Of a DNA stretch of 64,000 nucleotides, positions 1-64,000 are shown in pieces. The notes below the pieces were generated by a model. That model was not told the origin of the DNA, did not search any database, and was given only the letters and a program-made list of their open reading frames with translations. Within the stretch, counting starts at the first letter, position 1, and each line of letters starts with the position of its first letter. Source of the DNA: Streptomyces sp. WMMC940. Lineage in GTDB: Bacteria; Actinomycetota; Actinomycetes; Streptomycetales; Streptomycetaceae. The stretch lies in contig NZ_JAPZBC010000001.1 in assembly GCF_027460265.1 (NCBI RefSeq), forward strand, positions 3,681,001 through 3,745,000, read 5' to 3'. The translations under genes were made by a program, and so were the position numbers.

Positions 1-2
1 CC

Positions 3-650
3 GCCCCGGCCCCGGGCCCGCACAGCGTCCAGCAGCCCTACCAGCCCGGCCCCTACGGCCCGTCGACGCCGGCCCCCGGACCGGTGCACGGCCCCGCCCC
101 GGGCTACGGCTATCCGCAGCAGGCCCCGGCCTACCAGACCACGGCCCCGGTGCCCCCGGCGTACCAGCTCTCCCCCCGGCAGGCCGGCGCCCCCGCACCG
201 TCCGGCGGCGGCAGGCGGGGCATGCCGCTGATCGTCGGCTCGATCGTGGTGGCGCTCCTCGCGGTCGGCGGAGTGATCACGGCGCTCGCCCTGAACGGCG
301 GCGACGACGAGGGCGGAGGCGGCGCCGACCCGTCGGTCTCGGAGTCGGCGGTCGCGGGCCACAAGCCCCCGGAGCGCAACCGCACGATGGACACGGACGA
401 GTGCACGGACGCGCAGGAGGACAGCGACGACCCGGCGAAGGTCCGGGCGCCCAGCTTCACCTACAAGGACGTGATCTCCGTCAAGTCGTGCCTGCAGGCC
501 GCGGGCTGGAAGTTCAAGGTCACGGAGAAGGACGACCCCCAGTTCGCCGAGGACCAGGTCATCGACCAGTTCCCGACGGAGGGCACCGCGGTGGTGCCGG
601 GCAACCAGACCTTCGAGTTGACGGTCGGCACGGGGAACCCGGGGTATTAG
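3..650 (+). CDS. PASTA-type membrane protein, 5'-truncated
   Basis: The gene enters from upstream, so its start is not visible; about 215 residues can be read. They form a Pro/Gln/Tyr-rich cytoplasmic tail, one membrane helix encoded at about 222-300 (MPLIVGSIVVALLAVGG), an acidic Gly/Asp/Glu linker and a C-terminal domain of about 65 residues with the PASTA pattern (helix ending LQAAGW, then DQFPTEGTAVVPGN, then a final ELTV strand). Cysteines in DECTD and KSCLQ could pair outside the cell. PASTA domains usually sense or bind cell-wall fragments in Ser/Thr kinases and penicillin-binding proteins. No kinase or transpeptidase part is visible, though one could lie upstream. The domain assignment is by pattern and the role is inferred. 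Confidence 0.7.
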   Translation, partial: APAPGPHSVQQPYQPGPYGPSTPAPGPVHGPAPGYGYPQQAPAYQTTAPVPPAYQLSPRQAGAPAPSGGGRRGMPLIVGSIVVALLAVGGVITALALNGGDDEGGGGADPSVSESAVAGHKPPERNRTMDTDECTDAQEDSDDPAKVRAPSFTYKDVISVKSCLQAAGWKFKVTEKDDPQFAEDQVIDQFPTEGTAVVPGNQTFELTVGTGNPGY

Positions 651-874
651 GGACCGCGACGAGCGACCACACGACGAGGCGGGCTTCTGCCCCGAGAGCG
701 AACCGCCCCGGGTGTGAACGGCCCGGCACACGTCGGGAGTGAGCGGCCGGGCATGCGTTCGTGCCGGTCCGCTCTCCGCCGGACGGTCCGGTTCCGCCCG
801 GGATGCCGGAAGTTCCCGGCCATGTGACGCTGAGTCCGAAACCTCGGCGACCCGGCTCGGGAGGGGGTCACCCC

Positions 875-1780
875 GTGACTCCGAAGCTCCGCACGCACTG
901 CGCGACGACTCTCGCGGCACTGGTGCTCGCCCTGCCCGTGGCGACGTACGCCTACGGCGACGGCCCCCTGACCCACTCCGCGGACTCCCGCAGGGACGGC
1001 GAGGACCGTGGGCTGGGCGGCGAGGGCGGCAGGGACGGCCGGTACGACGGGTCCGGGCGGTACGGCGGCGAGGAGCGCGGTGAACGCGGTCCGTACGGGG
1101 GTGAGGGGGGCGGTGAGAGCCGCCGGTACGGCCAGAGCACGCACGTCGAGGAGCGCGCGCGTTCCCGGGCCCCGGTGGGAGGTGCGGACGACACCGGCCC
1201 TGACCTGCGGACACCCGGCGCCGGCGGCCCGGCGCACGGCGCACCCCAGCGGCGGGCCGACGGCGCACCGGAATCGGGCGGGGGCACGGACCGGGATCGT
1301 CCGCCGACGGACCACGGACGCTCCGGGGTGGCGCACGCACCGCAGGGGAAGACCGCCGAGCGGCCCGATCCGTCGCCCACCGCGTCGCTGGCCGGGCGTC
1401 AGGCCGGTGAGGGCCGACCGCGCCCCGGCCGGACCTCCGCGCCCTCGCCCGGCGCGTCGACACCCTCCGGTCCGCCCCACGACGCCCATGACGGCGTGTT
1501 CGAACACGGCCGCGACGAAGAGGCCGCGACCGAGGAGGACACGACGCCGCAGGACGAGAACGAGAACGACGCCGAGGACGAGTCCCACGCCGTGCCGGAC
1601 TCCTCGTCGCCCTCGGAGCCCACCCCCACGGACGCGTCTCCCGCAGCCGCGGGCAGGTCCCACCCGCATCCCGTGTCCCAGCCGCTCGAACGGCAGATCC
1701 CGGCGCTGACGCTGGGCGCCGGCTGCGCCCTCATGGGGCTGGGGCTCGGCTACATGGGGCTGCGGCTGCGTCGCGACTGA
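875..1780 (+). CDS. Exported low-complexity protein with C-terminal membrane anchor
   Basis: I do not recognise a family. The GTG at 875 is preferred because a GGAGGGGG ribosome site lies about 8 nt upstream and the product then starts with a signal peptide (residues 1-27: basic start, hydrophobic AALVLALPVATYAYG). The 301-residue product is mostly disordered: Arg/Gly/Tyr/Asp-rich at first, then Pro/Thr/Ala-rich, then a strongly acidic Asp/Glu tract around residues 210-235. It ends in a hydrophobic Gly/Leu-rich helix and a basic tail (LRLRRD). That layout fits a protein anchored with its long polar middle outside the cell. It has no LPXTG sorting motif. The neighbouring PASTA protein suggests an envelope role, which is inference only. 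Confidence 0.6.
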   Translation: MTPKLRTHCATTLAALVLALPVATYAYGDGPLTHSADSRRDGEDRGLGGEGGRDGRYDGSGRYGGEERGERGPYGGEGGGESRRYGQSTHVEERARSRAPVGGADDTGPDLRTPGAGGPAHGAPQRRADGAPESGGGTDRDRPPTDHGRSGVAHAPQGKTAERPDPSPTASLAGRQAGEGRPRPGRTSAPSPGASTPSGPPHDAHDGVFEHGRDEEAATEEDTTPQDENENDAEDESHAVPDSSSPSEPTPTDASPAAAGRSHPHPVSQPLERQIPALTLGAGCALMGLGLGYMGLRLRRD

Positions 1781-1929
1781 GCCCGGCAGCGACGTTCCCG
1801 CGCCTTCCCGGTCCGCCCGTCCAGGCGGTGCGCGTGGTGCCGTTTCGTCCGGGTGCGTACGGCGGTGTCGTCCTCCCCAGGTCCGCGTGTCCCCCGTACG
1901 GCCTACGCCGGACGTCCGCCTCAGGGCGG

Positions 1930-1972
1930 TTGGCCGTCCTCGACATACCCGGTATACATACTCGGTATGTCG
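1930..1972. promoter_or_regulatory. Leaderless padR promoter with overlapping palindromic operator
   Basis: A promoter-like pair TTGGCC (1930-1935) and TATACA (1953-1958) has 17 bp spacing and would start transcription at about 1965-1967, on or next to the PadR ATG (1967). A perfect 9-bp inverted repeat, CGACATACC (1941-1949) and GGTATGTCG (1964-1972), spans the -10 element and the start codon. PadR proteins often repress themselves at such AT-containing palindromes. No Shine-Dalgarno sequence precedes the ATG, which agrees with a leaderless message. Confidence 0.6.
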
Positions 1973-2581
1973 ATCCGGCACGGGCTCCTCGCCCTCCTCG
2001 AACACGGTCCCCGCTACGGTTCCCAGCTCCGCACGGAGTTCGAATCCCGTACGGGGGCGACCTGGCCGCTCAACGTGGGCCAGGTCTACACGACCCTCAA
2101 CCGGCTGGAGCGCGACGGCATGGTCACGCAGGACGGCGAGGACGAGGCCGGCCACACGCTCTACGCCATCACCGCCGCCGGGCGAACGGAGCTGCGGGCC
2201 TGGTTCGAACGGCCCGTCGACCGAACCAGCCCCGCGCGTGACGAGTTGGCCATCAAGCTCGCCATGGCGGTCGGGGCGCCGGCCGTCGACATCCGCGATG
2301 TCATCCAGTCCCAGCGCCGCCACACCGTGAAGGCGATGCAGGACTACACGCGTCTGAAGGCCCAGGCTCTGGAACCGGCGCCCGCCGACCGCGACGAGAT
2401 CGCCTGGCTGCTCGTGCTGGAGCAGCTCATCTTCCAGACCGAGGCGGAAGCCCGCTGGCTCGACCACTGCGAGGCCCGGCTCATCCGGCTCTCCGCGGCG
2501 GCGGAGCAGCAACCGGAGCCCGCACCCCCACCCGCCCCGGCTCCGGCACCCGTCCACGGGCACCGGAGGAGGCCCGGCTGA
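1967..2581 (+). CDS. PadR-family transcriptional repressor
   Basis: A 204-residue regulator. Residues 1-80 form the PadR winged helix (HGLLALLEHGPRYGSQLRTE, VYTTLNRLERDGMV and the wing HTLYAITAAGRTEL). Residues 95-185 form the helical dimerisation domain and the C-terminus is a Pro/Ala-rich tail. The start at 1967 is chosen because homology begins at MSIRHGLLALLE and because the promoter architecture makes a leaderless transcript likely. It lies just upstream of, and co-oriented with, an ABC transporter ATPase and an FtsX-type permease. That is a common arrangement in which the PadR protein represses itself and the exporter until a ligand is bound. The ligand cannot be predicted. Confidence 0.9.
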   Translation: MSIRHGLLALLEHGPRYGSQLRTEFESRTGATWPLNVGQVYTTLNRLERDGMVTQDGEDEAGHTLYAITAAGRTELRAWFERPVDRTSPARDELAIKLAMAVGAPAVDIRDVIQSQRRHTVKAMQDYTRLKAQALEPAPADRDEIAWLLVLEQLIFQTEAEARWLDHCEARLIRLSAAAEQQPEPAPPPAPAPAPVHGHRRRPG

Positions 2582-2801
2582 GCCCCGCCCCTGCTCGTCA
2601 GGGGGCTGCGTCCAGATCCGGCGCCGATCCACCGGCGCCCTGCGGGGCGAGGGAGGCGCCGTACGCCAGGCGGCGCTCGACCCCCTTCTCCCGGCCTTCG
2701 CCGGAGGCCCGTTCGGGCCGTCCCGTCCCGGTGCCTCCCAGGCACTCGCCTTCCACATCCGCTCATGTACGCCTCATGCGTACGCCCAAGGGGGACCTCT
2801 G

Positions 2802-3551
2802 ATGTCCGACCATTCCCACCAGCCTCAGCAGCCCGTCCTGCAACTACGGAACCTGACCCGGGTGCACGGCAGCGGTGCCACCGAAGTGCATGCGCTGCGC
2901 GGTATCGACCTCGATGTGTTCCCCGGTGAACTCGTCGCCGTCATGGGCCCGTCCGGCTCCGGGAAGTCCACGCTGCTGACGATCGCGGGCGGCCTCGACA
3001 CACCGACGTCGGGCCAGGTGATCGTCGAGAACACCGACATCACCACCGCCGACCGCAGGACACTCGCCGCGCTGCGCCGGCGCAGCATCGGGTACGTCTT
3101 CCAGGACTACAACCTCATACCGGCGCTGACCGCCGCGGAGAACATCGCGCTGCCCCGCGAACTCGACGGCCGCTCCGCCCGCAAGGCGCGGAACGAGGCC
3201 GTCGCGGCCCTCGACGAGATGGGTCTCGGCCACCTCGCCGACCGGTTCCCCGACGAGATGTCCGGCGGCCAGCAGCAGCGGGTGGCCATCGCCCGCGCGC
3301 TCGTCGGCGACCGCCGCCTGGTGCTCGCCGACGAACCGACCGGCGCTCTGGACTCCGAAACCGGTGAGTCCGTCCTCGCACTGCTGCGCACCCGCTGCGA
3401 CGCGGGAGCGGCGGGCATCCTCGTCACCCATGAGCCCCGCTTCGCCGCATGGGCGGACCGGGTCGTCTTCCTCCGCGACGGCGCGGTGGTCGACCAGACC
3501 GTCCGCAGCGACGCGGACTCCCTGCTGAGTGGTCAGGCGGCCGAGCGGTGA
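2802..3551 (+). CDS. ABC transporter ATP-binding protein (MacB/LolD type)
   Basis: The 249-residue cytoplasmic ATPase partners the FtsX-type permease encoded next. It has Walker A GPSGSGKST (residues 49-57), a Q-loop in FQDYNL, the signature MSGGQQQRVAIARAL, Walker B LVLADEPTGALD and the H-loop in LVTHEP, so all catalytic elements are intact. The class is the MacB/LolD/FtsE group, which drives mechanotransmission or lipid and peptide export rather than import. AAGGGGGA precedes the ATG. A short inverted repeat GTACGC/GCGTAC (2767-2772, 2778-2783) lies just upstream and may be a regulatory site. The stop overlaps the permease start (GTGA at 3548), indicating translational coupling, and the PadR repressor upstream is the likely regulator. 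Confidence 0.93.
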   Translation: MSDHSHQPQQPVLQLRNLTRVHGSGATEVHALRGIDLDVFPGELVAVMGPSGSGKSTLLTIAGGLDTPTSGQVIVENTDITTADRRTLAALRRRSIGYVFQDYNLIPALTAAENIALPRELDGRSARKARNEAVAALDEMGLGHLADRFPDEMSGGQQQRVAIARALVGDRRLVLADEPTGALDSETGESVLALLRTRCDAGAAGILVTHEPRFAAWADRVVFLRDGAVVDQTVRSDADSLLSGQAAER

Positions 3552-6409
3552 GGAACTGGTACCACTCCTGGCGCGCCGCGGTCCGTATCGCCCGCCGCGA
3601 CGCCCTCCGCTCCAAGGGACGCAGCTTCCTCGTCCTCGCGATGATCGCCCTCCCGATCCTCGGCGTGAGCGCCGCCGATCTGACCCTGCGCAGCGCCGAG
3701 CTCTCCACCGAGCAGTCCCTGGAGCGTAAACTCGGCCGCGCCGACGCCCAGGTGAGCGATGCCCAGACCGGTGGTGTGCCGATCCACCAGACCCCGGACG
3801 GCGAGGGCTACGACCCGGTCGGGGACTTCGCGGACAAGCCCTGGCCCGAGGGCAACACGGATGTCCGCAAGGCGCTCCCGGCCGGCACGAAGTTCCTCGA
3901 GGACTCGTCCGGTTCCGGGAAGCTGCGCACCGCGCACGGGCTGCTGAACGCCGAGATCCGGGAGCTCAAGGCCGTTGATCCGTTGGCCGAGGGCATCATG
4001 ACGCCGGTCAGCGGCCGCTTCCCGAAGTCGCCGGACGAGGTGGCGGCGACGACCCACTTCCTGGAGTCCAGCGGGCTGAGCGTGGGCTCGAAGCTGGTGG
4101 CGCGCGGGCTGGACCGCGAGTACACGATCACCGGCTCCTACGAACTGCCGGACTCGTTGAAGAGCGACCAGGTCAACGCGCTCCCCGGCGCACTGCTGGA
4201 CCCGCTCGACAAGGCGCTCACCGCAGACGGGCTGCCGGGCACCGAGAAGTCCACGAACTACCTGGTGAGCCTGTCCGGCGGTTTCACGTGGAACATGGTC
4301 CAGGAGATCAACGCCAAGGGCGTCCTGGTGCTGTCACGCGCCGTGCAGCTCTCCCCGCCGGCCGATGCGGACGTGCCGCTGTACGAGCACAAGGGCTGGG
4401 ACAACAGGGACTACGAGCAGAGCACCGCCGCCCAGGCCGCCGCGCTCGCGGCGGTCGGCACGGTCGTCGGTCTGGCCATGCTGGAGATCTGTCTGCTGGC
4501 AGGGCCCGCCTTCGCGGTGGGTGCCCGGCGCTCGCGCCGCCAGCTCGGGCTGGTCGGCGCCAACGGCGGCGACCGCAGCCACGTCCGGGCCATCGTCCTG
4601 GCCGGCGGGCTGGTGATCGGCGTCGCCTCCGCGGTCGTGGGCACGGTCCTCGGCCTGGTGCTGACCTTCGCGCTCCGCCCCCTGCTGGAGGACTACATCG
4701 GTGCGCGCTTCGGCAGCTTCGACATCCGTCCTCTCGAACTGCTCGGCATCGGGCTGCTCGCCGTGGTCACCGGTCTGCTGGCCGCGATCGTCCCCGCGGT
4801 GACCGCTTCCCGGCAGACCGTTCTGGCCTCGCTCACCGGCCGCCGCGGTATCCGCCGCAGCAACCGGGTACTGCCCGTGCTCGGACTGGTCGCGGTGGTA
4901 CTCGGCGCGGCGATCGCCCTCTACGGCTCACTGCTCACCGAGCAGTTCGTCATCGTCGCGGGCGGCAGCGCCCTCGCGGAGCTCGGCGTGGTTGCCATGA
5001 CGCCCGCGCTGGTCGGCCTGTTCGGCCGCTCCGGCCGCTGGCTGCCGCTGTCGCCGCGGCTCGCGCTGCGGGACGCGGTGCGCAACCGGGGGCGCACGGC
5101 ACCGGCGGTGGCCGCCGTGCTCGCCGCGGTCGCCGGAACCGTCGCCGTGGCCACGTACGCCACCAGTAGTGACGCCCAGTCGGAGGCCTCGTACGAGGCG
5201 CGGTTGCCGCACGGTGCGGTCTCGATGGTCATCGCCGACGGCGGCGGCGGACGGGATGTGCCGGCGGCCCGCGCCGCGGTGCAGAAGTACCTGCCGGTGG
5301 ACGTGCGCGCCGATGTGGACCGGATCGTCGTCGGGAACGTCAACTGCCCGCCGTTCGGCGGCGGCAAGGAATGCGGCAGCTACGAGATCGTCGTACCCGA
5401 GCCGAACCGGTGTCCGCTGTGGAGTACCTCCGACGGACAGGATCCCTCCGAGAAGTTCACCAAGGCCCAGCGGCGCGCACTGGCCAAGGACTGGCGGTGC
5501 AAGGAGAGCTCCGGCATGACCTACACGGAGAACGGGGTGCTCGTCGCCGACGAGAAGCTGCTGGAGGTGCTCGCCGTCGACGATCCCGCCGCCGCGAAGG
5601 CCCTGGCGGACGGCAAGGCAGTCTCCTTCGACAAGCGCAACCTCGACGGAAGCGGTGCGGTCGGCATCCGGCTGATCACCGACATGGAGGCTGCCAACCG
5701 GGCGATGGAGAACGACAAGGAGGTCCCCGGCACGGTCAAGTCCTTCCCCGTCCATCAGACGGCCGACGACGTCGATGCCTATGGCGTGGCCATGATCCTT
5801 CCGCCGGCGGCGGCCAAGGCGGCCGGCATCACCACCGTCCCGCTCGGTGCGTACTACTCCACGGACCGGATGCCCAGCAGCGAGCAGCGCCAGAAGCTCG
5901 ACGGTGAGCTCGACAAGTCGGCCGCCAACATCGACCTGCACCTCGAGGAGGGCTACACCAGCGACAACAGCATCGTCCTGCTGGCGCTGACCGTCTTCGC
6001 CGGGCTGATCACGATCGGGGCGGCCGGTATCGCCACCGGGCTCGCGCAGGCCGACGCGGAGGCCGACCTCAAGACGCTGGCGGCCGTTGGGGCCCCGCCC
6101 CGGGTCCGTCGCACGCTGAGCGGATTCCAGTGCGGCGTCATCGCCGCGATGGGCGTGGTCCTCGGCTCGGCCGCCGGAGTCCTGCCCGCGATGGGCCTGC
6201 GGCTCACCGAGCACCGCCAGGAGCTGAAGTGGTACGAGGAGGCACTGGACGCCGGCTGGGGCGGGAACCTGACCCCGCCGGTGTCCACGATCGTCATCCC
6301 GTGGGAGACGCTGGCCGCCCTGCTGGTCGCGGTGCCGCTCGGCGCGGCCCTGCTGGCGGCACTGGTCACCCGCTCCCGGGGGGCGCTGGCCCGCCGCGAG
6401 GCGACCTGA
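3548..6409 (+). CDS. FtsX-like ABC transporter permease
   Basis: A large integral membrane permease (953 residues from the GTG that overlaps the ATPase stop). It has an N-terminal helix (RSFLVLAMIALPILGV), a long extracytoplasmic region of about 230 residues, a first FtsX domain with three helices (about residues 290-430), further helices, a second extracytoplasmic region with several Cys, and a second FtsX domain near the C-terminus (ALTVFAGLITIGAAGIATGL onward). This is the duplicated-FtsX layout common in actinobacterial exporters. With the upstream ATPase it should form an export or mechanotransmission complex. The substrate is unknown; antimicrobial-peptide resistance and lipoprotein handling are the usual roles. 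A near-perfect parS site lies inside the gene at 4281-4294. Confidence 0.9.
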   Translation: MRNWYHSWRAAVRIARRDALRSKGRSFLVLAMIALPILGVSAADLTLRSAELSTEQSLERKLGRADAQVSDAQTGGVPIHQTPDGEGYDPVGDFADKPWPEGNTDVRKALPAGTKFLEDSSGSGKLRTAHGLLNAEIRELKAVDPLAEGIMTPVSGRFPKSPDEVAATTHFLESSGLSVGSKLVARGLDREYTITGSYELPDSLKSDQVNALPGALLDPLDKALTADGLPGTEKSTNYLVSLSGGFTWNMVQEINAKGVLVLSRAVQLSPPADADVPLYEHKGWDNRDYEQSTAAQAAALAAVGTVVGLAMLEICLLAGPAFAVGARRSRRQLGLVGANGGDRSHVRAIVLAGGLVIGVASAVVGTVLGLVLTFALRPLLEDYIGARFGSFDIRPLELLGIGLLAVVTGLLAAIVPAVTASRQTVLASLTGRRGIRRSNRVLPVLGLVAVVLGAAIALYGSLLTEQFVIVAGGSALAELGVVAMTPALVGLFGRSGRWLPLSPRLALRDAVRNRGRTAPAVAAVLAAVAGTVAVATYATSSDAQSEASYEARLPHGAVSMVIADGGGGRDVPAARAAVQKYLPVDVRADVDRIVVGNVNCPPFGGGKECGSYEIVVPEPNRCPLWSTSDGQDPSEKFTKAQRRALAKDWRCKESSGMTYTENGVLVADEKLLEVLAVDDPAAAKALADGKAVSFDKRNLDGSGAVGIRLITDMEAANRAMENDKEVPGTVKSFPVHQTADDVDAYGVAMILPPAAAKAAGITTVPLGAYYSTDRMPSSEQRQKLDGELDKSAANIDLHLEEGYTSDNSIVLLALTVFAGLITIGAAGIATGLAQADAEADLKTLAAVGAPPRVRRTLSGFQCGVIAAMGVVLGSAAGVLPAMGLRLTEHRQELKWYEEALDAGWGGNLTPPVSTIVIPWETLAALLVAVPLGAALLAALVTRSRGALARREAT
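4281..4294. other. parS-like ParB binding site, one mismatch
   Basis: GTTTCACGTGGAAC differs at one position from the actinobacterial ParB target GTTTCACGTGAAAC. It lies inside the permease gene. Its reverse complement is identical to the variant at 33155-33168. Such single-mismatch sites are known among the oriC-proximal parS sites of Streptomyces. Confidence 0.55.
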
Positions 6410-6437
6410 GCCCCTTCGGGACGCGCCCGGCGAAATC

Positions 6438-6478
6438 GTGCCCCCGCACCAGGGTGGATCACCCCGGTGCGGGGGCAC
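6438..6478. terminator. Strong hairpin after the permease gene
   Basis: A perfect 13-bp inverted repeat, GTGCCCCCGCACC (6438-6450) and GGTGCGGGGGCAC (6466-6478), has a loop that folds again (GGGTG 6452-6456 with CACCC 6460-6464). The near-continuous hairpin lies 28 nt after the permease stop and 29 nt before the bpa start, so it probably isolates the two transcripts. Confidence 0.75.
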
Positions 6479-6507
6479 ACCGTGGGGGGAACCACAGGTG
6501 CGAGAGA

Positions 6508-7056
6508 ATGGACGGCATGGAGATGCCGAGGAATGAACGGTCGCAGGAGAGCCCCCCGGTCCTCATCGTGGGACAGAACGGGATGGCGCTCGGCGGCGGT
6601 GAAGGTGACGGCGAGCCTCGCGAGGTCCCGGTGACGGAGATGGTCGAACAGCCCGCGAAGGTCATGCGGATCGGCAGCATGATCAAGCAGCTGCTGGAGG
6701 AGGTGCGCGCGGCACCTCTGGACGAGGCGAGCCGGGTCCGGCTGAAGGAGATCCATGCGAGTTCGGTGAAGGAGCTCGAGGAAGGGCTGGCCCCGGAGCT
6801 GGTCGAGGAGCTGGAGCGGCTGTCGCTTCCGTTCACCGACGAGGCCGTGCCCTCGGAGGCCGAGCTGCGCATCGCCCAGGCCCAGCTGGTCGGCTGGCTC
6901 GAGGGGCTCTTCCACGGCATCCAGACGGCGCTGTTCGCCCAGCAGATGGCGGCCCGCGCCCAGCTGGAGCAGATGCGCCGTGCGCTCCCCCCGGGCGCTC
7001 CGACCGACGACGAGTCCCTCCACGGCGGCGCCGCCCGCTCGGGCCCCTACCTCTGA
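6508..7056 (+). CDS. bpa: Bacterial proteasome activator Bpa (DUF2587)
   Basis: A 182-residue protein of the Bpa/PafE family, which forms an ATP-independent ring that docks on the 20S proteasome and opens its gate for unfolded proteins. The conserved core is clear: MRIGSMIKQLLEEVRAAPLD, the central four-helix segment, and EAELRIAQAQLVGWLEGLFH followed by GIQTALFAQQMAARAQLEQM. Family members end in a GQYL-like motif that binds the proteasome; here the C-terminus is SGPYL, a close match. ATGs at 6508, 6517 and 6523 are all in frame and none has an ideal ribosome site; the first is used. The gene is monocistronic, with hairpins on both sides. Confidence 0.9.
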   Translation: MDGMEMPRNERSQESPPVLIVGQNGMALGGGEGDGEPREVPVTEMVEQPAKVMRIGSMIKQLLEEVRAAPLDEASRVRLKEIHASSVKELEEGLAPELVEELERLSLPFTDEAVPSEAELRIAQAQLVGWLEGLFHGIQTALFAQQMAARAQLEQMRRALPPGAPTDDESLHGGAARSGPYL

Positions 7057-7071
7057 ATCCCTCACGCAGAG

Positions 7072-7100
7072 CGGCCCCGCCCCCGGAAGGGGCGGGGCCG
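7072..7100. terminator. Bidirectional terminator between bpa and the oxidoreductase
   Basis: A perfect 12-bp stem (7072-7083 with 7089-7100) has a 5-nt loop CGGAA. It lies 15 nt after the bpa stop and about 80 nt from the end of the convergent oxidoreductase gene, so it can serve both strands. Confidence 0.8.
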
Positions 7101-7179
7101 TCGTCATCGGTACACGGTCCGCACGGGCATGGAGCCGGACGGTGGGGGCCCGGTCCCCGGTCCGGGTGGGTCCCCGGGT

Positions 7180-8172
7180 TCAGCGCCGCCCGGCCGGGGC
7201 CACCAGCAGCACCTTGCCCACATGGGCGCCGGACTCCAGGATCCGGTGCGCCTCGGCCGCGTCCGGCATCGGGAGGGCACGGTCCACCACGGGCTTCACC
7301 GCCCCCGCCTCGATGAGCGGCCAGACGTGCTCCCGCACGGCCGCGACGATCGCCGTCTTCTCGTGCAGCGGCCGCCCGCGCAGCGATGTGGCGGTCACCG
7401 CGCCCCGCTTGCCCAGCAGCACCCCCAGGTTCAGCTCGCCCTTCACCCCGCCCTGCAGCCCGATCACGGCCAGGCGCCCGTTGACCGCCAGCGCACGTAC
7501 ATTCCTGTCCAGGTACTTGGCGCCGATGATGTCCAGAATGACATCGGCCCCGGCCCCGTCGGTCGCCTTCCGCAGCTCCTCGACGAAGTCCTGCTCGCGG
7601 TAGTCGATCAGGATGTCGGCTCCCAGCTCTGCGCAACGCGCCAGCTTCTCCGGCCCCCCGGCGGTGACGGCCACACGTGCACCCACGGCCTTCCCCAACT
7701 GGATGGCCATCGTGCCGATCCCGCTCGCGCCGCCGTGTGCCAGCAGCGTCTCACCGGGCCGCAGATGGGCGACCATGAACACATTGGACCAGACGGTGCA
7801 CGTGACCTCGGGCAGTGCCGCCGCCGTGATCAGGTCGACGCCTTTGGGTACCGGGAGCAGCTGGCCGGCGGGCACCGCCACCCGCTCCGCGTATCCACCG
7901 CCGGACAGCAGCGCGCACACCTCGTCGCCCACTCTCCATCCGGAGACTCCGGGGCCGATGGACACGATCCGGCCCGAGCACTCCAGCCCCGGATGCGGGG
8001 ACGCGCCGGGCGGCGGGTCGTAGAAGCCCTGCCGCTGGAGGAGGTCCGCGCGATTGACCGCGCTCGCGGCAACCTCGACGAGGACCTCCCCCTGACCGGG
8101 TTCCGGGTCCGCTGCCTCCGCCCAGACCAGCGCCTCGGGACCACCTGGTTCGGGAATCGTGATCGCATGCAT
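7180..8172 (-). CDS. NAD(P)H-quinone oxidoreductase, zinc-independent MDR family
   Basis: A 330-residue medium-chain reductase of the PIG3/QOR class. It has a GroES-like N-terminus (GQGEVLVEVAASAVNRADLL, then QRQGFYDPPPGASPHPGLE), no catalytic-zinc Cys/His set, and a Rossmann fold with AHGGASGIGTMAIQLGKAVG and DVILDIIGAKYLD. It should reduce quinones with NAD(P)H. The start at 8172 (MHAITIPEPGGPE) is chosen because homology begins there. It follows the potassium-channel gene by only 10 nt, so the two are probably co-transcribed. Confidence 0.9.
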   Translation of the reverse strand: MHAITIPEPGGPEALVWAEAADPEPGQGEVLVEVAASAVNRADLLQRQGFYDPPPGASPHPGLECSGRIVSIGPGVSGWRVGDEVCALLSGGGYAERVAVPAGQLLPVPKGVDLITAAALPEVTCTVWSNVFMVAHLRPGETLLAHGGASGIGTMAIQLGKAVGARVAVTAGGPEKLARCAELGADILIDYREQDFVEELRKATDGAGADVILDIIGAKYLDRNVRALAVNGRLAVIGLQGGVKGELNLGVLLGKRGAVTATSLRGRPLHEKTAIVAAVREHVWPLIEAGAVKPVVDRALPMPDAAEAHRILESGAHVGKVLLVAPAGRR

Positions 8173-8182
8173 GGGCGCGAGG

Positions 8183-9292
8183 CTACTCCGGCTTGGTGCT
8201 GCCGCTGCCCCGCACCGCACCGGGCAGCGCCTTCGTCGCCCGCACGATGGTGATGACCCGGTCCGTCAGCTGGAGCGGGCTGGCCTCGGGGTCGTCATAA
8301 CCGAGCAGCCGGTGCCCGCGCAGGACGCTGACCACCAGGTCTTCCACCTCCCGGACGTTCTTGCCGACCTCGCTCTTTATCACCGGCCGCTCAACGATGT
8401 CGAGCCCGCTGCCCTGCTGGATCAGGTCCTCCATCACCGTGCCCGCGTACGGGCTGAGCACGGACAGTCCGAGGAGCCGCCCCGCCGCGCTGGCGCTGGT
8501 GATCACCGCGTCGGCGCCGGACTGGCGCAGCAGAGGCGCGTTCTCCTCCTCGCGGACCGCGGCCACGATCTTCGCTCCCCGGTTGAGCTGCCGGGCGGTG
8601 AGCGCGACCAGGACCGCCGTGTCGTCGCGCTGGGTGGCGATGATGATCTGCCGTGCCCTCTGCACCTCGGCCCGGAGCAGCACATCACTCCGGGTCGCGT
8701 CGCCGATGACCCCCGTGAATCCGTCCGCGTTCGCCGCCTCGATCACCTTGGAGCTCGGGTCGACGATGACGATCTGTGCCTTCTGCAGACCCGTCGCACA
8801 CAGGGTCAGGAGTGCGGAACGCCCCTTCGTGCCGAAGCCGATGACGACGGTGTGGTCACGCAAGGTGGACCTCCAACGGTTCAGCCGCCACTCCTCCCGG
8901 GTCCGTTCCGTGAGGACCTCGAGAGTGGTACCGACCAGAATGATCAGGAACAGCACGCGCAGCGGCGTCACCAGCAGCACATTGACCAGTCGCGCACTGT
9001 CGCTGTGCGGAACGATGTCGCCGTAACCCGTGGTGGAGAGCGTCACGGTGGAGTAGTAGACGGCGTCGAGGAAGTCGACCTTCTCATCGGCGTTGTCGTA
9101 GTAGCCGCCGCGGTCCAGCCAGACGATGAGGACCGTCAGCACGAGGACGAGCAAGGCCAGCAACAGCCGCTTGGTCACCTGCCGCAGCGGTTTTTCGACG
9201 GTCTGCTTGGGCAGGTGCACCCGCGACACGGCCAGTTGTTCGTCCGCTTGCCGGGCCATCGCGTCATGGCCGGGAAGTTTCACGTGAAACAC
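8183..9292 (-). CDS. Potassium channel with TrkA-N (RCK-like) domain
   Basis: A 369-residue two-helix potassium channel. It has a membrane helix (RLLLALLVLVLTVLIVW), a pore loop with the selectivity filter TTGYGD, a second helix (LLVTPLRVLFLIILVGTTLE), then a cytoplasmic Rossmann RCK/TrkA-N domain (VVIGFGTKGRSAL) and an RCK-C-like tail, as in MthK-type channels. The GTG start at 9292 lies inside the last codons of moeA and within the parS palindrome, so the first residues (MFHVK) are encoded by parS itself. An ATG at 9259 is an alternative start with no better ribosome site. Regulation by nucleotide or ions is expected from the family. Confidence 0.9.
   Translation of the reverse strand: MFHVKLPGHDAMARQADEQLAVSRVHLPKQTVEKPLRQVTKRLLLALLVLVLTVLIVWLDRGGYYDNADEKVDFLDAVYYSTVTLSTTGYGDIVPHSDSARLVNVLLVTPLRVLFLIILVGTTLEVLTERTREEWRLNRWRSTLRDHTVVIGFGTKGRSALLTLCATGLQKAQIVIVDPSSKVIEAANADGFTGVIGDATRSDVLLRAEVQRARQIIIATQRDDTAVLVALTARQLNRGAKIVAAVREEENAPLLRQSGADAVITSASAAGRLLGLSVLSPYAGTVMEDLIQQGSGLDIVERPVIKSEVGKNVREVEDLVVSVLRGHRLLGYDDPEASPLQLTDRVITIVRATKALPGAVRGSGSTKPE
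9277..9290. other. parS centromere site, perfect match
   Basis: GTTTCACGTGAAAC is the exact 14-bp palindromic ParB recognition sequence (15 of 16 with flanks). It overlaps both the moeA stop codon and the GTG start of the potassium-channel gene. ParB bound here would nucleate a partition complex in the oriC region. Confidence 0.85.
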
Positions 9293-10776
9293 CCTTCGGA
9301 GCTCGGCGGCCAGGGGAGATCGAGGATCTCCAGCTCGTCGCCGGGCCGCCCTCCCCCGGGAGGCACCACGGCGAGACCGTGTGCGGCGGCGATTCCCCGC
9401 AGCATGGCCGGACCGCGATAGTGCAGCGGTACGACCTTGTCGCCGCGGTGCACCACCGGCACCAGCCGGGTGTCCTGCGGATGCCCGTGGACCTCCTCCC
9501 TCAGGGACGCGCGATACGGCGCCGGGGTTGCCTGCCCGGACCGTCGGCGCAGCAGGGGCTCCGCGAGCGTGAGCAGTCCGGAGACGGCGGCGAGCGGATT
9601 CCCGGGCAGTCCCACCAGATGGCGGCCCGGAGCGAGCCTGGCCAGGAGCATCGGATGCCCGGGCCGTACGGCGACGCCGTCGACCAGCAGCTCGGCACCC
9701 GCCTTGCGCAGCACGGGATGGACGTGGTCCACCGGTCCCGCGGCCGTCCCGCCCGTGGTGATGACCAGATCGGCGGCTGATTCGGAGACGGCCCGCTGCA
9801 GGGCGTCCGCGTCGTCGCCGATCCTGCGGGTACCGGTCACGTCGGCCCCGAGGGCACGCAGCCAGGGAGCGATCATCGGCCCGAGCGCATCACGGATCAG
9901 CCCGTCGTACGGCAACCCTTCGGTGAGCAGCTCATCGCCCAGGACGAGCACCTCCACCGTCGGACGGAGCACCGTGAGGAGTTCGTCGTAGCCGGCGGCG
10001 GCTGCGAGACCGAGTACGGCAGGGGTGACCAGCGTCCCGTCGGGCAGCAGTTGGTCGCCGGAGCGACATTCCTGGCCCCGGGGCCTGATGTCCTGACCGT
10101 GCAACACCCGTCGCTGGGCGTACAGATGGCCGCTGTCGTCGGTCCGGGCGTGCTCGGTACGGATCACCGCGGTGGCGCCGGGCGGGACGCGGGCGCCGGT
10201 CGCGATCCGTACGGCCGTGCCGTCCGAGAGAGCCCCGGCCTCCCCGTGCCCGGCGAGTATGCCGCTGTCGCCGGACACCACCGTCCACGGTCCCGGGCCC
10301 GCGACCGCCCAGCCGTCCATGGCGGAGGTGTCGAACGACGGCAGATCGACGAACGCGGTGAGAGGGGTGGCGAGCACCCTGCCGAGGGAGGCGGCGAGGG
10401 GATCGCGGTGGGTGCGCAGCACCCCGGCACGTCCGGCGCGGGACGCGACGGCGCGTGCCTCGTCCCAGGGTGTGCCGCGGCGCTGTCCGTGCGGGGCGTC
10501 CCGTCCCGGTGCGGACGGCTCCCGACGCCGTGACGAGGTCGCCGACCGTCTTCCCACCAGCGCGAGGGCGTCCTCCACGCCGTCGTCGACCTCCGCCATC
10601 GGGGCGGCGGCACGGTCATCGGACCGGCCGCGGGGCACGGGGCCGGGCGCCGGCTCACCGGTGCCGCCCTGCCCGGTGCCGCCCTGCCCGGTGCCGCCCT
10701 GCCCGGTGCCGCCCTGCCCGGTGGCGCCCTGCCCGGTGGCGCCGGAAGCGCCGAGATCATGGTCCTGTGCGGTCAT
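9280..10776 (-). CDS. moeA: Molybdopterin molybdotransferase MoeA-like protein
   Basis: A 498-residue MoeA/CinA-fold protein that should insert molybdate into adenylylated molybdopterin in Moco synthesis. Family motifs: DLPSFDTSAMDGWAV, TTGGTAAGPVDHVHPVLRKA in the MPT-binding domain, VGLPGNPLAAVSGLLTLAEP, and a C-terminal beta domain ending GDELEILDLP. It carries an N-terminal extension of about 80 residues that is absent from typical MoeA (about 410 residues). This extension begins with a GTGQG-type pentapeptide repeat encoded by 15-bp tandem repeats. The start overlaps the stop of the upstream NTP-transferase gene (ATGA at 10776-10773), so the pair is coupled. Confidence 0.88.
   Translation of the reverse strand: MTAQDHDLGASGATGQGATGQGGTGQGGTGQGGTGQGGTGEPAPGPVPRGRSDDRAAAPMAEVDDGVEDALALVGRRSATSSRRREPSAPGRDAPHGQRRGTPWDEARAVASRAGRAGVLRTHRDPLAASLGRVLATPLTAFVDLPSFDTSAMDGWAVAGPGPWTVVSGDSGILAGHGEAGALSDGTAVRIATGARVPPGATAVIRTEHARTDDSGHLYAQRRVLHGQDIRPRGQECRSGDQLLPDGTLVTPAVLGLAAAAGYDELLTVLRPTVEVLVLGDELLTEGLPYDGLIRDALGPMIAPWLRALGADVTGTRRIGDDADALQRAVSESAADLVITTGGTAAGPVDHVHPVLRKAGAELLVDGVAVRPGHPMLLARLAPGRHLVGLPGNPLAAVSGLLTLAEPLLRRRSGQATPAPYRASLREEVHGHPQDTRLVPVVHRGDKVVPLHYRGPAMLRGIAAAHGLAVVPPGGGRPGDELEILDLPWPPSSEGCFT
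10666..10740. repeat. 15-bp tandem repeat within moeA
   Basis: Five head-to-tail copies of a 15-bp unit (GCCCTGCCCGGTGCC, the last two ending GGC) encode Gly/Thr/Gln pentapeptides in the N-terminal extension of MoeA. The copies are in frame and nearly identical, so length variation between strains is likely. Confidence 0.9.
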
Positions 10777-11708
10777 CGGCTACCGGCCCCGTCGCTACGT
10801 TCCGGACCGTTCCGGTGGTCCTCAGGTCCGTCCGCCCCTGACTCGGCGACCGCTGTCCCGTCCGCCTCGGCCGCCCACCGTGCGGCGAGTGCCGAGGCCC
10901 TGCGGGCCGCCTCGGCGACCGCCCGGGCTTCGTCACCGCCGGCTCTCGCCGCCGCATAGCCGACGAGAAAGGTGGTCAGCGGAGCCGCGGGCCGGGCTAC
11001 GCCATGCGCGGCGTCCCGGGCGAGGTCGAGCAGCAGCCCCGTGTCCACCTCGAGGTCGATGCCGAGTTCGTCCTTGACTGCGGTGATCCATTCATCCAGC
11101 ACATTCCCATGCTCCCTGATCCTGGCCCGGGCCGTGACGATGTCCTCCCAGGTGTCGCAGTCGTACGCGGCCATCGGTCCGGCGGCCACCCGGTCCAGGT
11201 CGAGTTCAGCCGTCAGCAGCCTCAGCGGCAGCCCTGAGAGACCGCCGTGCTCGGCGGCGATCAGAGCCAGTTCGCGATGGAGTGGTTCCGCCCGGTACGC
11301 CGCGACGAGCGGCTGGTCCCGTCCGTCGGCATCGACGAGGAGCGCGCCCTCCCGTCCTCCGGTATGCAGGGCGTCGACCAGCCGCCGTACGGTCCCGTCG
11401 TCGAGGAAGGGAAGATCAGCGGAGAGCACCACGACGGTGCGGGCGCCGGTCCGGCGGAGACCCGCGTGGAGCGCGGCGAGCGGCCCGCCGCCCGGCGGGG
11501 TTTCGCGCGTCCAGGTCACCGGGCGCGCGGTCGGCCGCCGCCCGCCGACGACGACCGTGCGCCCGGCACCCCGGCTTGCCGTCAGCACCCGGTCGAGCAG
11601 CGTCCGGCCGCCGACGCTCACCCCCGGCTTGTCCGCGCCGCCGAGCCGCTCGGCGGCGCCTCCGGCGAGCACGATGGCGTCGTAGTCCGCTTCCGCATCG
11701 GCAGTCAC
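10773..11708 (-). CDS. MobA-like nucleotidyltransferase with DUF6457 tail
   Basis: A 311-residue two-part protein. Residues 1-195 are a MobA-type NTP transferase (IVLAGGAAERLGGADKPGV with the LAGG loop, and VVLSADLPFLD with the metal-binding Asp). They probably attach GMP or CMP to molybdopterin. Residues 215-285 form a small helical domain (LDEWITAVKDELGIDLEVD onward) often found fused to, or next to, actinobacterial MobA. The GTG at 11708 is the first start in frame that does not run into the E2 gene. The gene overlaps moeA by 4 nt, which supports a Moco role. A role on another NDP-sugar cannot be excluded. Confidence 0.82.
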   Translation of the reverse strand: MTADAEADYDAIVLAGGAAERLGGADKPGVSVGGRTLLDRVLTASRGAGRTVVVGGRRPTARPVTWTRETPPGGGPLAALHAGLRRTGARTVVVLSADLPFLDDGTVRRLVDALHTGGREGALLVDADGRDQPLVAAYRAEPLHRELALIAAEHGGLSGLPLRLLTAELDLDRVAAGPMAAYDCDTWEDIVTARARIREHGNVLDEWITAVKDELGIDLEVDTGLLLDLARDAAHGVARPAAPLTTFLVGYAAARAGGDEARAVAEAARRASALAARWAAEADGTAVAESGADGPEDHRNGPERSDGAGSR

Positions 11709-11784
11709 CCCAGAAGTATGGGCCGTGACCGCCGATACGGAACCCTTGGGCCCCTCGGACGCGGTTTCCCGCGCTACCTCGTGA

Positions 11785-13320
11785 TCAGAGGGTGCGCAGC
11801 AGCACCGCGGGCTGCTCCACGCAGTCCGCCACGTACCGGAGGAAGCCGCCGGCCGTGCCTCCGTCGCACACCCGGTGGTCGAACGTGAGCGAGAGCTGCA
11901 CGACCTGGCGGACGGCGAGCTGTCCCTCGTGCACCCAGGGCTTGGGCACGATACGGCCGACACCGAGCATGGCCGCCTCCGGGTGGTTGATGATCGGCGT
12001 GGAGCCGTCGACCCCGAACACCCCGTAGTTGTTCAGCGTGAACGTGCCGCCCGTGAGGTCGCCCGGAGTGAGGCTGCCCTGGCGGGCCTTGTCGGTGAGC
12101 CGCGCGAACTCCTCGGTGAGCGACTCCGCCGTGCGGTCCTGCGCGTCACGGACGACCGGGACGACCAGGCCCCGGTCGGTCTGGGCGGCGAAGCCGAGAT
12201 GGACCCCCGGCAGCCGCACGATCTCCCTCGTATCAAGATCCACCGTGGAGTTGAGCTCCGGGTGGCGGGCGAGCGCCGCCGTGCAGATACGGGCCAGCAG
12301 GGCGAGCAGCGAGATCTTCGGCCCGCCCGCCGCGTTCATGGCCTTGCGGGCGGCCATGAGTTCGGTGGCGTCCGCGTCGACCCAGCAGGTCGCGTCCGGG
12401 ATCTCCCGGCGGCTGCGGGACAGCTTGTCCGCGACGGCGCCGCGCACCCCGCGCAGGGGAATCCGCTCACCGGTGGCCGGGCCGCGCGCGGCGGCGGGCG
12501 CCGGTGCGGGCTCGGTGGCGGCAGCGGTGGTGGCAACCGGCGGCTGTGGCGCGACATGGTGCTCGGCCGCGCCGGCACTGGCCCGTACGGCGTGCTCCAC
12601 GTCCACGCGCAGGATCAGCCCGTCCGGCCCTGATCCCCGCAGCGCCCGCAGATCGACCCCGTTGTCCCGGGCCAGCCGCCGCACCAGCGGCGAGATGACC
12701 GCGACCGGACCTTCGTGGGCGTACGGGACGGCTTCGAGGACGACGTCGCCCTGTGCGGGGGTGCCGCGCGGCGCGTCGGGCGCCGGGCTCTCCACGGCGC
12801 TGTCCCAGACCGGTTCGTGCGCCGCGGGCGACGCCCCCGACTTCCCCCCGGGCAAAGGACCGGGAGCCGACGGGACGGGTCCCGGACCGCTCGCGGTACG
12901 CGCGTCGCCCGTGGCGGCGGACCTCTCGCCGGTGAGCGCCGCCGGGCGGACCCTCCGGCGGCGTGCCGCCGGTGCGCCCGTGCCGTAGCCCACGAGGACG
13001 TTGCCCGAGGACTCCGCCTCCTGGCTCGCGGCGCTGCCGGCACCCTCGGCGGAGCCGTCGGGGGCGGGCTCCGTCGCGCCCACCGCGACGGTGAGCAGGG
13101 GAGCCCCGACGGGAAGCTCCGCCCCTTCGTCACCGAAGCGCTGCGTGACCACGCCCGCGTACGGGCAGGGCACCTCGACCATCGCCTTGGCCGTCTCGAC
13201 CTCGACGACCGGCTGGTCGATGGCGACGACGTCGCCCACGTCCACCAGCCAGCGGACGATCTCCGCCTCGGTCAGTCCCTCACCGAGGTCCGGCAGCCTG
13301 AATTCGAGCACCTGGGCCAT
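11785..13320 (-). CDS. bkdC: Branched-chain 2-oxoacid dehydrogenase E2 (dihydrolipoyl acyltransferase)
   Basis: The 511-residue E2 core of the 2-oxoacid dehydrogenase complex. Residues 1-80 are a single lipoyl domain with the lipoylated Lys in VEVETAKAMVEV. An Ala/Pro-rich linker follows, then a peripheral subunit-binding domain (ISPLVRRLARDNGVDLRAL) and a catalytic acyltransferase domain ending in the active-site motif DHRVCDGG. It transfers branched acyl groups to CoA, supplying isobutyryl-, isovaleryl- and 2-methylbutyryl-CoA for fatty-acid and polyketide starters as well as Val/Leu/Ile breakdown. Its start overlaps the E1beta stop by one base. No E3 gene is linked. Confidence 0.93.
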   Translation of the reverse strand: MAQVLEFRLPDLGEGLTEAEIVRWLVDVGDVVAIDQPVVEVETAKAMVEVPCPYAGVVTQRFGDEGAELPVGAPLLTVAVGATEPAPDGSAEGAGSAASQEAESSGNVLVGYGTGAPAARRRRVRPAALTGERSAATGDARTASGPGPVPSAPGPLPGGKSGASPAAHEPVWDSAVESPAPDAPRGTPAQGDVVLEAVPYAHEGPVAVISPLVRRLARDNGVDLRALRGSGPDGLILRVDVEHAVRASAGAAEHHVAPQPPVATTAAATEPAPAPAAARGPATGERIPLRGVRGAVADKLSRSRREIPDATCWVDADATELMAARKAMNAAGGPKISLLALLARICTAALARHPELNSTVDLDTREIVRLPGVHLGFAAQTDRGLVVPVVRDAQDRTAESLTEEFARLTDKARQGSLTPGDLTGGTFTLNNYGVFGVDGSTPIINHPEAAMLGVGRIVPKPWVHEGQLAVRQVVQLSLTFDHRVCDGGTAGGFLRYVADCVEQPAVLLRTL

Positions 13321-14333
13321 CAGCTCTCCGCCTCCCACTGCAGCCGTGCCACGGCGTCCAGTACCCGGTCCACACCCGGCAGGTGGTGACGCTCCAGCAT
13401 CGGCGGCGGATAGGGAATGTCGAAACCGGCCACCCTCAGCACGGGGGCCTCGAGGTGGTGGAAACAGCGCTCGGTCACCCTGGCCGCGATCTCGCCGCCA
13501 GGACCGCCGAAGCCCGTGGACTCGTGGACGACGACGGCCCGGCCCGTGCGGCGCACGGAGGCGCACACGGTCTCGTCGTCGAACGGCACGAGCGAACGCA
13601 GATCCACGACCTCCAGGTCCCAGCCCTCGGCCTCGGCGGCCTCCGCCGCCTCCATGCAGACCGGCACGGAGGGACCGTAGGTGATGAGCGTGGCGCTGCG
13701 ACCCTGGCGGCGCACCACCGCGCGGCCGATGGGTTCCACGGCCGCCGGGGCGTCCGGCGACCAGTCTGCCTTGGACCAGTAAAGCCGCTTCGGTTCCAGG
13801 AAGACCACGGGGTCGTCGGAGGCGATGGCCTCCCGCAGCAGCCCGTACGCGTCCTCGACCGTCGCCGGCGTGACGACATGGAGCCCCGGAGTCGCCATGT
13901 AGTACGCCTCGGAGGAGTCGCTGTGGTGCTCGACGCCGCCGATGCCGCCGCCGTAGGGCACCCGCACGGTGATCGGCAGCGGCATCGCCCCGCGCGTCCG
14001 GTTCCGCATCCGGGAGACATGGCTGATCAGCTGCTCGAACGCCGGATAGGCGAAGGCGTCGAACTGCATCTCGACGACGGGACGCAGCCCGTACATCGCC
14101 ATGCCGACGGCCGTGCCGAGGATGCCCGCCTCGGCGAGCGGGGTGTCTGTGCACCGGTCCTCGCCGAACTCCTTGGCGAGCCCGTCCGTGACCCGGAAGA
14201 CCCCGCCGAGGGTGCCGACGTCCTCGCCCATGACGTGGACGGTCGGGTCCTCGGCCATGGCGTCGCGCATCGCACGCTGGAGGGCCTGCGCCATCGTGGC
14301 GGGCTTGGCCTGCCGTGCGGTTGCCGTGCTCAT
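13320..14333 (-). CDS. bkdB: Branched-chain 2-oxoacid dehydrogenase E1 beta subunit
   Basis: A 337-residue transketolase-like E1beta subunit. Family signatures are MAQALQRAMRDAMAEDP, GEDVGTLGGVFRVTDGL, the DTPLAEAGILGTAVGMA segment, QFDAFAYPAFEQLISH, and the C-terminal VVVHESTGFGGPGGEIAARV. It forms the ThDP-dependent alpha2-beta2 E1 that decarboxylates the branched-chain 2-oxoacids. It overlaps the E1alpha stop (ATGA at 14333) and the E2 start, so the three genes are tightly coupled. The acidic and aromatic substrate-channel residues match the branched-chain rather than the pyruvate class as far as can be judged by eye. Confidence 0.92.
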   Translation of the reverse strand: MSTATARQAKPATMAQALQRAMRDAMAEDPTVHVMGEDVGTLGGVFRVTDGLAKEFGEDRCTDTPLAEAGILGTAVGMAMYGLRPVVEMQFDAFAYPAFEQLISHVSRMRNRTRGAMPLPITVRVPYGGGIGGVEHHSDSSEAYYMATPGLHVVTPATVEDAYGLLREAIASDDPVVFLEPKRLYWSKADWSPDAPAAVEPIGRAVVRRQGRSATLITYGPSVPVCMEAAEAAEAEGWDLEVVDLRSLVPFDDETVCASVRRTGRAVVVHESTGFGGPGGEIAARVTERCFHHLEAPVLRVAGFDIPYPPPMLERHHLPGVDRVLDAVARLQWEAES

Positions 14334-15490
14334 CGTGCGTCACCTTCCGCGCCGTGGGCGCCCTCTCCGCTCTCGGCTTCCAGCTCGGCGCGCAGCTGCG
14401 CGGCCTGCTCCCGCAGCTGACCGGTCTGCTCGGCGTAGACGTGCTCGAACAGGTCCATCGGGTTCAGCACGGGATCCGCGTTCATCCGCTCCCTCAGCCG
14501 GGCGGCCATCGCCTCGGCTGCCTCGGCGGCCGACCGCACTCCGTCCTCGTCGAGCAGCCCCCGGCCCGTCAGCTCCGTCTCCAGCAGCCGGATCGGGTCG
14601 TGCTCACGCCAGGCCTCGACCTCGCTGTCGCCCCGGTACCGGGTGGCGTCGTCGGCGTTCGTGTGCGCGTCGATGCGGTAGGTGATCGCCTCGACGAGGG
14701 TCGGGCCGCCGCCCCGGCGGGCCCGTGCGACGGCCTCGCCGAGCACCTCGTGCACCGCCGCCGCGTCGTTGCCGTCGACGAGCCGGCCGGGCATTCCGTA
14801 TCCCACGGCCTTGTGCGCGAGGGACGGGGCCGCGGTCTGCTTGGACAGCGGCACGGAGATCGCGAAGCCGTTGTTCTGCACGAGGAAGACGACCGGCGCC
14901 CGCCAGACGGCGGCGAAGTTGAGCGCCTCGTGGAAGTCGCCCTCGCTGGTGCCGCCGTCGCCGACCATGGCGAGCGCCACGACGTCGTCGCCCTTGAGCC
15001 GCGCGGCGTGGGCCAGACCCACGGCGTGGGGAAGCTGGGTGGCGAGCGGGGTGGACAGCGGGGCGATGCGGTGCTCGTACGGGTCGTAACCGGTGTGCCA
15101 GTCACCGCGCAGGAGCGTCAGTGCCTGTACCGGGTCGAGCCCGCGGGCCACGGCGGCGAGGGTGTCCCGGTAGCTCGGGAACAGCCAGTCGCGCTCCTCC
15201 AGCGCGAGGGCGGCGGCGACCTCGCAGGCCTCCTGACCGGTGCTCGACGGATACACGGCGAGCCTGCCCTGCTTGGTGAGGGCGGTCGCCTGCGCGTTGT
15301 ACCTGCGGCCGCGGACCAGCTCCGCGTACAGCCGCAGAAGCAGCTCGGGGTCGGCACCGCCCGCGGCGTCGGTGCCGAGGACCCGGTACGGCTCCGGGTC
15401 GGGAAGCAGCGGCGCAGGGTCGGTGCGCGGCTTCCAGGCGGGCGGCGGGGTGGGCCGGTAGGCCGCACCCGGCCGCTCCTGGACCGTCAT
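14330..15490 (-). CDS. bkdA: Branched-chain 2-oxoacid dehydrogenase E1 alpha subunit
   Basis: An E1alpha subunit of 386 residues from the ATG at 15490. The ThDP-binding motif runs from GDGGTSEGDFHEALNFAAVW to VQNNGFAIS; the entrance region YPSSTGQEA and the phosphorylation-loop equivalent YRIDAHTNADDATRYR are also present. A TTG at 15505 has a much better ribosome site (GAGGAGG, 8 nt spacing) and may be the true start, adding five residues. The operon bkdA-bkdB-bkdC is transcribed leftward from a 200-bp region shared with a divergent Lrp/AsnC regulator. That region also holds a PaaR-like palindrome at 15575-15588. Confidence 0.92.
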   Translation of the reverse strand: MTVQERPGAAYRPTPPPAWKPRTDPAPLLPDPEPYRVLGTDAAGGADPELLLRLYAELVRGRRYNAQATALTKQGRLAVYPSSTGQEACEVAAALALEERDWLFPSYRDTLAAVARGLDPVQALTLLRGDWHTGYDPYEHRIAPLSTPLATQLPHAVGLAHAARLKGDDVVALAMVGDGGTSEGDFHEALNFAAVWRAPVVFLVQNNGFAISVPLSKQTAAPSLAHKAVGYGMPGRLVDGNDAAAVHEVLGEAVARARRGGGPTLVEAITYRIDAHTNADDATRYRGDSEVEAWREHDPIRLLETELTGRGLLDEDGVRSAAEAAEAMAARLRERMNADPVLNPMDLFEHVYAEQTGQLREQAAQLRAELEAESGEGAHGAEGDAR

Positions 15491-15574
15491 GCTGCTCTTC
15501 TTCAACGCGAGCACCTCCTCGTGGGAGCGGGCATAAGGACCCATGAAGGGCGCGGAGTGTGAGGCGCCTCACCT

Positions 15575-15588
15575 ACCGATTGTTCGGT
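15575..15588. promoter_or_regulatory. PaaR-type operator copy in the bkd promoter region
   Basis: ACCGATTGTTCGGT differs by one central base from ACCGATCGTTCGGT, the palindrome that precedes paaH/paaN and paaA in this window. It lies about 85 nt upstream of the E1alpha start and about 100 nt upstream of the divergent Lrp gene, a position suited to controlling either promoter. The match is seen in the sequence; binding is inferred. Confidence 0.5.
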
Positions 15589-15621
15589 CGTGGGCGCATT
15601 TTGGCTACAGGCACCTTCAGC

Positions 15622-15645
15622 CTGTGGACAAACGGTTCTCCACAG
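15622..15645. promoter_or_regulatory. Inverted DnaA-box-like nonamers upstream of the Lrp gene
   Basis: TGTGGACAA (15623-15631) is the reverse complement of TTGTCCACA, the preferred Streptomyces DnaA box. TTCTCCACA (15636-15644) fits the relaxed consensus and faces it. Together they also make the 7-bp inverted repeat CTGTGGA/TCCACAG (15622-15628, 15639-15645), which could instead be an Lrp-type operator. Both readings are unproven. Confidence 0.4.
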
Positions 15646-15689
15646 CCTGGGATAGGAGCAGGTCGTCCACGGCGGAAAGGTGGGGGGAC

Positions 15690-16220
15690 GTGACAGCTGA
15701 ACAAATGGCCGACGACGGGGACCGCACGGTCTACGAAACGGTGCCCGGCGCGGACCAGGGGCCGCCGGCGCGCACCCTGGACGCGATCGACCGCGACATC
15801 CTCCGCATCCTCCAGACGGACGGCCGCGCCTCGATACGGTCCGTGGCCGAACGCGTCCATGTGTCGCGGGCCAACGCCTACGCCCGCATCAACCGGCTGA
15901 TCGACGACGGAGTGATCCGGGGCTTCAGCGCACGGGTGAACCACGAACGCGCAGGCCACGGCGCCTCGGCCTACATCACCCTCAAGATCGTCCAGAACTC
16001 GTGGCGGACGGTGCGCGAGCAGCTCCAGGAACTCCCCGGGGCCGCCCACATAGCGCTGGTCAGCGGCGACTTCGACGTGCTGCTCCTGGTTCACACGCCG
16101 GACAACCGCACCCTGCGGGAACTCGTACTGACCAGGCTCCAGGCGATCCCCGAGGTGCTCTCCACCCGCACCCTGCTGGTCTTCGAGGAGACGGACCTGG
16201 ATCCGGACCCGGCGCGCTGA
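15690..16220 (+). CDS. bkdR: Lrp/AsnC-family regulator divergent from the bkd operon
   Basis: A 176-residue feast/famine regulator. It has an N-terminal helix-turn-helix (LDAIDRDILRILQTDGRASI, then AERVHVSRANAYARINRLID) and a C-terminal RAM/ligand-binding beta-alpha domain (GASAYITLKIVQNSWRTVRE onward). The GTG at 15690 follows a GGGGGGA ribosome site. Lrp proteins beside bkd genes typically control them in response to branched-chain amino acids, and the divergent arrangement supports that here. The gene name is assigned from this context, not from a specific match. Confidence 0.85.
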   Translation: MTAEQMADDGDRTVYETVPGADQGPPARTLDAIDRDILRILQTDGRASIRSVAERVHVSRANAYARINRLIDDGVIRGFSARVNHERAGHGASAYITLKIVQNSWRTVREQLQELPGAAHIALVSGDFDVLLLVHTPDNRTLRELVLTRLQAIPEVLSTRTLLVFEETDLDPDPAR

Positions 16221-16399
16221 GGCCGTACCGGCGCTCCGTCGCCGCACCCGGCCCGCTGCGGTGCCCCGACGGTCCGGGCAGGGCGAGGCCGTCCGGTCCC
16301 GGAGCACCGCCGGATCCGGGCGCGATCCGGGCCCGCGACGCCGTACGCCCGCGGCGCACGACGCCTCACTCCCGCGGTGCCGGAGCGCGGGCCGCCGGA

Positions 16400-16993
16400 T
16401 CAGGACGCCGTGCGCAGCCCGTCGAAGGCCAGCCGGACCACCGCGTCCGCGACCTGCTGCCGGTCGTACCCGGTACCGGCCTGCGGCCTGTACCACTCCA
16501 CCAGGGAGTTGACCATGCCGAACAGCAGCCGCGTCGCCAGCCTCGTGTCCACGTCCGCGCGCAGGTCGCCGTCCGCCGCGGCCGCCTTGAGCAGATCGGC
16601 GACCCGGTGGTCGAACTCGCGGCGCCGCTCCATGGCCCACCGCTCGGTCCTGGTGTTGCCCCGGACCCGAAGCAGCAGCGTGACGTAGGGCAGCTCCGCC
16701 ATCAGCACCTCGACGGTCCGGCGGGTGACGTACTCCACCCGCTCCAGCGCCCGTCCGCGCGTCGCGCCCGGCTCCTCGAGGATCCCGAAGAGCCCGTCGA
16801 GGGCGCGGCTGACGGCCCGCCTCAGCAGTTCCTCCTTGCCGGCCACGTGGTGGTATATCGACGACTTGGAGATGCCCGCGGCCTTGGAGAGATGCTCCAT
16901 GGAAGTGCCGTCGTAGCCGCGTTCGTTGAAGACCCCGACGGCGACGGACAGCAGGGTCTCCGGGGTGTACGTGTCGCGCTTCGCGGTCGTCAT
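16400..16993 (-). CDS. paaR: TetR-family regulator of phenylacetate catabolism (PaaR type)
   Basis: A 197-residue TetR/AcrR protein with an N-terminal helix-turn-helix (TPETLLSVAVGVFNERGYDG, then SMEHLSKAAGISKSSIYHHV) and an all-helical ligand-binding domain. Its start overlaps the paaH stop by 4 nt, so it is the second gene of a paaH-paaR unit and would be co-expressed with the pathway. The 18-bp palindromic site found at paaH/paaN (18594-18611) and paaA (24015-24032) contains ACCGnnCGnnCGGT, the core reported for actinobacterial PaaR, which responds to phenylacetyl-CoA. It is therefore the likely local repressor. The assignment is by context and operator pattern. Confidence 0.82.
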   Translation of the reverse strand: MTTAKRDTYTPETLLSVAVGVFNERGYDGTSMEHLSKAAGISKSSIYHHVAGKEELLRRAVSRALDGLFGILEEPGATRGRALERVEYVTRRTVEVLMAELPYVTLLLRVRGNTRTERWAMERRREFDHRVADLLKAAAADGDLRADVDTRLATRLLFGMVNSLVEWYRPQAGTGYDRQQVADAVVRLAFDGLRTAS

Positions 16994-18540
16994 GAGGCCT
17001 GCTCGCCCTTCATCCGGACGTACGACTGGCGATAGAGGCCCAGTGACGGCGCATAGCGGCCGGTCGGCACGCGCGCGTGGAGCTCGTCGAGGAGCTCGTG
17101 CGCCCAGGCGCGGCCCAGCCGATGGCCCCATTCCACCGGGCCGACCGGGTAGTTGACCCCGAGCCGCATGGCGGTGTCGATGTCCTCCGGGGACGCCACC
17201 CCCTTGGCGACGGCGTCGGCAGCGGCGTCCACGAGCATCGCGACCGTCCGCGCGACGATCATGCCGGGCACGTCGCCGATGACGCTGACCTTCTTGCCGA
17301 GGGCCTGGAAGAGGCCGATCGACTGCCGCAGCGTCTCCCAGCCGGTGACCTCCGACGCGGACAGGGCGATCCTGGTCGCCGACCGGTAGTCGAGGGCCAG
17401 GTCGAAGTAGACGACGTCACGGAACTCCGCCGACGTCTGCCCGTCCGCGAGCGCGAGCTGCCCGCCGCTCGGGAGCAGGATGCGGGTCCCGCGGTCCTCG
17501 TCCTCCTCGTACACCGTGACACCGGCCTCCCGGCACAACGTGATCAGGGCCCCGGCCGGCCCCAGGTCGCCCTCCACCGTGATGTGCGGCGGGGGCTCGG
17601 TCGCCGGGGCGGTGTGCGGCTCGGGGCGCTCCGCGCCGTCCTCGTAGACGTACCACCCGCGGCCCGACTTGCGTCCCAGGCGGCCCGACTCCACGAGGCG
17701 GCGCTGGGCGAGCGACGGCGCGAACTTGGGGCTCCGGAAGAACGACTCCCACACGGAGCGGGTGACCGCCTCGTTGACGTCCTGGCCGATCAGATCGGTG
17801 AGCTCGAACGGGCCCATCCTGAAGCCGCCGCACTCGCGCAGGACCGCGTCGATGGTGGCGGGGTCGGCTCCGCGCTCCTCGTGGACCGCGAAGGCCTCGG
17901 CGTAGAACGGCCGGGCGATGCGGTTGACGATGAACCCGGGGGTGTCCGCGCAGCGGACCGGGGTCTTGCCCCACGCCTTCGCCGTATCGTGGGCGCGGGC
18001 GGCCGCGTCCTCGTCGGTGGCGAAGCCGCTGACGACCTCGACCAGCGGAAGGAGCGGCGCCGGGTTGAAGAAGTGCAGTCCGACGAAGCGTCCGGGCCTT
18101 CGCAGCACACCCGCGACGGCGGTGACGGACAGGGAGGAGGTGTTGGTGGCGAGGAGGCAGTCGTCGGCGACGACCTCCTCGAGCGCGCGGAAGAGCTCCT
18201 GCTTGACGGCGAGGTCCTCGACGACGGCCTCGATCACGAGCGCGCTGTCCGCGAGATCGGCGATCTCCGTCGCACGCGTCAGCCGGAGGGCGGCCGCGCC
18301 GAGGGCATCCTCCTCCAGCCGCCCCTTCTCGGCCAGCCGGTCCAGGCGGGTCAGGATCGCGCCGGTGCCGGCCTCCGCCTGGCCGGGGGCGACGTCGTAG
18401 AGGCGCACACGATGGCCGGCGAGCAGCGCGACCTGCGCGATGCCCTGCCCCATGGTGCCGGCGCCCACGACGGCGACGGTGCGGCTGGGGGCGATGGCGT
18501 CGGTGCCGCTGGGGCCGCCGGCGGCGTCGGTGACGGTCAT
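16990..18540 (-). CDS. paaH: 3-hydroxyacyl-CoA dehydrogenase PaaH
   Basis: A 516-residue NAD-dependent dehydrogenase for the 3-hydroxyadipyl-CoA step of phenylacetate degradation. It begins with a Rossmann domain (VAVVGAGTMGQGIAQVAL, with VIEAVVEDLAVKQELF and the catalytic region ATNTSSLSVTAVAG and GLHFFNPAPLLPLVEVV). A helical domain follows (DTPGFIVNRIARPFYAEAF), and a second C-terminal 3-hydroxyacyl-CoA dehydrogenase domain ends MRLGVNYPVGPVEWGHRLG. The two-domain length is typical of PaaH/PaaC proteins. It diverges from paaN across a PaaR-type operator and overlaps paaR. Confidence 0.9.
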   Translation of the reverse strand: MTVTDAAGGPSGTDAIAPSRTVAVVGAGTMGQGIAQVALLAGHRVRLYDVAPGQAEAGTGAILTRLDRLAEKGRLEEDALGAAALRLTRATEIADLADSALVIEAVVEDLAVKQELFRALEEVVADDCLLATNTSSLSVTAVAGVLRRPGRFVGLHFFNPAPLLPLVEVVSGFATDEDAAARAHDTAKAWGKTPVRCADTPGFIVNRIARPFYAEAFAVHEERGADPATIDAVLRECGGFRMGPFELTDLIGQDVNEAVTRSVWESFFRSPKFAPSLAQRRLVESGRLGRKSGRGWYVYEDGAERPEPHTAPATEPPPHITVEGDLGPAGALITLCREAGVTVYEEDEDRGTRILLPSGGQLALADGQTSAEFRDVVYFDLALDYRSATRIALSASEVTGWETLRQSIGLFQALGKKVSVIGDVPGMIVARTVAMLVDAAADAVAKGVASPEDIDTAMRLGVNYPVGPVEWGHRLGRAWAHELLDELHARVPTGRYAPSLGLYRQSYVRMKGEQAS

Positions 18541-18562
18541 GGCAGTGATCCTCCCCTACGAG

Positions 18563-18571
18563 TCATCCACA
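18563..18571 (+). promoter_or_regulatory. DnaA-box-like nonamer in the paaH/paaN intergenic region
   Basis: TCATCCACA fits the relaxed Streptomyces DnaA-box pattern (two pyrimidines, any of G/A/C, TCCACA). It lies 26 nt from the PaaR-type operator. A single degenerate match like this is expected by chance in a window of this size. Confidence 0.2.
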
Positions 18572-18593
18572 GGATCTGCGGACCCCCCTTGTC

Positions 18594-18611
18594 CCGACCG
18601 ATCGTTCGGTT
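18594..18611. promoter_or_regulatory. PaaR operator between paaH and paaN
   Basis: CCGACCGATCGTTCGGTT contains the near-palindrome ACCGATCGTTCGGT (18597-18610). An exact reverse-complement copy lies upstream of paaA at 24015-24032. Its place between the divergent paaH and paaN genes, next to the pathway regulator gene, argues for a shared TetR operator. Confidence 0.75.
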
Positions 18612-18664
18612 ACTCTAACTCTGTCCGCGTTCCCCTGCCCAGCTCACCGAGGAGTTGGTCTTCC

Positions 18665-20326
18665 ATGCAGCTGACCGAGACCCACCGGCCGACGCTCGAC
18701 CGGGCTCTCGAGGCGATCCGCACCCGGGCGTACTGGTCGCCCCACCCCGAGCATCCGAAGGCGTACGGCGAGACCGGCGCGGCGGACGGCCTCGCGGCGT
18801 ACCAGGCCCTGCTCGGCTCGCGTTTCGAGCTCGACCAGCCCGGCACCGACGGCTGGACCGGCGGGGAGGTGTCGCCGTACGGACCGGAGCTGGGGATCGA
18901 GTATCCGCACCCGGACCTCGACGTCCTGCTGCCCGCGATGCGCGCGGGCACGGCGACCTGGCGCGACGCGGGCCCGGAGACGCGCGCCCTGGTCTGCCTG
19001 GAGATCCTGTCGCGGATCAGCGCCCGCACCCATGAGTTCGCCCACGCGGTCATGCACACGAGTGGCCAGGCGTTCATGATGGCGCTCCAGGCCGGCGGCC
19101 CGCACGCCCAGGACCGCGGTCTGGAGGCGGTGGCGTACGCCTACGAGGAGCAGACGCGCACGCCGCAGACCGCCGACTGGTCCAAGCCCCAGGGCAAGCG
19201 GGACCCGCTGGAGCTGCGGAAGGTCTTCACGGCCGCCCCGCGCGGTATCGCGCTGTTGATCGGCTGCAACACCTTCCCGACGTGGAACGGCTACCCGGGC
19301 CTGTTCGCCTCGCTGGCCACCGGCAACCCCGTGCTGGTGAAGCCCCACCCGCGCGCGGTCCTCCCCCTCGCCATGACGGTCCGGATCGCCCGTGAGGTGC
19401 TGGGCGAGGCGGGCTTCGACCCGAACCTGGTGGCCCTGGCCGCCGAGCGCCCCGGCGAGGGCATCGCCAAGACGCTCGCGCTGCGCCCGGAGATCAAGAT
19501 CATCGACTACACGGGGTCGACCGAGTTCGGCAACTGGCTGGAGGAGAACGCCCGCCAGGCACAGGTCTACACGGAGAAGGCCGGCGTCAACACGGTGGTG
19601 ATCGACTCCACCGACGACTACAAGGGGATGCTGTCGAACCTGGCGTTCTCGCTGTCCCTGTACAGCGGCCAGATGTGCACCACCCCGCAGAACCTGCTCA
19701 TCCCCCGCGACGGCATCACCACGGACGCCGGCCCCAAGTCGTACGACGAGGTCGTCGCCGATCTCGCGGCCTCCGTGAGCGGTCTGCTCGGCGACGACGG
19801 CCGGGCGAACGCCCTGCTGGGCGCCCTGGTGAACCCGGATGTGAAGGCCCGGCTCGAGGCCGCGGCGGGTCTGGGCGAGGTGGCGCTGGCCTCCCGCGAG
19901 GTCGCCAATCCGGAGTTCCCCGGCGCCGTCGTGCGCACACCCGTGATCGTGAAGCTGGACGGTGCCAAGCCGGACGACGAGGCGTCCTTCATGTCCGAGT
20001 GCTTCGGGCCGGTGTCCTTCGCCGTCGCGGTCGACTCGACGAGCGACGCGCTGGAGCTGCTGCGACGCACGGTGCGCGACAAGGGCGCGATGACGGTCGG
20101 CGCTTACACGACCTCGGCGGAGACCGAGCGGGCGGTCGAGGAGGTCTGCCTGGAGGAGTCGGCGCAGCTCTCCCTGAACCTCACGGGCGGCGTCTATGTG
20201 AACCAGACCGCGGCGTTCTCGGACTTCCACGGCTCCGGCGGCAACCCCGCGGCCAACGCGGCCCTGTGCGACGGGGCCTTCGTGTCGAACCGCTTCCGCA
20301 TGGTGGAGGTCCGCCGACAGGCCTGA
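18665..20326 (+). CDS. paaN: Phenylacetate degradation protein PaaN (aldehyde dehydrogenase)
   Basis: A 553-residue aldehyde dehydrogenase of the PaaN family, which oxidises the ring-cleavage semialdehyde in aerobic phenylacetate catabolism. The fold is visible in GIALLIGCNTFPTWNGYPGL, LATGNPVLVKPHPRAVLPLA, IDYTGSTEFGNWLEENA, the catalytic Cys in YSGQMCTTPQN and SECFGPVSFAVA near the end. It has no enoyl-CoA hydratase (MaoC) domain, so the ring-opening hydrolase activity found in PaaZ must come from elsewhere. GAGGAG precedes the ATG at 18665. It is monocistronic: a PaaR operator lies upstream and a GC-rich terminator downstream. Confidence 0.92.
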   Translation: MQLTETHRPTLDRALEAIRTRAYWSPHPEHPKAYGETGAADGLAAYQALLGSRFELDQPGTDGWTGGEVSPYGPELGIEYPHPDLDVLLPAMRAGTATWRDAGPETRALVCLEILSRISARTHEFAHAVMHTSGQAFMMALQAGGPHAQDRGLEAVAYAYEEQTRTPQTADWSKPQGKRDPLELRKVFTAAPRGIALLIGCNTFPTWNGYPGLFASLATGNPVLVKPHPRAVLPLAMTVRIAREVLGEAGFDPNLVALAAERPGEGIAKTLALRPEIKIIDYTGSTEFGNWLEENARQAQVYTEKAGVNTVVIDSTDDYKGMLSNLAFSLSLYSGQMCTTPQNLLIPRDGITTDAGPKSYDEVVADLAASVSGLLGDDGRANALLGALVNPDVKARLEAAAGLGEVALASREVANPEFPGAVVRTPVIVKLDGAKPDDEASFMSECFGPVSFAVAVDSTSDALELLRRTVRDKGAMTVGAYTTSAETERAVEEVCLEESAQLSLNLTGGVYVNQTAAFSDFHGSGGNPAANAALCDGAFVSNRFRMVEVRRQA

Positions 20327-20347
20327 CCTCCGGTTCTTGCCGCCCGC

Positions 20348-20385
20348 CCGCCCGCCCGGCTCGCTCGCGCGGGCCGGGCGGGCGG
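20348..20385 (+). terminator. Terminator after paaN
   Basis: A 13-bp GC-only stem (20348-20360 with 20373-20385) has a 12-nt loop (TCGCTCGCGCGG) and begins 22 nt after the paaN stop. Lack of a T-tract is usual for Streptomyces terminators. Confidence 0.75.
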
Positions 20386-20401
20386 CGCTCTCATGGGCGG
20401 G

Positions 20402-20600
20402 TCAGGACGCCGTGGGGATGTCCGCGTACCGCTGGATCCAGGAGGGCATGGCGATCGCGGCGGCCGCGCCGGCGTTGATCGAGCGGGTGGAGCCGAACTG
20501 GGCGATCGAGCACACCCAGCGCCGCCGCCCCGCGATGTGGATCTCCTTGGCCAGGAAGGCGTTGGCGGTCCTGACCACGGAGCCGATGTTGAAGTATCGG
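20402..20600 (-). pseudogene. Remnant of a SpoU/TrmH RNA methyltransferase with internal deletion
   Basis: Read leftward, the segment encodes RYFNIGSVVRTANAFLAKEI then HIAGRRRW, which is motif 1 of SpoU methyltransferases. It then jumps directly to VCSIAQFGSTRSINAGAAAA and IAMPSWIQRYAD, the C-terminal SAM-knot end of the same family. About 60-70 residues that normally separate these blocks (including motif 2) are missing, and there is no start: the reading frame comes straight out of the 3' end of the neighbouring methyltransferase gene. This is a decayed gene whose 5' half was lost or replaced when the adjacent gene joined it. It should not be functional. Confidence 0.75.
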
Positions 20601-21383
20601 TTACACAGCGGGTCCGGAGAGCAATGCGTCGTCTTGGGGACCTCCCCAGTGGAACAAAGCCATGGCCACGCTGGTCGCCAGGTTGTAGCTCGACACCTGG
20701 GGCCGCATGGGAAGGGCCAGCAGTTCGGTTGCCCGGCTTCGGAGCTCAGGCGAGACCCCGTGCCGCTCGGAGCCGAACACGAGCAGCGCGTCACCGGGGA
20801 TGGCCACAGACCTGATGTCCTCCCCCTCGGGGTCCAGGGCATACATCGGGCCTGGTGGAAGATCGTCGAAGGGAAGCCGTTCGACGGCGGTCGCAAAGTG
20901 GAGACCCGCGCCCGCCCTCACCGCGTTGGGGTGCCAGGGGTCCACGTCACCGGTGGTGACGACGCCTGTCGCCCCGAAACCGGCAGCCAGACGAACCACG
21001 GCCCCGACATTCCCAAGATTGCGCGGGTTGTCCAGAACGACGATCGGTGACGTCCGTGGCAACCGAACCAGCCCCGCCAAGTTCGCCTGCCGGCTTCGCC
21101 TGGTGGCCAGAGAGGCCACCTCCGTAGGGTGAACCCTCGGCACCAGTTTCCGCAGGGTTTGCCCGGGTACCTCGACGACAAGATCCCTGATGCGGTCCGT
21201 CACGTCGTCGGCGAGCGAATCGGCCAACGCCAGGGCGGCTTCCTTGTCGCTGGTGACTGCGACTCGTACGTCCGCTCCGAAACGGAGCGCGTGTTTCAGC
21301 GCATGGAAGCCGTCAAGCAGCACAGCGTCAGGTGCGGCCTCACTCCACTGCCGTACAGCCCTCGAGGCCTCGTCATCGCTCAT
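20601..21383 (-). CDS. TrmH/SpoU-family RNA methyltransferase
   Basis: A 260-residue 2'-O-ribose methyltransferase. An N-terminal substrate-binding domain of about 100 residues is followed by the SPOUT knot: motif 1 IVVLDNPRNLGNVGAVVRLA, motif 2 LLVFGSERHGVSPELRS, and motif 3 ALPMRPQVSSYNLATSVAMA. In this last block the usual SLNVSVA is replaced by SSYNLATSVA. It methylates a tRNA or rRNA ribose; the target nucleotide cannot be told from sequence. It is full length and sits directly against a broken paralogue (20402-20600). Thiostrepton-type 23S resistance methyltransferases belong to the same fold, but nothing here singles that out. Confidence 0.82.
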   Translation of the reverse strand: MSDDEASRAVRQWSEAAPDAVLLDGFHALKHALRFGADVRVAVTSDKEAALALADSLADDVTDRIRDLVVEVPGQTLRKLVPRVHPTEVASLATRRSRQANLAGLVRLPRTSPIVVLDNPRNLGNVGAVVRLAAGFGATGVVTTGDVDPWHPNAVRAGAGLHFATAVERLPFDDLPPGPMYALDPEGEDIRSVAIPGDALLVFGSERHGVSPELRSRATELLALPMRPQVSSYNLATSVAMALFHWGGPQDDALLSGPAV

Positions 21384-21848
21384 CGACTCAGGCTACGGTG
21401 CCAGTCAGCCGCTTTCCCCCATCGCACAACGCCCTCGGGGCCCGCTCCGTGGCCCGTATCCCGCCTGCATCGCAGCTCCGCCTCGGCGCGCGAGTCTCTG
21501 GCCACGGGGCGCCACCACCAGCGTGCGGTTACCCGCGTCCGTTGCAGGTCTCTTCGGGCTCCGTGGTCTCCATGACCACGACGCCGGACCTCAGCACCGC
21601 CTCCGTATGCGCAAGTGAAGTCGTGGCCCCGGTTCTCCACGGCCACGTGGAGGTCGTGCCGCCGGGCGTCCAGGTCGGCGACGATCGCCTCCCGCGTCCG
21701 GTGCCGGTACCGGTCGACCACGCTGCGCCGGTCCCGGCCGCGAGCAGTTCGGGATCGTACGCGCCCGTCCGGCCACGCCGGATGGGGCCCGACGCCAGCC
21801 TCCGGGCCGTGGCCGCCGTGGTACTGAACGGGTTCCCGGTTCTGGTGA
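21384..21848. other. No supported gene; possible decayed coding sequence
   Basis: In these 465 bp all six frames are short or low in plausible codon use. On the minus strand, protein-like stretches (GRTGAYDPELLAAGTGAAW, then REAIVADLDARRHDLHVAVE, then a tail VVVMETTEPEETCNGRG) lie in different frames. That suggests a decayed small gene downstream of the HTTM gene. I cannot assign a family. Confidence 0.35.
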
Positions 21849-23045
21849 TCACCCGACGAGGGTGCGGGTGGCCTGCTCCTCCGGCGTAGCGCGCTGCTCG
21901 GGGATCCGTACCGCCCGCCGCAGCACCCGGTCCCGGGCGCCGGCCACCCAGCCGCCGAGCCGGCGCAGGAAGGAGGTGGGCAGGAAGACGGCGTCGGCGG
22001 CGATCATCGCGAGGGAGAAGAAGGGCAGTCCGAGCAGGAGGGCGATGCCGGCGTGCTCCAGCATCATCGCCACCAGCAGGACGTTCTTGACCTTGCGGTT
22101 GAACAGCGTGAAGGGGAACGCGACCTGCACCATCACCGTGCCGTAGGTCAGCACCATCACCATCAGCCCGCTGTTGGCGAGGACGTCGGAGAGCGCGGGC
22201 CAGGGCGTGAAGTAGTCGAGCTTGAGCGGGTAGTACAGCGCGCTGCCGTCCTGCCACCGGGAGCCCTGGATCTTGTACCAGCCGGCCGTGGCGTAGATCA
22301 GGCAGACCTCCGCCATGATCACCACGAGGGCGGCGTTGTGGGCGAGGTTGGCGAGGACGTCGAGCAGGGTGCGGGGCTCGCCGTGCGGCGCGCGGCGGTT
22401 CACCGCCCACCACACGCCCTGGCAGCCCCACAGGCCCCAGAGCAGGAGGGCCAGCCACCACTCCCCGCCGGTCCGGTGCGTGAGCGACCCGAGGAGGAGC
22501 AGCAGTCCGAGCACCACCCAGAGCGCCGGCCCCCAGCGGTCCGGCGCCCGGTCCGCGGTGTCCGTCGTGCGCCGCGCCCGCCGGGCGTCCAGGGACCAGA
22601 CCTGGCCGCAGCGGGTGAACACGAGATAGATCGCCATCAGGTGGATCACGTTGTCGCCGCCGTCGCCCATGAAGATGGACCGGTTCTGCAGCGACAGCAC
22701 GCCGACCATGAAGACCACCGACATGGCGCGGGTGCGCCAGCCGAGCAGCAGCAGCACGGCGGACAGCACCGCGACGGCGTACACGGTCTCGAACCAGACG
22801 GCGCTGTCCGACCACATGAGCGCGGTGAACGCGTGGTTCTCGGCGATCAGCTGCTGGGCCATGTCCCAGCCCCAGGGGCCGTCCGGGCCGTACAGCTCGC
22901 GGCGGTGCGGGAACTCGCGCAGCAGGAACAGCAGCCAGGTCAGGGAGAAGCCGATACGGACGATCGCACTCTGGTACGGGCCGAGGGCCGTGGAGGTCAC
23001 TCGCTGGACGGCGGCGGCGAGTCGGCGGTCGAGTGGCTGGGTCAC
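21849..23045 (-). CDS. HTTM-domain integral membrane protein
   Basis: A 398-residue polytopic membrane protein of the HTTM group (horizontally transferred transmembrane domain, related to the membrane part of vitamin-K-dependent gamma-carboxylase). It has several helices (YQSAIVRIGFSLTWLLFLL, LSAVLLLLGWRTRAMSVVFM, WVVLGLLLLLGSLTHRTGG, IMAEVCLIYATAGWYKI, LEHAGIALLLGLPFFSLAMI) and the characteristic loop GDGGDNVIHL. The GTG at 23045 overlaps the stop of the DUF5819 gene (GTGA), so the two are translated together and probably form one membrane complex. Function is unknown. The pair lies between two PaaR-regulated promoters. Confidence 0.85.
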   Translation of the reverse strand: MTQPLDRRLAAAVQRVTSTALGPYQSAIVRIGFSLTWLLFLLREFPHRRELYGPDGPWGWDMAQQLIAENHAFTALMWSDSAVWFETVYAVAVLSAVLLLLGWRTRAMSVVFMVGVLSLQNRSIFMGDGGDNVIHLMAIYLVFTRCGQVWSLDARRARRTTDTADRAPDRWGPALWVVLGLLLLLGSLTHRTGGEWWLALLLWGLWGCQGVWWAVNRRAPHGEPRTLLDVLANLAHNAALVVIMAEVCLIYATAGWYKIQGSRWQDGSALYYPLKLDYFTPWPALSDVLANSGLMVMVLTYGTVMVQVAFPFTLFNRKVKNVLLVAMMLEHAGIALLLGLPFFSLAMIAADAVFLPTSFLRRLGGWVAGARDRVLRRAVRIPEQRATPEEQATRTLVG

Positions 23046-23932
23046 CGTCCCGCCTCCTTGTCGCCCGCGCCGTTGCGCACGTCGAGGGGCAGATCGGCGG
23101 TGGTCACGGTCCACCACGGGAGCACCCGGTAGTACGGGCGGGTGTCGATCTTCTCGCGGCTCCACGGAGGCGCCTTGACGGAGCGGGTGGTGGAGCGGAG
23201 CTGGATGCGCTCTACGCGTCCGCCCAGGTCGTTCTTGTCCAGGCGCGTCATCACGATGCGGCGGACGTAGCGCTCGGAGAGCTGACCGCGCAGACCGTTG
23301 GGCTTGTTGTCGTCCGTGTGCGAGTTGCTGTAGAAGTCCCAGCCCCTGCGGAGTTCGTTCTGGTGCACATGGCTGGGGAGGAGGTTGCCCCGGATCGCCT
23401 CGCCGTCCTCGGCCGAGAGGTCGATCCAGTCGCTCGTCCGGCGGCTGCCGTCACGTCCGGCGACCTCGGCGCGCACCTGGACCGCGATGTTCTGCTGGAG
23501 CGGGTTGGGCGCGAAGAGCTTCCAGTTCTGCTCGAACTCGGGGTAGATCCACTCGTCGATCCCCTTGCCGTGCTGCTTGGTCAGCGTGTTCGACGGCGCG
23601 ACGTGCAGGAACACCATGGCCAGGTGGACGCATGCGAGGACGGCGACGAGCCCGAGGGCGACCGCGGCCACGACCTGGTAGGGGAGGGACAGGGCCGCGA
23701 TACCGCCGGACGGGCGCTCCCGGAGCGGTGCCTCGCCCGGGTCGCCGGCGCCGGTCGCGTCGTCCGGGGGGCGGACAGTCGTGGTCGTTCCCGGGTCACC
23801 GGTCGCGCCCTCACCGGTCGCCACACCGCGCCGGTGCGGACCGCCTGAGCTGCCCGAATCACGTATCGCGCCCGGCACGACGGGCGGAACCGCTCCGGCG
23901 CCCTCGGCGCCGTCGCCGTCGTACGAGTCCAT
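23042..23932 (-). CDS. DUF5819-family membrane-anchored protein
   Basis: A 296-residue protein. A Pro/Gly/Thr-rich cytoplasmic N-terminus of about 75 residues is followed by one membrane helix (VVAAVALGLVAVLACVHLAM) and an extracytoplasmic domain with the DUF5819 hallmark WKLFAPNPLQQNIAVQVRAE. The membrane-proximal Trp/Tyr pattern and the partner HTTM gene are typical of this pair in Streptomyces. The ATG at 23932 follows GGGGCGGG. No catalytic residues are recognisable and the function is unknown. It is divergent from paaA across about 110 bp containing a PaaR operator. Confidence 0.82.
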   Translation of the reverse strand: MDSYDGDGAEGAGAVPPVVPGAIRDSGSSGGPHRRGVATGEGATGDPGTTTTVRPPDDATGAGDPGEAPLRERPSGGIAALSLPYQVVAAVALGLVAVLACVHLAMVFLHVAPSNTLTKQHGKGIDEWIYPEFEQNWKLFAPNPLQQNIAVQVRAEVAGRDGSRRTSDWIDLSAEDGEAIRGNLLPSHVHQNELRRGWDFYSNSHTDDNKPNGLRGQLSERYVRRIVMTRLDKNDLGGRVERIQLRSTTRSVKAPPWSREKIDTRPYYRVLPWWTVTTADLPLDVRNGAGDKEAGR

Positions 23933-23961
23933 CCCGCCCCGATCCCCTTGGTCCACCGCGG

Positions 23962-23970
23962 CTATCCACA
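23962..23970 (+). promoter_or_regulatory. DnaA-box-like nonamer upstream of paaA
   Basis: CTATCCACA fits the relaxed Streptomyces DnaA-box pattern and lies 45 nt before the PaaR operator, an arrangement similar to that at 18563. It is weak evidence on its own. Confidence 0.2.
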
Positions 23971-24014
23971 GGGTTGACACCTTACGGGCCGCCGACTCAC
24001 CATTGAAGTCATTC

Positions 24015-24032
24015 AACCGAACGATCGGTCGG
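24015..24032. promoter_or_regulatory. PaaR operator upstream of paaA
   Basis: AACCGAACGATCGGTCGG is the exact reverse complement of the site at 18594-18611. It ends 11 nt before the paaA start codon, so bound repressor would block the paaABCDE transcript close to its start. Confidence 0.78.
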
Positions 24033-24043
24033 TAGGGGGTCCG

Positions 24044-25078
24044 ATGACGGCAGTGACAGCAGGGACGGCTGCGGCTTCGACGCACCAGGCGCGGTTCGAC
24101 GCTGCCGTGGCCGCCGACGAGCGCATCGAACCCCGCGACTGGATGCCCGACGACTACCGCGCCTCGCTGGTCCGCCAGATGGCACAGCACGCGCACTCGG
24201 AGATCATCGGCATGCAGCCCGAGGCGAACTGGATCACACGCGCGCCCTCGTTGCGCCGCAAGGCCATTCTCATGGCCAAGGTCCAGGACGAGGCCGGCCA
24301 CGGCCTGTACCTGTACAGCGCCACGGAGACGCTGGGTGCGAGCCGGGACGAGCTGCTCGGCAAGCTCCACTCGGGCCGCCAGAAGTACTCCTCGATCTTC
24401 AACTACCCGACGCTGACCTGGGCCGACGTCGGCGCGATCGGCTGGCTGGTCGATGGCGCCGCCATCACCAACCAGGTTCCGCTCTGCCGCTGCTCCTACG
24501 GTCCGTACGCCCGCGCGATGGTCCGGATCTGCAAGGAGGAGTCCTTCCACCAGCGCCAGGGGTACGAACTCCTCCTGGCCCTCTCCCAGGGCACGCCCGC
24601 ACAGCACGAGATGGCCCAGGACGCGGTGGACCGCTGGTGGTGGCCGTCCCTGATGATGTTCGGCCCCCCGGACGACGCGTCGGCACACTCCGCACAGTCC
24701 ATGGCCTGGAAGATCAAGCGACATTCCAACGACGAGCTGCGCCAGCGGTTCGTGGACATCTGCGTCCCACAGGCGGAGGCCCTGGGCCTGACCCTGCCGG
24801 ACCCGGACCTGCGCTGGAACGAGGAGCGCGGTCACCACGACTTCGGCGCGATCGACTGGGACGAGTTCTGGCAGGTCCTCAAGGGCAACGGACCGTGCAA
24901 CGAGCAGCGGATCTCACAGCGCCGCAAGGCCCACGAGGACGGCGCCTGGGTGCGCGAGGCAGCCGCGGCGCATGCCGCCAAGCGCGCCTTCGGCCGCTCC
25001 GGGGCGCCGCACGAGTCAGCAGCGTCGGACGGGTCGGGCACGGAGTCCGACGAGGCACAGGTGGAGGCGACGGCATGA
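24044..25078 (+). CDS. paaA: Phenylacetyl-CoA 1,2-epoxidase catalytic subunit PaaA
   Basis: The 344-residue di-iron oxygenase subunit of the PaaABCE monooxygenase, which epoxidises the ring of phenylacetyl-CoA. The ferritin-like fold carries the iron-ligand helices seen in [16 protein letters not shown] and [14 protein letters not shown], plus [16 protein letters not shown] near the N-terminus. It is the first gene of paaABCDE, whose genes overlap or abut throughout (ATGA with paaB), giving a single transcript under the PaaR operator. A C-terminal tail of about 40 Ala/Ser/Glu-rich residues goes beyond the catalytic core and is probably disordered. Confidence 0.95.
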
Positions 25079-25365
25079 GCAGCTCGACGGACTGGCCGCT
25101 GTGGGAGGTCTTCGTGCGCTCGCGCCGCGGCCTGTCCCACACCCACGCCGGCAGCCTGCACGCGCCCGACGCCGAGATGGCCCTGCGCAACGCCCGCGAC
25201 CTCTACACCCGGCGCAACGAGGGCGTGTCGATCTGGGTGGTTCCTTCCACGGCGATCACCGCCTCCTCGCCCGACGAGAAGGACCCCTTCTTCGAGCCCT
25301 CCGCCGACAAGCCCTACCGCCACCCGACCTTCTACGAGATCCCGGAGGGGGTGAAGCACCTGTGA
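25075..25365 (+). CDS. paaB: Phenylacetyl-CoA epoxidase subunit PaaB
   Basis: A 96-residue small subunit of the epoxidase. It has the diagnostic PaaB opening [20 protein letters not shown] and the segment [20 protein letters not shown]. PaaB joins PaaA and PaaC heterodimers in the complex and has no catalytic centre. The ATG overlaps the paaA stop and its own stop overlaps the paaC GTG (25362), so stoichiometric translation is likely. Confidence 0.95.
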
Positions 25366-26063
25366 CCGCCGCACTCGCCCTGGGCGACGACGCGCTGGTG
25401 CTCTCACACCGGCTGGGGGAGTGGGCCGGTCACGCCCCGGTCCTCGAGGAAGAGGTCGCCCTGGCCAATATCGCGCTGGACCTGCTGGGGCAGGCCCGGA
25501 CGCTGCTCTCGCTCGTCGGCGACGAGGACGAGCTGGCCTATCTGCGCGAGGAGCGAGCCTTCCGAAACCTCCAGCTGGTGGAGCAGCCGAACGGCGACTT
25601 CGCACACACCATCGCCCGCCAGCTCTACTTCTCCACCTACCAGCGGCTGCTGTACGGGCAGCTGGCGGCGGGGGACAGCGAGTTCTCCGGGCTCGCCGCC
25701 AAGGCCGTCAAGGAGGTCGCCTACCACCAGGACCACGCGGAGCAGTGGACGCTGCGCCTGGGCGACGGCACCGCCGAGAGCCATGAGCGGATGCAGCGTG
25801 CCTGCGATGCCCTGTGGCGGTTCACCGGCGAGATGTTCCAGCCCGTCGAGGGCCTGGACGTGGACCGGGAGGCGCTGCGGTCGGCCTGGCTGGAGTCGGT
25901 CACGACCGTGCTCAAGCGGGCCACCCTGACCGTGCCCGACACCGCGGACACCGGTGCCTGGGCGGCCGGCGCGGGGCGCCAGGGGCTGCACACGGAACCG
26001 TTCGGACGGATGCTGGCCGAGATGCAGCATCTGCACCGGAGCCACCCGGGGGCGTCATGGTGA
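25362..26063 (+). CDS. paaC: Phenylacetyl-CoA epoxidase subunit PaaC
   Basis: The 233-residue structural partner of PaaA with the same ferritin-like fold but degenerate metal ligands. Recognisable blocks are LSHRLGEWAGHAPVLEEEVA, NIALDLLGQAR and KEVAYHQDHAEQW. The GTG at 25362 is fixed by the 4-nt overlap with paaB. The 3' end overlaps paaD by 7 nt (paaD ATG at 26057). Confidence 0.94.
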   Translation: MTAALALGDDALVLSHRLGEWAGHAPVLEEEVALANIALDLLGQARTLLSLVGDEDELAYLREERAFRNLQLVEQPNGDFAHTIARQLYFSTYQRLLYGQLAAGDSEFSGLAAKAVKEVAYHQDHAEQWTLRLGDGTAESHERMQRACDALWRFTGEMFQPVEGLDVDREALRSAWLESVTTVLKRATLTVPDTADTGAWAAGAGRQGLHTEPFGRMLAEMQHLHRSHPGASW

Positions 26064-26557
26064 CCGGGACCGACACCGCTCTCGAGGCGGAGCTGCGCCG
26101 GCTGGCCGGCTCCGTGCCCGACCCCGAGCTGCCGGTGCTGACCTTGGAGGAACTCGGTGTCCTGCGCGGAGTGCAGATCCTCGGCCCGGGCAGGGTCGAG
26201 GTCGAGCTGACCCCCACCTACACCGGCTGCCCCGCCATCGAGGCGATGACCTCCGACATCGAGCGGGTGCTGCACGAGCACGGCGTGGCCGAGGTGTCGG
26301 TCGTCAAGGTGCTCTCCCCCGCCTGGTCCACGGACGACATCAGCGCGGACGGCAGGCGCAAGCTGGCGGAGTTCGGGATAGCCCCGCCGCGGCCGACCGC
26401 CGTGGACGGTCCCGTTCCGCTCACGCTCACGGTGCGCTGTCCGCACTGCGGTTCCACGGACACGGAGCTGCTGAGCCGCTTCTCCTCCACCGCGTGCAAG
26501 GCGCTGCGCCGCTGTGTCGGCTGCCGCGAACCGTTCGACCACTTCAAGGAGCTGTAG
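26057..26557 (+). CDS. paaD: PaaD, Fe-S assembly-type protein of the epoxidase operon
   Basis: A 166-residue member of the MIP18/DUF59 family, thought to help mature the Fe-S or di-iron centres of the epoxidase. The N-terminal DUF59 part contains VPDPELPVLTLEELGVLRGV and the conserved Cys in PTYTGCPAIEAM. The C-terminal extension, typical of PaaD, has four Cys (CPHCG and CVGC) that could bind zinc or a cluster, ending EPFDHFKEL. It abuts paaE directly, with the stop immediately followed by the paaE ATG. Confidence 0.93.
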   Translation: MVTGTDTALEAELRRLAGSVPDPELPVLTLEELGVLRGVQILGPGRVEVELTPTYTGCPAIEAMTSDIERVLHEHGVAEVSVVKVLSPAWSTDDISADGRRKLAEFGIAPPRPTAVDGPVPLTLTVRCPHCGSTDTELLSRFSSTACKALRRCVGCREPFDHFKEL

Positions 26558-27610
26558 ATGTTCCATCCGCTCCGAGTCAGCGAGGTCGAGCGGCTCACGG
26601 ACGATTCCGTGGCCGTCACCCTCACGGTGCCCGCCGAGCTCCGTGAGGCCTTCCGCCACACACCGGGCCAGCACATCGCCGTCCGCCGCACGGGAGCGAA
26701 CGGCGAGGAGATCCGCCGTACGTACTCGATCTGCTCCCCGGCCGCCGCTGCCGGGGAGGAGGCCGTGCTGCGCGTGGGCATCAGGCTGGTCGACGGCGGC
26801 GACTTCTCCTCCTACGCCCTCAAGGAGCTCTCGGCCGGCGACACGCTCGAGGTCATGCAGCCGACGGGCCGGTTCGTCCTGGAGCCGCGCGCCGGCCACT
26901 TCGCGGCGATCGTCGGCGGCAGCGGAATCACCCCGGTCCTCTCGATGGCGGCAACGTTGCTGGCAAGGGAGCCGGAAGCCAGGTTCTGTCTGGTCCGCGG
27001 CGACCGTACGGCGGCCTCCACGATGTTCCTGGACGAGGTGGCCGATCTCAAGGACCGCTATCCGGACCGCTTTCAGCTGGTGACGGCGCTGTCCCGGGAG
27101 GAGCAGCAGGCAGGGCTGCCCTCGGGCCGGCTCGACCGGGAGCGGCTGACGGGTCTGCTGCCCGCTCTGCTCGATGTGCCGGAGGTGGACGGCTGGTTCC
27201 TGTGCGGGCCCTACGGCCTGGTCCAGGGCGCCGAGCAGGCGCTGCGCGAGCTGGGCGTCCAGCGGAGCCGCATCCACGAAGAGATCTTCCATGTGGACGA
27301 CGTGCCCACCCCCGCCCCGGTCGCGGCGCCCGTGCACAGCAGGCTGACGGCCACGTTGGACGGACGCTCCGGTTCCTGGCCCGTGGAGGAGGGCGAGTCG
27401 CTGCTGGAAACGGTGTTGCGCGCCCGCTCCGACGCTCCGTACGCCTGCAAGGGCGGAGTATGCGGGACATGCCGGGCCTTCGTGGTGTCGGGCGAGGTCA
27501 GGATGGACCGGAACTTCGCCCTCGAGCCGGAGGAGACGGAAGCCGGCTATGTGCTGGCCTGCCAGTCCCATCCGGTGACCTCGGACGTGGAACTGGATTT
27601 CGACCGCTGA
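26558..27610 (+). CDS. paaE: Phenylacetyl-CoA epoxidase reductase PaaE
   Basis: The 350-residue electron donor for PaaA. Residues 1-100 are a FAD-binding barrel (RRTYSICSPAA) and residues 105-225 the NAD(P)H-binding domain (IVGGSGITPVLSMAATLL and GWFLCGPYGLV). A C-terminal plant-type [2Fe-2S] ferredoxin domain has the ligand spacing CKGGVCGTCRAF with a fourth Cys in YVLACQSHP. All redox motifs are intact. It ends the paaABCDE operon; paaF, paaG, paaJ, paaK and paaI are not in this window, so the remaining pathway steps must be encoded elsewhere. Confidence 0.95.
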   Translation: MFHPLRVSEVERLTDDSVAVTLTVPAELREAFRHTPGQHIAVRRTGANGEEIRRTYSICSPAAAAGEEAVLRVGIRLVDGGDFSSYALKELSAGDTLEVMQPTGRFVLEPRAGHFAAIVGGSGITPVLSMAATLLAREPEARFCLVRGDRTAASTMFLDEVADLKDRYPDRFQLVTALSREEQQAGLPSGRLDRERLTGLLPALLDVPEVDGWFLCGPYGLVQGAEQALRELGVQRSRIHEEIFHVDDVPTPAPVAAPVHSRLTATLDGRSGSWPVEEGESLLETVLRARSDAPYACKGGVCGTCRAFVVSGEVRMDRNFALEPEETEAGYVLACQSHPVTSDVELDFDR

Positions 27611-27641
27611 CGACGCCATTCCCTTCCCCGGGAACCTGCCC

Positions 27642-27663
27642 TATCTTGACGGACCGTCAGATA
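27642..27663. promoter_or_regulatory. Palindromic operator before the acyl-CoA dehydrogenase gene
   Basis: The palindrome core TGACGGACCGTCA (27647-27659) is flanked by TATCT on the left and GATA on the right. It is centred about 36 nt before the start codon, where a TetR-type repressor of acyl-CoA metabolism would act. Its sequence is unlike the PaaR site, so another regulator is implied. Confidence 0.5.
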
Positions 27664-27688
27664 GCCGGTGCACGGGAGGGACTGGGCT

Positions 27689-28846
27689 GTGGACTTCACC
27701 TTCAACGAGGAGCAGCAAGCGGCAGCCGAAGCGGCCAGGGCGGTCTTCGCGGACGTCGCTCCCGACACGGTACCGAGTCCCGCCCTCACCGCGGGTGCCG
27801 TGGCGGAGGACATCGACCGCGCGCTGTGGGCCAGGCTGGCCGCAGCGGATCTGCTGAGCCTGCTCCTCGGTCCCGAGCACGGCGGTGCCGGCCTGGATCC
27901 CCTCGCGCTCTGCCTGGTCCTGCGTGAATCGGCGAGAGTGCTGGCTCGGGTGCCGTTGCTGGAGACCGGCGCGGTCTCGGCCGCCGTCGGGCGGTTCGGG
28001 GGCTCCGAGTGCGCGTCGCGGCTGCTTCCACGGGTCGGCCGCGGCGAGCTCGTACTGACGGCCGGCGCCAGTGGGCGCACCGGTCACGACCCCGCCGAGC
28101 TCGCCGTCACCGCGCGCCGCGCTCCCGGCGGGGACTCCTGGCTCATCGACGGGGTACAGACCGCCGTGCCATGGGCCCAGTGCGCGGACGTCATCGCCGT
28201 GCCCGCGCACGCCGAGGACTGCCGAGCCGTGATCGCCCTGGTCCCCCGGATCCGGGAAGGAGTGTCACTCGCCGGGCAGGTCTCCACCAGCGGAGAACTG
28301 TTCGCCGAGGTGCGGCTCGACGGCGTGCGGATCGACGGCGGCGATGTGATCGCCGCCGAGGGCGCCTGGGAGTGGCTGCGCGACCTGCTGACCACCGGCA
28401 CCTGTGCGCTGGCCCTCGGCCTCGGGGAACGTGTGCTGTCCATGACCAGCGATTACACGGGGAAGCGCGAGCAGTTCGGTTTCCCCATCGCCACCTTCCA
28501 GGCCGTGGCCGTGCAGGCTGCCGACCGGTACATCGACCTGCGGGCGATGGAGGCGACGCTCATGCAGGCGGCCTGGCGGCTCGGCGCACCCGCTGGCCGG
28601 AGCGCAACCCGGGGCGGCCCCCTGCCCGTGGCCGGTGATGTGGCTGTGGCGAAGATCTGGGCGTCCGAGGGGGTCCGTCGAGTCGTCCAGACCGCACAGC
28701 ACCTGCACGGTGGATTCGGCGCCGACACCGACTACGCGCTGCACCGGTACCACGCCTGGGCCAAGCAGCTGGAGCTGTCCCTCGGGCCGGCCGCGGCTCA
28801 CGAGGAGGCCCTGGGGGACATGCTCGCGGCGCACCCGCTCGGCTGA
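27689..28846 (+). CDS. Acyl-CoA dehydrogenase family protein
   Basis: A 385-residue flavoprotein of the acyl-CoA dehydrogenase superfamily. The GTG at 27689 follows a GGGAGG ribosome site and begins with the typical VDFTFNEEQQAAAEAARAVF. Later blocks are LLLGPEHGGAGLDPLALCLV, the flavin-contact region and, in the C-terminal helical domain, SDYTGKREQFGFPIATFQAV and TAQHLHGGFGADTDYALHRY. It should oxidise an acyl-CoA or a bulky CoA thioester; the substrate is not evident. Its own palindromic operator separates it from paaE, so it is probably not under PaaR. Confidence 0.88.
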   Translation: MDFTFNEEQQAAAEAARAVFADVAPDTVPSPALTAGAVAEDIDRALWARLAAADLLSLLLGPEHGGAGLDPLALCLVLRESARVLARVPLLETGAVSAAVGRFGGSECASRLLPRVGRGELVLTAGASGRTGHDPAELAVTARRAPGGDSWLIDGVQTAVPWAQCADVIAVPAHAEDCRAVIALVPRIREGVSLAGQVSTSGELFAEVRLDGVRIDGGDVIAAEGAWEWLRDLLTTGTCALALGLGERVLSMTSDYTGKREQFGFPIATFQAVAVQAADRYIDLRAMEATLMQAAWRLGAPAGRSATRGGPLPVAGDVAVAKIWASEGVRRVVQTAQHLHGGFGADTDYALHRYHAWAKQLELSLGPAAAHEEALGDMLAAHPLG

Positions 28847-28950
28847 CTGCGGGATGTCCCACCCGGGGATGCGGGCGTGGCCGGACCGGGTCGCGGGACG
28901 ACGGCCTCGTCGCGGGGGCGGGCCCGGCAGTCCGCCTTCGGGACCGCCGT

Positions 28951-29295
28951 CTAGAGCACGAAGGCCGGGTCGCCGCTGTCCGTGACCATCGGACGGCCGG
29001 CGGCGTCCCAGGCCTGCATCCCGCCGTCGATGTTCACCGCGTCGATGCCCTGCTGCACCAGGTACTGGGTGACCTGGGCGGAGCGGCCGCCCACCCGGCA
29101 CATCACATAGGCCCGCCGGCCGCCCGCCACGGCCTCGGTGACCTCACCGAAGCGGGCCACGAAGTCGCTGATCGGAATGTGCACCGCGCCCTCGACATGG
29201 CCGGCCGCCCACTCGTCGTCCTCCCGGACGTCGAGCACCAGACCGCCGGCAGGCACGGAAGCTGCGTCCACCGAGGGCAGCTGGGCGAAGTTCAT
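28951..29295 (-). CDS. Single-domain rhodanese
   Basis: A 114-residue sulfurtransferase-fold protein. Domain blocks are LVLDVREDDEWAAGHVEGAV, the active-site loop MCRVGGRS with the persulfide Cys, and a C-terminal NIDGGMQAWDAAGRP. It probably carries sulfane sulfur from thiosulfate or a persulfide donor to a partner. The gene stands alone, convergent with the acyl-CoA dehydrogenase gene and separated from the J-like gene upstream by a hairpin. Confidence 0.92.
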   Translation of the reverse strand: MNFAQLPSVDAASVPAGGLVLDVREDDEWAAGHVEGAVHIPISDFVARFGEVTEAVAGGRRAYVMCRVGGRSAQVTQYLVQQGIDAVNIDGGMQAWDAAGRPMVTDSGDPAFVL

Positions 29296-29328
29296 GGTCG
29301 GGCCTTCTCTCCTCGACTCGTACTGTCT

Positions 29329-29359
29329 CCCGCCCGCCGTACGTCCCGGCGCGGGCGGG
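29329..29359 (-). terminator. Hairpin after the J-like gene
   Basis: CCCGCCCGC (29329-29337) and GCGGGCGGG (29351-29359) form a perfect 9-bp stem with a 13-nt loop. It lies 20 nt beyond the stop of the leftward J-like gene and 34 nt before the rhodanese start. Confidence 0.6.
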
Positions 29360-29379
29360 TGGGCAACCTCTCGGAAAAC

Positions 29380-30303
29380 CTACTGCACCAGCCCGGCAAG
29401 CTCGGCCTCTCGCTCCGCGACCTGGGCCAGCAGCTGCTCCGCGATCTCCTCGAGCAGCCGGTCGGGGTCGTCCGGCGCCATCCGCAGCATCGCGCCGATC
29501 GCGCTCTCCTCCAGTTCCTGGGCGACCGCGGTCAGCAGTTCCTTGCGTCGCGCGAGCCACTCGAGGCGGGCGTAGAGCTCCTCGGCCTCGCCGAGCCGTG
29601 CCTCCTCGGGCGCGGGCCCCGCCTCCCACTCCCGGGTCAGCTCCCGCAGCAGCGCCTCGTCACCGCGCCCGTACGCGGCGTTGACCCGGGTGATGAACTC
29701 ATCCCGGCGCGCCCGCTCCTTGTCCTCCTGGGCGAGATCGGGGTGGGCCTTGCGTGCGAGCTCGCGGTAGAGCCTGCGGGCCTCGTCCGTGGGCCGCACC
29801 CGCTTGGGAGGCTGCACGGGCCGGTCGGTGAGCATGGCCGCGGCCTCGGCTGACAGCCCCTCGGAGTCGATCCAGCTGTGGAAGAGCTCCTCGACGCCGG
29901 GCATCGGCATCACGATCGCCCGGGCCTCCCGGGCCTTGCGCAGATCCTCCGGGTCTCCGCTGCGAGCCGCCCGCGCCTCGGCGATCAGCGCGTCCAGTTC
30001 GTCCAGACGCGAGTACATCGGCCCGAGCTTCTGGTGGTGCAGCCGGGAGAAGTTCTCCACCTCGACCCGGAAGGTCTCGACCGCGATCTCGAACTCGATC
30101 AGGGCCTGCTCCGCGGCGCGTACGGCCTTCTCCAGCCGTGCCTCGGGGCGCTCGGGCTCCTCCGCGGCGTCCTCGCGCACACCGTCGACACCGGGCGGCT
30201 CCTGCGCCGCCCGAGCGTCCTTCACGTTCTGATCGTCCACGCGGTGGTCGTCCTGCTCGTCCTCGTTCCGGGTGGCCGGGCCCCCGGGAGCGTCCTGGGT
30301 CAC
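29380..30303 (-). CDS. J-domain-like coiled-coil protein
   Basis: A 307-residue acidic protein. Residues 50-130 form a predicted coiled coil (ARLEKAVRAAEQALIEFEIA onward). Residues 170-225 form a J-like domain with the HPD signature in YRELARKAHPDLAQED and a long charged helix. A helical Glu-rich C-terminus follows (LEEIAEQLLAQVAEREAELA). The HPD loop is what J proteins use to stimulate DnaK. Finding it in the C-terminal half, after a coiled coil, is unlike DnaJ itself but seen in uncharacterised actinobacterial proteins. The GTG at 30303 gives the shortest product that keeps the whole acidic leader. Confidence 0.7.
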   Translation of the reverse strand: MTQDAPGGPATRNEDEQDDHRVDDQNVKDARAAQEPPGVDGVREDAAEEPERPEARLEKAVRAAEQALIEFEIAVETFRVEVENFSRLHHQKLGPMYSRLDELDALIAEARAARSGDPEDLRKAREARAIVMPMPGVEELFHSWIDSEGLSAEAAAMLTDRPVQPPKRVRPTDEARRLYRELARKAHPDLAQEDKERARRDEFITRVNAAYGRGDEALLRELTREWEAGPAPEEARLGEAEELYARLEWLARRKELLTAVAQELEESAIGAMLRMAPDDPDRLLEEIAEQLLAQVAEREAELAGLVQ

Positions 30304-30361
30304 CCGCCCAGCGTATGGCAGAGCACCGGCCGCTCCGGCGGGCGGACGGATTGTGCGCCCG

Positions 30362-31801
30362 TCACACACCCAGTTCGGCGGCTATCCGTCCGCTGCGGAC
30401 CGCGGCGACCAGATCGGCGTGATCGGCCTCGGTCCGGTCCGCGTAGACCACCGCGAAGCCGGCCACGGCCTCGTCCAGCTCCTCGCTCTTGCCGCAGTAG
30501 CCGGCGACCAACCGCGGATCGACGCTGTGCGCGTGGGCCCTGGCCAGCAGCGCACCCGTCATACGGGCGTAGTCGTCCACGTGGTCCGCCGCGAGGGCGG
30601 CGGGATCCACGCTGCCCTTGCGGTTGCGGAACTGCCGCACCTGGAAGGGGCGGCCCTCCACCGTCGTCCAGCCCAGCAGGTTGTCGCTGACCACCTGCAT
30701 CCGCTTCTGGCCCATCACCACACGGCGCCCCTCGTGCGGGACCGCGGGGACCTCGAAGCCGGCGGCGGCCAGATGCGGCACCAGCACGGAGGGCCGTGCC
30801 TCCTTCACCTGCAGCACGAGCGGCTCACCCCGGTGGTCCAGCAGCAGCACCACATACGACCGCGTTCCCACGCTGCCGGTACCGACGACCCGGAAGGCCA
30901 CATCGTGGATCGCGTAACGCGCGAGCAGCGGCAGCCGGTCCTCCGAGACGGTCTCCAGATACCCGGCGAGTGACGTGGCGACGGCCGCGGCCTCCGCGTC
31001 GGAGACCCGGCGCAGCACCGGCCTGGCGTCCACGAAGCGCCGGCCGCCGTCCTCCGACGCCTCGGTCGACTTGGCGGCGAAGCGTGCGCTCGTGTTGTTC
31101 TTGGCCTTCTCCGAGACCCGCTCCAGCGTGCCCACCAGGTCGCGTGCGTCGGCATGCGAGACGAGCTCCTCGTCCGCGATGGCGTTCCACGCGTCCAGCA
31201 CCGAGAGCTTCGCCAGCAGCCGCATCGTGCGCCGGTACGACCCGGCCACGTCGAACGCGGCCTTGCGGCAGACGTCCTCGTCGGCGCCGGCCTCACGGCC
31301 GGCGAGCACGAGCGAGGTGGCCAGCCGCTTGAGGTCCCACTCCCAGGGGCCGACTGCGGTCTCGTCGAAGTCGTTGAGGTCGATCACGAGACTGCCGCGC
31401 GCATCGCCGTACAGACCGAAGTTGCCCGCGTGCGCGTCGCCGCAGATCTGCGCCGCGACACCCGTGACCGGCGTGCCCGCCAGGTCATGGGCCATCAGCC
31501 CGGCGGAGCCGCGCAGGAAGGCGAAGGGGGCGGCCGCCATCCTTCCCACGCGGATCGGCGTGAGCCCGGGGACCCTGCCCCGGCTGGACTCCTCCACGGC
31601 CCGCACCGCGTCGGGCCGCCCCATGGAAATCACCATCGTGGCGTGGGAACGACGCGGCACCTCCAGGCGCAGCGCCTTGCCGTCCCGCTTGGGGGAGTCC
31701 GGCACACCGCCCGGCACACGGCGGGCGAAACCGGTGACCTCCGGTATGCGCGCCTCGGCCGGCGCCGTCCGCCGGTACGCCACCGTTTCGGTCCCACTCA
31801 T
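30362..31801 (-). CDS. DUF2252 family protein (kinase-like fold)
   Basis: A 479-residue DUF2252 protein. The family is distantly related to aminoglycoside/choline kinases: the catalytic-loop-like sequence QICGDAHAGNFGLY and the metal-binding-like VIDLNDFDETAVGPWEWDLK are both present, followed by conserved VVGTGSVGTRSYVVLLLD. This suggests a phosphotransfer or nucleotide-binding activity, but no substrate is known for the family. The ATG at 31801 is immediately followed by homologous sequence. The next gene downstream on the same strand starts only 58 nt away, so the two may form an operon. Confidence 0.85.
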   Translation of the reverse strand: MSGTETVAYRRTAPAEARIPEVTGFARRVPGGVPDSPKRDGKALRLEVPRRSHATMVISMGRPDAVRAVEESSRGRVPGLTPIRVGRMAAAPFAFLRGSAGLMAHDLAGTPVTGVAAQICGDAHAGNFGLYGDARGSLVIDLNDFDETAVGPWEWDLKRLATSLVLAGREAGADEDVCRKAAFDVAGSYRRTMRLLAKLSVLDAWNAIADEELVSHADARDLVGTLERVSEKAKNNTSARFAAKSTEASEDGGRRFVDARPVLRRVSDAEAAAVATSLAGYLETVSEDRLPLLARYAIHDVAFRVVGTGSVGTRSYVVLLLDHRGEPLVLQVKEARPSVLVPHLAAAGFEVPAVPHEGRRVVMGQKRMQVVSDNLLGWTTVEGRPFQVRQFRNRKGSVDPAALAADHVDDYARMTGALLARAHAHSVDPRLVAGYCGKSEELDEAVAGFAVVYADRTEADHADLVAAVRSGRIAAELGV

Positions 31802-32018
31802 GGCGTGACCGCCTCCCCCCGCTGTGGTGCAACATCAAGTGCCCACGACCGTACCGTCCGACCAGGCCGCCGTCTCCCCCTGTGGAAAACCGCGGCCGTC
31901 GCCCGTTCCACCGACTCCGGAGCGCCACCCGTATCCGAAGTCGGGGTGCCGGGACGTCACCGGTGGCGGAGGCCCCGGAACGACCGTCCGGGCTCGCGGG
32001 ACGTCATGGACGACGCCC

Positions 32019-32372
32019 TCAGCAGGCTCCGCCCTCCGCGCCGCCCGGAAGGTGCGACTCCGCCCAGCGGCCGAGTTCCTTGAGCGCGGGCTCAAGCGCC
32101 GCGCCGGCGTCGGTGAGCCGGTAGGCGACACGCAGCGGCGGACCCTCGTCGACCTCGCGCACTACCAGCCCGGCCGCCGAGAGTTCCGTCAGCCGGTCGG
32201 ACAGCATGCGCTCGCTGATCCCCGGGATGGCCCGTCGAAGCTCGGCGAAGTAGACCGGCCGCTGCATCAGCACCGACACGATCAGGCCGGTCCAGCGTTT
32301 TCCGAACAGCCCGAAGACACGCGTGATCCCCCCGTCGACCTGCTGGCACGCGTGCTCTCCGTGTTCCGCCAT
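32019..32372 (-). CDS. HxlR-family transcriptional regulator
   Basis: A 117-residue winged-helix regulator. The family pattern is clear: GGITRVFGLFGKRWTGLIVS, LRRAIPGISERMLSDRLTEL and the wing VAYRLTDAGAALEPALKELG. It has a single N-terminal Cys (in EHACQQVDG), the position used for quinone and diamide sensing in QorR/HypR-like members. It is divergent from an azoreductase gene, the same pairing as in the electrophile-sensing systems YodB/AzoR1. It therefore probably represses azoR until its Cys is modified. The start at 32372 is chosen where homology begins. Confidence 0.88.
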   Translation of the reverse strand: MAEHGEHACQQVDGGITRVFGLFGKRWTGLIVSVLMQRPVYFAELRRAIPGISERMLSDRLTELSAAGLVVREVDEGPPLRVAYRLTDAGAALEPALKELGRWAESHLPGGAEGGAC

Positions 32373-32410
32373 GCCTCCAGCGTACTGCCTCGCCGTGCGG
32401 AGGTGAAAAA

Positions 32411-32441
32411 AAGTAAGCACCTGTGTTATTTGTAGTTACGA
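32411..32441. promoter_or_regulatory. Candidate HxlR operator in the hxlR/azoR intergenic region
   Basis: GTAA (32413-32416) and TTAC (32436-32439) are imperfect inverted half-sites in the only A/T-rich stretch between the divergent genes, resembling HxlR-type operators. The match is weak. Confidence 0.3.
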
Positions 32442-32504
32442 ATGGAACGGCAGCGGATGCTTTCCACCCTGCCGTCGACCCTCGATCCCTTCACGGAGAA
32501 CCCC

Positions 32505-33119
32505 ATGGCCACACTGCTGCACATCGATTCCGCCCTCTTCCCGCAGGGGTCCGCCTCGCGCGATGTCACCGCCACGTTTGTGAAGACCTGGCTGGAGGAG
32601 CACCCGGAGGGCAAGGTCGTCTATCGCGACCTGGCCGCGAACCCCCTGCCCCATCTGGACTTCGCCGCGGTGTCCGCCGGCGCGGACGACGCGCTCCGCG
32701 CCGAACTCGCCAACGAACTCGCCGATGCCGACGCCGTGTTGATCGGCGCACCGATGTACAACTTCACGATTCCGTCCACGCTCAAGGCATGGCTCGACCA
32801 GGTGATCATCGTGGGACACAACGCGGGCACTCCGGACGGGCCGCTGTCCGGCACTCCCTTCACCGTGGTCGCCAGCCGGGGCGGTTCGTACGCCCCCGGT
32901 ACGCCCCGGGAGGACTTCGAGTTCGTCCAGAACTACCTGGAGAAGGTGTTCGCCGGGATGTTCGGGGCCACGGTGGACTTCATCGTTCCCGAACTCACCC
33001 TGGCGCCCAGCAAGCCCGAGATGGCCGAGCTCGTTCCGCTCGCCGAGGCGTCCCGTTCCAGGGCGTTCGTGGATGCCGCCCGGAAGGCCAAGGACCTGGC
33101 GGCACGACTCGCCGCGTAA
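32505..33119 (+). CDS. azoR: FMN-dependent NADH-azoreductase
   Basis: A 204-residue flavodoxin-fold reductase of the AzoR group. The FMN-phosphate loop is in ATLLHIDSALFPQGSASRDV, the mid region IGAPMYNFTIPSTLKAWLDQ is diagnostic, and SRGGSYAPGTPREDF completes the flavin site. It reduces quinones and azo compounds by two-electron transfer, protecting against electrophile stress. The ATG at 32505 follows CGGAGA. The divergent HxlR regulator and a convergent terminator make it a stand-alone inducible gene. Confidence 0.92.
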   Translation: MATLLHIDSALFPQGSASRDVTATFVKTWLEEHPEGKVVYRDLAANPLPHLDFAAVSAGADDALRAELANELADADAVLIGAPMYNFTIPSTLKAWLDQVIIVGHNAGTPDGPLSGTPFTVVASRGGSYAPGTPREDFEFVQNYLEKVFAGMFGATVDFIVPELTLAPSKPEMAELVPLAEASRSRAFVDAARKAKDLAARLAA

Positions 33120-33154
33120 GGGGAGTTCCGGGAGCACGAGCAGCTCTCACCGAT

Positions 33155-33168
33155 GTTCCACGTGAAAC
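33155..33168. other. parS-like ParB binding site, one mismatch
   Basis: GTTCCACGTGAAAC differs at one base from the ParB palindrome. It lies in the convergent intergenic region between azoR and the response-regulator gene, directly abutting the terminator stem. Confidence 0.65.
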
Positions 33169-33203
33169 CTCCGCCGCGGCCCTCGGGAGGGCCGTGGCGG
33201 AGG
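33168..33203. terminator. Bidirectional terminator between azoR and the response regulator
   Basis: A 16-bp stem (33168-33183 with 33188-33203), continuous except for one G-T wobble, has a CGGG loop. It starts 48 nt after the azoR stop and ends 41 nt from the end of the convergent gene. Confidence 0.75.
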
Positions 33204-33244
33204 AATACGCCCGCAGAGACGGGCTCAGCGGCCGATGCCCGGCC

Positions 33245-33904
33245 CTACAGCCCGGCGTCCCGCGCCAGCAGTGCGGCCTGCACCCGGTTCTCGCAGTCGA
33301 GCTTGGCCAGGATCCGGCTCACATAGGTCTTCACCGTCGCCTCGCTCATGTGCAGCCGGCGCCCGGCGTCCGCGTTGGACAGGCCTTCCCCGAGCAGCGC
33401 GAGCACCTCGCGCTCACGGGCGCTCAGCGCCGCGACCCTGGCCCTGGCCTCCTCGTCACGCGTCGCCGCCCGCCCCGAGGCCAACTGCTCCACGACATGG
33501 CGCGTAGCGGCCGGCGAGAGATAGGCGTCGCCGGCCGCCGCCGCCCGCACCGCGCGAATCAGCTCTGCCGGAGCGGTGTCCTTGAGCAGGAATCCCGCAC
33601 CGCCGTGCTCCAGCGCCCGTAGTACGTTGCCGCGCTCACCGAAGGTCGTGAGCACGATGACGCGTGCCGTGGGAACAGCGCGGCGCAGTTCGGGCAGCGC
33701 GGTGAGCCCGTCCATCACCGGCATCTGGATGTCCAGCAGCACCACGTCCGCCCGGTGCGACCGCGCCAGCTCGACGGCCTCACGACCGTTGGCCCCCTCG
33801 GCGACGACCTCGATCTCCTGATCGGAGGTGAGGATCATCCGGATCCCGGCCCGGATCAGCGGCTCGTCGTCGGCGATCACGACCCGGATCGGCGAACCGG
33901 TCAC
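33245..33904 (-). CDS. NarL/LuxR-type response regulator
   Basis: A 219-residue response regulator. The receiver domain has the acidic pocket in VVIADDEPLIRAG, the phospho-acceptor Asp58 in VVLLDIQMPVMDG, and the switch Lys in GFLLKDT. The C-terminal LuxR helix-turn-helix is LSAREREVLALLGEGLSNAD followed by LHMSEATVKTYVSRILAKL. It follows the histidine-kinase gene by 39 nt on the same strand, so the two are a cognate pair. Its regulon cannot be inferred. Confidence 0.93.
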   Translation of the reverse strand: MTGSPIRVVIADDEPLIRAGIRMILTSDQEIEVVAEGANGREAVELARSHRADVVLLDIQMPVMDGLTALPELRRAVPTARVIVLTTFGERGNVLRALEHGGAGFLLKDTAPAELIRAVRAAAAGDAYLSPAATRHVVEQLASGRAATRDEEARARVAALSAREREVLALLGEGLSNADAGRRLHMSEATVKTYVSRILAKLDCENRVQAALLARDAGL

Positions 33905-33943
33905 GGACCCCCCTCTGCTCCCCCAGCACCTGGGCGCCTACGC

Positions 33944-35656
33944 CTAGTGCTTGACCTCGTACGACTTCTTCTCGACCAGCTTGCCGTCCTTGAAGCAGAA
34001 CCGGAACACCGGCTCCGCGTCCAGACTCTCCCCGATCTCGGAGGACATCAGCACCAGGCACCGCGAACCCTCCGGCTCCGTCGGCCCCTTGCCGTCCAGT
34101 CCCTCGGTGGCGATCGTGTCCCCGCTCGGCAACTGGTCCCGTACCGTCTTCTCGGCCGTTCCGACCTTGATCGCCTGGTATTCGGAGGGCTCGATCATGC
34201 CCTTCTCGAGGGAGCCGACCAGGAAGAACACCCCCACGAGCACGGCGACCCCCAGCAGCATCACGACACCCAGCGCGATACCGCACCCCATGGCCACCCC
34301 GCTGGACCTGCTGTGCCCGTCCCTGCCGCCCATCGTCCACTCACTCTCCGAAACGGTCCTGTCCATGACGGGAACACCGTCCCCGTAAGGGGTCTTCGCC
34401 GGCTGCCGCCGAAGGTCGTCCGTCGAGTCGACGAACGGCGACGCCTCCCCGATGCCGTACGGAAGGACCCCGGCCACTCGGAAACCGCCGTCGGGGACCG
34501 GACCCGCGTGGACCATTCCGCCCACCAGCCGGGCGCGCTCGTGCAGTCCCGTCAGTCCCTGCCCGCCGCTGACGACGTGGCCGATCGTGTTCGAGGCCGT
34601 TCCGTTGACGATCTCGACGACGAACGAGTCCGGTTCGTAGCGCAGGTCCACCGTGATCGGCGCACCGGGCGCGTGCTTGTAGGCGTTGGTGAGGGCCTCC
34701 TGGACGATGCGGTACGCCGCGTGGTCGGCGGCCGCCGCCAGCGGCCTGGCCTCCCCCGAGTACTTCAGCTCCACCGCGTTCCCCGCGGCCCTGGCCGCGT
34801 CGACGAGCGCCGCGACGCCTGCCGTGCCGCGGGCGGCCCGGCCCGACTCGTCCACGGACGCGGGCGCGGGCGCCTCCACCCCGTCCCTGAGGATCCCGAC
34901 GACCTCGCGCAACTCGTGCATGGCGGTCACCGAGGCCTCCCGCAGCACCCCGACCACCTCGCGCTGCCGCGGCGTGAGTTCGCGGTCGACCTCGAGGGCC
35001 CCCGTGTGCACGGAGATGAGCGCAAGCCGGTGACCGAGGCTGTCGTGCATGTCCTGAGCGATGCGCTGCCGCTCCCTCAGCCGCGCCTGGCCGGCGACCA
35101 TGGCGCGCTCGCGCAACAGCTGGTTGTTGCGCTCCTGCAGGGTGTGCAGAAGGGTCCGCCGCTGTGTCCAGTACCGGCTGGCCAGGCCGGGGACGACCGC
35201 GACCGCGAGGAAGTAGAGGGTGGTGAGCAGCACCAGCGTCAACGCGGTCGAGGGCGACCAGGTGTCGATCAGCGAGACGGTGACACAGAGTGCATAGGCG
35301 CCGGCGAACGCCGCCACGGCCCGGCCCGCCCCGGTGATCCGGCGCCCGGCCGACCACCCCGCGGCCATCATCAGCGGAAGGAACCCGTTGCCCACCGGCG
35401 TCAGCGCGGCGGTCACCGCCAGCACGGTCGCCGGCAGTCTCCGCCGCATCAGCGACAGGCCCGCGATCGCGACGGCCTCGGCCAGCACGGCCGCGACGGA
35501 CGCCCCCAGCACCTGTCCCAGACCCACCGCCAGAAGGGCGAGCAGCAGCGCGACGGTCGCCTCACCCGCGAGTCTGCGCCGGGACCACAGCTCCGGCGGC
35601 GCCAGCCATCTGCCGCCCGCCCGCACCCCGGCCCATATCTTCGATGACGCGTCCAC
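33944..35656 (-). CDS. Sensor histidine kinase with extra C-terminal membrane domain
   Basis: A 570-residue HisKA_3 kinase. Residues 28-160 hold several membrane helices. The phospho-acceptor His204 lies in RQRIAQDMHDSLGHRLALIS, and the HATPase part has DHAAYRIVQEALTNAYKHAP and the G-box SGGQGLTGLHERARL. Instead of ending near residue 405, the protein continues in the same frame. A linker of about 45 residues is followed by a further membrane helix (residues 455-481, CGIALGVVMLLGVAVLVGVF) and about 90 residues with two Cys that should lie outside the cell. This tail begins SEYQAIKVGTAEKTVRDQLP, a BamE/SmpA-like pattern. The start is GTG at 35656. It pairs with the downstream response regulator. 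Confidence 0.88.
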   Translation of the reverse strand: MDASSKIWAGVRAGGRWLAPPELWSRRRLAGEATVALLLALLAVGLGQVLGASVAAVLAEAVAIAGLSLMRRRLPATVLAVTAALTPVGNGFLPLMMAAGWSAGRRITGAGRAVAAFAGAYALCVTVSLIDTWSPSTALTLVLLTTLYFLAVAVVPGLASRYWTQRRTLLHTLQERNNQLLRERAMVAGQARLRERQRIAQDMHDSLGHRLALISVHTGALEVDRELTPRQREVVGVLREASVTAMHELREVVGILRDGVEAPAPASVDESGRAARGTAGVAALVDAARAAGNAVELKYSGEARPLAAAADHAAYRIVQEALTNAYKHAPGAPITVDLRYEPDSFVVEIVNGTASNTIGHVVSGGQGLTGLHERARLVGGMVHAGPVPDGGFRVAGVLPYGIGEASPFVDSTDDLRRQPAKTPYGDGVPVMDRTVSESEWTMGGRDGHSRSSGVAMGCGIALGVVMLLGVAVLVGVFFLVGSLEKGMIEPSEYQAIKVGTAEKTVRDQLPSGDTIATEGLDGKGPTEPEGSRCLVLMSSEIGESLDAEPVFRFCFKDGKLVEKKSYEVKH

Positions 35657-36027
35657 GACCGCACCCTAGGCAACCGTCTCGCCCCGTCACTGCCCACTTT
35701 CGTCGCACGCCCGTCCGACGAAGGTTGCGAGGCCCGCTCGAACCGGGGAGACAAAGCGCATATGAAAAGGATCTACCGGACGGTCGGAGTCCAATGAGGG
35801 CCGGCTCCGGGGGAACTCAGCCAGAAACGGGCCCCAGCAGGACTTTCGTCTCTGGTGAGAACCCGTTCCGTCGGTTTCTCACCGTGGGGCACCGACGGAA
35901 TGCGCTGGTCAGCGGTGACGCAGAGGCTCCGAAGATCGTTTCCCGCGCTCGGGATGATCGTTTCCCACCGTGCAGGTAGCCCCCACGTTGTCTCCCGCAG
36001 GCGGAGGACCTCCAAGACGGCTGGCGG
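35657..36027. other. Intergenic region with hairpin and phased direct repeats
   Basis: I see no gene here. The region holds a perfect 10-bp inverted repeat TTCCGTCGGT (35866-35875) and ACCGACGGAA (35891-35900), plausibly the terminator of the leftward peptidase gene. It also holds two direct copies of GATCGTTTCCC (35934-35944, 35956-35966) exactly 22 bp apart, which could be a regulator site. The kinase promoter must lie in the lower half. Confidence 0.5.
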
Positions 36028-37607
36028 TCAGAAGCGGCTGACCATCCCCGGGACGCCCGGCGGTGTCGGGAGCGGCAGCCGGTTGGGGGTGTGGCGTTCG
36101 TCCGCGGCCGGAGCGGCCTTGCAGGTGACGTCCTTCGCGGGGAGCTTGCCGGTGGTCAGGTAGGTGGTGGCCGTCTTGTCGGCGCACGACTTGGTGCCGT
36201 AGATGCCGTGTCCGACGCCTCCGGCGACCGTGACCATCTTGGAGCCCTTCATGGCGCGGCGCAGGCCCTGGCCACTGGTCAGCTGCGTCTGGGAATCCCA
36301 CTCGTTCTGGAGGATCAGCGCGCGTACCGTGTTGCCGATCCGGGTGGCAGGCTCGCTGCCGTTCTTCTTCCAGAAGGCGCACGGCTTGATGTGCGAGGCG
36401 AAGTCGCCGTACAGCGGGTACCTGGCCTTGTCCCGGATCGCGTCCTTGCGGTACTGCTCGGGGTCGCGCGGCCAGGCGCGGGTGTCGGCGCAGACGACGG
36501 CCCAGAAGCCGGCGTCGCCGTTGTCCTCGGGCACGGTCCGGCCGAAGGACGGCGGAACGGGCTCGGGCGTCTTGAGTTCCCGGTCGGCGGACTGGGGAGT
36601 TCCGGCGGCGGCCTTCTTCAGCTCGGCGACCGCTTCGGCGGCGTCGCGCGTGCCGAAGAACATGCCCCGGAAGCCTCCGCGGATGTCGTCGCCGGTCAGC
36701 AGCGTGCGTCAAGGTCGAAAGGCTTGCGGTCGGCCTGGGCGACCAGGCCGTAGAAGGTCCCCCGGACCGCCTCGGGAGTCCGGCCCAGCTTGTAAGTGGA
36801 GTGCCGTGCGGCGGTCCATTCGGTCCATCGGGTGAAGGCGGGCTCGGCGCCCTCCGCCCAGACCTGGATCATCCCGCGCCAGATACGGGCCGGGTCGACG
36901 GCGCTGTCCAGTACGAAGCGGTCGGCGCGTATCGGGAACATCTGCGTGTACACGGCGCCGAGGTAGGTGCCGTAGGAGTAGCCGAGATAGGAGATCTTCT
37001 TCTCGCCGAGCACGGCGCGGATGACGTCCATGTCCCGGGCGGTGTTGCGAGTGGTGATGTGGCGCAGCTTGTCGCCCTGCTTCTTGTCGCACTTCTCCGC
37101 GACGGTCCGGGCCCACTTCACGTCCTTGGTGAACGTCTCGGCTTTGTACGGCCGTTCCCAGTTCCGCTCGTCGGGCGTCAGGCCACAGCCGACGGGGGAG
37201 CTTTGGCCGATGCCCCGCGGGTCGAAGCCGACGAGGTCGTACTTGTTCTTCACGGATTTCGGCAGCTCGCCGGCCATGTACTGAGGCATGTCGACACCCG
37301 GCCCGCCCGGACCACCCGGGTTGAGCAGCAGCACACCGCGCCGTTCGTTCTTGGTGCTCGTCTTCGTCCTCAAAATCGCCAGGTCGAGCTTCTTGCCGCC
37401 AGGTCTGCCGTAGTCGAGCGGCACCTTGATGGTGGCGCACTGAAGGGAGGCGGGCAGCTCCTTGTCGCAGCGGTGCCAAGCCGGTTTCTGCTGGAGGTAA
37501 GGGCGCAGGGAGTTCTCGGCGGCGGACGCGGTGCCGGGGGTCAGCACGGGGACCAGCGGGGTGACGGCGCCGACCGCCAGGAAGAGGGCTATTCGGCTGT
37601 TGCGCAC
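36028..37607 (-). pseudogene. Secreted tripeptidyl aminopeptidase (alpha/beta hydrolase), frameshifted
   Basis: This is a Streptomyces secreted serine peptidase of the SlpD/TAP type, read in two frames. The first (37607-36696) has a signal peptide ending TPGTASAA, the oxyanion region LLLNPGGPGGPGVD and nucleophile Ser211 in GYSYGT, then stops after FDLDARC. The rest (TGDDIRGGF onward to 36028) is in another frame. It contains the acid region ILQNEWDSQTQ, the catalytic His in GGVGHGIYG and the TAP-like C-terminal domain. Deletion of one G near 36705-36712 explains the break: restoring it gives FDLDGTLLTGDD. As read, the product lacks Asp and His of the triad and would be inactive. A sequencing error would produce the same picture. 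Confidence 0.8.
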
Positions 37608-38077
37608 GCGCGTTGGGTCCTTGTGTCGATGCGTACGGGACGCACCCACCCTGCCGTGCGCGTTGTGCGGATTGATCCCTCCACAGGTCAGTGCTTCTCC
37701 CACCGTGGACGTACGGGGAGTTGGGGCGGATAGTGCTGGAGTCGGACAACCAGGCTCGGCTCTTTGCCATCTATCTCAAGTGGCGTTCTGAAAATAAAGT
37801 TGAGTCGTGTACAATCTCGATTGATCCGCGTTTCAGGAATTTCTTGGCTTCCTTGCGGTGCCAGTTGCGATTCCACCGGCGTCTTCACCAAGAGGCCTAC
37901 TTCGAGCGGGTCGTTCCGGTCGGTAGTCGTGATCCTTTTCACGCGTCTTCTCTTATGCCGGACCTCCCTCGGGATGTCAGAGTCTCGTCCGTGGTCACCT
38001 CCACGCCCTGGAGGTGAGGACCACGGAACCGTCTCCCTGACCTGGAGACGAATGAACGACTACTGGGGAATCCCAAC
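37608..38077. other. Intergenic leader region with A/T-rich stretch and tandem hairpins
   Basis: There is no supported gene in these 470 bp. The stretch 37780-37860 is clearly lower in GC than the surroundings and includes a possible -10 TACAAT (37810-37815). Two hairpins precede the next gene: one with arms GTGGT...ACCTCCA and TGGAGGT...ACCAC (37991-38024) and CGTCTCC/GGAGACG (38030-38036 with 38044-38050). Both would lie in the 5' leader of the secreted-protein gene. Confidence 0.5.
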
Positions 38078-38584
38078 ATGCGTAATACCCCCACGCGCCG
38101 CGTCTCTCTGGCCGGAATAGCCGCCGTCACCAGTGCCGCCCTGCTCGCCACCGCGGCTCCCAGCGCCACCGCCGCCGACGACAGCCGGGCAACGGCTCGT
38201 ACCGTGGCTGCCTCCTCCGCGACGCAGGCTCCTGAACTGACGTCCGAGCAGCGCCAGTTCATCGAGCAGGAGATGGGCCCGGAGGCGCTGGCCGAGATGG
38301 AGAGGGCCATGAGCCGGAACGGGGGCTTCGCCTTCCCGATCGCCGCGGCGGCCATCGGTGCCGCGGCGTGGTGCGCGAAGGGCGCGCTGGCCAGCATCCC
38401 CACCTCGGTGCTCAGCGACATCGCGGCAGGCAAGGCCTCAAGCAAGAAGACCTACGTCAGGAACGCCGTCATCGGCTGCCTCGGAGGCGAGATCGGGGGC
38501 GTCGTCTGGAAGTTCCTGCCGGGCTGGGTCAAGAACAAGGCCATCAACATGACGATCGCCTTCATCATCAAGTACATCCGCTGA
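38078..38584 (+). CDS. Secreted hydrophobic bacteriocin-like protein
   Basis: I recognise no named family. The ATG at 38078 follows GGGGAA. The 168-residue product has a clear signal peptide (RRVSLAGIAAVTSAALLATA, cleavage near ATA-ADD at residue 33), then a polar pro-like segment (34-80), then a hydrophobic, glycine-rich and cationic C-terminal part (84-168). That part contains FPIAAAAIGAAAWCAKGA, CLGGEIGGVVWKFLPGW and a tail AFIIKYIR. Two Cys (99 and 134) could form a disulfide. GxxxG-like repeats and Lys/Arg-rich ends resemble pore-forming peptides. A small membrane protein follows 34 nt downstream, as an immunity gene would. The bacteriocin idea is inference. Confidence 0.6.
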   Translation: MRNTPTRRVSLAGIAAVTSAALLATAAPSATAADDSRATARTVAASSATQAPELTSEQRQFIEQEMGPEALAEMERAMSRNGGFAFPIAAAAIGAAAWCAKGALASIPTSVLSDIAAGKASSKKTYVRNAVIGCLGGEIGGVVWKFLPGWVKNKAINMTIAFIIKYIR

Positions 38585-38618
38585 CGCCGCTCGGCACCGC
38601 GACAACCCCGGGGCATCC

Positions 38619-38984
38619 ATGGCCTACATCTTCATCTTCGGTTGCTTCCTCGTGCTGGGCCTGGCCGCTTCGCTGGCCGCACGCACCGGGTACCGGGGCA
38701 AGGTCTGTGACCGGTCCGACGGGTACGAGGTCCCCGCGGAGGTCAAGTCCGACCCCGGCCTGAGGAAACGGGCGAATGACCTGGTGGCATTCTGGTGCAC
38801 CGGGGCCGCGGTGCTCAGCTTCGCCCCGCTGGTGCCGATCGGCACGGTCATCATGAGCGGCGGTGGCCGAACGGTCGGAACCTGGGGACTTGTAGTCCTC
38901 GCCGTCTACGGCCTGGCCGTGGTGACGGTGGGCGCCTACCCCTTCGAGAAGATCAAGAGCCTGGGGCGGTCCACCGAACGGTGA
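38619..38984 (+). CDS. Small three-helix membrane protein, possible immunity protein
   Basis: A 121-residue protein with three predicted membrane helices: residues 1-22 (MAYIFIFGCFLVLGLAASLA), 54-77 (LVAFWCTGAAVLSFAPLVPI) and 86-108 (GTWGLVVLAVYGLAVVTVG). A polar loop with charged residues follows the first helix and a basic tail ends the protein. I recognise no family. It starts 34 nt after the secreted protein gene and is probably co-transcribed with it. Small polytopic proteins encoded right after secreted pore-forming peptides are often immunity proteins, but no direct evidence is present. Confidence 0.6.
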   Translation: MAYIFIFGCFLVLGLAASLAARTGYRGKVCDRSDGYEVPAEVKSDPGLRKRANDLVAFWCTGAAVLSFAPLVPIGTVIMSGGGRTVGTWGLVVLAVYGLAVVTVGAYPFEKIKSLGRSTER

Positions 38985-39643
38985 ACAGAGCAAGGGCTGC
39001 TGCGTCGTGCGGCCGGCGGGAGCGACTGTCGCCCTGAGCACCAGACCGGGACCGACTGCCCTGCCCCGTGGCGAAGACCGTGTTGGTGGCCGTGTATGCC
39101 GCCAGGGAGCTCGGCCACGACGTCGTGAGTGCCTGACGCTGTCGGGGATCTTGGAAGTTGAGCGTGATCGACGTACTGCTGAAGCGGTCCATTTTCCCTT
39201 ATCAGAGCGACGCCAGTAGGTCGGCTAGACTCCGAGAGGCTGTAGCGGTGGGTCGGTGACCGTTGGGCGAACGCTTCGGGCTCGGCTCCCAGTGGCTGTG
39301 ATCCCGCGGCGATGTCGCCGCCAGTGGTGAAGGCGGTGGCTGCGGCGTCGATCACCGTGATTTCTGCGGCCAGCCAGCACGGGCCCAGCAGGGCGCTGAC
39401 GACACGGGCCGCGTTGCCCCAGGGTGAGGTGGTGCTCTTTTGGCCCTTGCGGAAAGCAAGAGCGGTCTGCTGACATCCTCGTGCGGTTCGAGTCCGCGCA
39501 AGCAGGTGTTGACGACGAGCGTCTTGCCGAAGCCTGCACCGCCGTGGATACAAATCATCGCTCGGGCGGCAACAGTGTCGATGATGTTCTCCCGCGCATG
39601 AGCAGGGCGCGCGTGGTGACCACGGACGCGTCTAAATATCCTG
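38985..39643. pseudogene. Non-coding region with a degenerate P-loop ATPase relic
   Basis: No intact gene is present. On the minus strand, 39558 downward reads ICIHGGAGFGKTLVVNTCLR then GLEPHEDV, a good Walker A with flanks like those of transposon-borne ATPases (TniB/IstB-like). The frame then degrades, and a second frame (ARVVSALLGPCWLAAEITVI) continues without further motifs. The rest down to 38985 shows nothing recognisable. The relic marks a boundary of foreign DNA next to the lanthipeptide cluster. Confidence 0.4.
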
Positions 39644-41545
39644 TTATCGATCCTGCGTTAGGGTTAGCAGTTCAGCAAAGAGACCATTAGCGCTAACGAG
39701 GGAGTTGTAGTCGCCCTGCTCGACGATGCGGCCGTCCTCCATGCAGATGATACGGTCGGCGATCTTGGTGTTCTCCAAACGGTGCGTCACCACGATGGTG
39801 ATGCAGCCGTTGGAGTGAGCCTTGATTTTTTCGAAGATGCTGTGCTCTCCTCGCGGGTCCATGTTGGAGGTGGGTTCATCCAGAACGAGGAGCGCAGGCT
39901 TGCGGTAGAGCGCTCGCGAGCAAGCCAGGCGTTGCCACTGGCCGCCGGAGAGCTCCACTCCGCCGTAGACCTCGCGGGCGAGGAGCGTATCGAGGGCGTT
40001 AGGGAGCTGCTCGACCACCTCACGCATACCGACGGCGTCGATCGCTTCCCACACGCATGCATCGCCGGAGGTGCGAGGTTGACCGAGAGTTACGTTCTCG
40101 CGGACCGTCAGCGGCCACTGTGCGAAGAGCTGGGGCACCAGGCCTGTGTTCCGCCATACGCTCGAGGGGTCGGCGAGAGCTAGGTCAGTGCCGTTCCAAG
40201 TAACGCGCCCCTCGCCAGCCAGATGAATTCCAGCGATTAGACGGGTCAGCGTCGACTTGCCGGACCCATTCGTTCCGACGATCGCGAGGATCTCACCCCG
40301 GCGCAGGGTCAGTGACACTCGGTCGACGGCTGGTGCGCTCCTGCCTGGGTACTGGTAGGACACGTTCTCCAGCCCGATTTTCTCCAGTGGCACAGAGACG
40401 TTTAGCTCGCCCCGTCGGGAGGCATGCTGCTCGGCAATGTCCAAAAACGTTTGCATGTCGTTCAAATACAGGCTCGTATGGAATACAGCCGCTCCATTAG
40501 TCACGATCTGAGACAGAGCGGCCAGGATCGTCTGTACAGCGACGACTGCCGTGGCGGCGATTGCCGGCGCCACGCGCCCGGTCACCGCCAGCCAGCCGAG
40601 CACGGTCCAGGTGGCTATGAGGAGGAGGCCGCCGACTGCCGAGGCCACCAGACCAATGCGCAGCGTGCGGGGAGCAGCGGTGATGGTGCGATGGTCAACC
40701 CGCTCGGACAGTGACCGATGCCAGAACAGCAGGTAGTCGGCCATATTGTTGGCACGCACTTCATCGGCGAAATTCGAACTCGTCGCCCACCAGCGCATCA
40801 TGCCGCGCACATTTCGATCTGCCACATTCGCATAGTGGATCTCGTAGTCCACCCGAGCGGACCGTACGGCCCCTATGCCGGCCGGGAGCACCGCGAGAAC
40901 CAGCAGCGGGAGCATCAGCGGATGCAGCACTGATAGCACCCCGCTGGCCGTGACCAGACGAATCAGAGCAGTCATGAATCGCTGGGCGTCGTTGATCATG
41001 GCATGAGTGCGCGTCACGCCCATCTCGGCCGCTTCCTGCCGGTCCGCAAAGCCGTCGACCGCATATGCGTCGGCCTCAACACGGCAGATTGCCTCTACCA
41101 AGGCGGCATCCGCTTCAGTCACGAGCCTAGGGGTGATGCGACGCTCACCGTACATCGCCAGGGCGCCGGCGAGTCGGGCGAGAGCGGCGGCAGCCGCAAC
41201 GATCAGCAGAGCGGGCACCGCGTTCCGCAGCCGCTCCTCGACCGGGCCGGAACCGAGGAGAGGCTGCATAACATCGGCCGTGGCGGACAGCAGGACTCCA
41301 GCGGCTACGCCGGTCGCTAGCTGGCAAGCTAGCAACAGCAGTACGCCCCACGGATCAATCCGCCAGGCCATCCGCGCAATGCTCCGCATTACAGAGGGAA
41401 GTTTCGAGCATAGGTGCTTGAATGACACCTGTTCGAGAGGGTTCCTGAGGTGTTCACTGCTGTACTTGATTTCGGCTGGGGGCGGCGGGGGAAGCGATTC
41501 AGGATAGGTTGTGACTGGCGTTGCGGCCTCGGCGTTGACAGGCAT
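39644..41545 (-). CDS. Lanthipeptide-type ABC exporter (fused TM and ATPase)
   Basis: The 633-residue half-transporter is the last gene of the lanthipeptide cluster. It has a cytoplasmic N-terminus of about 60 residues with no C39 peptidase Cys/His, then membrane helices between about residues 67 and 345. The ATPase carries Walker A GTNGSGKS (424-431), signature LSGGQWQR (532-539), Walker B LLVLDEPTS (552-560) and VVTHRLENT. It should work as a homodimer exporting the modified peptide. The leader would have to be removed by another protease, because no LanP or C39 domain is encoded here. The ATG at 41545 follows CAGGAG with about 7 nt spacing. Confidence 0.88.
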   Translation of the reverse strand: MPVNAEAATPVTTYPESLPPPPPAEIKYSSEHLRNPLEQVSFKHLCSKLPSVMRSIARMAWRIDPWGVLLLLACQLATGVAAGVLLSATADVMQPLLGSGPVEERLRNAVPALLIVAAAAALARLAGALAMYGERRITPRLVTEADAALVEAICRVEADAYAVDGFADRQEAAEMGVTRTHAMINDAQRFMTALIRLVTASGVLSVLHPLMLPLLVLAVLPAGIGAVRSARVDYEIHYANVADRNVRGMMRWWATSSNFADEVRANNMADYLLFWHRSLSERVDHRTITAAPRTLRIGLVASAVGGLLLIATWTVLGWLAVTGRVAPAIAATAVVAVQTILAALSQIVTNGAAVFHTSLYLNDMQTFLDIAEQHASRRGELNVSVPLEKIGLENVSYQYPGRSAPAVDRVSLTLRRGEILAIVGTNGSGKSTLTRLIAGIHLAGEGRVTWNGTDLALADPSSVWRNTGLVPQLFAQWPLTVRENVTLGQPRTSGDACVWEAIDAVGMREVVEQLPNALDTLLAREVYGGVELSGGQWQRLACSRALYRKPALLVLDEPTSNMDPRGEHSIFEKIKAHSNGCITIVVTHRLENTKIADRIICMEDGRIVEQGDYNSLVSANGLFAELLTLTQDR

Positions 41546-41864
41546 CAAGTGGGCTCCTGAAATGGGTTGACTGCGTAGGCTTACGTGTGAAAATGGGCTA
41601 GGGATTGTCGTACGCGGTGTACTTTCCTCGCTCGTCAGCAAGCCAATACGTCTGCAGCGGCAAACAACTGTAAGCACAAGCCATCTTTTCTGGGCCGCCC
41701 ACTCGAGTACCCAACTCGCCATTCACACCGGACGGCGACTTGACGATGCACACCGCTCACCATTGATAGGAAACTCTTCGGTTTCCTCCTTTTAGGCCGC
41801 TGACCTGCAGTGTCGCGCGCTAATGGCAGGAACCGCAAGAGTTTTCCATCAATAGGTGCTGCCG
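41546..41864. other. Intergenic region within the lanthipeptide cluster
   Basis: No clear gene is seen between the SpaB_C-like pseudogene and the exporter. A hairpin (41768-41787) lies in it. A possible 42-codon leftward frame (41763-41635), starting MVSGVHRQVAV and containing three Cys, has an AAAGGAGG sequence too far upstream (about 22 nt) to be convincing. Confidence 0.4.
41768..41787. terminator. Small hairpin downstream of the SpaB_C-like gene
   Basis: AGGAAAC (41768-41774) and GTTTCCT (41781-41787) form a perfect 7-bp stem with loop TCTTCG. It lies about 78 nt after the pseudogene stop and about 220 nt before the exporter start. It may end or attenuate the upstream transcript. Confidence 0.4.
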
Positions 41865-42819
41865 CTAGTTCCTTGCAAGTCGGGAGCGATCGGCTAGGGC
41901 TTCGGTGATGAGTATTTGCCGGGCGAACTCCAAACCAGCGCGGTTCCAGTGGTAGACGGTGAGGAACGCCGCGGCTTCGCAGGGGGCCGATGAGAGCGTG
42001 CTCGGCGTGGAAGTAGTCAGGAATCCACTGCCCGCACACCTCGCCGACGGATTGGGCAAAGTCGGCGAGGAGTTGACGTGTAGGGATATCGAGCAGCGAC
42101 TCGAGGCGGTCGGGGTGCGACCAGAGCGCCGCTATCTTGGTAGCGGAGGTGGTGAAGGCGTCCGACGGAGGGCTTGCGAGGCGGCGGTTTGCGGAACGAC
42201 GGCAGTGCTCCCATACTTCCAGGTCCTCCCAGCCGGTGATGCCCATGGCTTCGAAGAGGGCGTGAAGCATGTTGAGGGAGACAATCCACGGTGAGGTGGA
42301 AGATGTGCTGCTGGCATGGTGGCGCAGCCAGGCGATTGAGTCGGCGGTGAAGAGGCGATGCACGCCGGTCATGGCGCTCTTACCGCCGAAGAGGTGGGTC
42401 TCGGGTTCGTAGACGGCGAAATGCCATGCGTCGATTAAGGCGTCGTGCTGTAGGCGCGCCATGTCCCTGCGGAGACGTTCGGTTAGCTGGCGGATTCCTG
42501 CCGGTCCGGCGTGAAATCGTATGCGCAGGCCGGGGGGCTTGGACATAAAGAAGAAGTCCTGAAACAGGTCATTATCCAAGCCGTTAGTGACTAGGTCCAG
42601 CAGCCGTGTCGGCAACTGGCCAGGTCGTGTTGCACCCCCGATGGTCAGGCGGCATTCAACCCATTCGCGCGCTGTGGGTTGCGGCCAACCCTCTATGCTG
42701 AGTGCGGTACCCCCCTCCCGACAGACGTCCATGGCTGGCTGGATGGATTGCGAAACTGGGTCGAGAGCGTCAGCCCAGTGCCGCAGTGTCTGCGCAATTG
42801 CTGAACGAGCGGGTTTCAT
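41865..42819 (-). pseudogene. Stand-alone SpaB_C-like (thiopeptide-type) biosynthesis protein, frameshifted
   Basis: The leftward gene begins MKPARSAIAQTLRHWADALD at 42819 after AGGA. It encodes a SpaB_C-type domain: WVECRLTIGG, FFFMSKPPGLRIRFHAGPAG, and YEPETHLFGGKSAMTGVHRL, where the YEPE-x-FGG pattern is diagnostic. This domain in split LanBs catalyses glutamate elimination. Near the end the frame breaks: after FHAEHALIGP the expected CEAAAFLTVYHWNRAGLEFA (ending RSRLARN at 41865) lies one frame over. A run of five G (41982-41986 on the plus strand) is the probable indel site. Uncorrected, the ORF runs on to 41635 with an unrelated tail. The LanB here already has its own SpaB_C domain, so this copy may be accessory. 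Confidence 0.75.
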
Positions 42820-42836
42820 CGGGCGTCCTGTTGGAT

Positions 42837-44117
42837 TCAGTTGACCAAGAGTGCGGTGTCCCACGCGACTGCTTGCGCACGGCCAGCATAGGCGTCAAGG
42901 GCAAGGGCTAGACCGGCGGCGCCTTCCAAATATCCGGCGACATCTACGTGAGGGCCGTCGGGGTGGGTAACGCGGAAGGTAGGGATGTTGTCTGCGAAGC
43001 GGGAAATGATGCGTTGCGCTACCTGATCACGAGCTTTGCTTACCTGGACGCCGATACGGCTCTTCTCAAAGAACGACAACAGGTGTAAAACGCCGGCTTC
43101 GCCATGGCAGATCGACCAGTGCTCGGTCTGCCATCGCGGAGGCGGGGTGTCGAGCATGCCAGCGATCGCGTTCTCGGCGGACGCATGCAAGTGGGTGCTG
43201 TCGAGTGCGGTAGCGGCCAGTTGTAGCGCGCGCGCAATTCCGGGAGTTCCATAGCACCATGCGCTTCGACCGCGGCGTCCTGTGGAGGCTCGTCCTTGCC
43301 ATTGTGCGAGGCTGATGTATGGAGGCCAGTGTTGGCCGTATTCGTCCTTGGCCGACTGCGACAGCAGGAGTTCGGCGAGTTCCTCGATGGCCGCGCGCTG
43401 CCCTTCCACCTCACAGCCCTCGATGACGGCCAGGGCCATCAAAGCTAGAGGCCCGGCGATGCCGTGGGCCAGGCCGAGGTTGAGATGGCCGGCACTCCAG
43501 TCCTGGTCGGGCGGCGCAAACTGCGATGTCGGGGGGGTTGATGACCAGAAGCCGGGAACACGGCTGTTGTTGCGGTAAGGGCGTAGGGCAGTCATCACTA
43601 CTAGGGCGTCCAAGACCGCCTCTAGATCGGTGCGGCGTTGGCGCAACAAAAGGTAACGACCGATACCGGCAATGCCAGAGATAGTGTCGAAACGCATAAC
43701 AGAGCCGATCGGGTCGGCGTGGAGCGTTGCGGTCACAGCGCATACGCGCCGACTGATCATCGCGTCTAGGGTTGTGAGGGCACTCGCGTAGTCACCAGTT
43801 GCGCGGCAGGTTAACTCCAGGGCGAAGCCGAGACCTTCGAGAGGGCCGTAGATCCCGGACTGGCGCAGTTCCTGTCGGGACAGCCCCTCCCTGGCCCGTT
43901 GGAGGAAGCGGTGAGCTGTCGTGATTGCGGTGGGATCCACAAGACTTCGGGCCAGATGCAGCAACGCGATGCCGCTTTGCCCCCGCCCAAGCGAGACCAG
44001 CGTGCCCGGCAAGGTTGACGCTGATTCCAGGCCTTTCGTCATGTCATTCGGGTCGGTCAACCTGGCCGTAATTTCATCGGCTAGGGCTGCGGCCACGGCT
44101 GCATGCTCGGCGCTCAT
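42837..44117 (-). CDS. lanC: Lanthionine synthetase C-like cyclase (LanC)
   Basis: A 426-residue class I lanthipeptide cyclase. The alpha-toroid repeats include GIAGIGRYLLL and GLAHGIAGPLAL. The zinc site is complete: Cys288 in AWCYGTPG and Cys337-His338 in SICHGEAGVLHLL. LanC adds Cys thiols to dehydrated Ser/Thr to form (methyl)lanthionine rings. The start at 44117 overlaps the lanB stop by 4 nt. Codon use is less GC-rich than in the flanking housekeeping genes, as in the whole cluster. It is followed after 17 nt by the SpaB_C-like gene. Confidence 0.92.
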   Translation of the reverse strand: MSAEHAAVAAALADEITARLTDPNDMTKGLESASTLPGTLVSLGRGQSGIALLHLARSLVDPTAITTAHRFLQRAREGLSRQELRQSGIYGPLEGLGFALELTCRATGDYASALTTLDAMISRRVCAVTATLHADPIGSVMRFDTISGIAGIGRYLLLRQRRTDLEAVLDALVVMTALRPYRNNSRVPGFWSSTPPTSQFAPPDQDWSAGHLNLGLAHGIAGPLALMALAVIEGCEVEGQRAAIEELAELLLSQSAKDEYGQHWPPYISLAQWQGRASTGRRGRSAWCYGTPGIARALQLAATALDSTHLHASAENAIAGMLDTPPPRWQTEHWSICHGEAGVLHLLSFFEKSRIGVQVSKARDQVAQRIISRFADNIPTFRVTHPDGPHVDVAGYLEGAAGLALALDAYAGRAQAVAWDTALLVN

Positions 44118-47100
44118 CCTCGGTCTACCTGAACGTGAGGCCGGCGGCCCAGGGACCGGGAGACGTGGCTCAGCAGCATGAGACTGGATTCCTCGGCGGC
44201 CGTGTCTATACCGAACAGCCGATTGTGCTGCATGTGCAACAAACTTTGCAGCGAGTACGCAGCGGCGCTGCCGTCGGCCGGACCGGTTCCTGTCGCGCCA
44301 AACGCCTTCCCCAGGCGGCGACCTTCGGACGAGGACTGCCACGCGTCCAGGAAGGACCCGTCACCGTAGGCGTCCTCAAGGAACGCGACGGGAGAGGATG
44401 CGGTGAAGATCTGATGAGTCAGGTCGATCTCGTGACGCTCCAACCGTCCGTCATTGCGCAGGCGAAGCGCCCGATGAGACCACTGCCGCCAGTCCCACTC
44501 GCCGAGCGCGTCCAACAACAACGCGTAGTTTGCTACGCACAACACGCTACGCGAGAGGCGGCTACGCGCGGCTGCGCGAGACGGGCGCAATTGTTCCACC
44601 GCCATCCGGCTATCGAGATGGAACAGATCCTCTGCGAACGACATGACCTCGAGGCTGCCGCCATAGCGGTCCACTTCCGGCTCGTAGGGAAGAATCCGGA
44701 ATCCGCTGCACAACCCATCATCCTGCCAGGAGTCCAAGGCCCGCAGCAGACGCGGCCACACCGTTTCGGTGACAGAGTCCGAGTGTCCCTGGATCCGCAG
44801 CCTTAGGTGATCGTCTGGTACCTGGTAGCGGACGAAATGCCAACGGCGCGCCTGGTCACCTAGGTCGCCCAGGAACGGCGAGATCCGGTCGACCAGGAGG
44901 TCGTTTTGTATTGCGGCATCCACAGCGATTTGGACGTAGGCCCAACTACCACCCGGCAAGCGGCGCGGTCGGTGGGCGGTGCGCTGCCAGCGGCGTCCCG
45001 GAGCGGTGGCGGGTGTGTGGCTGTCCGCGACGTGTGCCCTGAAGGGCATGACCAGTTCTGTCGCTCTACCCTGGGCCCACCCGAAGGCGTCACCACCGGC
45101 CAGGACGTGCGGGCTTTCGGTGATGATTAGTTGAGATCTCGCGGCGACATCACGACGCAACATCTCCGACTGGAAACGGTTGTCGAGATTGATCTCGTAA
45201 CCGAGGTCCCGATAGCGGACCATGACACGCTCGTGTACGCCGAATTCCTCGCGCCACTCCCCCAAAGCCGCGTGCCACGTCCCTGCGTCCGTACTCTCGG
45301 CTGCCCTCCGTAGTTCGCTGCTGATTGCCCAAGTTAGTGGGGAGAGAACTGTACGTCCCATCCTGACACGTGGTAGCACCGGAATGTGCCTGAATTCGGC
45401 CCAGTCCCACGGTCCCCAGGACTTGTGCTTGTCGGTGAAGCGCAGGTCTGTCAACAGACGTGCCACGTCAGGCGCGTGGGTGGCCAGAGTGACGTTACTC
45501 AACATCAATGGCAAGACCTCGCGCGAGCCATCGGGAAGGTAACAGCGCAGCCGCTTGCCATCATCGGCGATCAACAACTCCGGCCATTCCAAAGCTTCCG
45601 TGGCATCCGACTCGGCGTATATCCCGACCGGGATGTGCGCCGGGGTGATTATCGCTGTCGACATAACATTGCGGACCCGGCGCTTGGCGGGAAGAAAAGT
45701 CACCTGGGCGGGCAGTGCCTGTGGGTGCGCATCCTGGATTCCTCGCAGGATGTCGTCGGCATGGGCACCGAGGTGATGGGTGAAGCGACCAGTCGTGGCA
45801 CCGGCTAGGTGGGTGCCGGCGGTCGGTGACGGGACGAGGAGATACTCACCGCGATCGATGGCGTGCACGTCCTTCGCGAGCAATTGCACGAACGCCTCGA
45901 TAGTGTCGAAGGCAGGGTGATCCTTCTCGGTACGCAAGGCGTCCAGTTCCGTCCCGGTCAGGTGGACCTCGCGTGTGGGGGCTGTGAGGCCGCGGTGGAC
46001 CAAGGCGGCCAGCGCATCGGCCCGCCCGCGGTGTGCTTCCGCTCCGCCCTCATGCCCCCAGTGCTGCCCGGCCGCATTCCGTTCGCGGTAGGAAATGGGG
46101 AAGCCTAATCCTCGAGCGGAGTCAACGAGGTCGCCCAATCGCACCGCGCCGAAGGCTCCGTACTTCTCCAAGAACGCTTGGCGGTACGCGCGAAGCGGCG
46201 CGTACCGTCCCGCCGGAGCGATTGCCCACAAAACGTTCACGTATCGCTCCACCTCCCGTAGTACGGAATGCGGCAGCGTGACGTGAGCATCGGAGCAGAG
46301 GTCGATGTGGAGGTTGGACTGTGCCTGGCCTGGCGAATGGGTTCCGCCCGTCAAGGCCGTCCAGGCTTCGAGACCGCCTCCTACCGGCTTTCGTTCATAA
46401 GCGTCACTGAGCGTCAAGACGGCCTTCAGGTCGCACAGGGGTGACGACGGGGACGTGCTCGCCGTCGAGTGGTTCGTCCAGGTCTTCTCGACGCGGCTGG
46501 CGAGGTCGTCTAGAAGGACTTCTTGCTCCAGCAGTCCGGACAGGTACCGATCGACTGCATCTTCGGTACTTTGCGGCATCATCTGCTGAAGTCGGGCGCA
46601 CAGATCGGCGTAGCCGATAGGAGTGCGCGCGGCTTCCAGGGTCGCGCGTAGCACACCCGTCAACTTGATCTTGGTCTGTCGGCCACCCGCCGATTCTCCC
46701 GCCTGGGCTCGGACGTAGGGCAACAAGAGACGATCGCCCCGCACCTGAGCTAGGTTGTTCGCAACCACGCGCAGCCCGTCCCGAGCCTGCCGATCACCCC
46801 GCCATCGACGCACGAGGTCATCCAACCATTCCCCATCCGGCCTGATGCCCTTGCGTGCCACACCTGTCGTATAGAAAGCGGCCGTCCGCTCAAACTTTGC
46901 CCGTCCCACACCAGCGTGCAGGCCAAAGGGCGTTGCCCGTCCCGTGATACGCAAGGCGTACCGGGTCACCGACTGAGCTAGCTTGAGTAGGCGGCGGTAG
47001 CTGAGTTGGTGCCCGGCAGCAACCCCCTGTAGCGCCTGCGCGAGCGACGTGCTGGAGACCGCGACGGCTTCGAGGAGAACCGGATCACCAGCCAGTTCGC

Positions 47101-47287
47101 GTACGTATTTCTCCAACACTGTCCTCGCAGGCCGCGCCTCAGCCGCCAACTGGTCCACGATCCGCCGGAATCGTGTATCGGGGAGAGTCGAGGACCTAAA
47201 CGTGCAGATTCCAAATGGGATGTAATCCGGTGTCAAGGGTTTTCCCAATAGCGGTTTCGAAGCATCGGCGATGACCGTGCAGGCCAT
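44114..47287 (-). CDS. lanB: Lantibiotic dehydratase LanB
   Basis: A dehydratase of about 1057 residues that uses glutamyl-tRNA to dehydrate Ser/Thr of the precursor. The N-terminal glutamylation domain is recognisable from YIPFGICTFRSSTLPDTRFR and the Arg-rich TRYALRITGRATPFGLHAGV, through the central dehydratase segments. The C-terminal SpaB_C elimination domain spans about residues 780-1040 (GSWAYVQIAVDAAIQNDLLV, RWHFVRYQVPDDHLRLRI, YEPEVDRYGG). Length matches full single-chain LanBs. The start is uncertain: the ATG at 47287 and a TTG at 47293 both fall inside a perfect hairpin. TTG 47236, with GGGA upstream, is an alternative. Confidence 0.9.
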   Translation of the reverse strand: MACTVIADASKPLLGKPLTPDYIPFGICTFRSSTLPDTRFRRIVDQLAAEARPARTVLEKYVRELAGDPVLLEAVAVSSTSLAQALQGVAAGHQLSYRRLLKLAQSVTRYALRITGRATPFGLHAGVGRAKFERTAAFYTTGVARKGIRPDGEWLDDLVRRWRGDRQARDGLRVVANNLAQVRGDRLLLPYVRAQAGESAGGRQTKIKLTGVLRATLEAARTPIGYADLCARLQQMMPQSTEDAVDRYLSGLLEQEVLLDDLASRVEKTWTNHSTASTSPSSPLCDLKAVLTLSDAYERKPVGGGLEAWTALTGGTHSPGQAQSNLHIDLCSDAHVTLPHSVLREVERYVNVLWAIAPAGRYAPLRAYRQAFLEKYGAFGAVRLGDLVDSARGLGFPISYRERNAAGQHWGHEGGAEAHRGRADALAALVHRGLTAPTREVHLTGTELDALRTEKDHPAFDTIEAFVQLLAKDVHAIDRGEYLLVPSPTAGTHLAGATTGRFTHHLGAHADDILRGIQDAHPQALPAQVTFLPAKRRVRNVMSTAIITPAHIPVGIYAESDATEALEWPELLIADDGKRLRCYLPDGSREVLPLMLSNVTLATHAPDVARLLTDLRFTDKHKSWGPWDWAEFRHIPVLPRVRMGRTVLSPLTWAISSELRRAAESTDAGTWHAALGEWREEFGVHERVMVRYRDLGYEINLDNRFQSEMLRRDVAARSQLIITESPHVLAGGDAFGWAQGRATELVMPFRAHVADSHTPATAPGRRWQRTAHRPRRLPGGSWAYVQIAVDAAIQNDLLVDRISPFLGDLGDQARRWHFVRYQVPDDHLRLRIQGHSDSVTETVWPRLLRALDSWQDDGLCSGFRILPYEPEVDRYGGSLEVMSFAEDLFHLDSRMAVEQLRPSRAAARSRLSRSVLCVANYALLLDALGEWDWRQWSHRALRLRNDGRLERHEIDLTHQIFTASSPVAFLEDAYGDGSFLDAWQSSSEGRRLGKAFGATGTGPADGSAAAYSLQSLLHMQHNRLFGIDTAAEESSLMLLSHVSRSLGRRPHVQVDRG

Positions 47288-47311
47288 GCCCAAAGGGGCA
47301 TGGCCTGCACG
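47276..47311. terminator. Perfect hairpin between lanA and lanB (attenuator)
   Basis: A perfect 16-bp stem (47276-47291 with 47296-47311) has loop AAAG. It begins 17 nt after the lanA stop in the direction of transcription and covers the first possible lanB start codons. Such stem-loops between precursor and modification genes lower read-through so that the peptide is made in excess. There is no T-tract after it. Confidence 0.75.
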
Positions 47312-47328
47312 ACAAGACGGTCAACTTT

Positions 47329-47514
47329 TCAGCAACACGGCGGGTTACATCCCCCGGTTGCCGCCAACGACGTGTATCCGTCGGATTCGCATGTCCAGTG
47401 CGTTACGGCCATGTCGGGTGACGACGAAGTCGCAACAACGACCTCTTCAATCTCCAGCTCCAGCTCCGTGAGATCGAAGTCCATGATCGGGGTCGTTGGC
47501 GTGGCAGTACTCAC
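47329..47514 (-). CDS. lanA: Class I lanthipeptide precursor peptide LanA
   Basis: A 61-residue precursor. The GTG start follows CAGGGAG with good spacing. The leader is acidic (MDFDLTELELEIEEVVVATS, residues 11-30) with an FDL motif like the FxLD box recognised by LanB. By analogy with the microbisporicin/planosporicin leaders, which end before V-T-S-W or I-T-S, cleavage is expected after PDMA (residue 36). The core would be residues 37-61, starting VTHWTCESDGYTSL and ending GGCNPPCC. It has Cys at 42, 56, 60 and 61 and six Ser/Thr (38, 41, 44, 48, 49, 53). Up to four rings are possible, with the C-terminal CC pair of that family. The middle (ESDGYTSLAAT) is unlike the known members I recall. 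Confidence 0.85.
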   Translation of the reverse strand: MSTATPTTPIMDFDLTELELEIEEVVVATSSSPDMAVTHWTCESDGYTSLAATGGCNPPCC

Positions 47515-47577
47515 ATTGACTCCCTGAGATTTAATGCTCGAATGATGCCGGATCGGTCGGTCGAGTGATCTCGAAGG

Positions 47578-47607
47578 AGGCTAGGTTGATATTTGATCAA
47601 GCGTCAA
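47578..47607 (-). promoter_or_regulatory. Candidate lanA promoter
   Basis: On the minus strand TTGACG (47607-47602) and TAGCCT (47583-47578) are 18 bp apart, about 65-95 nt before the lanA start. They lie in an A/T-rich stretch that also holds the palindrome TTGATCAA. This is a reasonable vegetative-type promoter for the lan operon; no regulator gene is linked. Confidence 0.45.
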
Positions 47608-47855
47608 TAAGATTCCTCAACAGTGGCCGATTTTCGACCGGGTCTATCAGAGTGCGGAACGTGAGTTCTTGTCCGTTTCGTGCTTGAGGTTAACCTCGAA
47701 GTTTCGTGACGGGCCGCCGACGGAGTCGGTGGTCCGTTTCCGTGCTGTGGGTTGAGTCTGTGCAGGCTGAGGGGCCGAGTGTCGTCTCGGGGTGGCGCCG
47801 GGTTCCACTGCTCCGGGTGGTGAGGGGCTGTCGTAGGGGCGGGTGGATCCGCTGG

Positions 47856-49231
47856 TCAGCCGGGGTTCGGCAGGAGTGCGAGCCGTTTGAGGGCTGCGGT
47901 GATGTGGGCGGTGAAGGGCCAGTGCTGGGCGAGGCGGAGGATCCGCCGGCGGCCGGTGGTGACGAGCTGTCCGGCCGTGGTGAACAGGCGGAGCCGCAGG
48001 CGGCGGGGCTCCCAGAGCCGGGCCTTGCCGGTCAGCGCAAGCATGGGCATCCAGGCCAGCAGGTCGAGGGCGATCTGGACGATCTCGAGCCAGACTTTGT
48101 TCTGGGCTGTGGTGTGGAGGGGCAGGTTGCGCAGGCCGGTGGCCCGGGCGGCCCGGATCCTGTCCTCGGCCCGGGCCCGCAGCCGGTGACGGCGCTCGAG
48201 CTCGGCGATCGGCCGGTCAGCAGTGTTGGTGGCGAAGCAGGTGATCCGCATGCCGTCCGCGTCCGTGATCCTCAACTGGGCGCCAGGGTGGGGCCGTTCC
48301 TTTCGAACGATCAGCCGCATTCCCTTGGGCCAGCCGTCCAGTAGCTTGCCCGTGAGCTCGGCGACCAGGCCCCGTCACGGACCTCACCACTGGTCTCCAC
48401 GGCCGGTGTCCAGGCCGATGCGGGGACCTTCAGCACGTGTTCGTGGATCGCCTCGGTCACCGTCATGCCGACCGAGTAGGACAGCCATCGTCCGCGTTTC
48501 GCGAGCCAGGACACGAAGTCGTGGGTGCCGCCCGCGGAGTCCGTGCGGACAAGCGTCTGCCGCCCGCGCCGGTACTTCTTCGGCATCTGGGCCAGGGCCG
48601 GCTGGGCGGTGGTGATGTGGTCAGCGGCCGTGTTCGAGCCGGCGTTCCCCGGCCTGAGGAGGGCGGCGACCGGTTCGCCGGTTCCGCCCGGTCCGTGGTC
48701 GACGAAGGCCGTCAGCGGATGGTGGCCGTAGCTCTTCTTCCAGGTCGCGGCCGCGTCCTCCTTGTCGGAGTGCGCGATCACCAGGACACCGTCGAGGTCG
48801 ACCGTGACCTGTCCGTCGGCGTCCGGGGCGTCCTTGCCCGCCAAGGACCAGACTCGGTCACGGACTTCGGAGCGTGCGGACCGGACGGCCCGCAAAGCCT
48901 TCTCGCCGGAGGCGGCGAGGGCGTCGATCAGACGGGAGACGGTCGGATCGGAGGCAACCGGGCCGAAGACGGCCGGCTCGCACCGCAGCACGGCGATGTC
49001 CGCGAGGCAGTCCCCGCCCAGTGCGACCGCCAGGGCGACGTCCAGCAGGACCTTGCCCGGGTGGTGGACGGCCCGCGGCTTGCGCCACGGCGCCAGCGCC
49101 TTCGATATCGCCTGATCCAGACCGGTCTTGCGGACCGTCTCCAGCAACAGGACCGAGCCGGCCTGCGAGACCACCTGGCGGCCATCCCCCTGGACACGGA
49201 CACGCGGGTACGACGCGGTAGGCTCTCTCAC
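47856..49231 (-). pseudogene. IS1380-type transposase, frameshifted
   Basis: The 5' part (49231 to about 48370) encodes VVSQAGSVLLLETVRKTGLD, the first catalytic region TVDLDGVLVIAHSDKEDAAA and LVRTDSAGGTHDFVSWLAKR with acidic residues of a DDE transposase. The frame is lost after SGEVRDGAW. The rest (LVAELTGKLLDGWPKGMRLI to 47856) continues one frame over with the usual IS1380 C-terminus ending KRLALLPNPG. A one-base deletion near 48370-48380 explains it. A split this late removes the last catalytic acidic region, so the element cannot move by itself. Confidence 0.85.
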
Positions 49232-49234
49232 CTG

Positions 49235-49305
49235 GAAAGTGCTCTTTTCCTTGCAGCCAACGGGACCCTCAGCAAGTCCTATCGTTGCAGGTCAAGAGCA
49301 CTTTC
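49235..49305. repeat. Long-range inverted repeat at the transposase start
   Basis: GAAAGTGCTCTT (49235-49246) and AAGAGCACTTTC (49294-49305) are perfect 12-bp arms with a 47-nt loop, placed just upstream of the transposase start inside the element. Such a structure can shield the transposase start from read-through transcripts. Confidence 0.6.
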
Positions 49306-49357
49306 TGCGTTTCTGATCAGCCACTGGACAGGCCACCTCGTGAAAGCGCGAGGTTAA

Positions 49358-49965
49358 GGAAGGACCGCTGGTCGCGAGTGGGAGGTCGTCCTCAGTCGTC
49401 GTGCGGGCGAACAGGCCGGGTTCGGTTTCGCCGAGGACGCCTCGGCTGACCCCCGTTTCAGTTTGGGATGTCCGGCCGCCAGACCAGCACCAGCGGGCTG
49501 CAGGAAGACCGCACCGACACCGTCGGCGTCGGCGGCGAGCACGGAGGCCGCACCTTCGGTGTCGGCGGAGGACTGTACCGGCCGGTGAGCGTTATGGCAG
49601 GAATCCGAGGTCGCTAGGAAACGTGCGCTGCACGCGCGGCAACCGCTTCGGCAGCGAGCCTGTGGTCTGCGAGAATCGCACAGGATTTCTCGAGCCCCCA
49701 CGCGCGGCCGAGCACCTGCCAGGAAGCCCGAACCCTCTTTACCCCAGCGCACTGGGCCCAGCCCCCAGCCCGCCTGGAAGATCGCCTCCTAGATCCTGGA
49801 CCGCGAGACTCCAAACGAATTGCGCCTCCGCAACACCACAAAGCAGACCGACCATCTCCGGGTCATAGACAAGCGTCTCGGGCCAGCGTGGACGCAACCT
49901 GCCCCCTGCTGACACGCTGTCGACCGGTGTGCGATGCTCCCGATCACAAGGGAAGGGGTGTGGCG
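49358..49965. other. Intergenic region, no supported gene
   Basis: In these 608 bp between the insertion sequence and the DUF4129 operon, reading frames up to about 150 codons exist on both strands but none shows a recognisable domain, start signal or natural codon use. The stretch is probably the debris of an earlier gene interrupted by insertion. The last 40 bp hold the GGAAGGGG ribosome site of the next gene. Confidence 0.5.
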
Positions 49966-50937
49966 GTGAGGCGTGAGCGTACGGATGGCCAAGGACGGCG
50001 CAAGATCGGCGCCGCTCAGGCCAGGTTAACGGCGCTGGTGGTGGGCGGAGCGGCCCTGGGAGCACTGTTGCTGCACCCCGACACGGGCCTCTTAGCCAAG
50101 GGCCGCGGGCCGCTCGGCGGCAACCCCGTCCTCGTGGTCGGCCTCGCCCTGCTGTCGCTCATTGGCGGCTTGGCGCTGCGCGACAAGTACCAGGGTCAGG
50201 TCGGCGCCGCCCGGTCACTCAACCGCGTAGAACAGCGGATGGTTGACGGCGTGAGTCGAGTCCTGCTGGCCGCGACGCTGGTCGTCCCGCTGCTCGTCAT
50301 AGTCCTGCACCAGTTCAGTTCGTCCGACAGCAGCCACGGTGGCGGCCACGAGTCGTTACCGCTTCCCAGCCCGCGGCAAGACCCGGTACCGACCTCGCTC
50401 CCCTCACAGCCTGCCGAGCACGCTGACCACAGCATGCACTTCGGGCTGACGCGCATCCTGCTCGGTCTCGGCATCGCCCTGCTTGCCGTGGTCGTCGTGA
50501 TCGCCGGGCTGCATCTGTGGCGGTATCTGACCCGGCCACCGGCGCCCGAGGCCCCGGCGACGTACGCGACGCTCGACGACGAGCAGGAGCGCCTGGCCCA
50601 GGCCGTGGGCTCCGGGCGCCGTGCCCTACTGGACGGCACCGACGCCCGCGCAGCCGTCATCGCCTGCTATGCCGCCATGGAGAAGTCGCTCGCCGACTCC
50701 GGCGTAACCCGGCGCGCCTCGGACAGCCCACAGGACCTGCTGGAGCGGGCCGTCGCCGACGGCCTGCCCACGGGGGCGGCCGCCGCCGCGCTCACAGCGC
50801 TGTTCCGCGAGGCCCGATACTCCACACACCCGATGGACGGCAGCCACCGCGACCGGGCCGCGTTTGCGCTCGCCGAGATCGCCGACGGCCTGCGCTCGCG
50901 GACGCCTGGCCCCGAAGCCGTGACGGGTACATCATGA
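49966..50937 (+). CDS. DUF4129-domain membrane protein
   Basis: A 323-residue protein heading a five-gene operon. Three or four membrane helices (LTALVVGGAALGALLLHPD, VLVVGLALLSLIGGLAL, VLLAATLVVPLLVIVLHQF, ILLGLGIALLAVVVVIAGLH) precede a cytoplasmic DUF4129 domain (ACYAAMEKSLADSGVTRRAS, then ARYSTHPMDGSHRDRAAFAL). DUF4129 proteins accompany MoxR ATPases, DUF58 proteins and often a transglutaminase; no transglutaminase gene is present here. The GTG at 49966 has GGAAGGGG 7 nt upstream; GTG 49960 is also possible. The stop overlaps the next start (ATGA). Confidence 0.85.
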   Translation: MRRERTDGQGRRKIGAAQARLTALVVGGAALGALLLHPDTGLLAKGRGPLGGNPVLVVGLALLSLIGGLALRDKYQGQVGAARSLNRVEQRMVDGVSRVLLAATLVVPLLVIVLHQFSSSDSSHGGGHESLPLPSPRQDPVPTSLPSQPAEHADHSMHFGLTRILLGLGIALLAVVVVIAGLHLWRYLTRPPAPEAPATYATLDDEQERLAQAVGSGRRALLDGTDARAAVIACYAAMEKSLADSGVTRRASDSPQDLLERAVADGLPTGAAAAALTALFREARYSTHPMDGSHRDRAAFALAEIADGLRSRTPGPEAVTGTS

Positions 50938-51470
50938 GGGCGCCCGTCCGGATACGGGCCATCGTCAACTCCTCACTCGGAGCGCCCGGTTCGGTCCGCC
51001 ACTCGCTGGCCGTACTGGGCATCGTCGCAGTTGCAACCACAGTGCTGCTGGCCCTGGCCAACGGTGCTGCCGCGGCCGCCACCGGCCTCGCCCTCATCAC
51101 CGCAGTCGTGCTGGCCCTGGGGCGCTATGCCGTGGGCGGCCCCGCCCAGGACAGCGGCCATCACAAGCCGGTGCGCCTGTTGGACAGCCAGGCCCCGGCT
51201 CTCGGCGGATGGCAACGCATCGTGGCCAACACCTTCGCGGACGACGGCGAAGTGCACTTCGACACCGTCATGCGACCGCAGTTGCAGCGGCTTTTCGCCG
51301 CTCGGCTGGCCGAACGACACGGCGTCGCAATGTACCGGAACCCGAAGCGGGCCCGGGCGCTGATCGGAGCTGAGCTGTGGCCGTGGATCGATCCTGAGGC
51401 GACCGCTCCGCAGCCCACTCTCCCCGAGCCTGTCCTGCGCTCCCTGCTCGACCGTCTGGAAGCCCTGTGA
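50934..51470 (+). CDS. Small membrane protein of the MoxR/DUF58 operon
   Basis: A 178-residue protein with two adjacent hydrophobic segments (VRHSLAVLGIVAVATTVLLA and GLALITAVVLALGRYAVGG) and a soluble C-terminal half of about 105 residues rich in Arg and Trp (FAARLAERHGVAMYRN, LIGAELWPWIDPEATAP). It is typical of the small unnamed protein that lies between DUF4129 and MoxR genes in actinobacteria. No catalytic motif is visible. It overlaps both neighbours by 4 nt, so it is a fixed part of the operon. Confidence 0.8.
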   Translation: MRAPVRIRAIVNSSLGAPGSVRHSLAVLGIVAVATTVLLALANGAAAAATGLALITAVVLALGRYAVGGPAQDSGHHKPVRLLDSQAPALGGWQRIVANTFADDGEVHFDTVMRPQLQRLFAARLAERHGVAMYRNPKRARALIGAELWPWIDPEATAPQPTLPEPVLRSLLDRLEAL

Positions 51471-52543
51471 CGGTGGCGCTGTGGCCGACCCCGCAGCCCG
51501 CGCACCCCCGCCCCCTGCCCCGTGAGGAACTGACTGTGACCAGTCCACAACCTAGCTCGGACCACGACGCCCTGACTCCCCGACAGGCGGGCGAACGGGC
51601 TGCGGCCGTGATCGATGAGATCCGCACTGCTGTGGTCGGCAAGGCGGAACCGCTGGAGCTGGTAATGCTCGGCATCCTCGCCGGTGGCCACGTCCTCATT
51701 GAGGACCTGCCGGGACTCGGGAAGACGCTGCTGGCACGTTCCTTCGCCACCACTCTCGGCCTGGACTTCCGCCGCATCCAGTTCACCCCCGACCTGCTGC
51801 CCTCCGACGTCACCGGAGCTCCGTTCTACGACCAACGGACTGCCGAGATGGTCTTCCGGCCTGGACCGGTCTTCACCCACCTGCTGCTCGCCGACGAGAT
51901 CAATCGCACCCCGCCCAAGACCCAGGCCGCGCTGCTGGAGGCGATGGCCGAGTCCCAGGTGTCCATCGATGGAAGTACCCGGTCACTGCCGAAGCCCTTC
52001 GTGGTCGTCGCCACCGCCAACCCCATCGAGTACGAGGGCACGTACACCTTGCCCGAGGCACAGCTCGACCGGTTCTTGCTGCGGGTTCGCATGGGCTATC
52101 TGGCGGCGGCCGAGGAGGCAGGCATGCTGCGCGCGCGTGTCGATCGAGCGGCGCCCGAGGCTGTGCTGCGCACGTTCAGCGGACCGGACGAGATGCTGGC
52201 CATGCGGGCCGCCGTTGACCGCGTCGAGGTGGACGACGACCTGCTGGAGTATGTCGTCGCGCTGGTCCATGCCACCCGGGCCCATCCTCATATCCAGGTC
52301 GGCGCCTCTCCGCGCGGGGGCTTGGCCCTGGTGCAGCTCGCCCGCGCTCGTGCTGTCCTGGACCTGCGGGACTATGTGACCCCTGAGGACGTCAAGTTTG
52401 TGGCGGTGCCGGCCCTCGCGCACCGCGTCACCCTCAAGCCAGAGCTGTGGGTCCGGCAGATCGACGCCGACGACGTGATCCGCGAGATCGTGCAATCCGT
52501 GCACGCACCGCAGACCTTGCCGCGCACGCCGATCGCGTCATGA
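51467..52543 (+). CDS. MoxR-family AAA+ ATPase
   Basis: A 358-residue AAA+ ATPase thought to act as a chaperone on membrane or VWA-type partner complexes. Walker A LPGLGKT (81-87), Walker B LLLADE (139-144), sensor region VVVATANPIEYEGTYTLPEA and the lid ASPRGGLALVQLARARAVL are all intact. The GTG at 51467 overlaps the preceding stop. A GTG at 51536 preceded by GAGGAAC is an alternative that would remove a Pro-rich leader of 23 residues. The DUF58 gene follows with an ATGA overlap. Confidence 0.93.
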   Translation: MTVALWPTPQPAHPRPLPREELTVTSPQPSSDHDALTPRQAGERAAAVIDEIRTAVVGKAEPLELVMLGILAGGHVLIEDLPGLGKTLLARSFATTLGLDFRRIQFTPDLLPSDVTGAPFYDQRTAEMVFRPGPVFTHLLLADEINRTPPKTQAALLEAMAESQVSIDGSTRSLPKPFVVVATANPIEYEGTYTLPEAQLDRFLLRVRMGYLAAAEEAGMLRARVDRAAPEAVLRTFSGPDEMLAMRAAVDRVEVDDDLLEYVVALVHATRAHPHIQVGASPRGGLALVQLARARAVLDLRDYVTPEDVKFVAVPALAHRVTLKPELWVRQIDADDVIREIVQSVHAPQTLPRTPIAS

Positions 52544-53886
52544 CGGAGCCCATGCCGGCCCGCAAAGCGGCCACCGCCATTCAACGGGCCCTGGACGACC
52601 GCCACGGCGCAACAACCCAACCCCCGCCGCCACCTCCACCCGGGTGGCGCGCCGGTGAACGCGCGCTGCGGTGGGCCACGTTGGCCGTCGTTGCGCTGGC
52701 CGCCGCGCTGGTCACCGGGCACGCCTGGGTACTCGCCCTCGCCGCCACACCCTTGGTGCTGCTCGCCCTCGCCCTGCCGAGCGGGCCGCGACCGGAGACG
52801 GTGACGGCCGAGGCCAACGTGGAGCCGCGGCAGTGCTTCGAAGGCGAGCAGCTAACGGTGCGGATCACACTGTCCTACGACGGTGAACCCGCCCGTCTGG
52901 ATCCCGGAGTCATGCTCGGTCACGGGGTCCGGCTCGATCACCTCGCGGTCGGCCCGCACCGCGTCGATCTCGTCCTGACAGCGCAGCGCTGGGGCCGCTG
53001 GACACTCGGCACCGTCGACGTCGACGTCTACGACCCCGGCGGGCTGGCCCTGCGCACCGTGCGAGCCGAACTCGGTGAGATCGCCGTCTTCCCACTGTCC
53101 ACACACGCCAGCCTCACGCCCATCCCCGTCCGGCTGCCGCAGCGGCTCGGCGAGCACACCGCCGTGCAGCGCGGCGAGGGCGTCGAGGTCATCGGCGTGC
53201 ACCCGTATGTACGCGGCGAACGGCAGCGGCGGATCCACTGGCCGGCCACCACCCGCCGCGGCGCCCTGCAAGTCCACCAGTTCGCCGCGGAGCGCACCGC
53301 CGACACCGTGGTGCTGCTGGATGTGCTCGCCGACGTAGTCGACCCGGTCACCGGTTCGTCCTCGCTCGACGAGACCTTCCGAGCCGCTGCCGGGCTGGTC
53401 CGCGCCTACCTGCGCACCCACGACCGGGTCGGCGTCGTGTCGATCGGTGGCGCGACCCGCTGGCTGCAACCCGGAAGCGGCCACGGGTACTTTTACCGCA
53501 TCGTCGAGAGCGTGCTGGAGGTCCGCAAGGACCGCGCGTACCGCACGGAGGGACTCAGCCTGCTCCCACCACCTGCGTTGCCCGAAGGAGCGCTGGTGTA
53601 CGTCATCACGCCGTTGACCGACCAGCGGATTTTCGACATCCTGCACCAGGTGCGCGGACGGGCCAACCCGATGGTCGTGGTCGAGATCCCCACTGGCCAG
53701 CCGGTCCTGGAACCTGGCGACACCGAGGGCGAACTCGCGCTGCGGCTGTGGCGGGCCGACCGCAATGCTATGCGCTTCGCCTTGGTGAAACGCGGCATCG
53801 CGCTCGTCGCCCACCGGCCCGGCGAGACCCTCGACATCGCCCTTGCGCCGCTGCTGCGCACCCGCATCCACGGGGGGGCCCGATGA
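52540..53886 (+). CDS. DUF58 (VWA-like) protein
   Basis: A 448-residue protein, the usual client or partner of MoxR. Two N-terminal membrane helices (ATLAVVALAAALVTGHAWVL onward) precede a beta-rich region. The DUF58 motif reads IGVHPYVRGERQRRIHWPAT, followed by a VWA-like fold (VVLLDVLADVVDP). The usual MIDAS Asp-x-Ser-x-Ser is not evident. The family is linked to envelope integrity in other bacteria; the substrate is unknown. It overlaps the genes on both sides. Confidence 0.9.
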   Translation: MTEPMPARKAATAIQRALDDRHGATTQPPPPPPPGWRAGERALRWATLAVVALAAALVTGHAWVLALAATPLVLLALALPSGPRPETVTAEANVEPRQCFEGEQLTVRITLSYDGEPARLDPGVMLGHGVRLDHLAVGPHRVDLVLTAQRWGRWTLGTVDVDVYDPGGLALRTVRAELGEIAVFPLSTHASLTPIPVRLPQRLGEHTAVQRGEGVEVIGVHPYVRGERQRRIHWPATTRRGALQVHQFAAERTADTVVLLDVLADVVDPVTGSSSLDETFRAAAGLVRAYLRTHDRVGVVSIGGATRWLQPGSGHGYFYRIVESVLEVRKDRAYRTEGLSLLPPPALPEGALVYVITPLTDQRIFDILHQVRGRANPMVVVEIPTGQPVLEPGDTEGELALRLWRADRNAMRFALVKRGIALVAHRPGETLDIALAPLLRTRIHGGAR

Positions 53887-54485
53887 CCACCGCCCCCGCC
53901 CGGATCGTCCGGCCAGGCACACCCCCGGCTGACAGCCGAGCCGCCCTCCTCGTCACTCGTCTCACCTCCCGCATCACCGACCGCTTGCTCGGAACGGCCC
54001 TTGCCGTCGCCGCCTGCAACCCACCGGCCGCACTGCATGCACCGCTGCCGGTCAGGGTGCTGGTGGTCGGAGCGGCGGCGGCCGCGTGGTGGGCCGCTCC
54101 AATGGTCGACGCACGCCCCGTCTCGACCTCCATGCGCTGGCGGACCGTCGCGGCCCGCCGCAGGACGACCGTGCTGCCGGCGGCGGCGATCGCGGTCGCC
54201 GCGGCCACCGGCCCCCCGGTCTGGCTGGTCGTCTGCATCGCCGCCCTGCTGCTTGCCTACCTGCTCGTCACCGATGCATGGACAGCCGGTGTCACTGCCC
54301 CGCCCGGCCGCCCGCAGGCGACACCCGCACTGGCGGCCGCCGCCGCGACCGCAGTGGTACTGCTCGCCGCTCAGGCGCCGGTCGCGGGCACCTCATGGGC
54401 ACGTCTGCCCGCCTCACTCGCCGTCGCGGCGACCACGGTTTGCCTGGTACTGGCGCTGCGCACCCGTCGCAGCCCGCCCGGCTGA
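53883..54485 (+). CDS. Membrane protein closing the MoxR/DUF58 operon
   Basis: A 200-residue Ala-rich protein with about six predicted membrane segments (LLGTALAVAACNPPAALHA, VRVLVVGAAAAAWWAAPMVD, TVLPAAAIAVAAATGPPVWL, VCIAALLLAYLLVTDAW, ALAAAAATAVVLLAAQAPVA, LAVAATTVCLVLALRT). I recognise no family. Its ATG overlaps the DUF58 stop, and it is the last gene before the convergent nucleotidyltransferase. Confidence 0.75.
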   Translation: MTTAPARIVRPGTPPADSRAALLVTRLTSRITDRLLGTALAVAACNPPAALHAPLPVRVLVVGAAAAAWWAAPMVDARPVSTSMRWRTVAARRRTTVLPAAAIAVAAATGPPVWLVVCIAALLLAYLLVTDAWTAGVTAPPGRPQATPALAAAAATAVVLLAAQAPVAGTSWARLPASLAVAATTVCLVLALRTRRSPPG

Positions 54486-54618
54486 CCGCCGAGCGCGCTT
54501 GGCCGTACCGTCGGCATCGTTGAAGGATCGCACACTGCACCGGGGAGTGGTCCTTACGGTTGGAGGCGCTCGAGCGGCGCCCACCATTCGAGCCGAGCTC
54601 CATACCAGAGGCCCACGG

Positions 54619-55638
54619 TCACGCCGCCCAGGCGCGAGTCTGCGTTGGCCGAGGGATGGCCAGCCCAAGGCTGGCGAGAGCCGTGCCTGACGTCGCGAGA
54701 CGACGAAGCCTCGCGGCCTCCTCCTCGGTGGCGTCAGCATCGGGCACGATCTCGGGCAACACCTGATGGAGCGCGTGCTGTGCGCTGAGCGGCCGCCCTT
54801 CGACCTGATGCTCGATGGCACGGTCCACGTAGTCGCGTGCTGTACGCAGTCGCTTGCGTACCTCATTGATCGGCATCCCCAGCGGAATATCTCCAGCGAC
54901 TCCAGCAGGATCCGGGGTGGGACCGGCTTCGAGCTGTTCGGCAGCATGCGTGAAGAAGACCTGCAGCGCTTCGATGAGGGGCATCGGTGTCTCGATGCAG
55001 TCCAGGGCCAGCGCCTTGATATTCCAGGAGCACAGTGGCTTGCTGTGCTTGCAGTTCCAATGCTTAAGCAGTCTCACGGCCCTGGCGAACACCACGTCGG
55101 TGGACTCGATGGCACGAAGAACCATCTCGGTGTGGGCGACGGGGTCGGCATGATCCCACTTGGCGGCGATCTCCATGTTGGGGATGTACAACCCCTTCCC
55201 GGACGGGTGAGGGACCGCCGTCATGACGTCCGCCGTGAAGTCCTCCTGCTGCTTGGTGACGGGGTCACCGAAGCGGACAAGCACAGCGCGACGCCTACCG
55301 GCAACCTCAACCGTCAGCCGGTGAAACTCGTCTTCGAGGTCTTCACGAATCACGTCGCGTGCGCGCTCCATCAGGGACAACGCATCGTGGCCGTCCGGAC
55401 CGTAGCCTGCGGCGTCTGCTCTGCTAAGGACCGCGCCGAGGTCCACGTCAGTCAGAGGCGAGTTGGCGTCGCCGTGGGCAACGCTCCCGTTGAAGTAGGT
55501 CTTCGCCCCAGGGAAGGCCCGTCGCAAGGCTTTCGCCAAGAGACCCCTACGGCGCTTGGCCTCAGCCAGCTCCTCGTCAGTCACCTGAATCTCGCGACGC
55601 CCCTCTTCAAGAAGAGTCGCAAGCGACTTGCCGCTCAT
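54619..55638 (-). CDS. CD-NTase-like nucleotidyltransferase
   Basis: A 339-residue protein with a polymerase-beta-type nucleotidyltransferase core. The GS motif is in FNGSVAHGDANSPLTDVDLG (Gly51-Ser52; metal-binding Asp64 and Asp66) and a third carboxylate is in DFTADVMTAV (Asp137). These are followed by the helical domain PNMEIAAKWDHADP and VFARAVRLLKHWNCKHSKPL typical of cGAS/DncV-like enzymes. Such enzymes make cyclic oligonucleotide second messengers in CBASS anti-phage systems. No CBASS effector (phospholipase, nuclease, TM-SAVED, TIR) lies next to it, so this may be an orphan, or the adjacent XRE-ImmA genes may complete an unusual system. A tRNA-modifying role is possible. Confidence 0.75.
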   Translation of the reverse strand: MSGKSLATLLEEGRREIQVTDEELAEAKRRRGLLAKALRRAFPGAKTYFNGSVAHGDANSPLTDVDLGAVLSRADAAGYGPDGHDALSLMERARDVIREDLEDEFHRLTVEVAGRRRAVLVRFGDPVTKQQEDFTADVMTAVPHPSGKGLYIPNMEIAAKWDHADPVAHTEMVLRAIESTDVVFARAVRLLKHWNCKHSKPLCSWNIKALALDCIETPMPLIEALQVFFTHAAEQLEAGPTPDPAGVAGDIPLGMPINEVRKRLRTARDYVDRAIEHQVEGRPLSAQHALHQVLPEIVPDADATEEEAARLRRLATSGTALASLGLAIPRPTQTRAWAA

Positions 55639-55776
55639 CCGAGCTCCCTTCAGTCACGGCTGCTCTCCCCTCGATACCCGTGATCGCCATCTTCGCAAAC
55701 TCCAGGCGATTCCAGTCTTACAAACAGCGTTTGGCAGGATGGAACACCCAGCGCCAGTCAGCGAGGATGTGAACTG

Positions 55777-56082
55777 ATGGACGATTTCTACGAAGCCTTC
55801 GGCGACCGGGTGCGACGAGCCCGTACGGCTCTTGGGCTGAATCAACAGTCACTTGGTAGGGCAGTCGGTCTCAACCGCACGTCAATCAGCAACATTGAGC
55901 AGGGCTGCCAGCGGGTGGCTCTACACATGCTCTACGCGTTCGCGATGGCCCTGAAGGTGGAACCCGAAGCATTGCTCCCCGGTTCCACGGGACAGCCTGA
56001 TGTCCTCGATGAGCTTCCGGAAGACGCCCGGATGTGGGCCCAGAACGTGCTCGCGAACGCGGAGGAGACCAATCATGGCTAG
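55777..56082 (+). CDS. XRE-family antitoxin-like regulator
   Basis: A 101-residue protein with an N-terminal Cro/C1-type helix-turn-helix (GDRVRRARTALGLNQQSLGR, then AVGLNRTSISNIEQGCQRVA) and a short acidic C-terminus. It overlaps the following ImmA/IrrE peptidase gene by 8 nt, a standard repressor-protease pair in which the peptidase cleaves the repressor on a signal. It is divergent from the nucleotidyltransferase gene across 138 bp, so it may repress both directions. Confidence 0.88.
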   Translation: MDDFYEAFGDRVRRARTALGLNQQSLGRAVGLNRTSISNIEQGCQRVALHMLYAFAMALKVEPEALLPGSTGQPDVLDELPEDARMWAQNVLANAEETNHG

Positions 56083-56599
56083 GCGCGCAGAATCGCTGGC
56101 TTCCCGACTACTGACCGACGGAGGCGTCTCCGCTCCACCGGTGAACGTCGAGCAGCTCGCCGCCGACCATGGCGCCCTCGTGTCGGCGAGCCCTTTCAGG
56201 GACGGCGACGTGTCCGGCATGCTTCTCCGCCGCGAGGGGCAGCCTCCGGTGATCGGTGTCAATGGGGCACACCCAGAGCGTCGCCAGCGTTTCACCATCG
56301 CCCATGAGCTCGGACACTTGCTGCTGCATCCAGGGCGGGAGATCGTCTTGGACAGGCCGGTGCGAGTCAACCTCAGGGACAAGACGTCCAGCATGGCTAC
56401 CGATCAGGAAGAGATCGAGGCCAATGCGTTCGCCGCGAGCCTGCTGATGCCGGCCGAGATGGTCCGCCGAGAGTTGGTGAAACTCAGCCCGGCAGTACGT
56501 CAGGACCCTGACGACTGCACGGCTCGTCTCGCAGACGTGTTCCAGGTGAGCACAGCAGCGATGGGTTTCCGGCTGATCAACCTCGGAATGTTGAGCTAG
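56075..56599 (+). CDS. ImmA/IrrE-family metallopeptidase
   Basis: A 174-residue zinc peptidase with the catalytic motif HELGH (residues 77-81) in RQRFTIAHELGHLLLH and the third ligand in EIEANAFAASLLMPAEM. A C-terminal part (VRQDPDDCTARLADVFQVST) resembles the usual substrate-contact region. Members cleave partner XRE repressors or activate stress and mobile-element genes. The ATG at 56075 overlaps the XRE gene. A terminator follows. Confidence 0.9.
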   Translation: MARRAESLASRLLTDGGVSAPPVNVEQLAADHGALVSASPFRDGDVSGMLLRREGQPPVIGVNGAHPERRQRFTIAHELGHLLLHPGREIVLDRPVRVNLRDKTSSMATDQEEIEANAFAASLLMPAEMVRRELVKLSPAVRQDPDDCTARLADVFQVSTAAMGFRLINLGMLS

Positions 56600-56616
56600 C
56601 GCCCCTGCGCCGGACA

Positions 56617-56645
56617 GCCCCGGCATAAGACACTCCTGCCGGGGC
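56617..56645. terminator. Terminator between immA and hsdR
   Basis: GCCCCGGCA (56617-56625) and TGCCGGGGC (56637-56645) form a perfect 9-bp stem with an 11-nt loop, 18 nt after the peptidase stop and about 32 nt from the convergent hsdR end. Confidence 0.75.
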
Positions 56646-56677
56646 GAAATCTTGGCCGCACAGTGCCGGAGACGACG

Positions 56678-59600
56678 TCAGTTGTCCGGGACGCCGTTCG
56701 TGGACCACTCGTTGGCGAAGTGCTCCATCTGCTTCAGGACGAGGTTGATGGCCTCGGCTTCCTGGTCCGGCGGGTACTTGTGTCGGGCGAGGAGGCGCTT
56801 GATGGCGCTGCGGAGGCGGGCGCGGACCGGTTCGCGGGCGATCCAGTCCGGCTTGAGCTTGCTGCGGACCTCTGCGACCAGCTCGCGGGCGATGCCGGCC
56901 AGCACCTCGTCGCCCATCACCGAGCGTGCCGTGCCGTGATCGGCCACGGCGTCGTAGAAGGCGAGCTCGCGCCAGTCCAACGGCGGCTCGAACTTCTCGC
57001 CGCGGCGGGCGTCGTCCATGACCTCCTTCGCCATCTCGACGAGCTTGGCGATGAGCTCCGCGCTCGTGTACTGCTGCCGCATATACCGGACCATCAGGTC
57101 CTGGAGCCGTTCGGAGAACGTGGTGCGGCGAACGATGTTGTGCCGCGTCACCTCGCGCATCTTCCGCTCGATGAGTCGCCGCAGTGCCTCCGCCGCCAGG
57201 TGCGGGGTCTCACTGTTCTGCAGCTGGGCGACGAGCGCGTCGTTCAGGTGCGTCAGGTCGGCGGTCTCCAGGCCTGCCTCGGCAAACAGGTCCGTCACGC
57301 CGCCGGTCTCGACGACCGAGGAGGTCAGCTGCGCGAGGTACAGCTCGACGTCGCGGGCGACGGGCAGACCGCGGGCCTCGCGATCCATCGCGTCGTACTT
57401 CGCCATGTAGGCGCGGACCTCGACGAAGTACTGGATGTCGCGCCGCCAGGCGGGGTGGTCCGGGAAGCGCTCGCCGATGTTCTTGGCGCTGGCAGACAGC
57501 GCGTAGAAGCGCTCCAGGCGGTGGGCGTGCTCGCGGAAGCGCCGGCCGAGCGTCTGGCGGGGGTCGTCCAGCTTGTCCGGGTCGTTGCCAGCCGTACGCG
57601 GATCGCGCAGATAGTTGGCGGCCCTGATGGCAGCGTCGATGAATGCCGTCCTGGACGGCATGGCCAGCCGTGCCTGCCAGTCGAAGCCGCGCAGGATGTC
57701 GGTGAGGATGTCGTACTCGTTGCGCAGTTCGTCCAGCGCCCGGTCGAGGTCCTGGCCGAGCGTGCGGTCCTGCTTGTCGGCTTCGGTGTACTCGGCGATC
57801 GCCCGCTGGAGGTTCTCGGTCAGCGGTGCGTACCCAACGAGGAGGCCGTCCTCCTTGGCGCGGAAGCGGCGGTTGACGCGGGCCAGGGCTTGCATCAGGT
57901 TGGCGCCCTTGAGCGGCCGGTCCAGGTACATCGTGTGGACGGGCGGAGCATCGAAGCCGGTCAGGAGCATGTTGTTGACGATGAGCAGCTCCAGCTCGTC
58001 GTCGGGATCCTTCGCCCGGTTGATGACCGTCTTGCGCTGGCTGTCGCGGAGGGCATGGGCGCGCAGGTGGTCGGGATCCTTACGGGAATCCGAGGAGAAG
58101 ACGATCTTCATGGCGCCCTTGTCGACCTCGTTGCTGTGCCACTCGGGCCGCAGCTCGCGCAGGGCGTCATAGACACGGACGCAGATCTCGCGGGTCGCAC
58201 ACACGACCATCGCCTTGCCAGCCGCGCCGGCCTTGTCGGAGACGCCTACGAACGGCTTCATACGCTCGCGCCGTCCCTCCCAGTGCTCGACCAGGTCCGC
58301 GGCGAGGTCCCGTATGCGGGCGGGCGCGCCGTACATCGCATTCATGGTGGCGACGGCCTGTTCGACGCGGCGGCGCTCGACGTCGTCGAGGCCATCGGTG
58401 ATGCGGTCCGCCTCCTCGTCGATCGTCGTCGGATCTACGCCCTTGTCCATCACGAGCTGGATGACGCGGCTCTCGTGGAAGACCTTGACGGTGGCGCCGT
58501 CGTCGGCCGCACGCTTGAGGTCGTAGACGTCGATGTAGCCGTTGTAGTCGCCCTTGTCGCCGAACACCTCGCGGGTGTTGCGGTCGGCCTGGGATAGCGG
58601 GGTGCCGGTGAAGGCGAGGAGCGTGGCGTGCGGGAGCGCGTCGCGCAGGTGGCGGGCGTAGCCGTTGAGGGAGTCGTAGTGGCTGCGATGTGCCTCGTCG
58701 ACCACGACCACGATGTTGCGCCGGTCCGACAGCAGCGGGTGCTCCGCGCCGGACTGCTTCTCCTCCTTGGTGCGGCCGAACTTCTGCAGCGTGGTGAAGA
58801 GGATGCCGCCGACCCGCTTGGCGGCAAGTTCCTCGCGCAGCTCGGCCCGGGTGAGGACCTGCTTGGGCGCCTCCGGGAGGATCTCGCTCTCCAGGAAGGT
58901 CGAGAACAGCTGGTCGTCGAGGTCCGTGCGGTCCGTGATGACGACGACCGTCGGGTTCAGAAGCGCCGGGTCCTTCATCACCATGGTCGTGGTGAGGACC
59001 ATCTCCTCGGACTTGCCCGAACCCTGGGTGTGCCAGACAACGCCGGCCCTCCCGTCGCTCGCCGCGGCCTGGCGCACGGCCCCCGCGGCGCGGGTCACCG
59101 CGTGGTATTGGTGCGGCTTCGCGATGCGCTTCATCCGCCTCGACGGGACGAAGTTGACGAAGGACCGGATGAGGGCGAGGAACCGCGGCTGAGTGAACAG
59201 GCCGTGTACAGCCAGGTTCTGGCCCGAGTCCCATATCCCCTCGGCGTCAAGCGGGTCGACGCGCGCGCCGAACTCGTCCGTGTTCCAAGGCGCGAAGTGC
59301 TCGTACGGGGTGAAGGGTGTGCCGTACTTGGCGGTGATGCCGTCCGAGAGCAGGATGACCGCGTTGTACCGGAAGGCAGTCGGAAACTCCTTGACGTAGC
59401 GGGTGACCTGCGAGTGCGCGGTCTGGAGCGTGGCGTCTTCGTCGCCAGCGCGCTTGAGCTCCAGAACGGCGAGCGGCAGGCCGTTTACATACAGGACGAC
59501 ATCGAAGCGGCGGATACGCTCGCCGTCGATGACGGTCACCTGGTTGAGGGCGCGGTAGACGTTCGCGTCCGGGTCGTCCAGGTCGACGAGACGGACGGTG

Positions 59601-59956
59601 GGGTTGTGCTCGGCGCCGAAGGCGTCGGTGTACGTAACGGACCGGATGCCGGTCGTCAGAAAGCCGTGGGCGGTGCGGTTCTCTTCATACGTGTCCTGGG
59701 ACGTCGGCGTCGCGGCGACGGCGACGGCGTCGCGGACGGCGTCTAGAGGCAGCTCGGAGTTGAGCCGCTCGATCGCCTCGCGGAGGTCCGGATACAGAAT
59801 CAGGTCGTCCCACGACTTGCGGTGGCCGGAGCCGGGGGCGAGCTCATTGCCGGGGGTGTGCTGCCAGGCGAGCTCGCCGAGCTCGTCGAGGGCGAGAAGC
59901 TCCCAGTCAGACTCGTGGGGGCGGTGGCGCTTGTTATCGTCGTCGGGGGGCGTCAT
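56678..59956 (-). CDS. hsdR: Type I restriction endonuclease subunit HsdR
   Basis: The 1092-residue motor and nuclease subunit. The N-terminal nuclease domain has Asp152 and the ELK motif (166-168) in FDVVLYVNGLPLAVLELKRA. The SF2 translocase has Walker A TQGSGKS (310-316), DEAH (420-423) in VVVVDEAHRSHYD, LAFTGTPL, and later LLTGFDAPPVHTMYLDRPLK and LMQALARVNRRF. A C-terminal helical domain mediates contact with HsdM. All key residues are present. Its ATG overlaps the hsdS stop (ATGA), so hsdM-hsdS-hsdR are one operon. Confidence 0.95.
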   Translation of the reverse strand: MTPPDDDNKRHRPHESDWELLALDELGELAWQHTPGNELAPGSGHRKSWDDLILYPDLREAIERLNSELPLDAVRDAVAVAATPTSQDTYEENRTAHGFLTTGIRSVTYTDAFGAEHNPTVRLVDLDDPDANVYRALNQVTVIDGERIRRFDVVLYVNGLPLAVLELKRAGDEDATLQTAHSQVTRYVKEFPTAFRYNAVILLSDGITAKYGTPFTPYEHFAPWNTDEFGARVDPLDAEGIWDSGQNLAVHGLFTQPRFLALIRSFVNFVPSRRMKRIAKPHQYHAVTRAAGAVRQAAASDGRAGVVWHTQGSGKSEEMVLTTTMVMKDPALLNPTVVVITDRTDLDDQLFSTFLESEILPEAPKQVLTRAELREELAAKRVGGILFTTLQKFGRTKEEKQSGAEHPLLSDRRNIVVVVDEAHRSHYDSLNGYARHLRDALPHATLLAFTGTPLSQADRNTREVFGDKGDYNGYIDVYDLKRAADDGATVKVFHESRVIQLVMDKGVDPTTIDEEADRITDGLDDVERRRVEQAVATMNAMYGAPARIRDLAADLVEHWEGRRERMKPFVGVSDKAGAAGKAMVVCATREICVRVYDALRELRPEWHSNEVDKGAMKIVFSSDSRKDPDHLRAHALRDSQRKTVINRAKDPDDELELLIVNNMLLTGFDAPPVHTMYLDRPLKGANLMQALARVNRRFRAKEDGLLVGYAPLTENLQRAIAEYTEADKQDRTLGQDLDRALDELRNEYDILTDILRGFDWQARLAMPSRTAFIDAAIRAANYLRDPRTAGNDPDKLDDPRQTLGRRFREHAHRLERFYALSASAKNIGERFPDHPAWRRDIQYFVEVRAYMAKYDAMDREARGLPVARDVELYLAQLTSSVVETGGVTDLFAEAGLETADLTHLNDALVAQLQNSETPHLAAEALRRLIERKMREVTRHNIVRRTTFSERLQDLMVRYMRQQYTSAELIAKLVEMAKEVMDDARRGEKFEPPLDWRELAFYDAVADHGTARSVMGDEVLAGIARELVAEVRSKLKPDWIAREPVRARLRSAIKRLLARHKYPPDQEAEAINLVLKQMEHFANEWSTNGVPDN

Positions 59957-61182
59957 GTGTTGTCCTCGACAATCTTCTCAGCATCTTTGATGCGGAGCAG
60001 GCCGGACGTGAGTTGGGGGAGGAGCGTGTCGCGGAGGGTGGCGAGGGTTCGATTCTCATTGGAGGTGTGGACGGCGGTTGCATGCAACGGCGCGACTGTG
60101 TGAGCGAACTCCTCCAACCGTGTAGCGTCCGGCAGGCGAATCCGCATGGCTTTGAAGTTTTTACGACTGAGCTCGAGAAATGTGGATCCGTTTGCCAGAC
60201 TAATCATTTCACTTACACGGGAGCGCATCTCATGCAAGAGCCACCAACGCATTTCCTCGTTCGGGGGCACCACTACAATGAAACCTTGATTCACAGCCGC
60301 AGGAACCTGTGGCAGCGCGAAGGCCCCAATCGTGGCGCGAGAAGTCATGAAGATTGATGTCGTCGGATAAAGCTGAGAGGCGCAGTTCTCGAGGCCGCGC
60401 CGCGTAATGCTCCGACTGGTCTCAAAGAGATACGGAGACGGGAGGGCCGTCACATCAGAAGGAGTCGTCCAGAAAATTCCCCCGCCCCAGTATTCCTCAA
60501 CTTTAGTACTGGGAGTCCCTCCGCCAGCGACCGTAGCCATCGATCCGAAGGTCTCATTACCGAACTCAAGCTGACCTGCCAACTGCTTGAATCGCATGTC
60601 AGCCAGTTCAAGGACCTTGCTCGCAATTCGCTCATTGACGGCGATCTTTTCATCCAGTGCGCCTAGCACCGCCACCGCTGCGCGCTGTACCGGAAGGGGT
60701 GGATGGGGAACCTTGAACGATTTCACGGTGGCAACGGGTTGAACCAGCCCTGGGACACCAACGGTTGACACGTGTTGCAGAATTTCATATTGCCCAGCCG
60801 GCGAAGAAAGCCAGTAGTAGTAGAACTCGGGAATGGCTCGCGAGATATCAAGCCGGGCTTTCACCTGACTAGTAGACAAGACGTAGCGGCCATACTTTGG
60901 CGATCTCGGAATCATTGACACCTGACCAATGGTTCCTCGATGCGTGATCACCAGGTCTCCTGCGGTCAGGTTCGCGCCAGGCAGACTGTCTGCTTTCTTC
61001 TCGGTGATAAACACAAATTCATCGTCGTGAAATCGACCGGTACCCAGATTTACGCCTCGCACCAGTGGGACGCCAGAAGGGACATAGTCGTCCTTCGTGT
61101 AAGCCGATCCGTATGGCTTCGAGAAAGCGCTCTTCTCGGGTGCTGCGAGTTCCTCGAATCGCACAATAGGCCACTTAGACAT
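59953..61182 (-). CDS. hsdS: Type I specificity subunit HsdS
   Basis: A 409-residue protein with two target-recognition domains. The first is residues 1-165, ending ATVKSFKVPHPPLPVQRAAV; the second spans about 210-365, ending LSRKNFKAMRIRLPDATRLE. Each is followed by a helical spacer (VLGALDEKIAVNERIASKVL and the C-terminal helix). The two halves set the bipartite DNA target. GC content is visibly lower here than in hsdR and hsdM, as usual for exchangeable specificity genes. It overlaps hsdM by 8 nt and hsdR by 4 nt. Confidence 0.93.
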   Translation of the reverse strand: MSKWPIVRFEELAAPEKSAFSKPYGSAYTKDDYVPSGVPLVRGVNLGTGRFHDDEFVFITEKKADSLPGANLTAGDLVITHRGTIGQVSMIPRSPKYGRYVLSTSQVKARLDISRAIPEFYYYWLSSPAGQYEILQHVSTVGVPGLVQPVATVKSFKVPHPPLPVQRAAVAVLGALDEKIAVNERIASKVLELADMRFKQLAGQLEFGNETFGSMATVAGGGTPSTKVEEYWGGGIFWTTPSDVTALPSPYLFETSRSITRRGLENCASQLYPTTSIFMTSRATIGAFALPQVPAAVNQGFIVVVPPNEEMRWWLLHEMRSRVSEMISLANGSTFLELSRKNFKAMRIRLPDATRLEEFAHTVAPLHATAVHTSNENRTLATLRDTLLPQLTSGLLRIKDAEKIVEDNT

Positions 61183-62797
61183 CGATCCTCCCCAACTGCT
61201 CCCGGACCGTCATCTCCAGCTCCACCGACTTCTTGAACAGTCCGTACAACTCCTCGGTCAATGTGGCGATCTTTCCCGCCACCGCTTCCGGGTCATCTTC
61301 ATCCGCCTCGACGGCCCCCACGTACCGTCCAGGCGTCAGCACGTACCCGTGCTCGCGCACGGTCTCCAGGTCGGCCGAGAAGCAGAATCCAGACTCGTCC
61401 TGGTACGTCAGCCTCTCCTCACGCGCCGACGCGGTACCTCGCCAGGCGTGGTACGTGCCGGCGATCTTCGTGAGATCGGCATCTGTCAGGATGCGCTCAG
61501 TCCGGTCGGCCATCTCGCCCATGCTGCGGGCGTCGATGAAGAGGATCTCGCCGCGCCGGTCTTCTAGGTGCTTCGCACCCTGAGGGGTTTTGTCCTTGGC
61601 CAGGAACCACAGGCAGGCCGGGATCTGGGTGGTACGGAAGAGCTGGGACGGCAGGGCGACCATGCAGGCCACCAGATCCGCCTCCACCATCGCCTGGCGG
61701 ATCTCCCCCTCGCCGCTCGACTGGGAGCTCATCGAGCCGTTCGCCAGGACGATGCCGGCCGTGCCGCGCTCACCCAGTTTGGAGACCATGTGCTGGAGCC
61801 AGGCATAGTTGGCGTTGCTCTTCGGCGGAACCCCGAACTTCCACCTCGGGTCGCCTTCGTCCCGCGCCCAGTCCTTGATGTTGAAGGGTGGGTTGGCCAT
61901 TACGAAGTCGGCCTTGAGGTCGGGGTGCTTGTCGTCGGCGAAGGTGTCGCCCCAGCGGCCGGCAAGATTGCCGTCGATGCCGTGAATAGCGAGGTTCATC
62001 TTGGCCAGACGCCAGGTGCGCTCGTTGAGCTCCTGGCCGTAGACCGCGATGTCGGCCTTGTGGCCGCGCCCCCGGTGTGCCTCGATGAACTTGCTCGCCT
62101 GGACGAACATGCCGCCCGATCCGCACGCGGGGTCATACACGCGCCCGCCGTACGGCTCCAGGATCTCCACGATGAGGCGGACCACCGACTGCGGCGTGTA
62201 GAACTCGCCACCCCGCTTGCCCTCCGCACGCGCGAAGTTGCCGAGGAAGTACTCGTACACCTCGCCCAGCACGTCTTGCGCGGCCTTGTCCTCGTTGCCG
62301 CCGAAACGGGCGTCGCTGATGAGGTCGACGAGCTCGGCCAAGCGCTTCTGGTCGACGTTGTCGCGGTTGAAGATCTTCGGGAGGACGCCAGTCAGGGAGG
62401 CGTTCTCCCGCATGACGGCGTCCATCGCCTCGTCAAGGAGCTTGCCGACGCCCTGGCTCTTGGCGTTGGCGGCGATCCACGACCAGCGGGCCGTCTCCGG
62501 AACCCAGAAGACGTGGGCGCCGGTGTACTCGTCCCGGTCCTCCAAGAAGTCGTCGAGCCGGTCCTCGGAGATGCCATCCTCGGCGAGTTCCTTGGCTAGC
62601 TCGGCACGGCGCTCGTCGAAGGCGTCGGAGACGTACTTCAGGAAGATCAGGCCGAGGACGAACTCCTTGTACTGCGCGGCGTCGATCGAGCCGCGCAGCT
62701 TGTCCGCGGCCTTCCACAGGATCGCCTGGATCTCCTTGGCGGTGGAGGCACTGAACAGCTCCGCCTGGTCGGCGGCCTTCTTCGTAGCGGTAGCCAT
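61175..62797 (-). CDS. hsdM: Type I DNA methyltransferase subunit HsdM
   Basis: A 540-residue N6-adenine methyltransferase. It has an N-terminal helical domain (EIQAILWKAADKLRGSIDAA), SAM motif I YDPACGSGGMF (221-231) and catalytic NPPF (302-305) in FVMANPPFNIKDW. The segment YEYFLGNFARAEGKRGGEFY precedes the TPQSVV box. It methylates the site defined by HsdS and protects host DNA. It starts 17 nt after the end of another methylase-like gene, suggesting a longer operon. Confidence 0.95.
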   Translation of the reverse strand: MATATKKAADQAELFSASTAKEIQAILWKAADKLRGSIDAAQYKEFVLGLIFLKYVSDAFDERRAELAKELAEDGISEDRLDDFLEDRDEYTGAHVFWVPETARWSWIAANAKSQGVGKLLDEAMDAVMRENASLTGVLPKIFNRDNVDQKRLAELVDLISDARFGGNEDKAAQDVLGEVYEYFLGNFARAEGKRGGEFYTPQSVVRLIVEILEPYGGRVYDPACGSGGMFVQASKFIEAHRGRGHKADIAVYGQELNERTWRLAKMNLAIHGIDGNLAGRWGDTFADDKHPDLKADFVMANPPFNIKDWARDEGDPRWKFGVPPKSNANYAWLQHMVSKLGERGTAGIVLANGSMSSQSSGEGEIRQAMVEADLVACMVALPSQLFRTTQIPACLWFLAKDKTPQGAKHLEDRRGEILFIDARSMGEMADRTERILTDADLTKIAGTYHAWRGTASAREERLTYQDESGFCFSADLETVREHGYVLTPGRYVGAVEADEDDPEAVAGKIATLTEELYGLFKKSVELEMTVREQLGRIDV

Positions 62798-62814
62798 CAG
62801 GCAGACCGTCTCCT

Positions 62815-64000
62815 TCAGTCGTCGGTTCCGGGAAGATTCTGAATGGCCAGCGTGCCGTCGGCGATGCCGGCGGCCGTTATGCGGACCAGGTCGTCGAGTG
62901 CGGCGGACTGTTGCCGCAGGAGCGCCGCCCGGTCCTCGATCTCGGCGAGCGCGGCGTCGTATAGTTCCGCCTCCGCCCGCCCCAGGTCAGGGATGCTCAG
63001 GTCCTCGATGCTGCGCGACGCCCGCACGGCTCCCCTGGTGCGCGCATACTCGGCGGCTGCCGCCCGCAGCAGCGCCGCCAGCACCCGCGGCTGGACCGGC
63101 GGGTCGGCGTCGGGGCGGACACGCAGGATGCGGGCTGGGGCAGCGACCACCGACAGGCCGCCCGTGTCGACGTGTACGCCGAAGCGCGGGCTGGCGGTGA
63201 CGACGATGTCGCCGGGCTCAGTGAACTGGGCGTGCTCGTACGCAGTGAGGAGTAAACCGCGGTCGATACGGCGGCTGCCGTGCCTCACGGTGCCGAGGAT
63301 CTCGTCCGGGCCGAGCACCGGATAGTGGCCCTCTACCGACAGGTGTTCGGGCGCGATGCGGTGGCCGGGGCGCTTGCGGAGGCGGCGCTCCTCAAGGAGC
63401 CGGCGGACCGTGGTGCGCCGCACCGGCTGATCCTCCGAGCGCAAGACAGCCTGGATGCGCATCGCCGCGCGCAGGTCGGTCTGCTGTCGGCGGGCCTGCT
63501 CCTGGAGCTCCGTCAGGTGCTGCTCGAGTTCGCTGATGCGGGCCGGGCGCTCGATGACCGGGCGCGTGTAGCGGGCCTCGGCGGAGCGCTGGTTGGGGGT
63601 GAAGGCGGTGCCCGGCCGGTCGTTGAGTTCCTTCGCGGGGACGATCACAGCGTGGCGGGGCTCGTGCCGGCGGTCCCCACGCCAGCCGGAAGAGCGCCAG
63701 ATGGCGATGTCCTCGGCGAGCGTGTCGAGAACCGGCTCGGTGAGCGGTCGCGCGGAGAGGTCGGCGAGGAGGACCCGGCCCGTGCGCTCCTCCTCCGGGG
63801 TGCGGGCAAGGACCCACACCGCGGTGCGGTAGCCGGGCCGGTACGGCATTACGCCGTCGGGAAGGTTGATCACGGCCTTCAGCAGGCCAGGGCGGAGGAA
63901 GGAGCGGCGCAGCCGGTCGGCCTCGCCGTGCCGCGGCAGCGGGTGTACGAGTACGTCGGCAGGACCGAGGACGACGGCTGTGGAGCCGGTGCCAAGGTAG
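62815..64000 (-). CDS. N6-DNA methylase/specificity-like protein, cut by window end
   Basis: The 5' end lies beyond the window; about 394 C-terminal residues are visible. The first part (VLGPADVLVHPLP, LLKAVINLPDGVMPYRPGYR, TAVWVLAR) matches the end of the catalytic domain of HsdM-like N6-methylases. It is followed by a coiled coil (ISELEQHLTELQEQARRQQT) and a target-recognition-like domain (TEPGDIVVTASPRFGVHVDT, SIEDLSIPDLGRAEAELYDA). A methylase fused to a specificity domain is typical of type I-like or BREX/DISARM-type orphan enzymes. It is co-directional with hsdM and only 17 nt upstream of it. Confidence 0.75.
   Translation of the reverse strand, partial: YLGTGSTAVVLGPADVLVHPLPRHGEADRLRRSFLRPGLLKAVINLPDGVMPYRPGYRTAVWVLARTPEEERTGRVLLADLSARPLTEPVLDTLAEDIAIWRSSGWRGDRRHEPRHAVIVPAKELNDRPGTAFTPNQRSAEARYTRPVIERPARISELEQHLTELQEQARRQQTDLRAAMRIQAVLRSEDQPVRRTTVRRLLEERRLRKRPGHRIAPEHLSVEGHYPVLGPDEILGTVRHGSRRIDRGLLLTAYEHAQFTEPGDIVVTASPRFGVHVDTGGLSVVAAPARILRVRPDADPPVQPRVLAALLRAAAAEYARTRGAVRASRSIEDLSIPDLGRAEAELYDAALAEIEDRAALLRQQSAALDDLVRITAAGIADGTLAIQNLPGTDD

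What the first reader, a model, noticed from the sequence alone, without database searches (positions are those of the whole stretch)
39644..47514. Compact class I lanthipeptide cluster with an unusual core peptide
A precursor (47514-47329), full LanB, LanC, a second SpaB_C-like protein and one exporter form a leftward cluster in lower-GC DNA. The predicted 25-residue core begins V-T-x-W-T-x, as in microbisporicin/planosporicin (V/I-T-S-W/V-S), and ends in CC. It carries only four Cys and has ESDGYTSLAATGG in the middle, which I do not recall from any named lantibiotic. There is no leader protease, no LanFEG immunity set, no decarboxylase or halogenase, and no regulator, so maturation must rely on host functions.
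Basis: partly seen in the sequence, partly recalled or inferred. Interest (0 to 1): 0.82.

Follow-up and report, generated by a model that had tools for sequence, protein, structure and literature searches.

The report
Lanthipeptide cluster with two opposing lyases
A soil bacterium carries a small gene set for making a ring-shaped peptide of a family with no curated name that I found, and its extra enzyme looks like the rare kind that flips the geometry of the rings, although in this strain that enzyme's gene appears broken near its end.

Summary
In detail: a minus-strand operon (47514-39644) encodes a 61-aa precursor (A), full LanB (B), LanC (C), a stand-alone SpaB_C protein (V, my letter) and an ABC exporter (T) in lower-GC DNA. 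It is a class I lanthipeptide cluster. All six have A-B-C-V and a core plan P...T-x-x-(T/S)-C...TS...CC. None of seven family precursors reaches an NCBIfam cut-off. V carries the published signature of syn-glutamyl lyases (SptBb, CoiSA): Lys for NisB Tyr, Leu for Arg826; LanB's own lyase domain looks anti-type. Best reading: two lyases of opposite stereochemistry act on one glutamylated precursor, giving mixed methyllanthionine stereochemistry. In this strain the conserved C-terminus of V lies in another frame: a broken gene or a sequence error. The architecture is known in kind; the peptide family looks undescribed. No activity was tested.

The parts
47329..47514 (-). precursor peptide gene (lanA), 61 aa; leader MDFDLTELELEIEE..., core ...VTHWTCESDGYTSLAATGGCNPPCC
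47272..47314 (-). strong RNA hairpin between lanA and lanB, candidate attenuator setting the precursor-to-enzyme ratio (inferred)
   Evidence: -42.7 kcal/mol, z -6.0, 0 of 200 shuffles as good
44114..47236 (-). lanB: full dehydratase, glutamylation domain plus glutamyl lyase domain with the Tyr, Arg826 and His961 equivalents of NisB (anti-type)
   Evidence: start
42837..44117 (-). lanC: cyclase; WCYG, CHG and LAHG motifs align with those of NisC
41865..42819 (-). V (letter given here): stand-alone SpaB_C protein with syn-glutamyl-lyase signature; the reading frame changes near 41976-41988 and the conserved C-terminus, 41975-41865, lies in another frame
39644..41545 (-). ABC exporter; ATPase domain clear, no C39 peptidase domain and no PF00664 match reported
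47690..49357 (.). IS element (DDE_Tnp_1_4 transposase in two ORFs) directly upstream of lanA; ends are a candidate inverted repeat; neighbour, not part of the operon

Best explanation
It is a class I lanthipeptide operon, probably acquired by transfer, of a family that seems undescribed. LanB binds the leader and glutamylates Ser/Thr of the core from Glu-tRNA. Two lyases then remove glutamate: the C-terminal domain of LanB (anti, giving Z-Dhb and Dha) and the stand-alone V protein (SptBb/CoiSA type, syn, giving E-Dhb). LanC adds Cys to form a small N-terminal ring, T38 to C42, and C-terminal rings using T48/S49/T53 with C56/C60/C61. The ABC protein exports the peptide and a host protease cleaves it, probably after PD (core MAVTHW...) or later. 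Shown: genes, order, conservation, residue signatures, LanB clade. Inferred: chemistry, ring pairing, cleavage site, transfer, biological use. In the window strain V may be inactive, because its conserved C-terminal part is out of frame.
Against: No chemistry tested. The window V is frame-broken, so the two-lyase scheme may not run in this strain; V of L107 is split too. The window V is only 34-40% identical to the family V proteins, and the five family V proteins in the tree are not a strictly supported clade (SH-aLRT 92, database protein P0053 inside; L133 V not in that tree). Profile alignment of V with LanB does not reach the C-terminal His region. The exporter is not conserved in L021, where a methyltransferase gene follows V. 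Nothing here shows antibacterial activity.
Confidence: 0.72

Rival explanations
1. A microbisporicin/planosporicin-type lantibiotic with a drifted core.
For: Both begin V-T-x-W/V, have TS and a Cys seven residues after that Ser, and end in CC (precursors); MibB is the best PDB match to LanB (307 bits).
Against: LanB outside the NAI-107-like clade (7 of 7 such loci used form their own clade); no CTPGC; no match of the window precursor to TIGR03731 at E 0.1, which the NAI-like precursor of L075 matches above cut-off; no stand-alone SpaB_C hit in the stretch held for 7 of 7 NAI-like loci.
Confidence: 0.05
2. V is not a lyase here but does another SpaB_C-type reaction, such as a pyridine-synthase-like cycloaddition, or is a scaffold.
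For: Walker et al. 2020 (PMC7268733, passages) raised this for stand-alone elimination proteins; pyridine synthases share the fold.
Against: Lys/Leu signature and two conserved Arg of the later-characterised syn-lyases; model closer to lyase domains than to pyridine synthases; no azole partners in the operon.
Confidence: 0.12
3. A decaying operon: V, the adjacent transposase and perhaps a TAP-like hydrolase nearby are split, so the island is degrading and may make no finished product.
For: Frame break in V; transposase in two ORFs, and two adjacent ORFs matching two parts of a hydrolase.
Against: LanA, LanB, LanC and exporter are open; a 99% identical full-length LanB exists on another contig (P0007); sequencing error not excluded.
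Confidence: 0.2

Closest known systems
coi cluster of Streptomyces coelicolor (CoiA/B/C/SA)
   Same: full LanB with anti-lyase plus a second syn-lyase and LanC (PMC9486935, passages)
   Different: there the syn-lyase is fused to a methyltransferase, here it stands alone; the window precursor has no match to the FxLD model
SapT / spt cluster
   Same: V has the same active-site signature as SptBb; loci L017-L019, which look like such clusters, hold its homologues
   Different: SapT uses a split LanB; here LanB is full length
SCO0268-like group and embleporicin
   Same: neighbouring LanB clade; acidic DLDL-type leader; TS and a CC ending (PMC11672506 section 2.1)
   Different: no separate SpaB_C protein seen in the 11 loci so labelled (10 by precursor look, L031 by its LanB); window precursor has no match to TIGR04451. 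The label is loose: L023 and L026 match TIGR04451 below its cut-off
microbisporicin (NAI-107) / planosporicin
   Same: class I, actinobacterial, CC ending, Thr near the N-terminus
   Different: different LanB clade, no CTPGC ring motif; LanD and FEG genes (recalled for NAI-107) not in this operon
FxLD-type lanthipeptide loci
   Same: LanB-LanC plus a second SpaB_C protein in six loci
   Different: precursor model TIGR04363 (matched by L088, L092, L096; others by look); SpaB_C copies form their own group

Membership tests
class I lanthipeptide cluster | LanB with glutamylation and elimination domains plus LanC plus a precursor with acidic leader and Cys/Ser/Thr core | tested here: met
class I lanthipeptide cluster | product contains (methyl)lanthionine | not testable with these tools
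   needs expression and MS
syn-glutamyl lyase (SptBb/CoiSA type) | Lys replaces NisB Tyr, Leu instead of Arg at the Arg826 place, two substrate Arg kept | tested here: met
syn-glutamyl lyase (SptBb/CoiSA type) | complete conserved C-terminal part in frame (window copy) | tested here: not met
   the conserved end is in another frame; in frame in L021, L106, L108, L133
syn-glutamyl lyase (SptBb/CoiSA type) | makes E-Dhb / d-allo-l-MeLan | not testable with these tools
   needs reconstitution
microbisporicin/planosporicin | LanB in the NAI-107-like clade | tested here: not met
   (MibB and PspB themselves were not in the trees; 7 and 4 loci with NAI-like precursors stood for them)
microbisporicin/planosporicin | CTPGC ring motif / match to TIGR03731 | tested here: not met
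SCO0268 family | precursor matches TIGR04451 | tested here: not met
   no match at E 0.1 for the window or any of six further family precursors
FxLD family | precursor matches TIGR04363 | tested here: not met
FDLD family (NF038155) | precursor matches the leader-region domain model | tested here: not met
   none for the window; one relative (L104) 17.2 bits, cut-off 20
split-LanB (SapT type) cluster | glutamylation and elimination domains only on separate proteins | tested here: not met
   LanB holds both
thiopeptide | azole-forming YcaO/dehydrogenase partners in the cluster | tested here: inconclusive
   none among the 5 operon genes and 13 flanking ORFs scanned; not every ORF was scanned

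The most novel reading that the evidence does not exclude
A previously undescribed family of class I lanthipeptides in which two lyases of opposite stereochemistry share one glutamylation domain and choose Thr by Thr, giving peptides with both Z- and E-derived methyllanthionine; the frame break in this strain is a natural lyase knock-out that yields a different or stalled product.
Probability: 0.3. Interest if true: 0.65.

Novelty: new member of a known kind. Interest (0 to 1): 0.5.

Why it matters
It offers a compact operon, with relatives whose V gene is open in four other clusters, on which the rule 'which lyase acts on which Thr' can be tested without the fused methyltransferase of the coi cluster. 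None of the seven family precursors reaches the cut-off of an NCBIfam model and none matches Pfam, so tools that rely on such models may leave the product unnamed.

Tried and rejected
The PDB sequence search with P0004 gave only chance endoglucanase hits; structure comparison with an intact relative worked. Plasmids: 3 records share pieces with the operon, none covers most of it, the two Streptomyces ones are ABC-gene matches at 72-73% identity; LanB relatives on 104 plasmid records are all below 60% identity. Weak precursor hits: the phylum hit L105 reads as a non-precursor protein (I had looked at one strand only; both strands). Of the weaker matches I opened two genomes (G1312, G1120 as L134, L135); both hold thiopeptide-looking precursors; the remaining weak ones were not opened. 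The first control for the V tail was flawed because random windows fell inside V itself; it was redone outside the operon. Profile-profile alignment of V with LanB stops before the C-terminal region, so I do not claim that the His of FHWNR is the catalytic base. A text search for the core ending listed only unrelated texts (10 of 14 papers listed). MibV of the microbisporicin cluster, which I recall as SpaB_C-like, appeared in none of the 10 papers listed and is not used as evidence. Two flank genes searched in 21 genomes each did not settle where the island begins and ends.

Full report
Observation. The minus strand of 47514-39644 holds a 61-aa precursor, a LanB with Lant_dehydr_N and Lant_dehydr_C, a LanC, a second Lant_dehydr_C protein (called V here) and an ABC protein. 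Inferred starts are 47236, 44117, 42819 or 42732, and 41545. GC is 0.625 against 0.706 for the window outside 36001-49400; GC3 is 0.69-0.73. A strong RNA hairpin sits between lanA and lanB.

Relatives. The precursor has one hit in the protein collection, differing at the start residue (GTG read as V or M) and at one core residue, H to N, on a contig of 3,408 bases. A LanB 99% identical to the window's is on a contig of 10,719 bases; that both come from one strain is not shown. The next LanBs are 36% identical or less. A LanB-alignment scan kept 80 loci. In seven of these 80, an ORF other than LanB matched a profile of V relatives: L021 and six FxLD-looking loci, L088, L091, L092, L094, L097, L098 (ORFs of 150 aa or more, flanks up to 9 kb). 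L021 (Actinoalloteichus caeruleus) has a precursor ending TCETTGTSGTSCNLTNGCNPPCC. Precursor-alignment searches at E 0.01 matched 4 of 392 genus genomes (own and three relatives), 2 of 396 phylum genomes (own and one non-member), 6 of 394 class genomes (own; the others at 2e-5 or weaker) and 23 of 394 family genomes (own, G319 and G1280 at 5e-18 or better; the others at 1.5e-5 or weaker). The draws overlap, so these are not independent counts, and weak hits were mostly not opened. The relatives L106, L107, L108 and L133 each hold A-B-C-V and an ABC gene; in L021 a methyltransferase gene follows V instead. In L107 the V gene is split into two frames.

Core plan. In the window, the allele and the five relatives the pattern is a Pro, then T-x-x-(T/S)-C, then TS, then CC at or next to the end; Cys number in the core runs from 3 to 6 (L133 is outside the alignment and has one further Cys in its N-terminal extension). 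The V-T-x-W-T start is not conserved. [quoted passage not shown] No NCBIfam model matches the window precursor, its allele, L021, L102, L103 or L133 at E 0.1, and L104 matches the FDLD domain model below its cut-off (17.2 against 20 bits); Pfam has no match for these seven. As controls, L088, L092 and L096 match the FxLD model and L075 the gallidermin/nisin model above cut-off; L023 and L026 match the SCO0268 model below cut-off.

LanB kinship. In a tree of 48 LanBs that I picked from the loci, the five family members then known form one clade at SH-aLRT 100, inside a 17-row set at 100 with 11 SCO0268/embleporicin-like LanBs and L028; seven NAI-107/planosporicin-like LanBs form a separate clade at 100. 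In a second tree, with L133 and 13 database LanBs added and fewer other rows, 42 in all, the six are again one clade at 100, and the other five stay together at 100 when the window LanB, a long branch, is left out. Both are quick trees without bootstrap. MibB and PspB themselves were not in the trees.

Frame break. P0004 matches a family profile built without the window protein only to residue 295; its in-frame tail scores nothing, while the stretch AAAFLTVYHWNRAGL...LITEAL in another frame (41975 to the stop at 41867-41865) scores 45.5 bits; the best of 3000 control windows outside the operon scored 4.9. The 365-aa database protein P0048, whose contig has the length of the window's own, carries the same tail. 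Whether this is real or a sequencing error cannot be told here. The transposase upstream is also in two ORFs, and a TAP-like hydrolase downstream may be.

Mechanism, with basis. Glutamylation and anti-elimination by LanB and cyclisation by LanC follow from established class I biochemistry; syn-elimination by V is inferred from signature and published homologues; ring pairing, cleavage and activity are inference. In coi, the cyclase and LanB alone gave at most one dehydration (PMC9486935, passages), so a dead V here could stall the pathway.

Novelty. Walker et al. 2020 (PMC7268733, passages) and the 2022 papers already note a full LanB plus a stand-alone elimination protein, so the architecture is a known kind. 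I saw no description of this precursor family in the listings of eight lanthipeptide text searches and one search for core endings, nor in the passages read; supplementary tables could not be opened, so it may be listed there.

Noticed in passing
window 47690-49357: IS element with DDE_Tnp_1_4 transposase in two ORFs (48311-49231 and 47856-48320) and a candidate pair of inverted ends (47690-47705 and 49342-49357), about 175 bases upstream of lanA.
   Followed up: partly
window 36028-37703: Two adjacent ORFs match an Abhydrolase_1 part and a TAP-like C-terminal part; they may be one broken tripeptidyl-aminopeptidase-like gene, a type of enzyme that could trim leaders.
   Followed up: no
window 33245-35656: LuxR-type response regulator and histidine kinase about 4 kb beyond the exporter gene.
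   Followed up: no
window 56678-62797: Type I restriction-modification genes: HsdR-like 56678-59956 and HsdM-like 61175-62797.
   Followed up: no
V-type proteins, alignment A5, positions 318-321 of its first row: Syn-type lyases, said in print to lack the catalytic His in alignments, carry an HWNR motif invariant in the 26 rows of A5, inside a predicted C-terminal helix; MAFFT sets it against the NisB His961 motif, profile alignment does not reach it.
   Followed up: partly
G000:C1:596761-599100 (L002, L003): A second, distant LanB-type gene in the same genome (106 and 32 bits to PF04738).
   Followed up: no
L017-L019: Loci with a syn-type lyase, a divergent split LanB N-terminal protein and LanC; the precursor seen in L017 (...YTAGCSGVCTIVICTAIVC) looks like SapT as I recall it.
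   Followed up: partly
L133 6149-13681: The G1280 member of the family has GC3 about 0.6 next to genes near 0.9, suggesting recent transfer.
   Followed up: no
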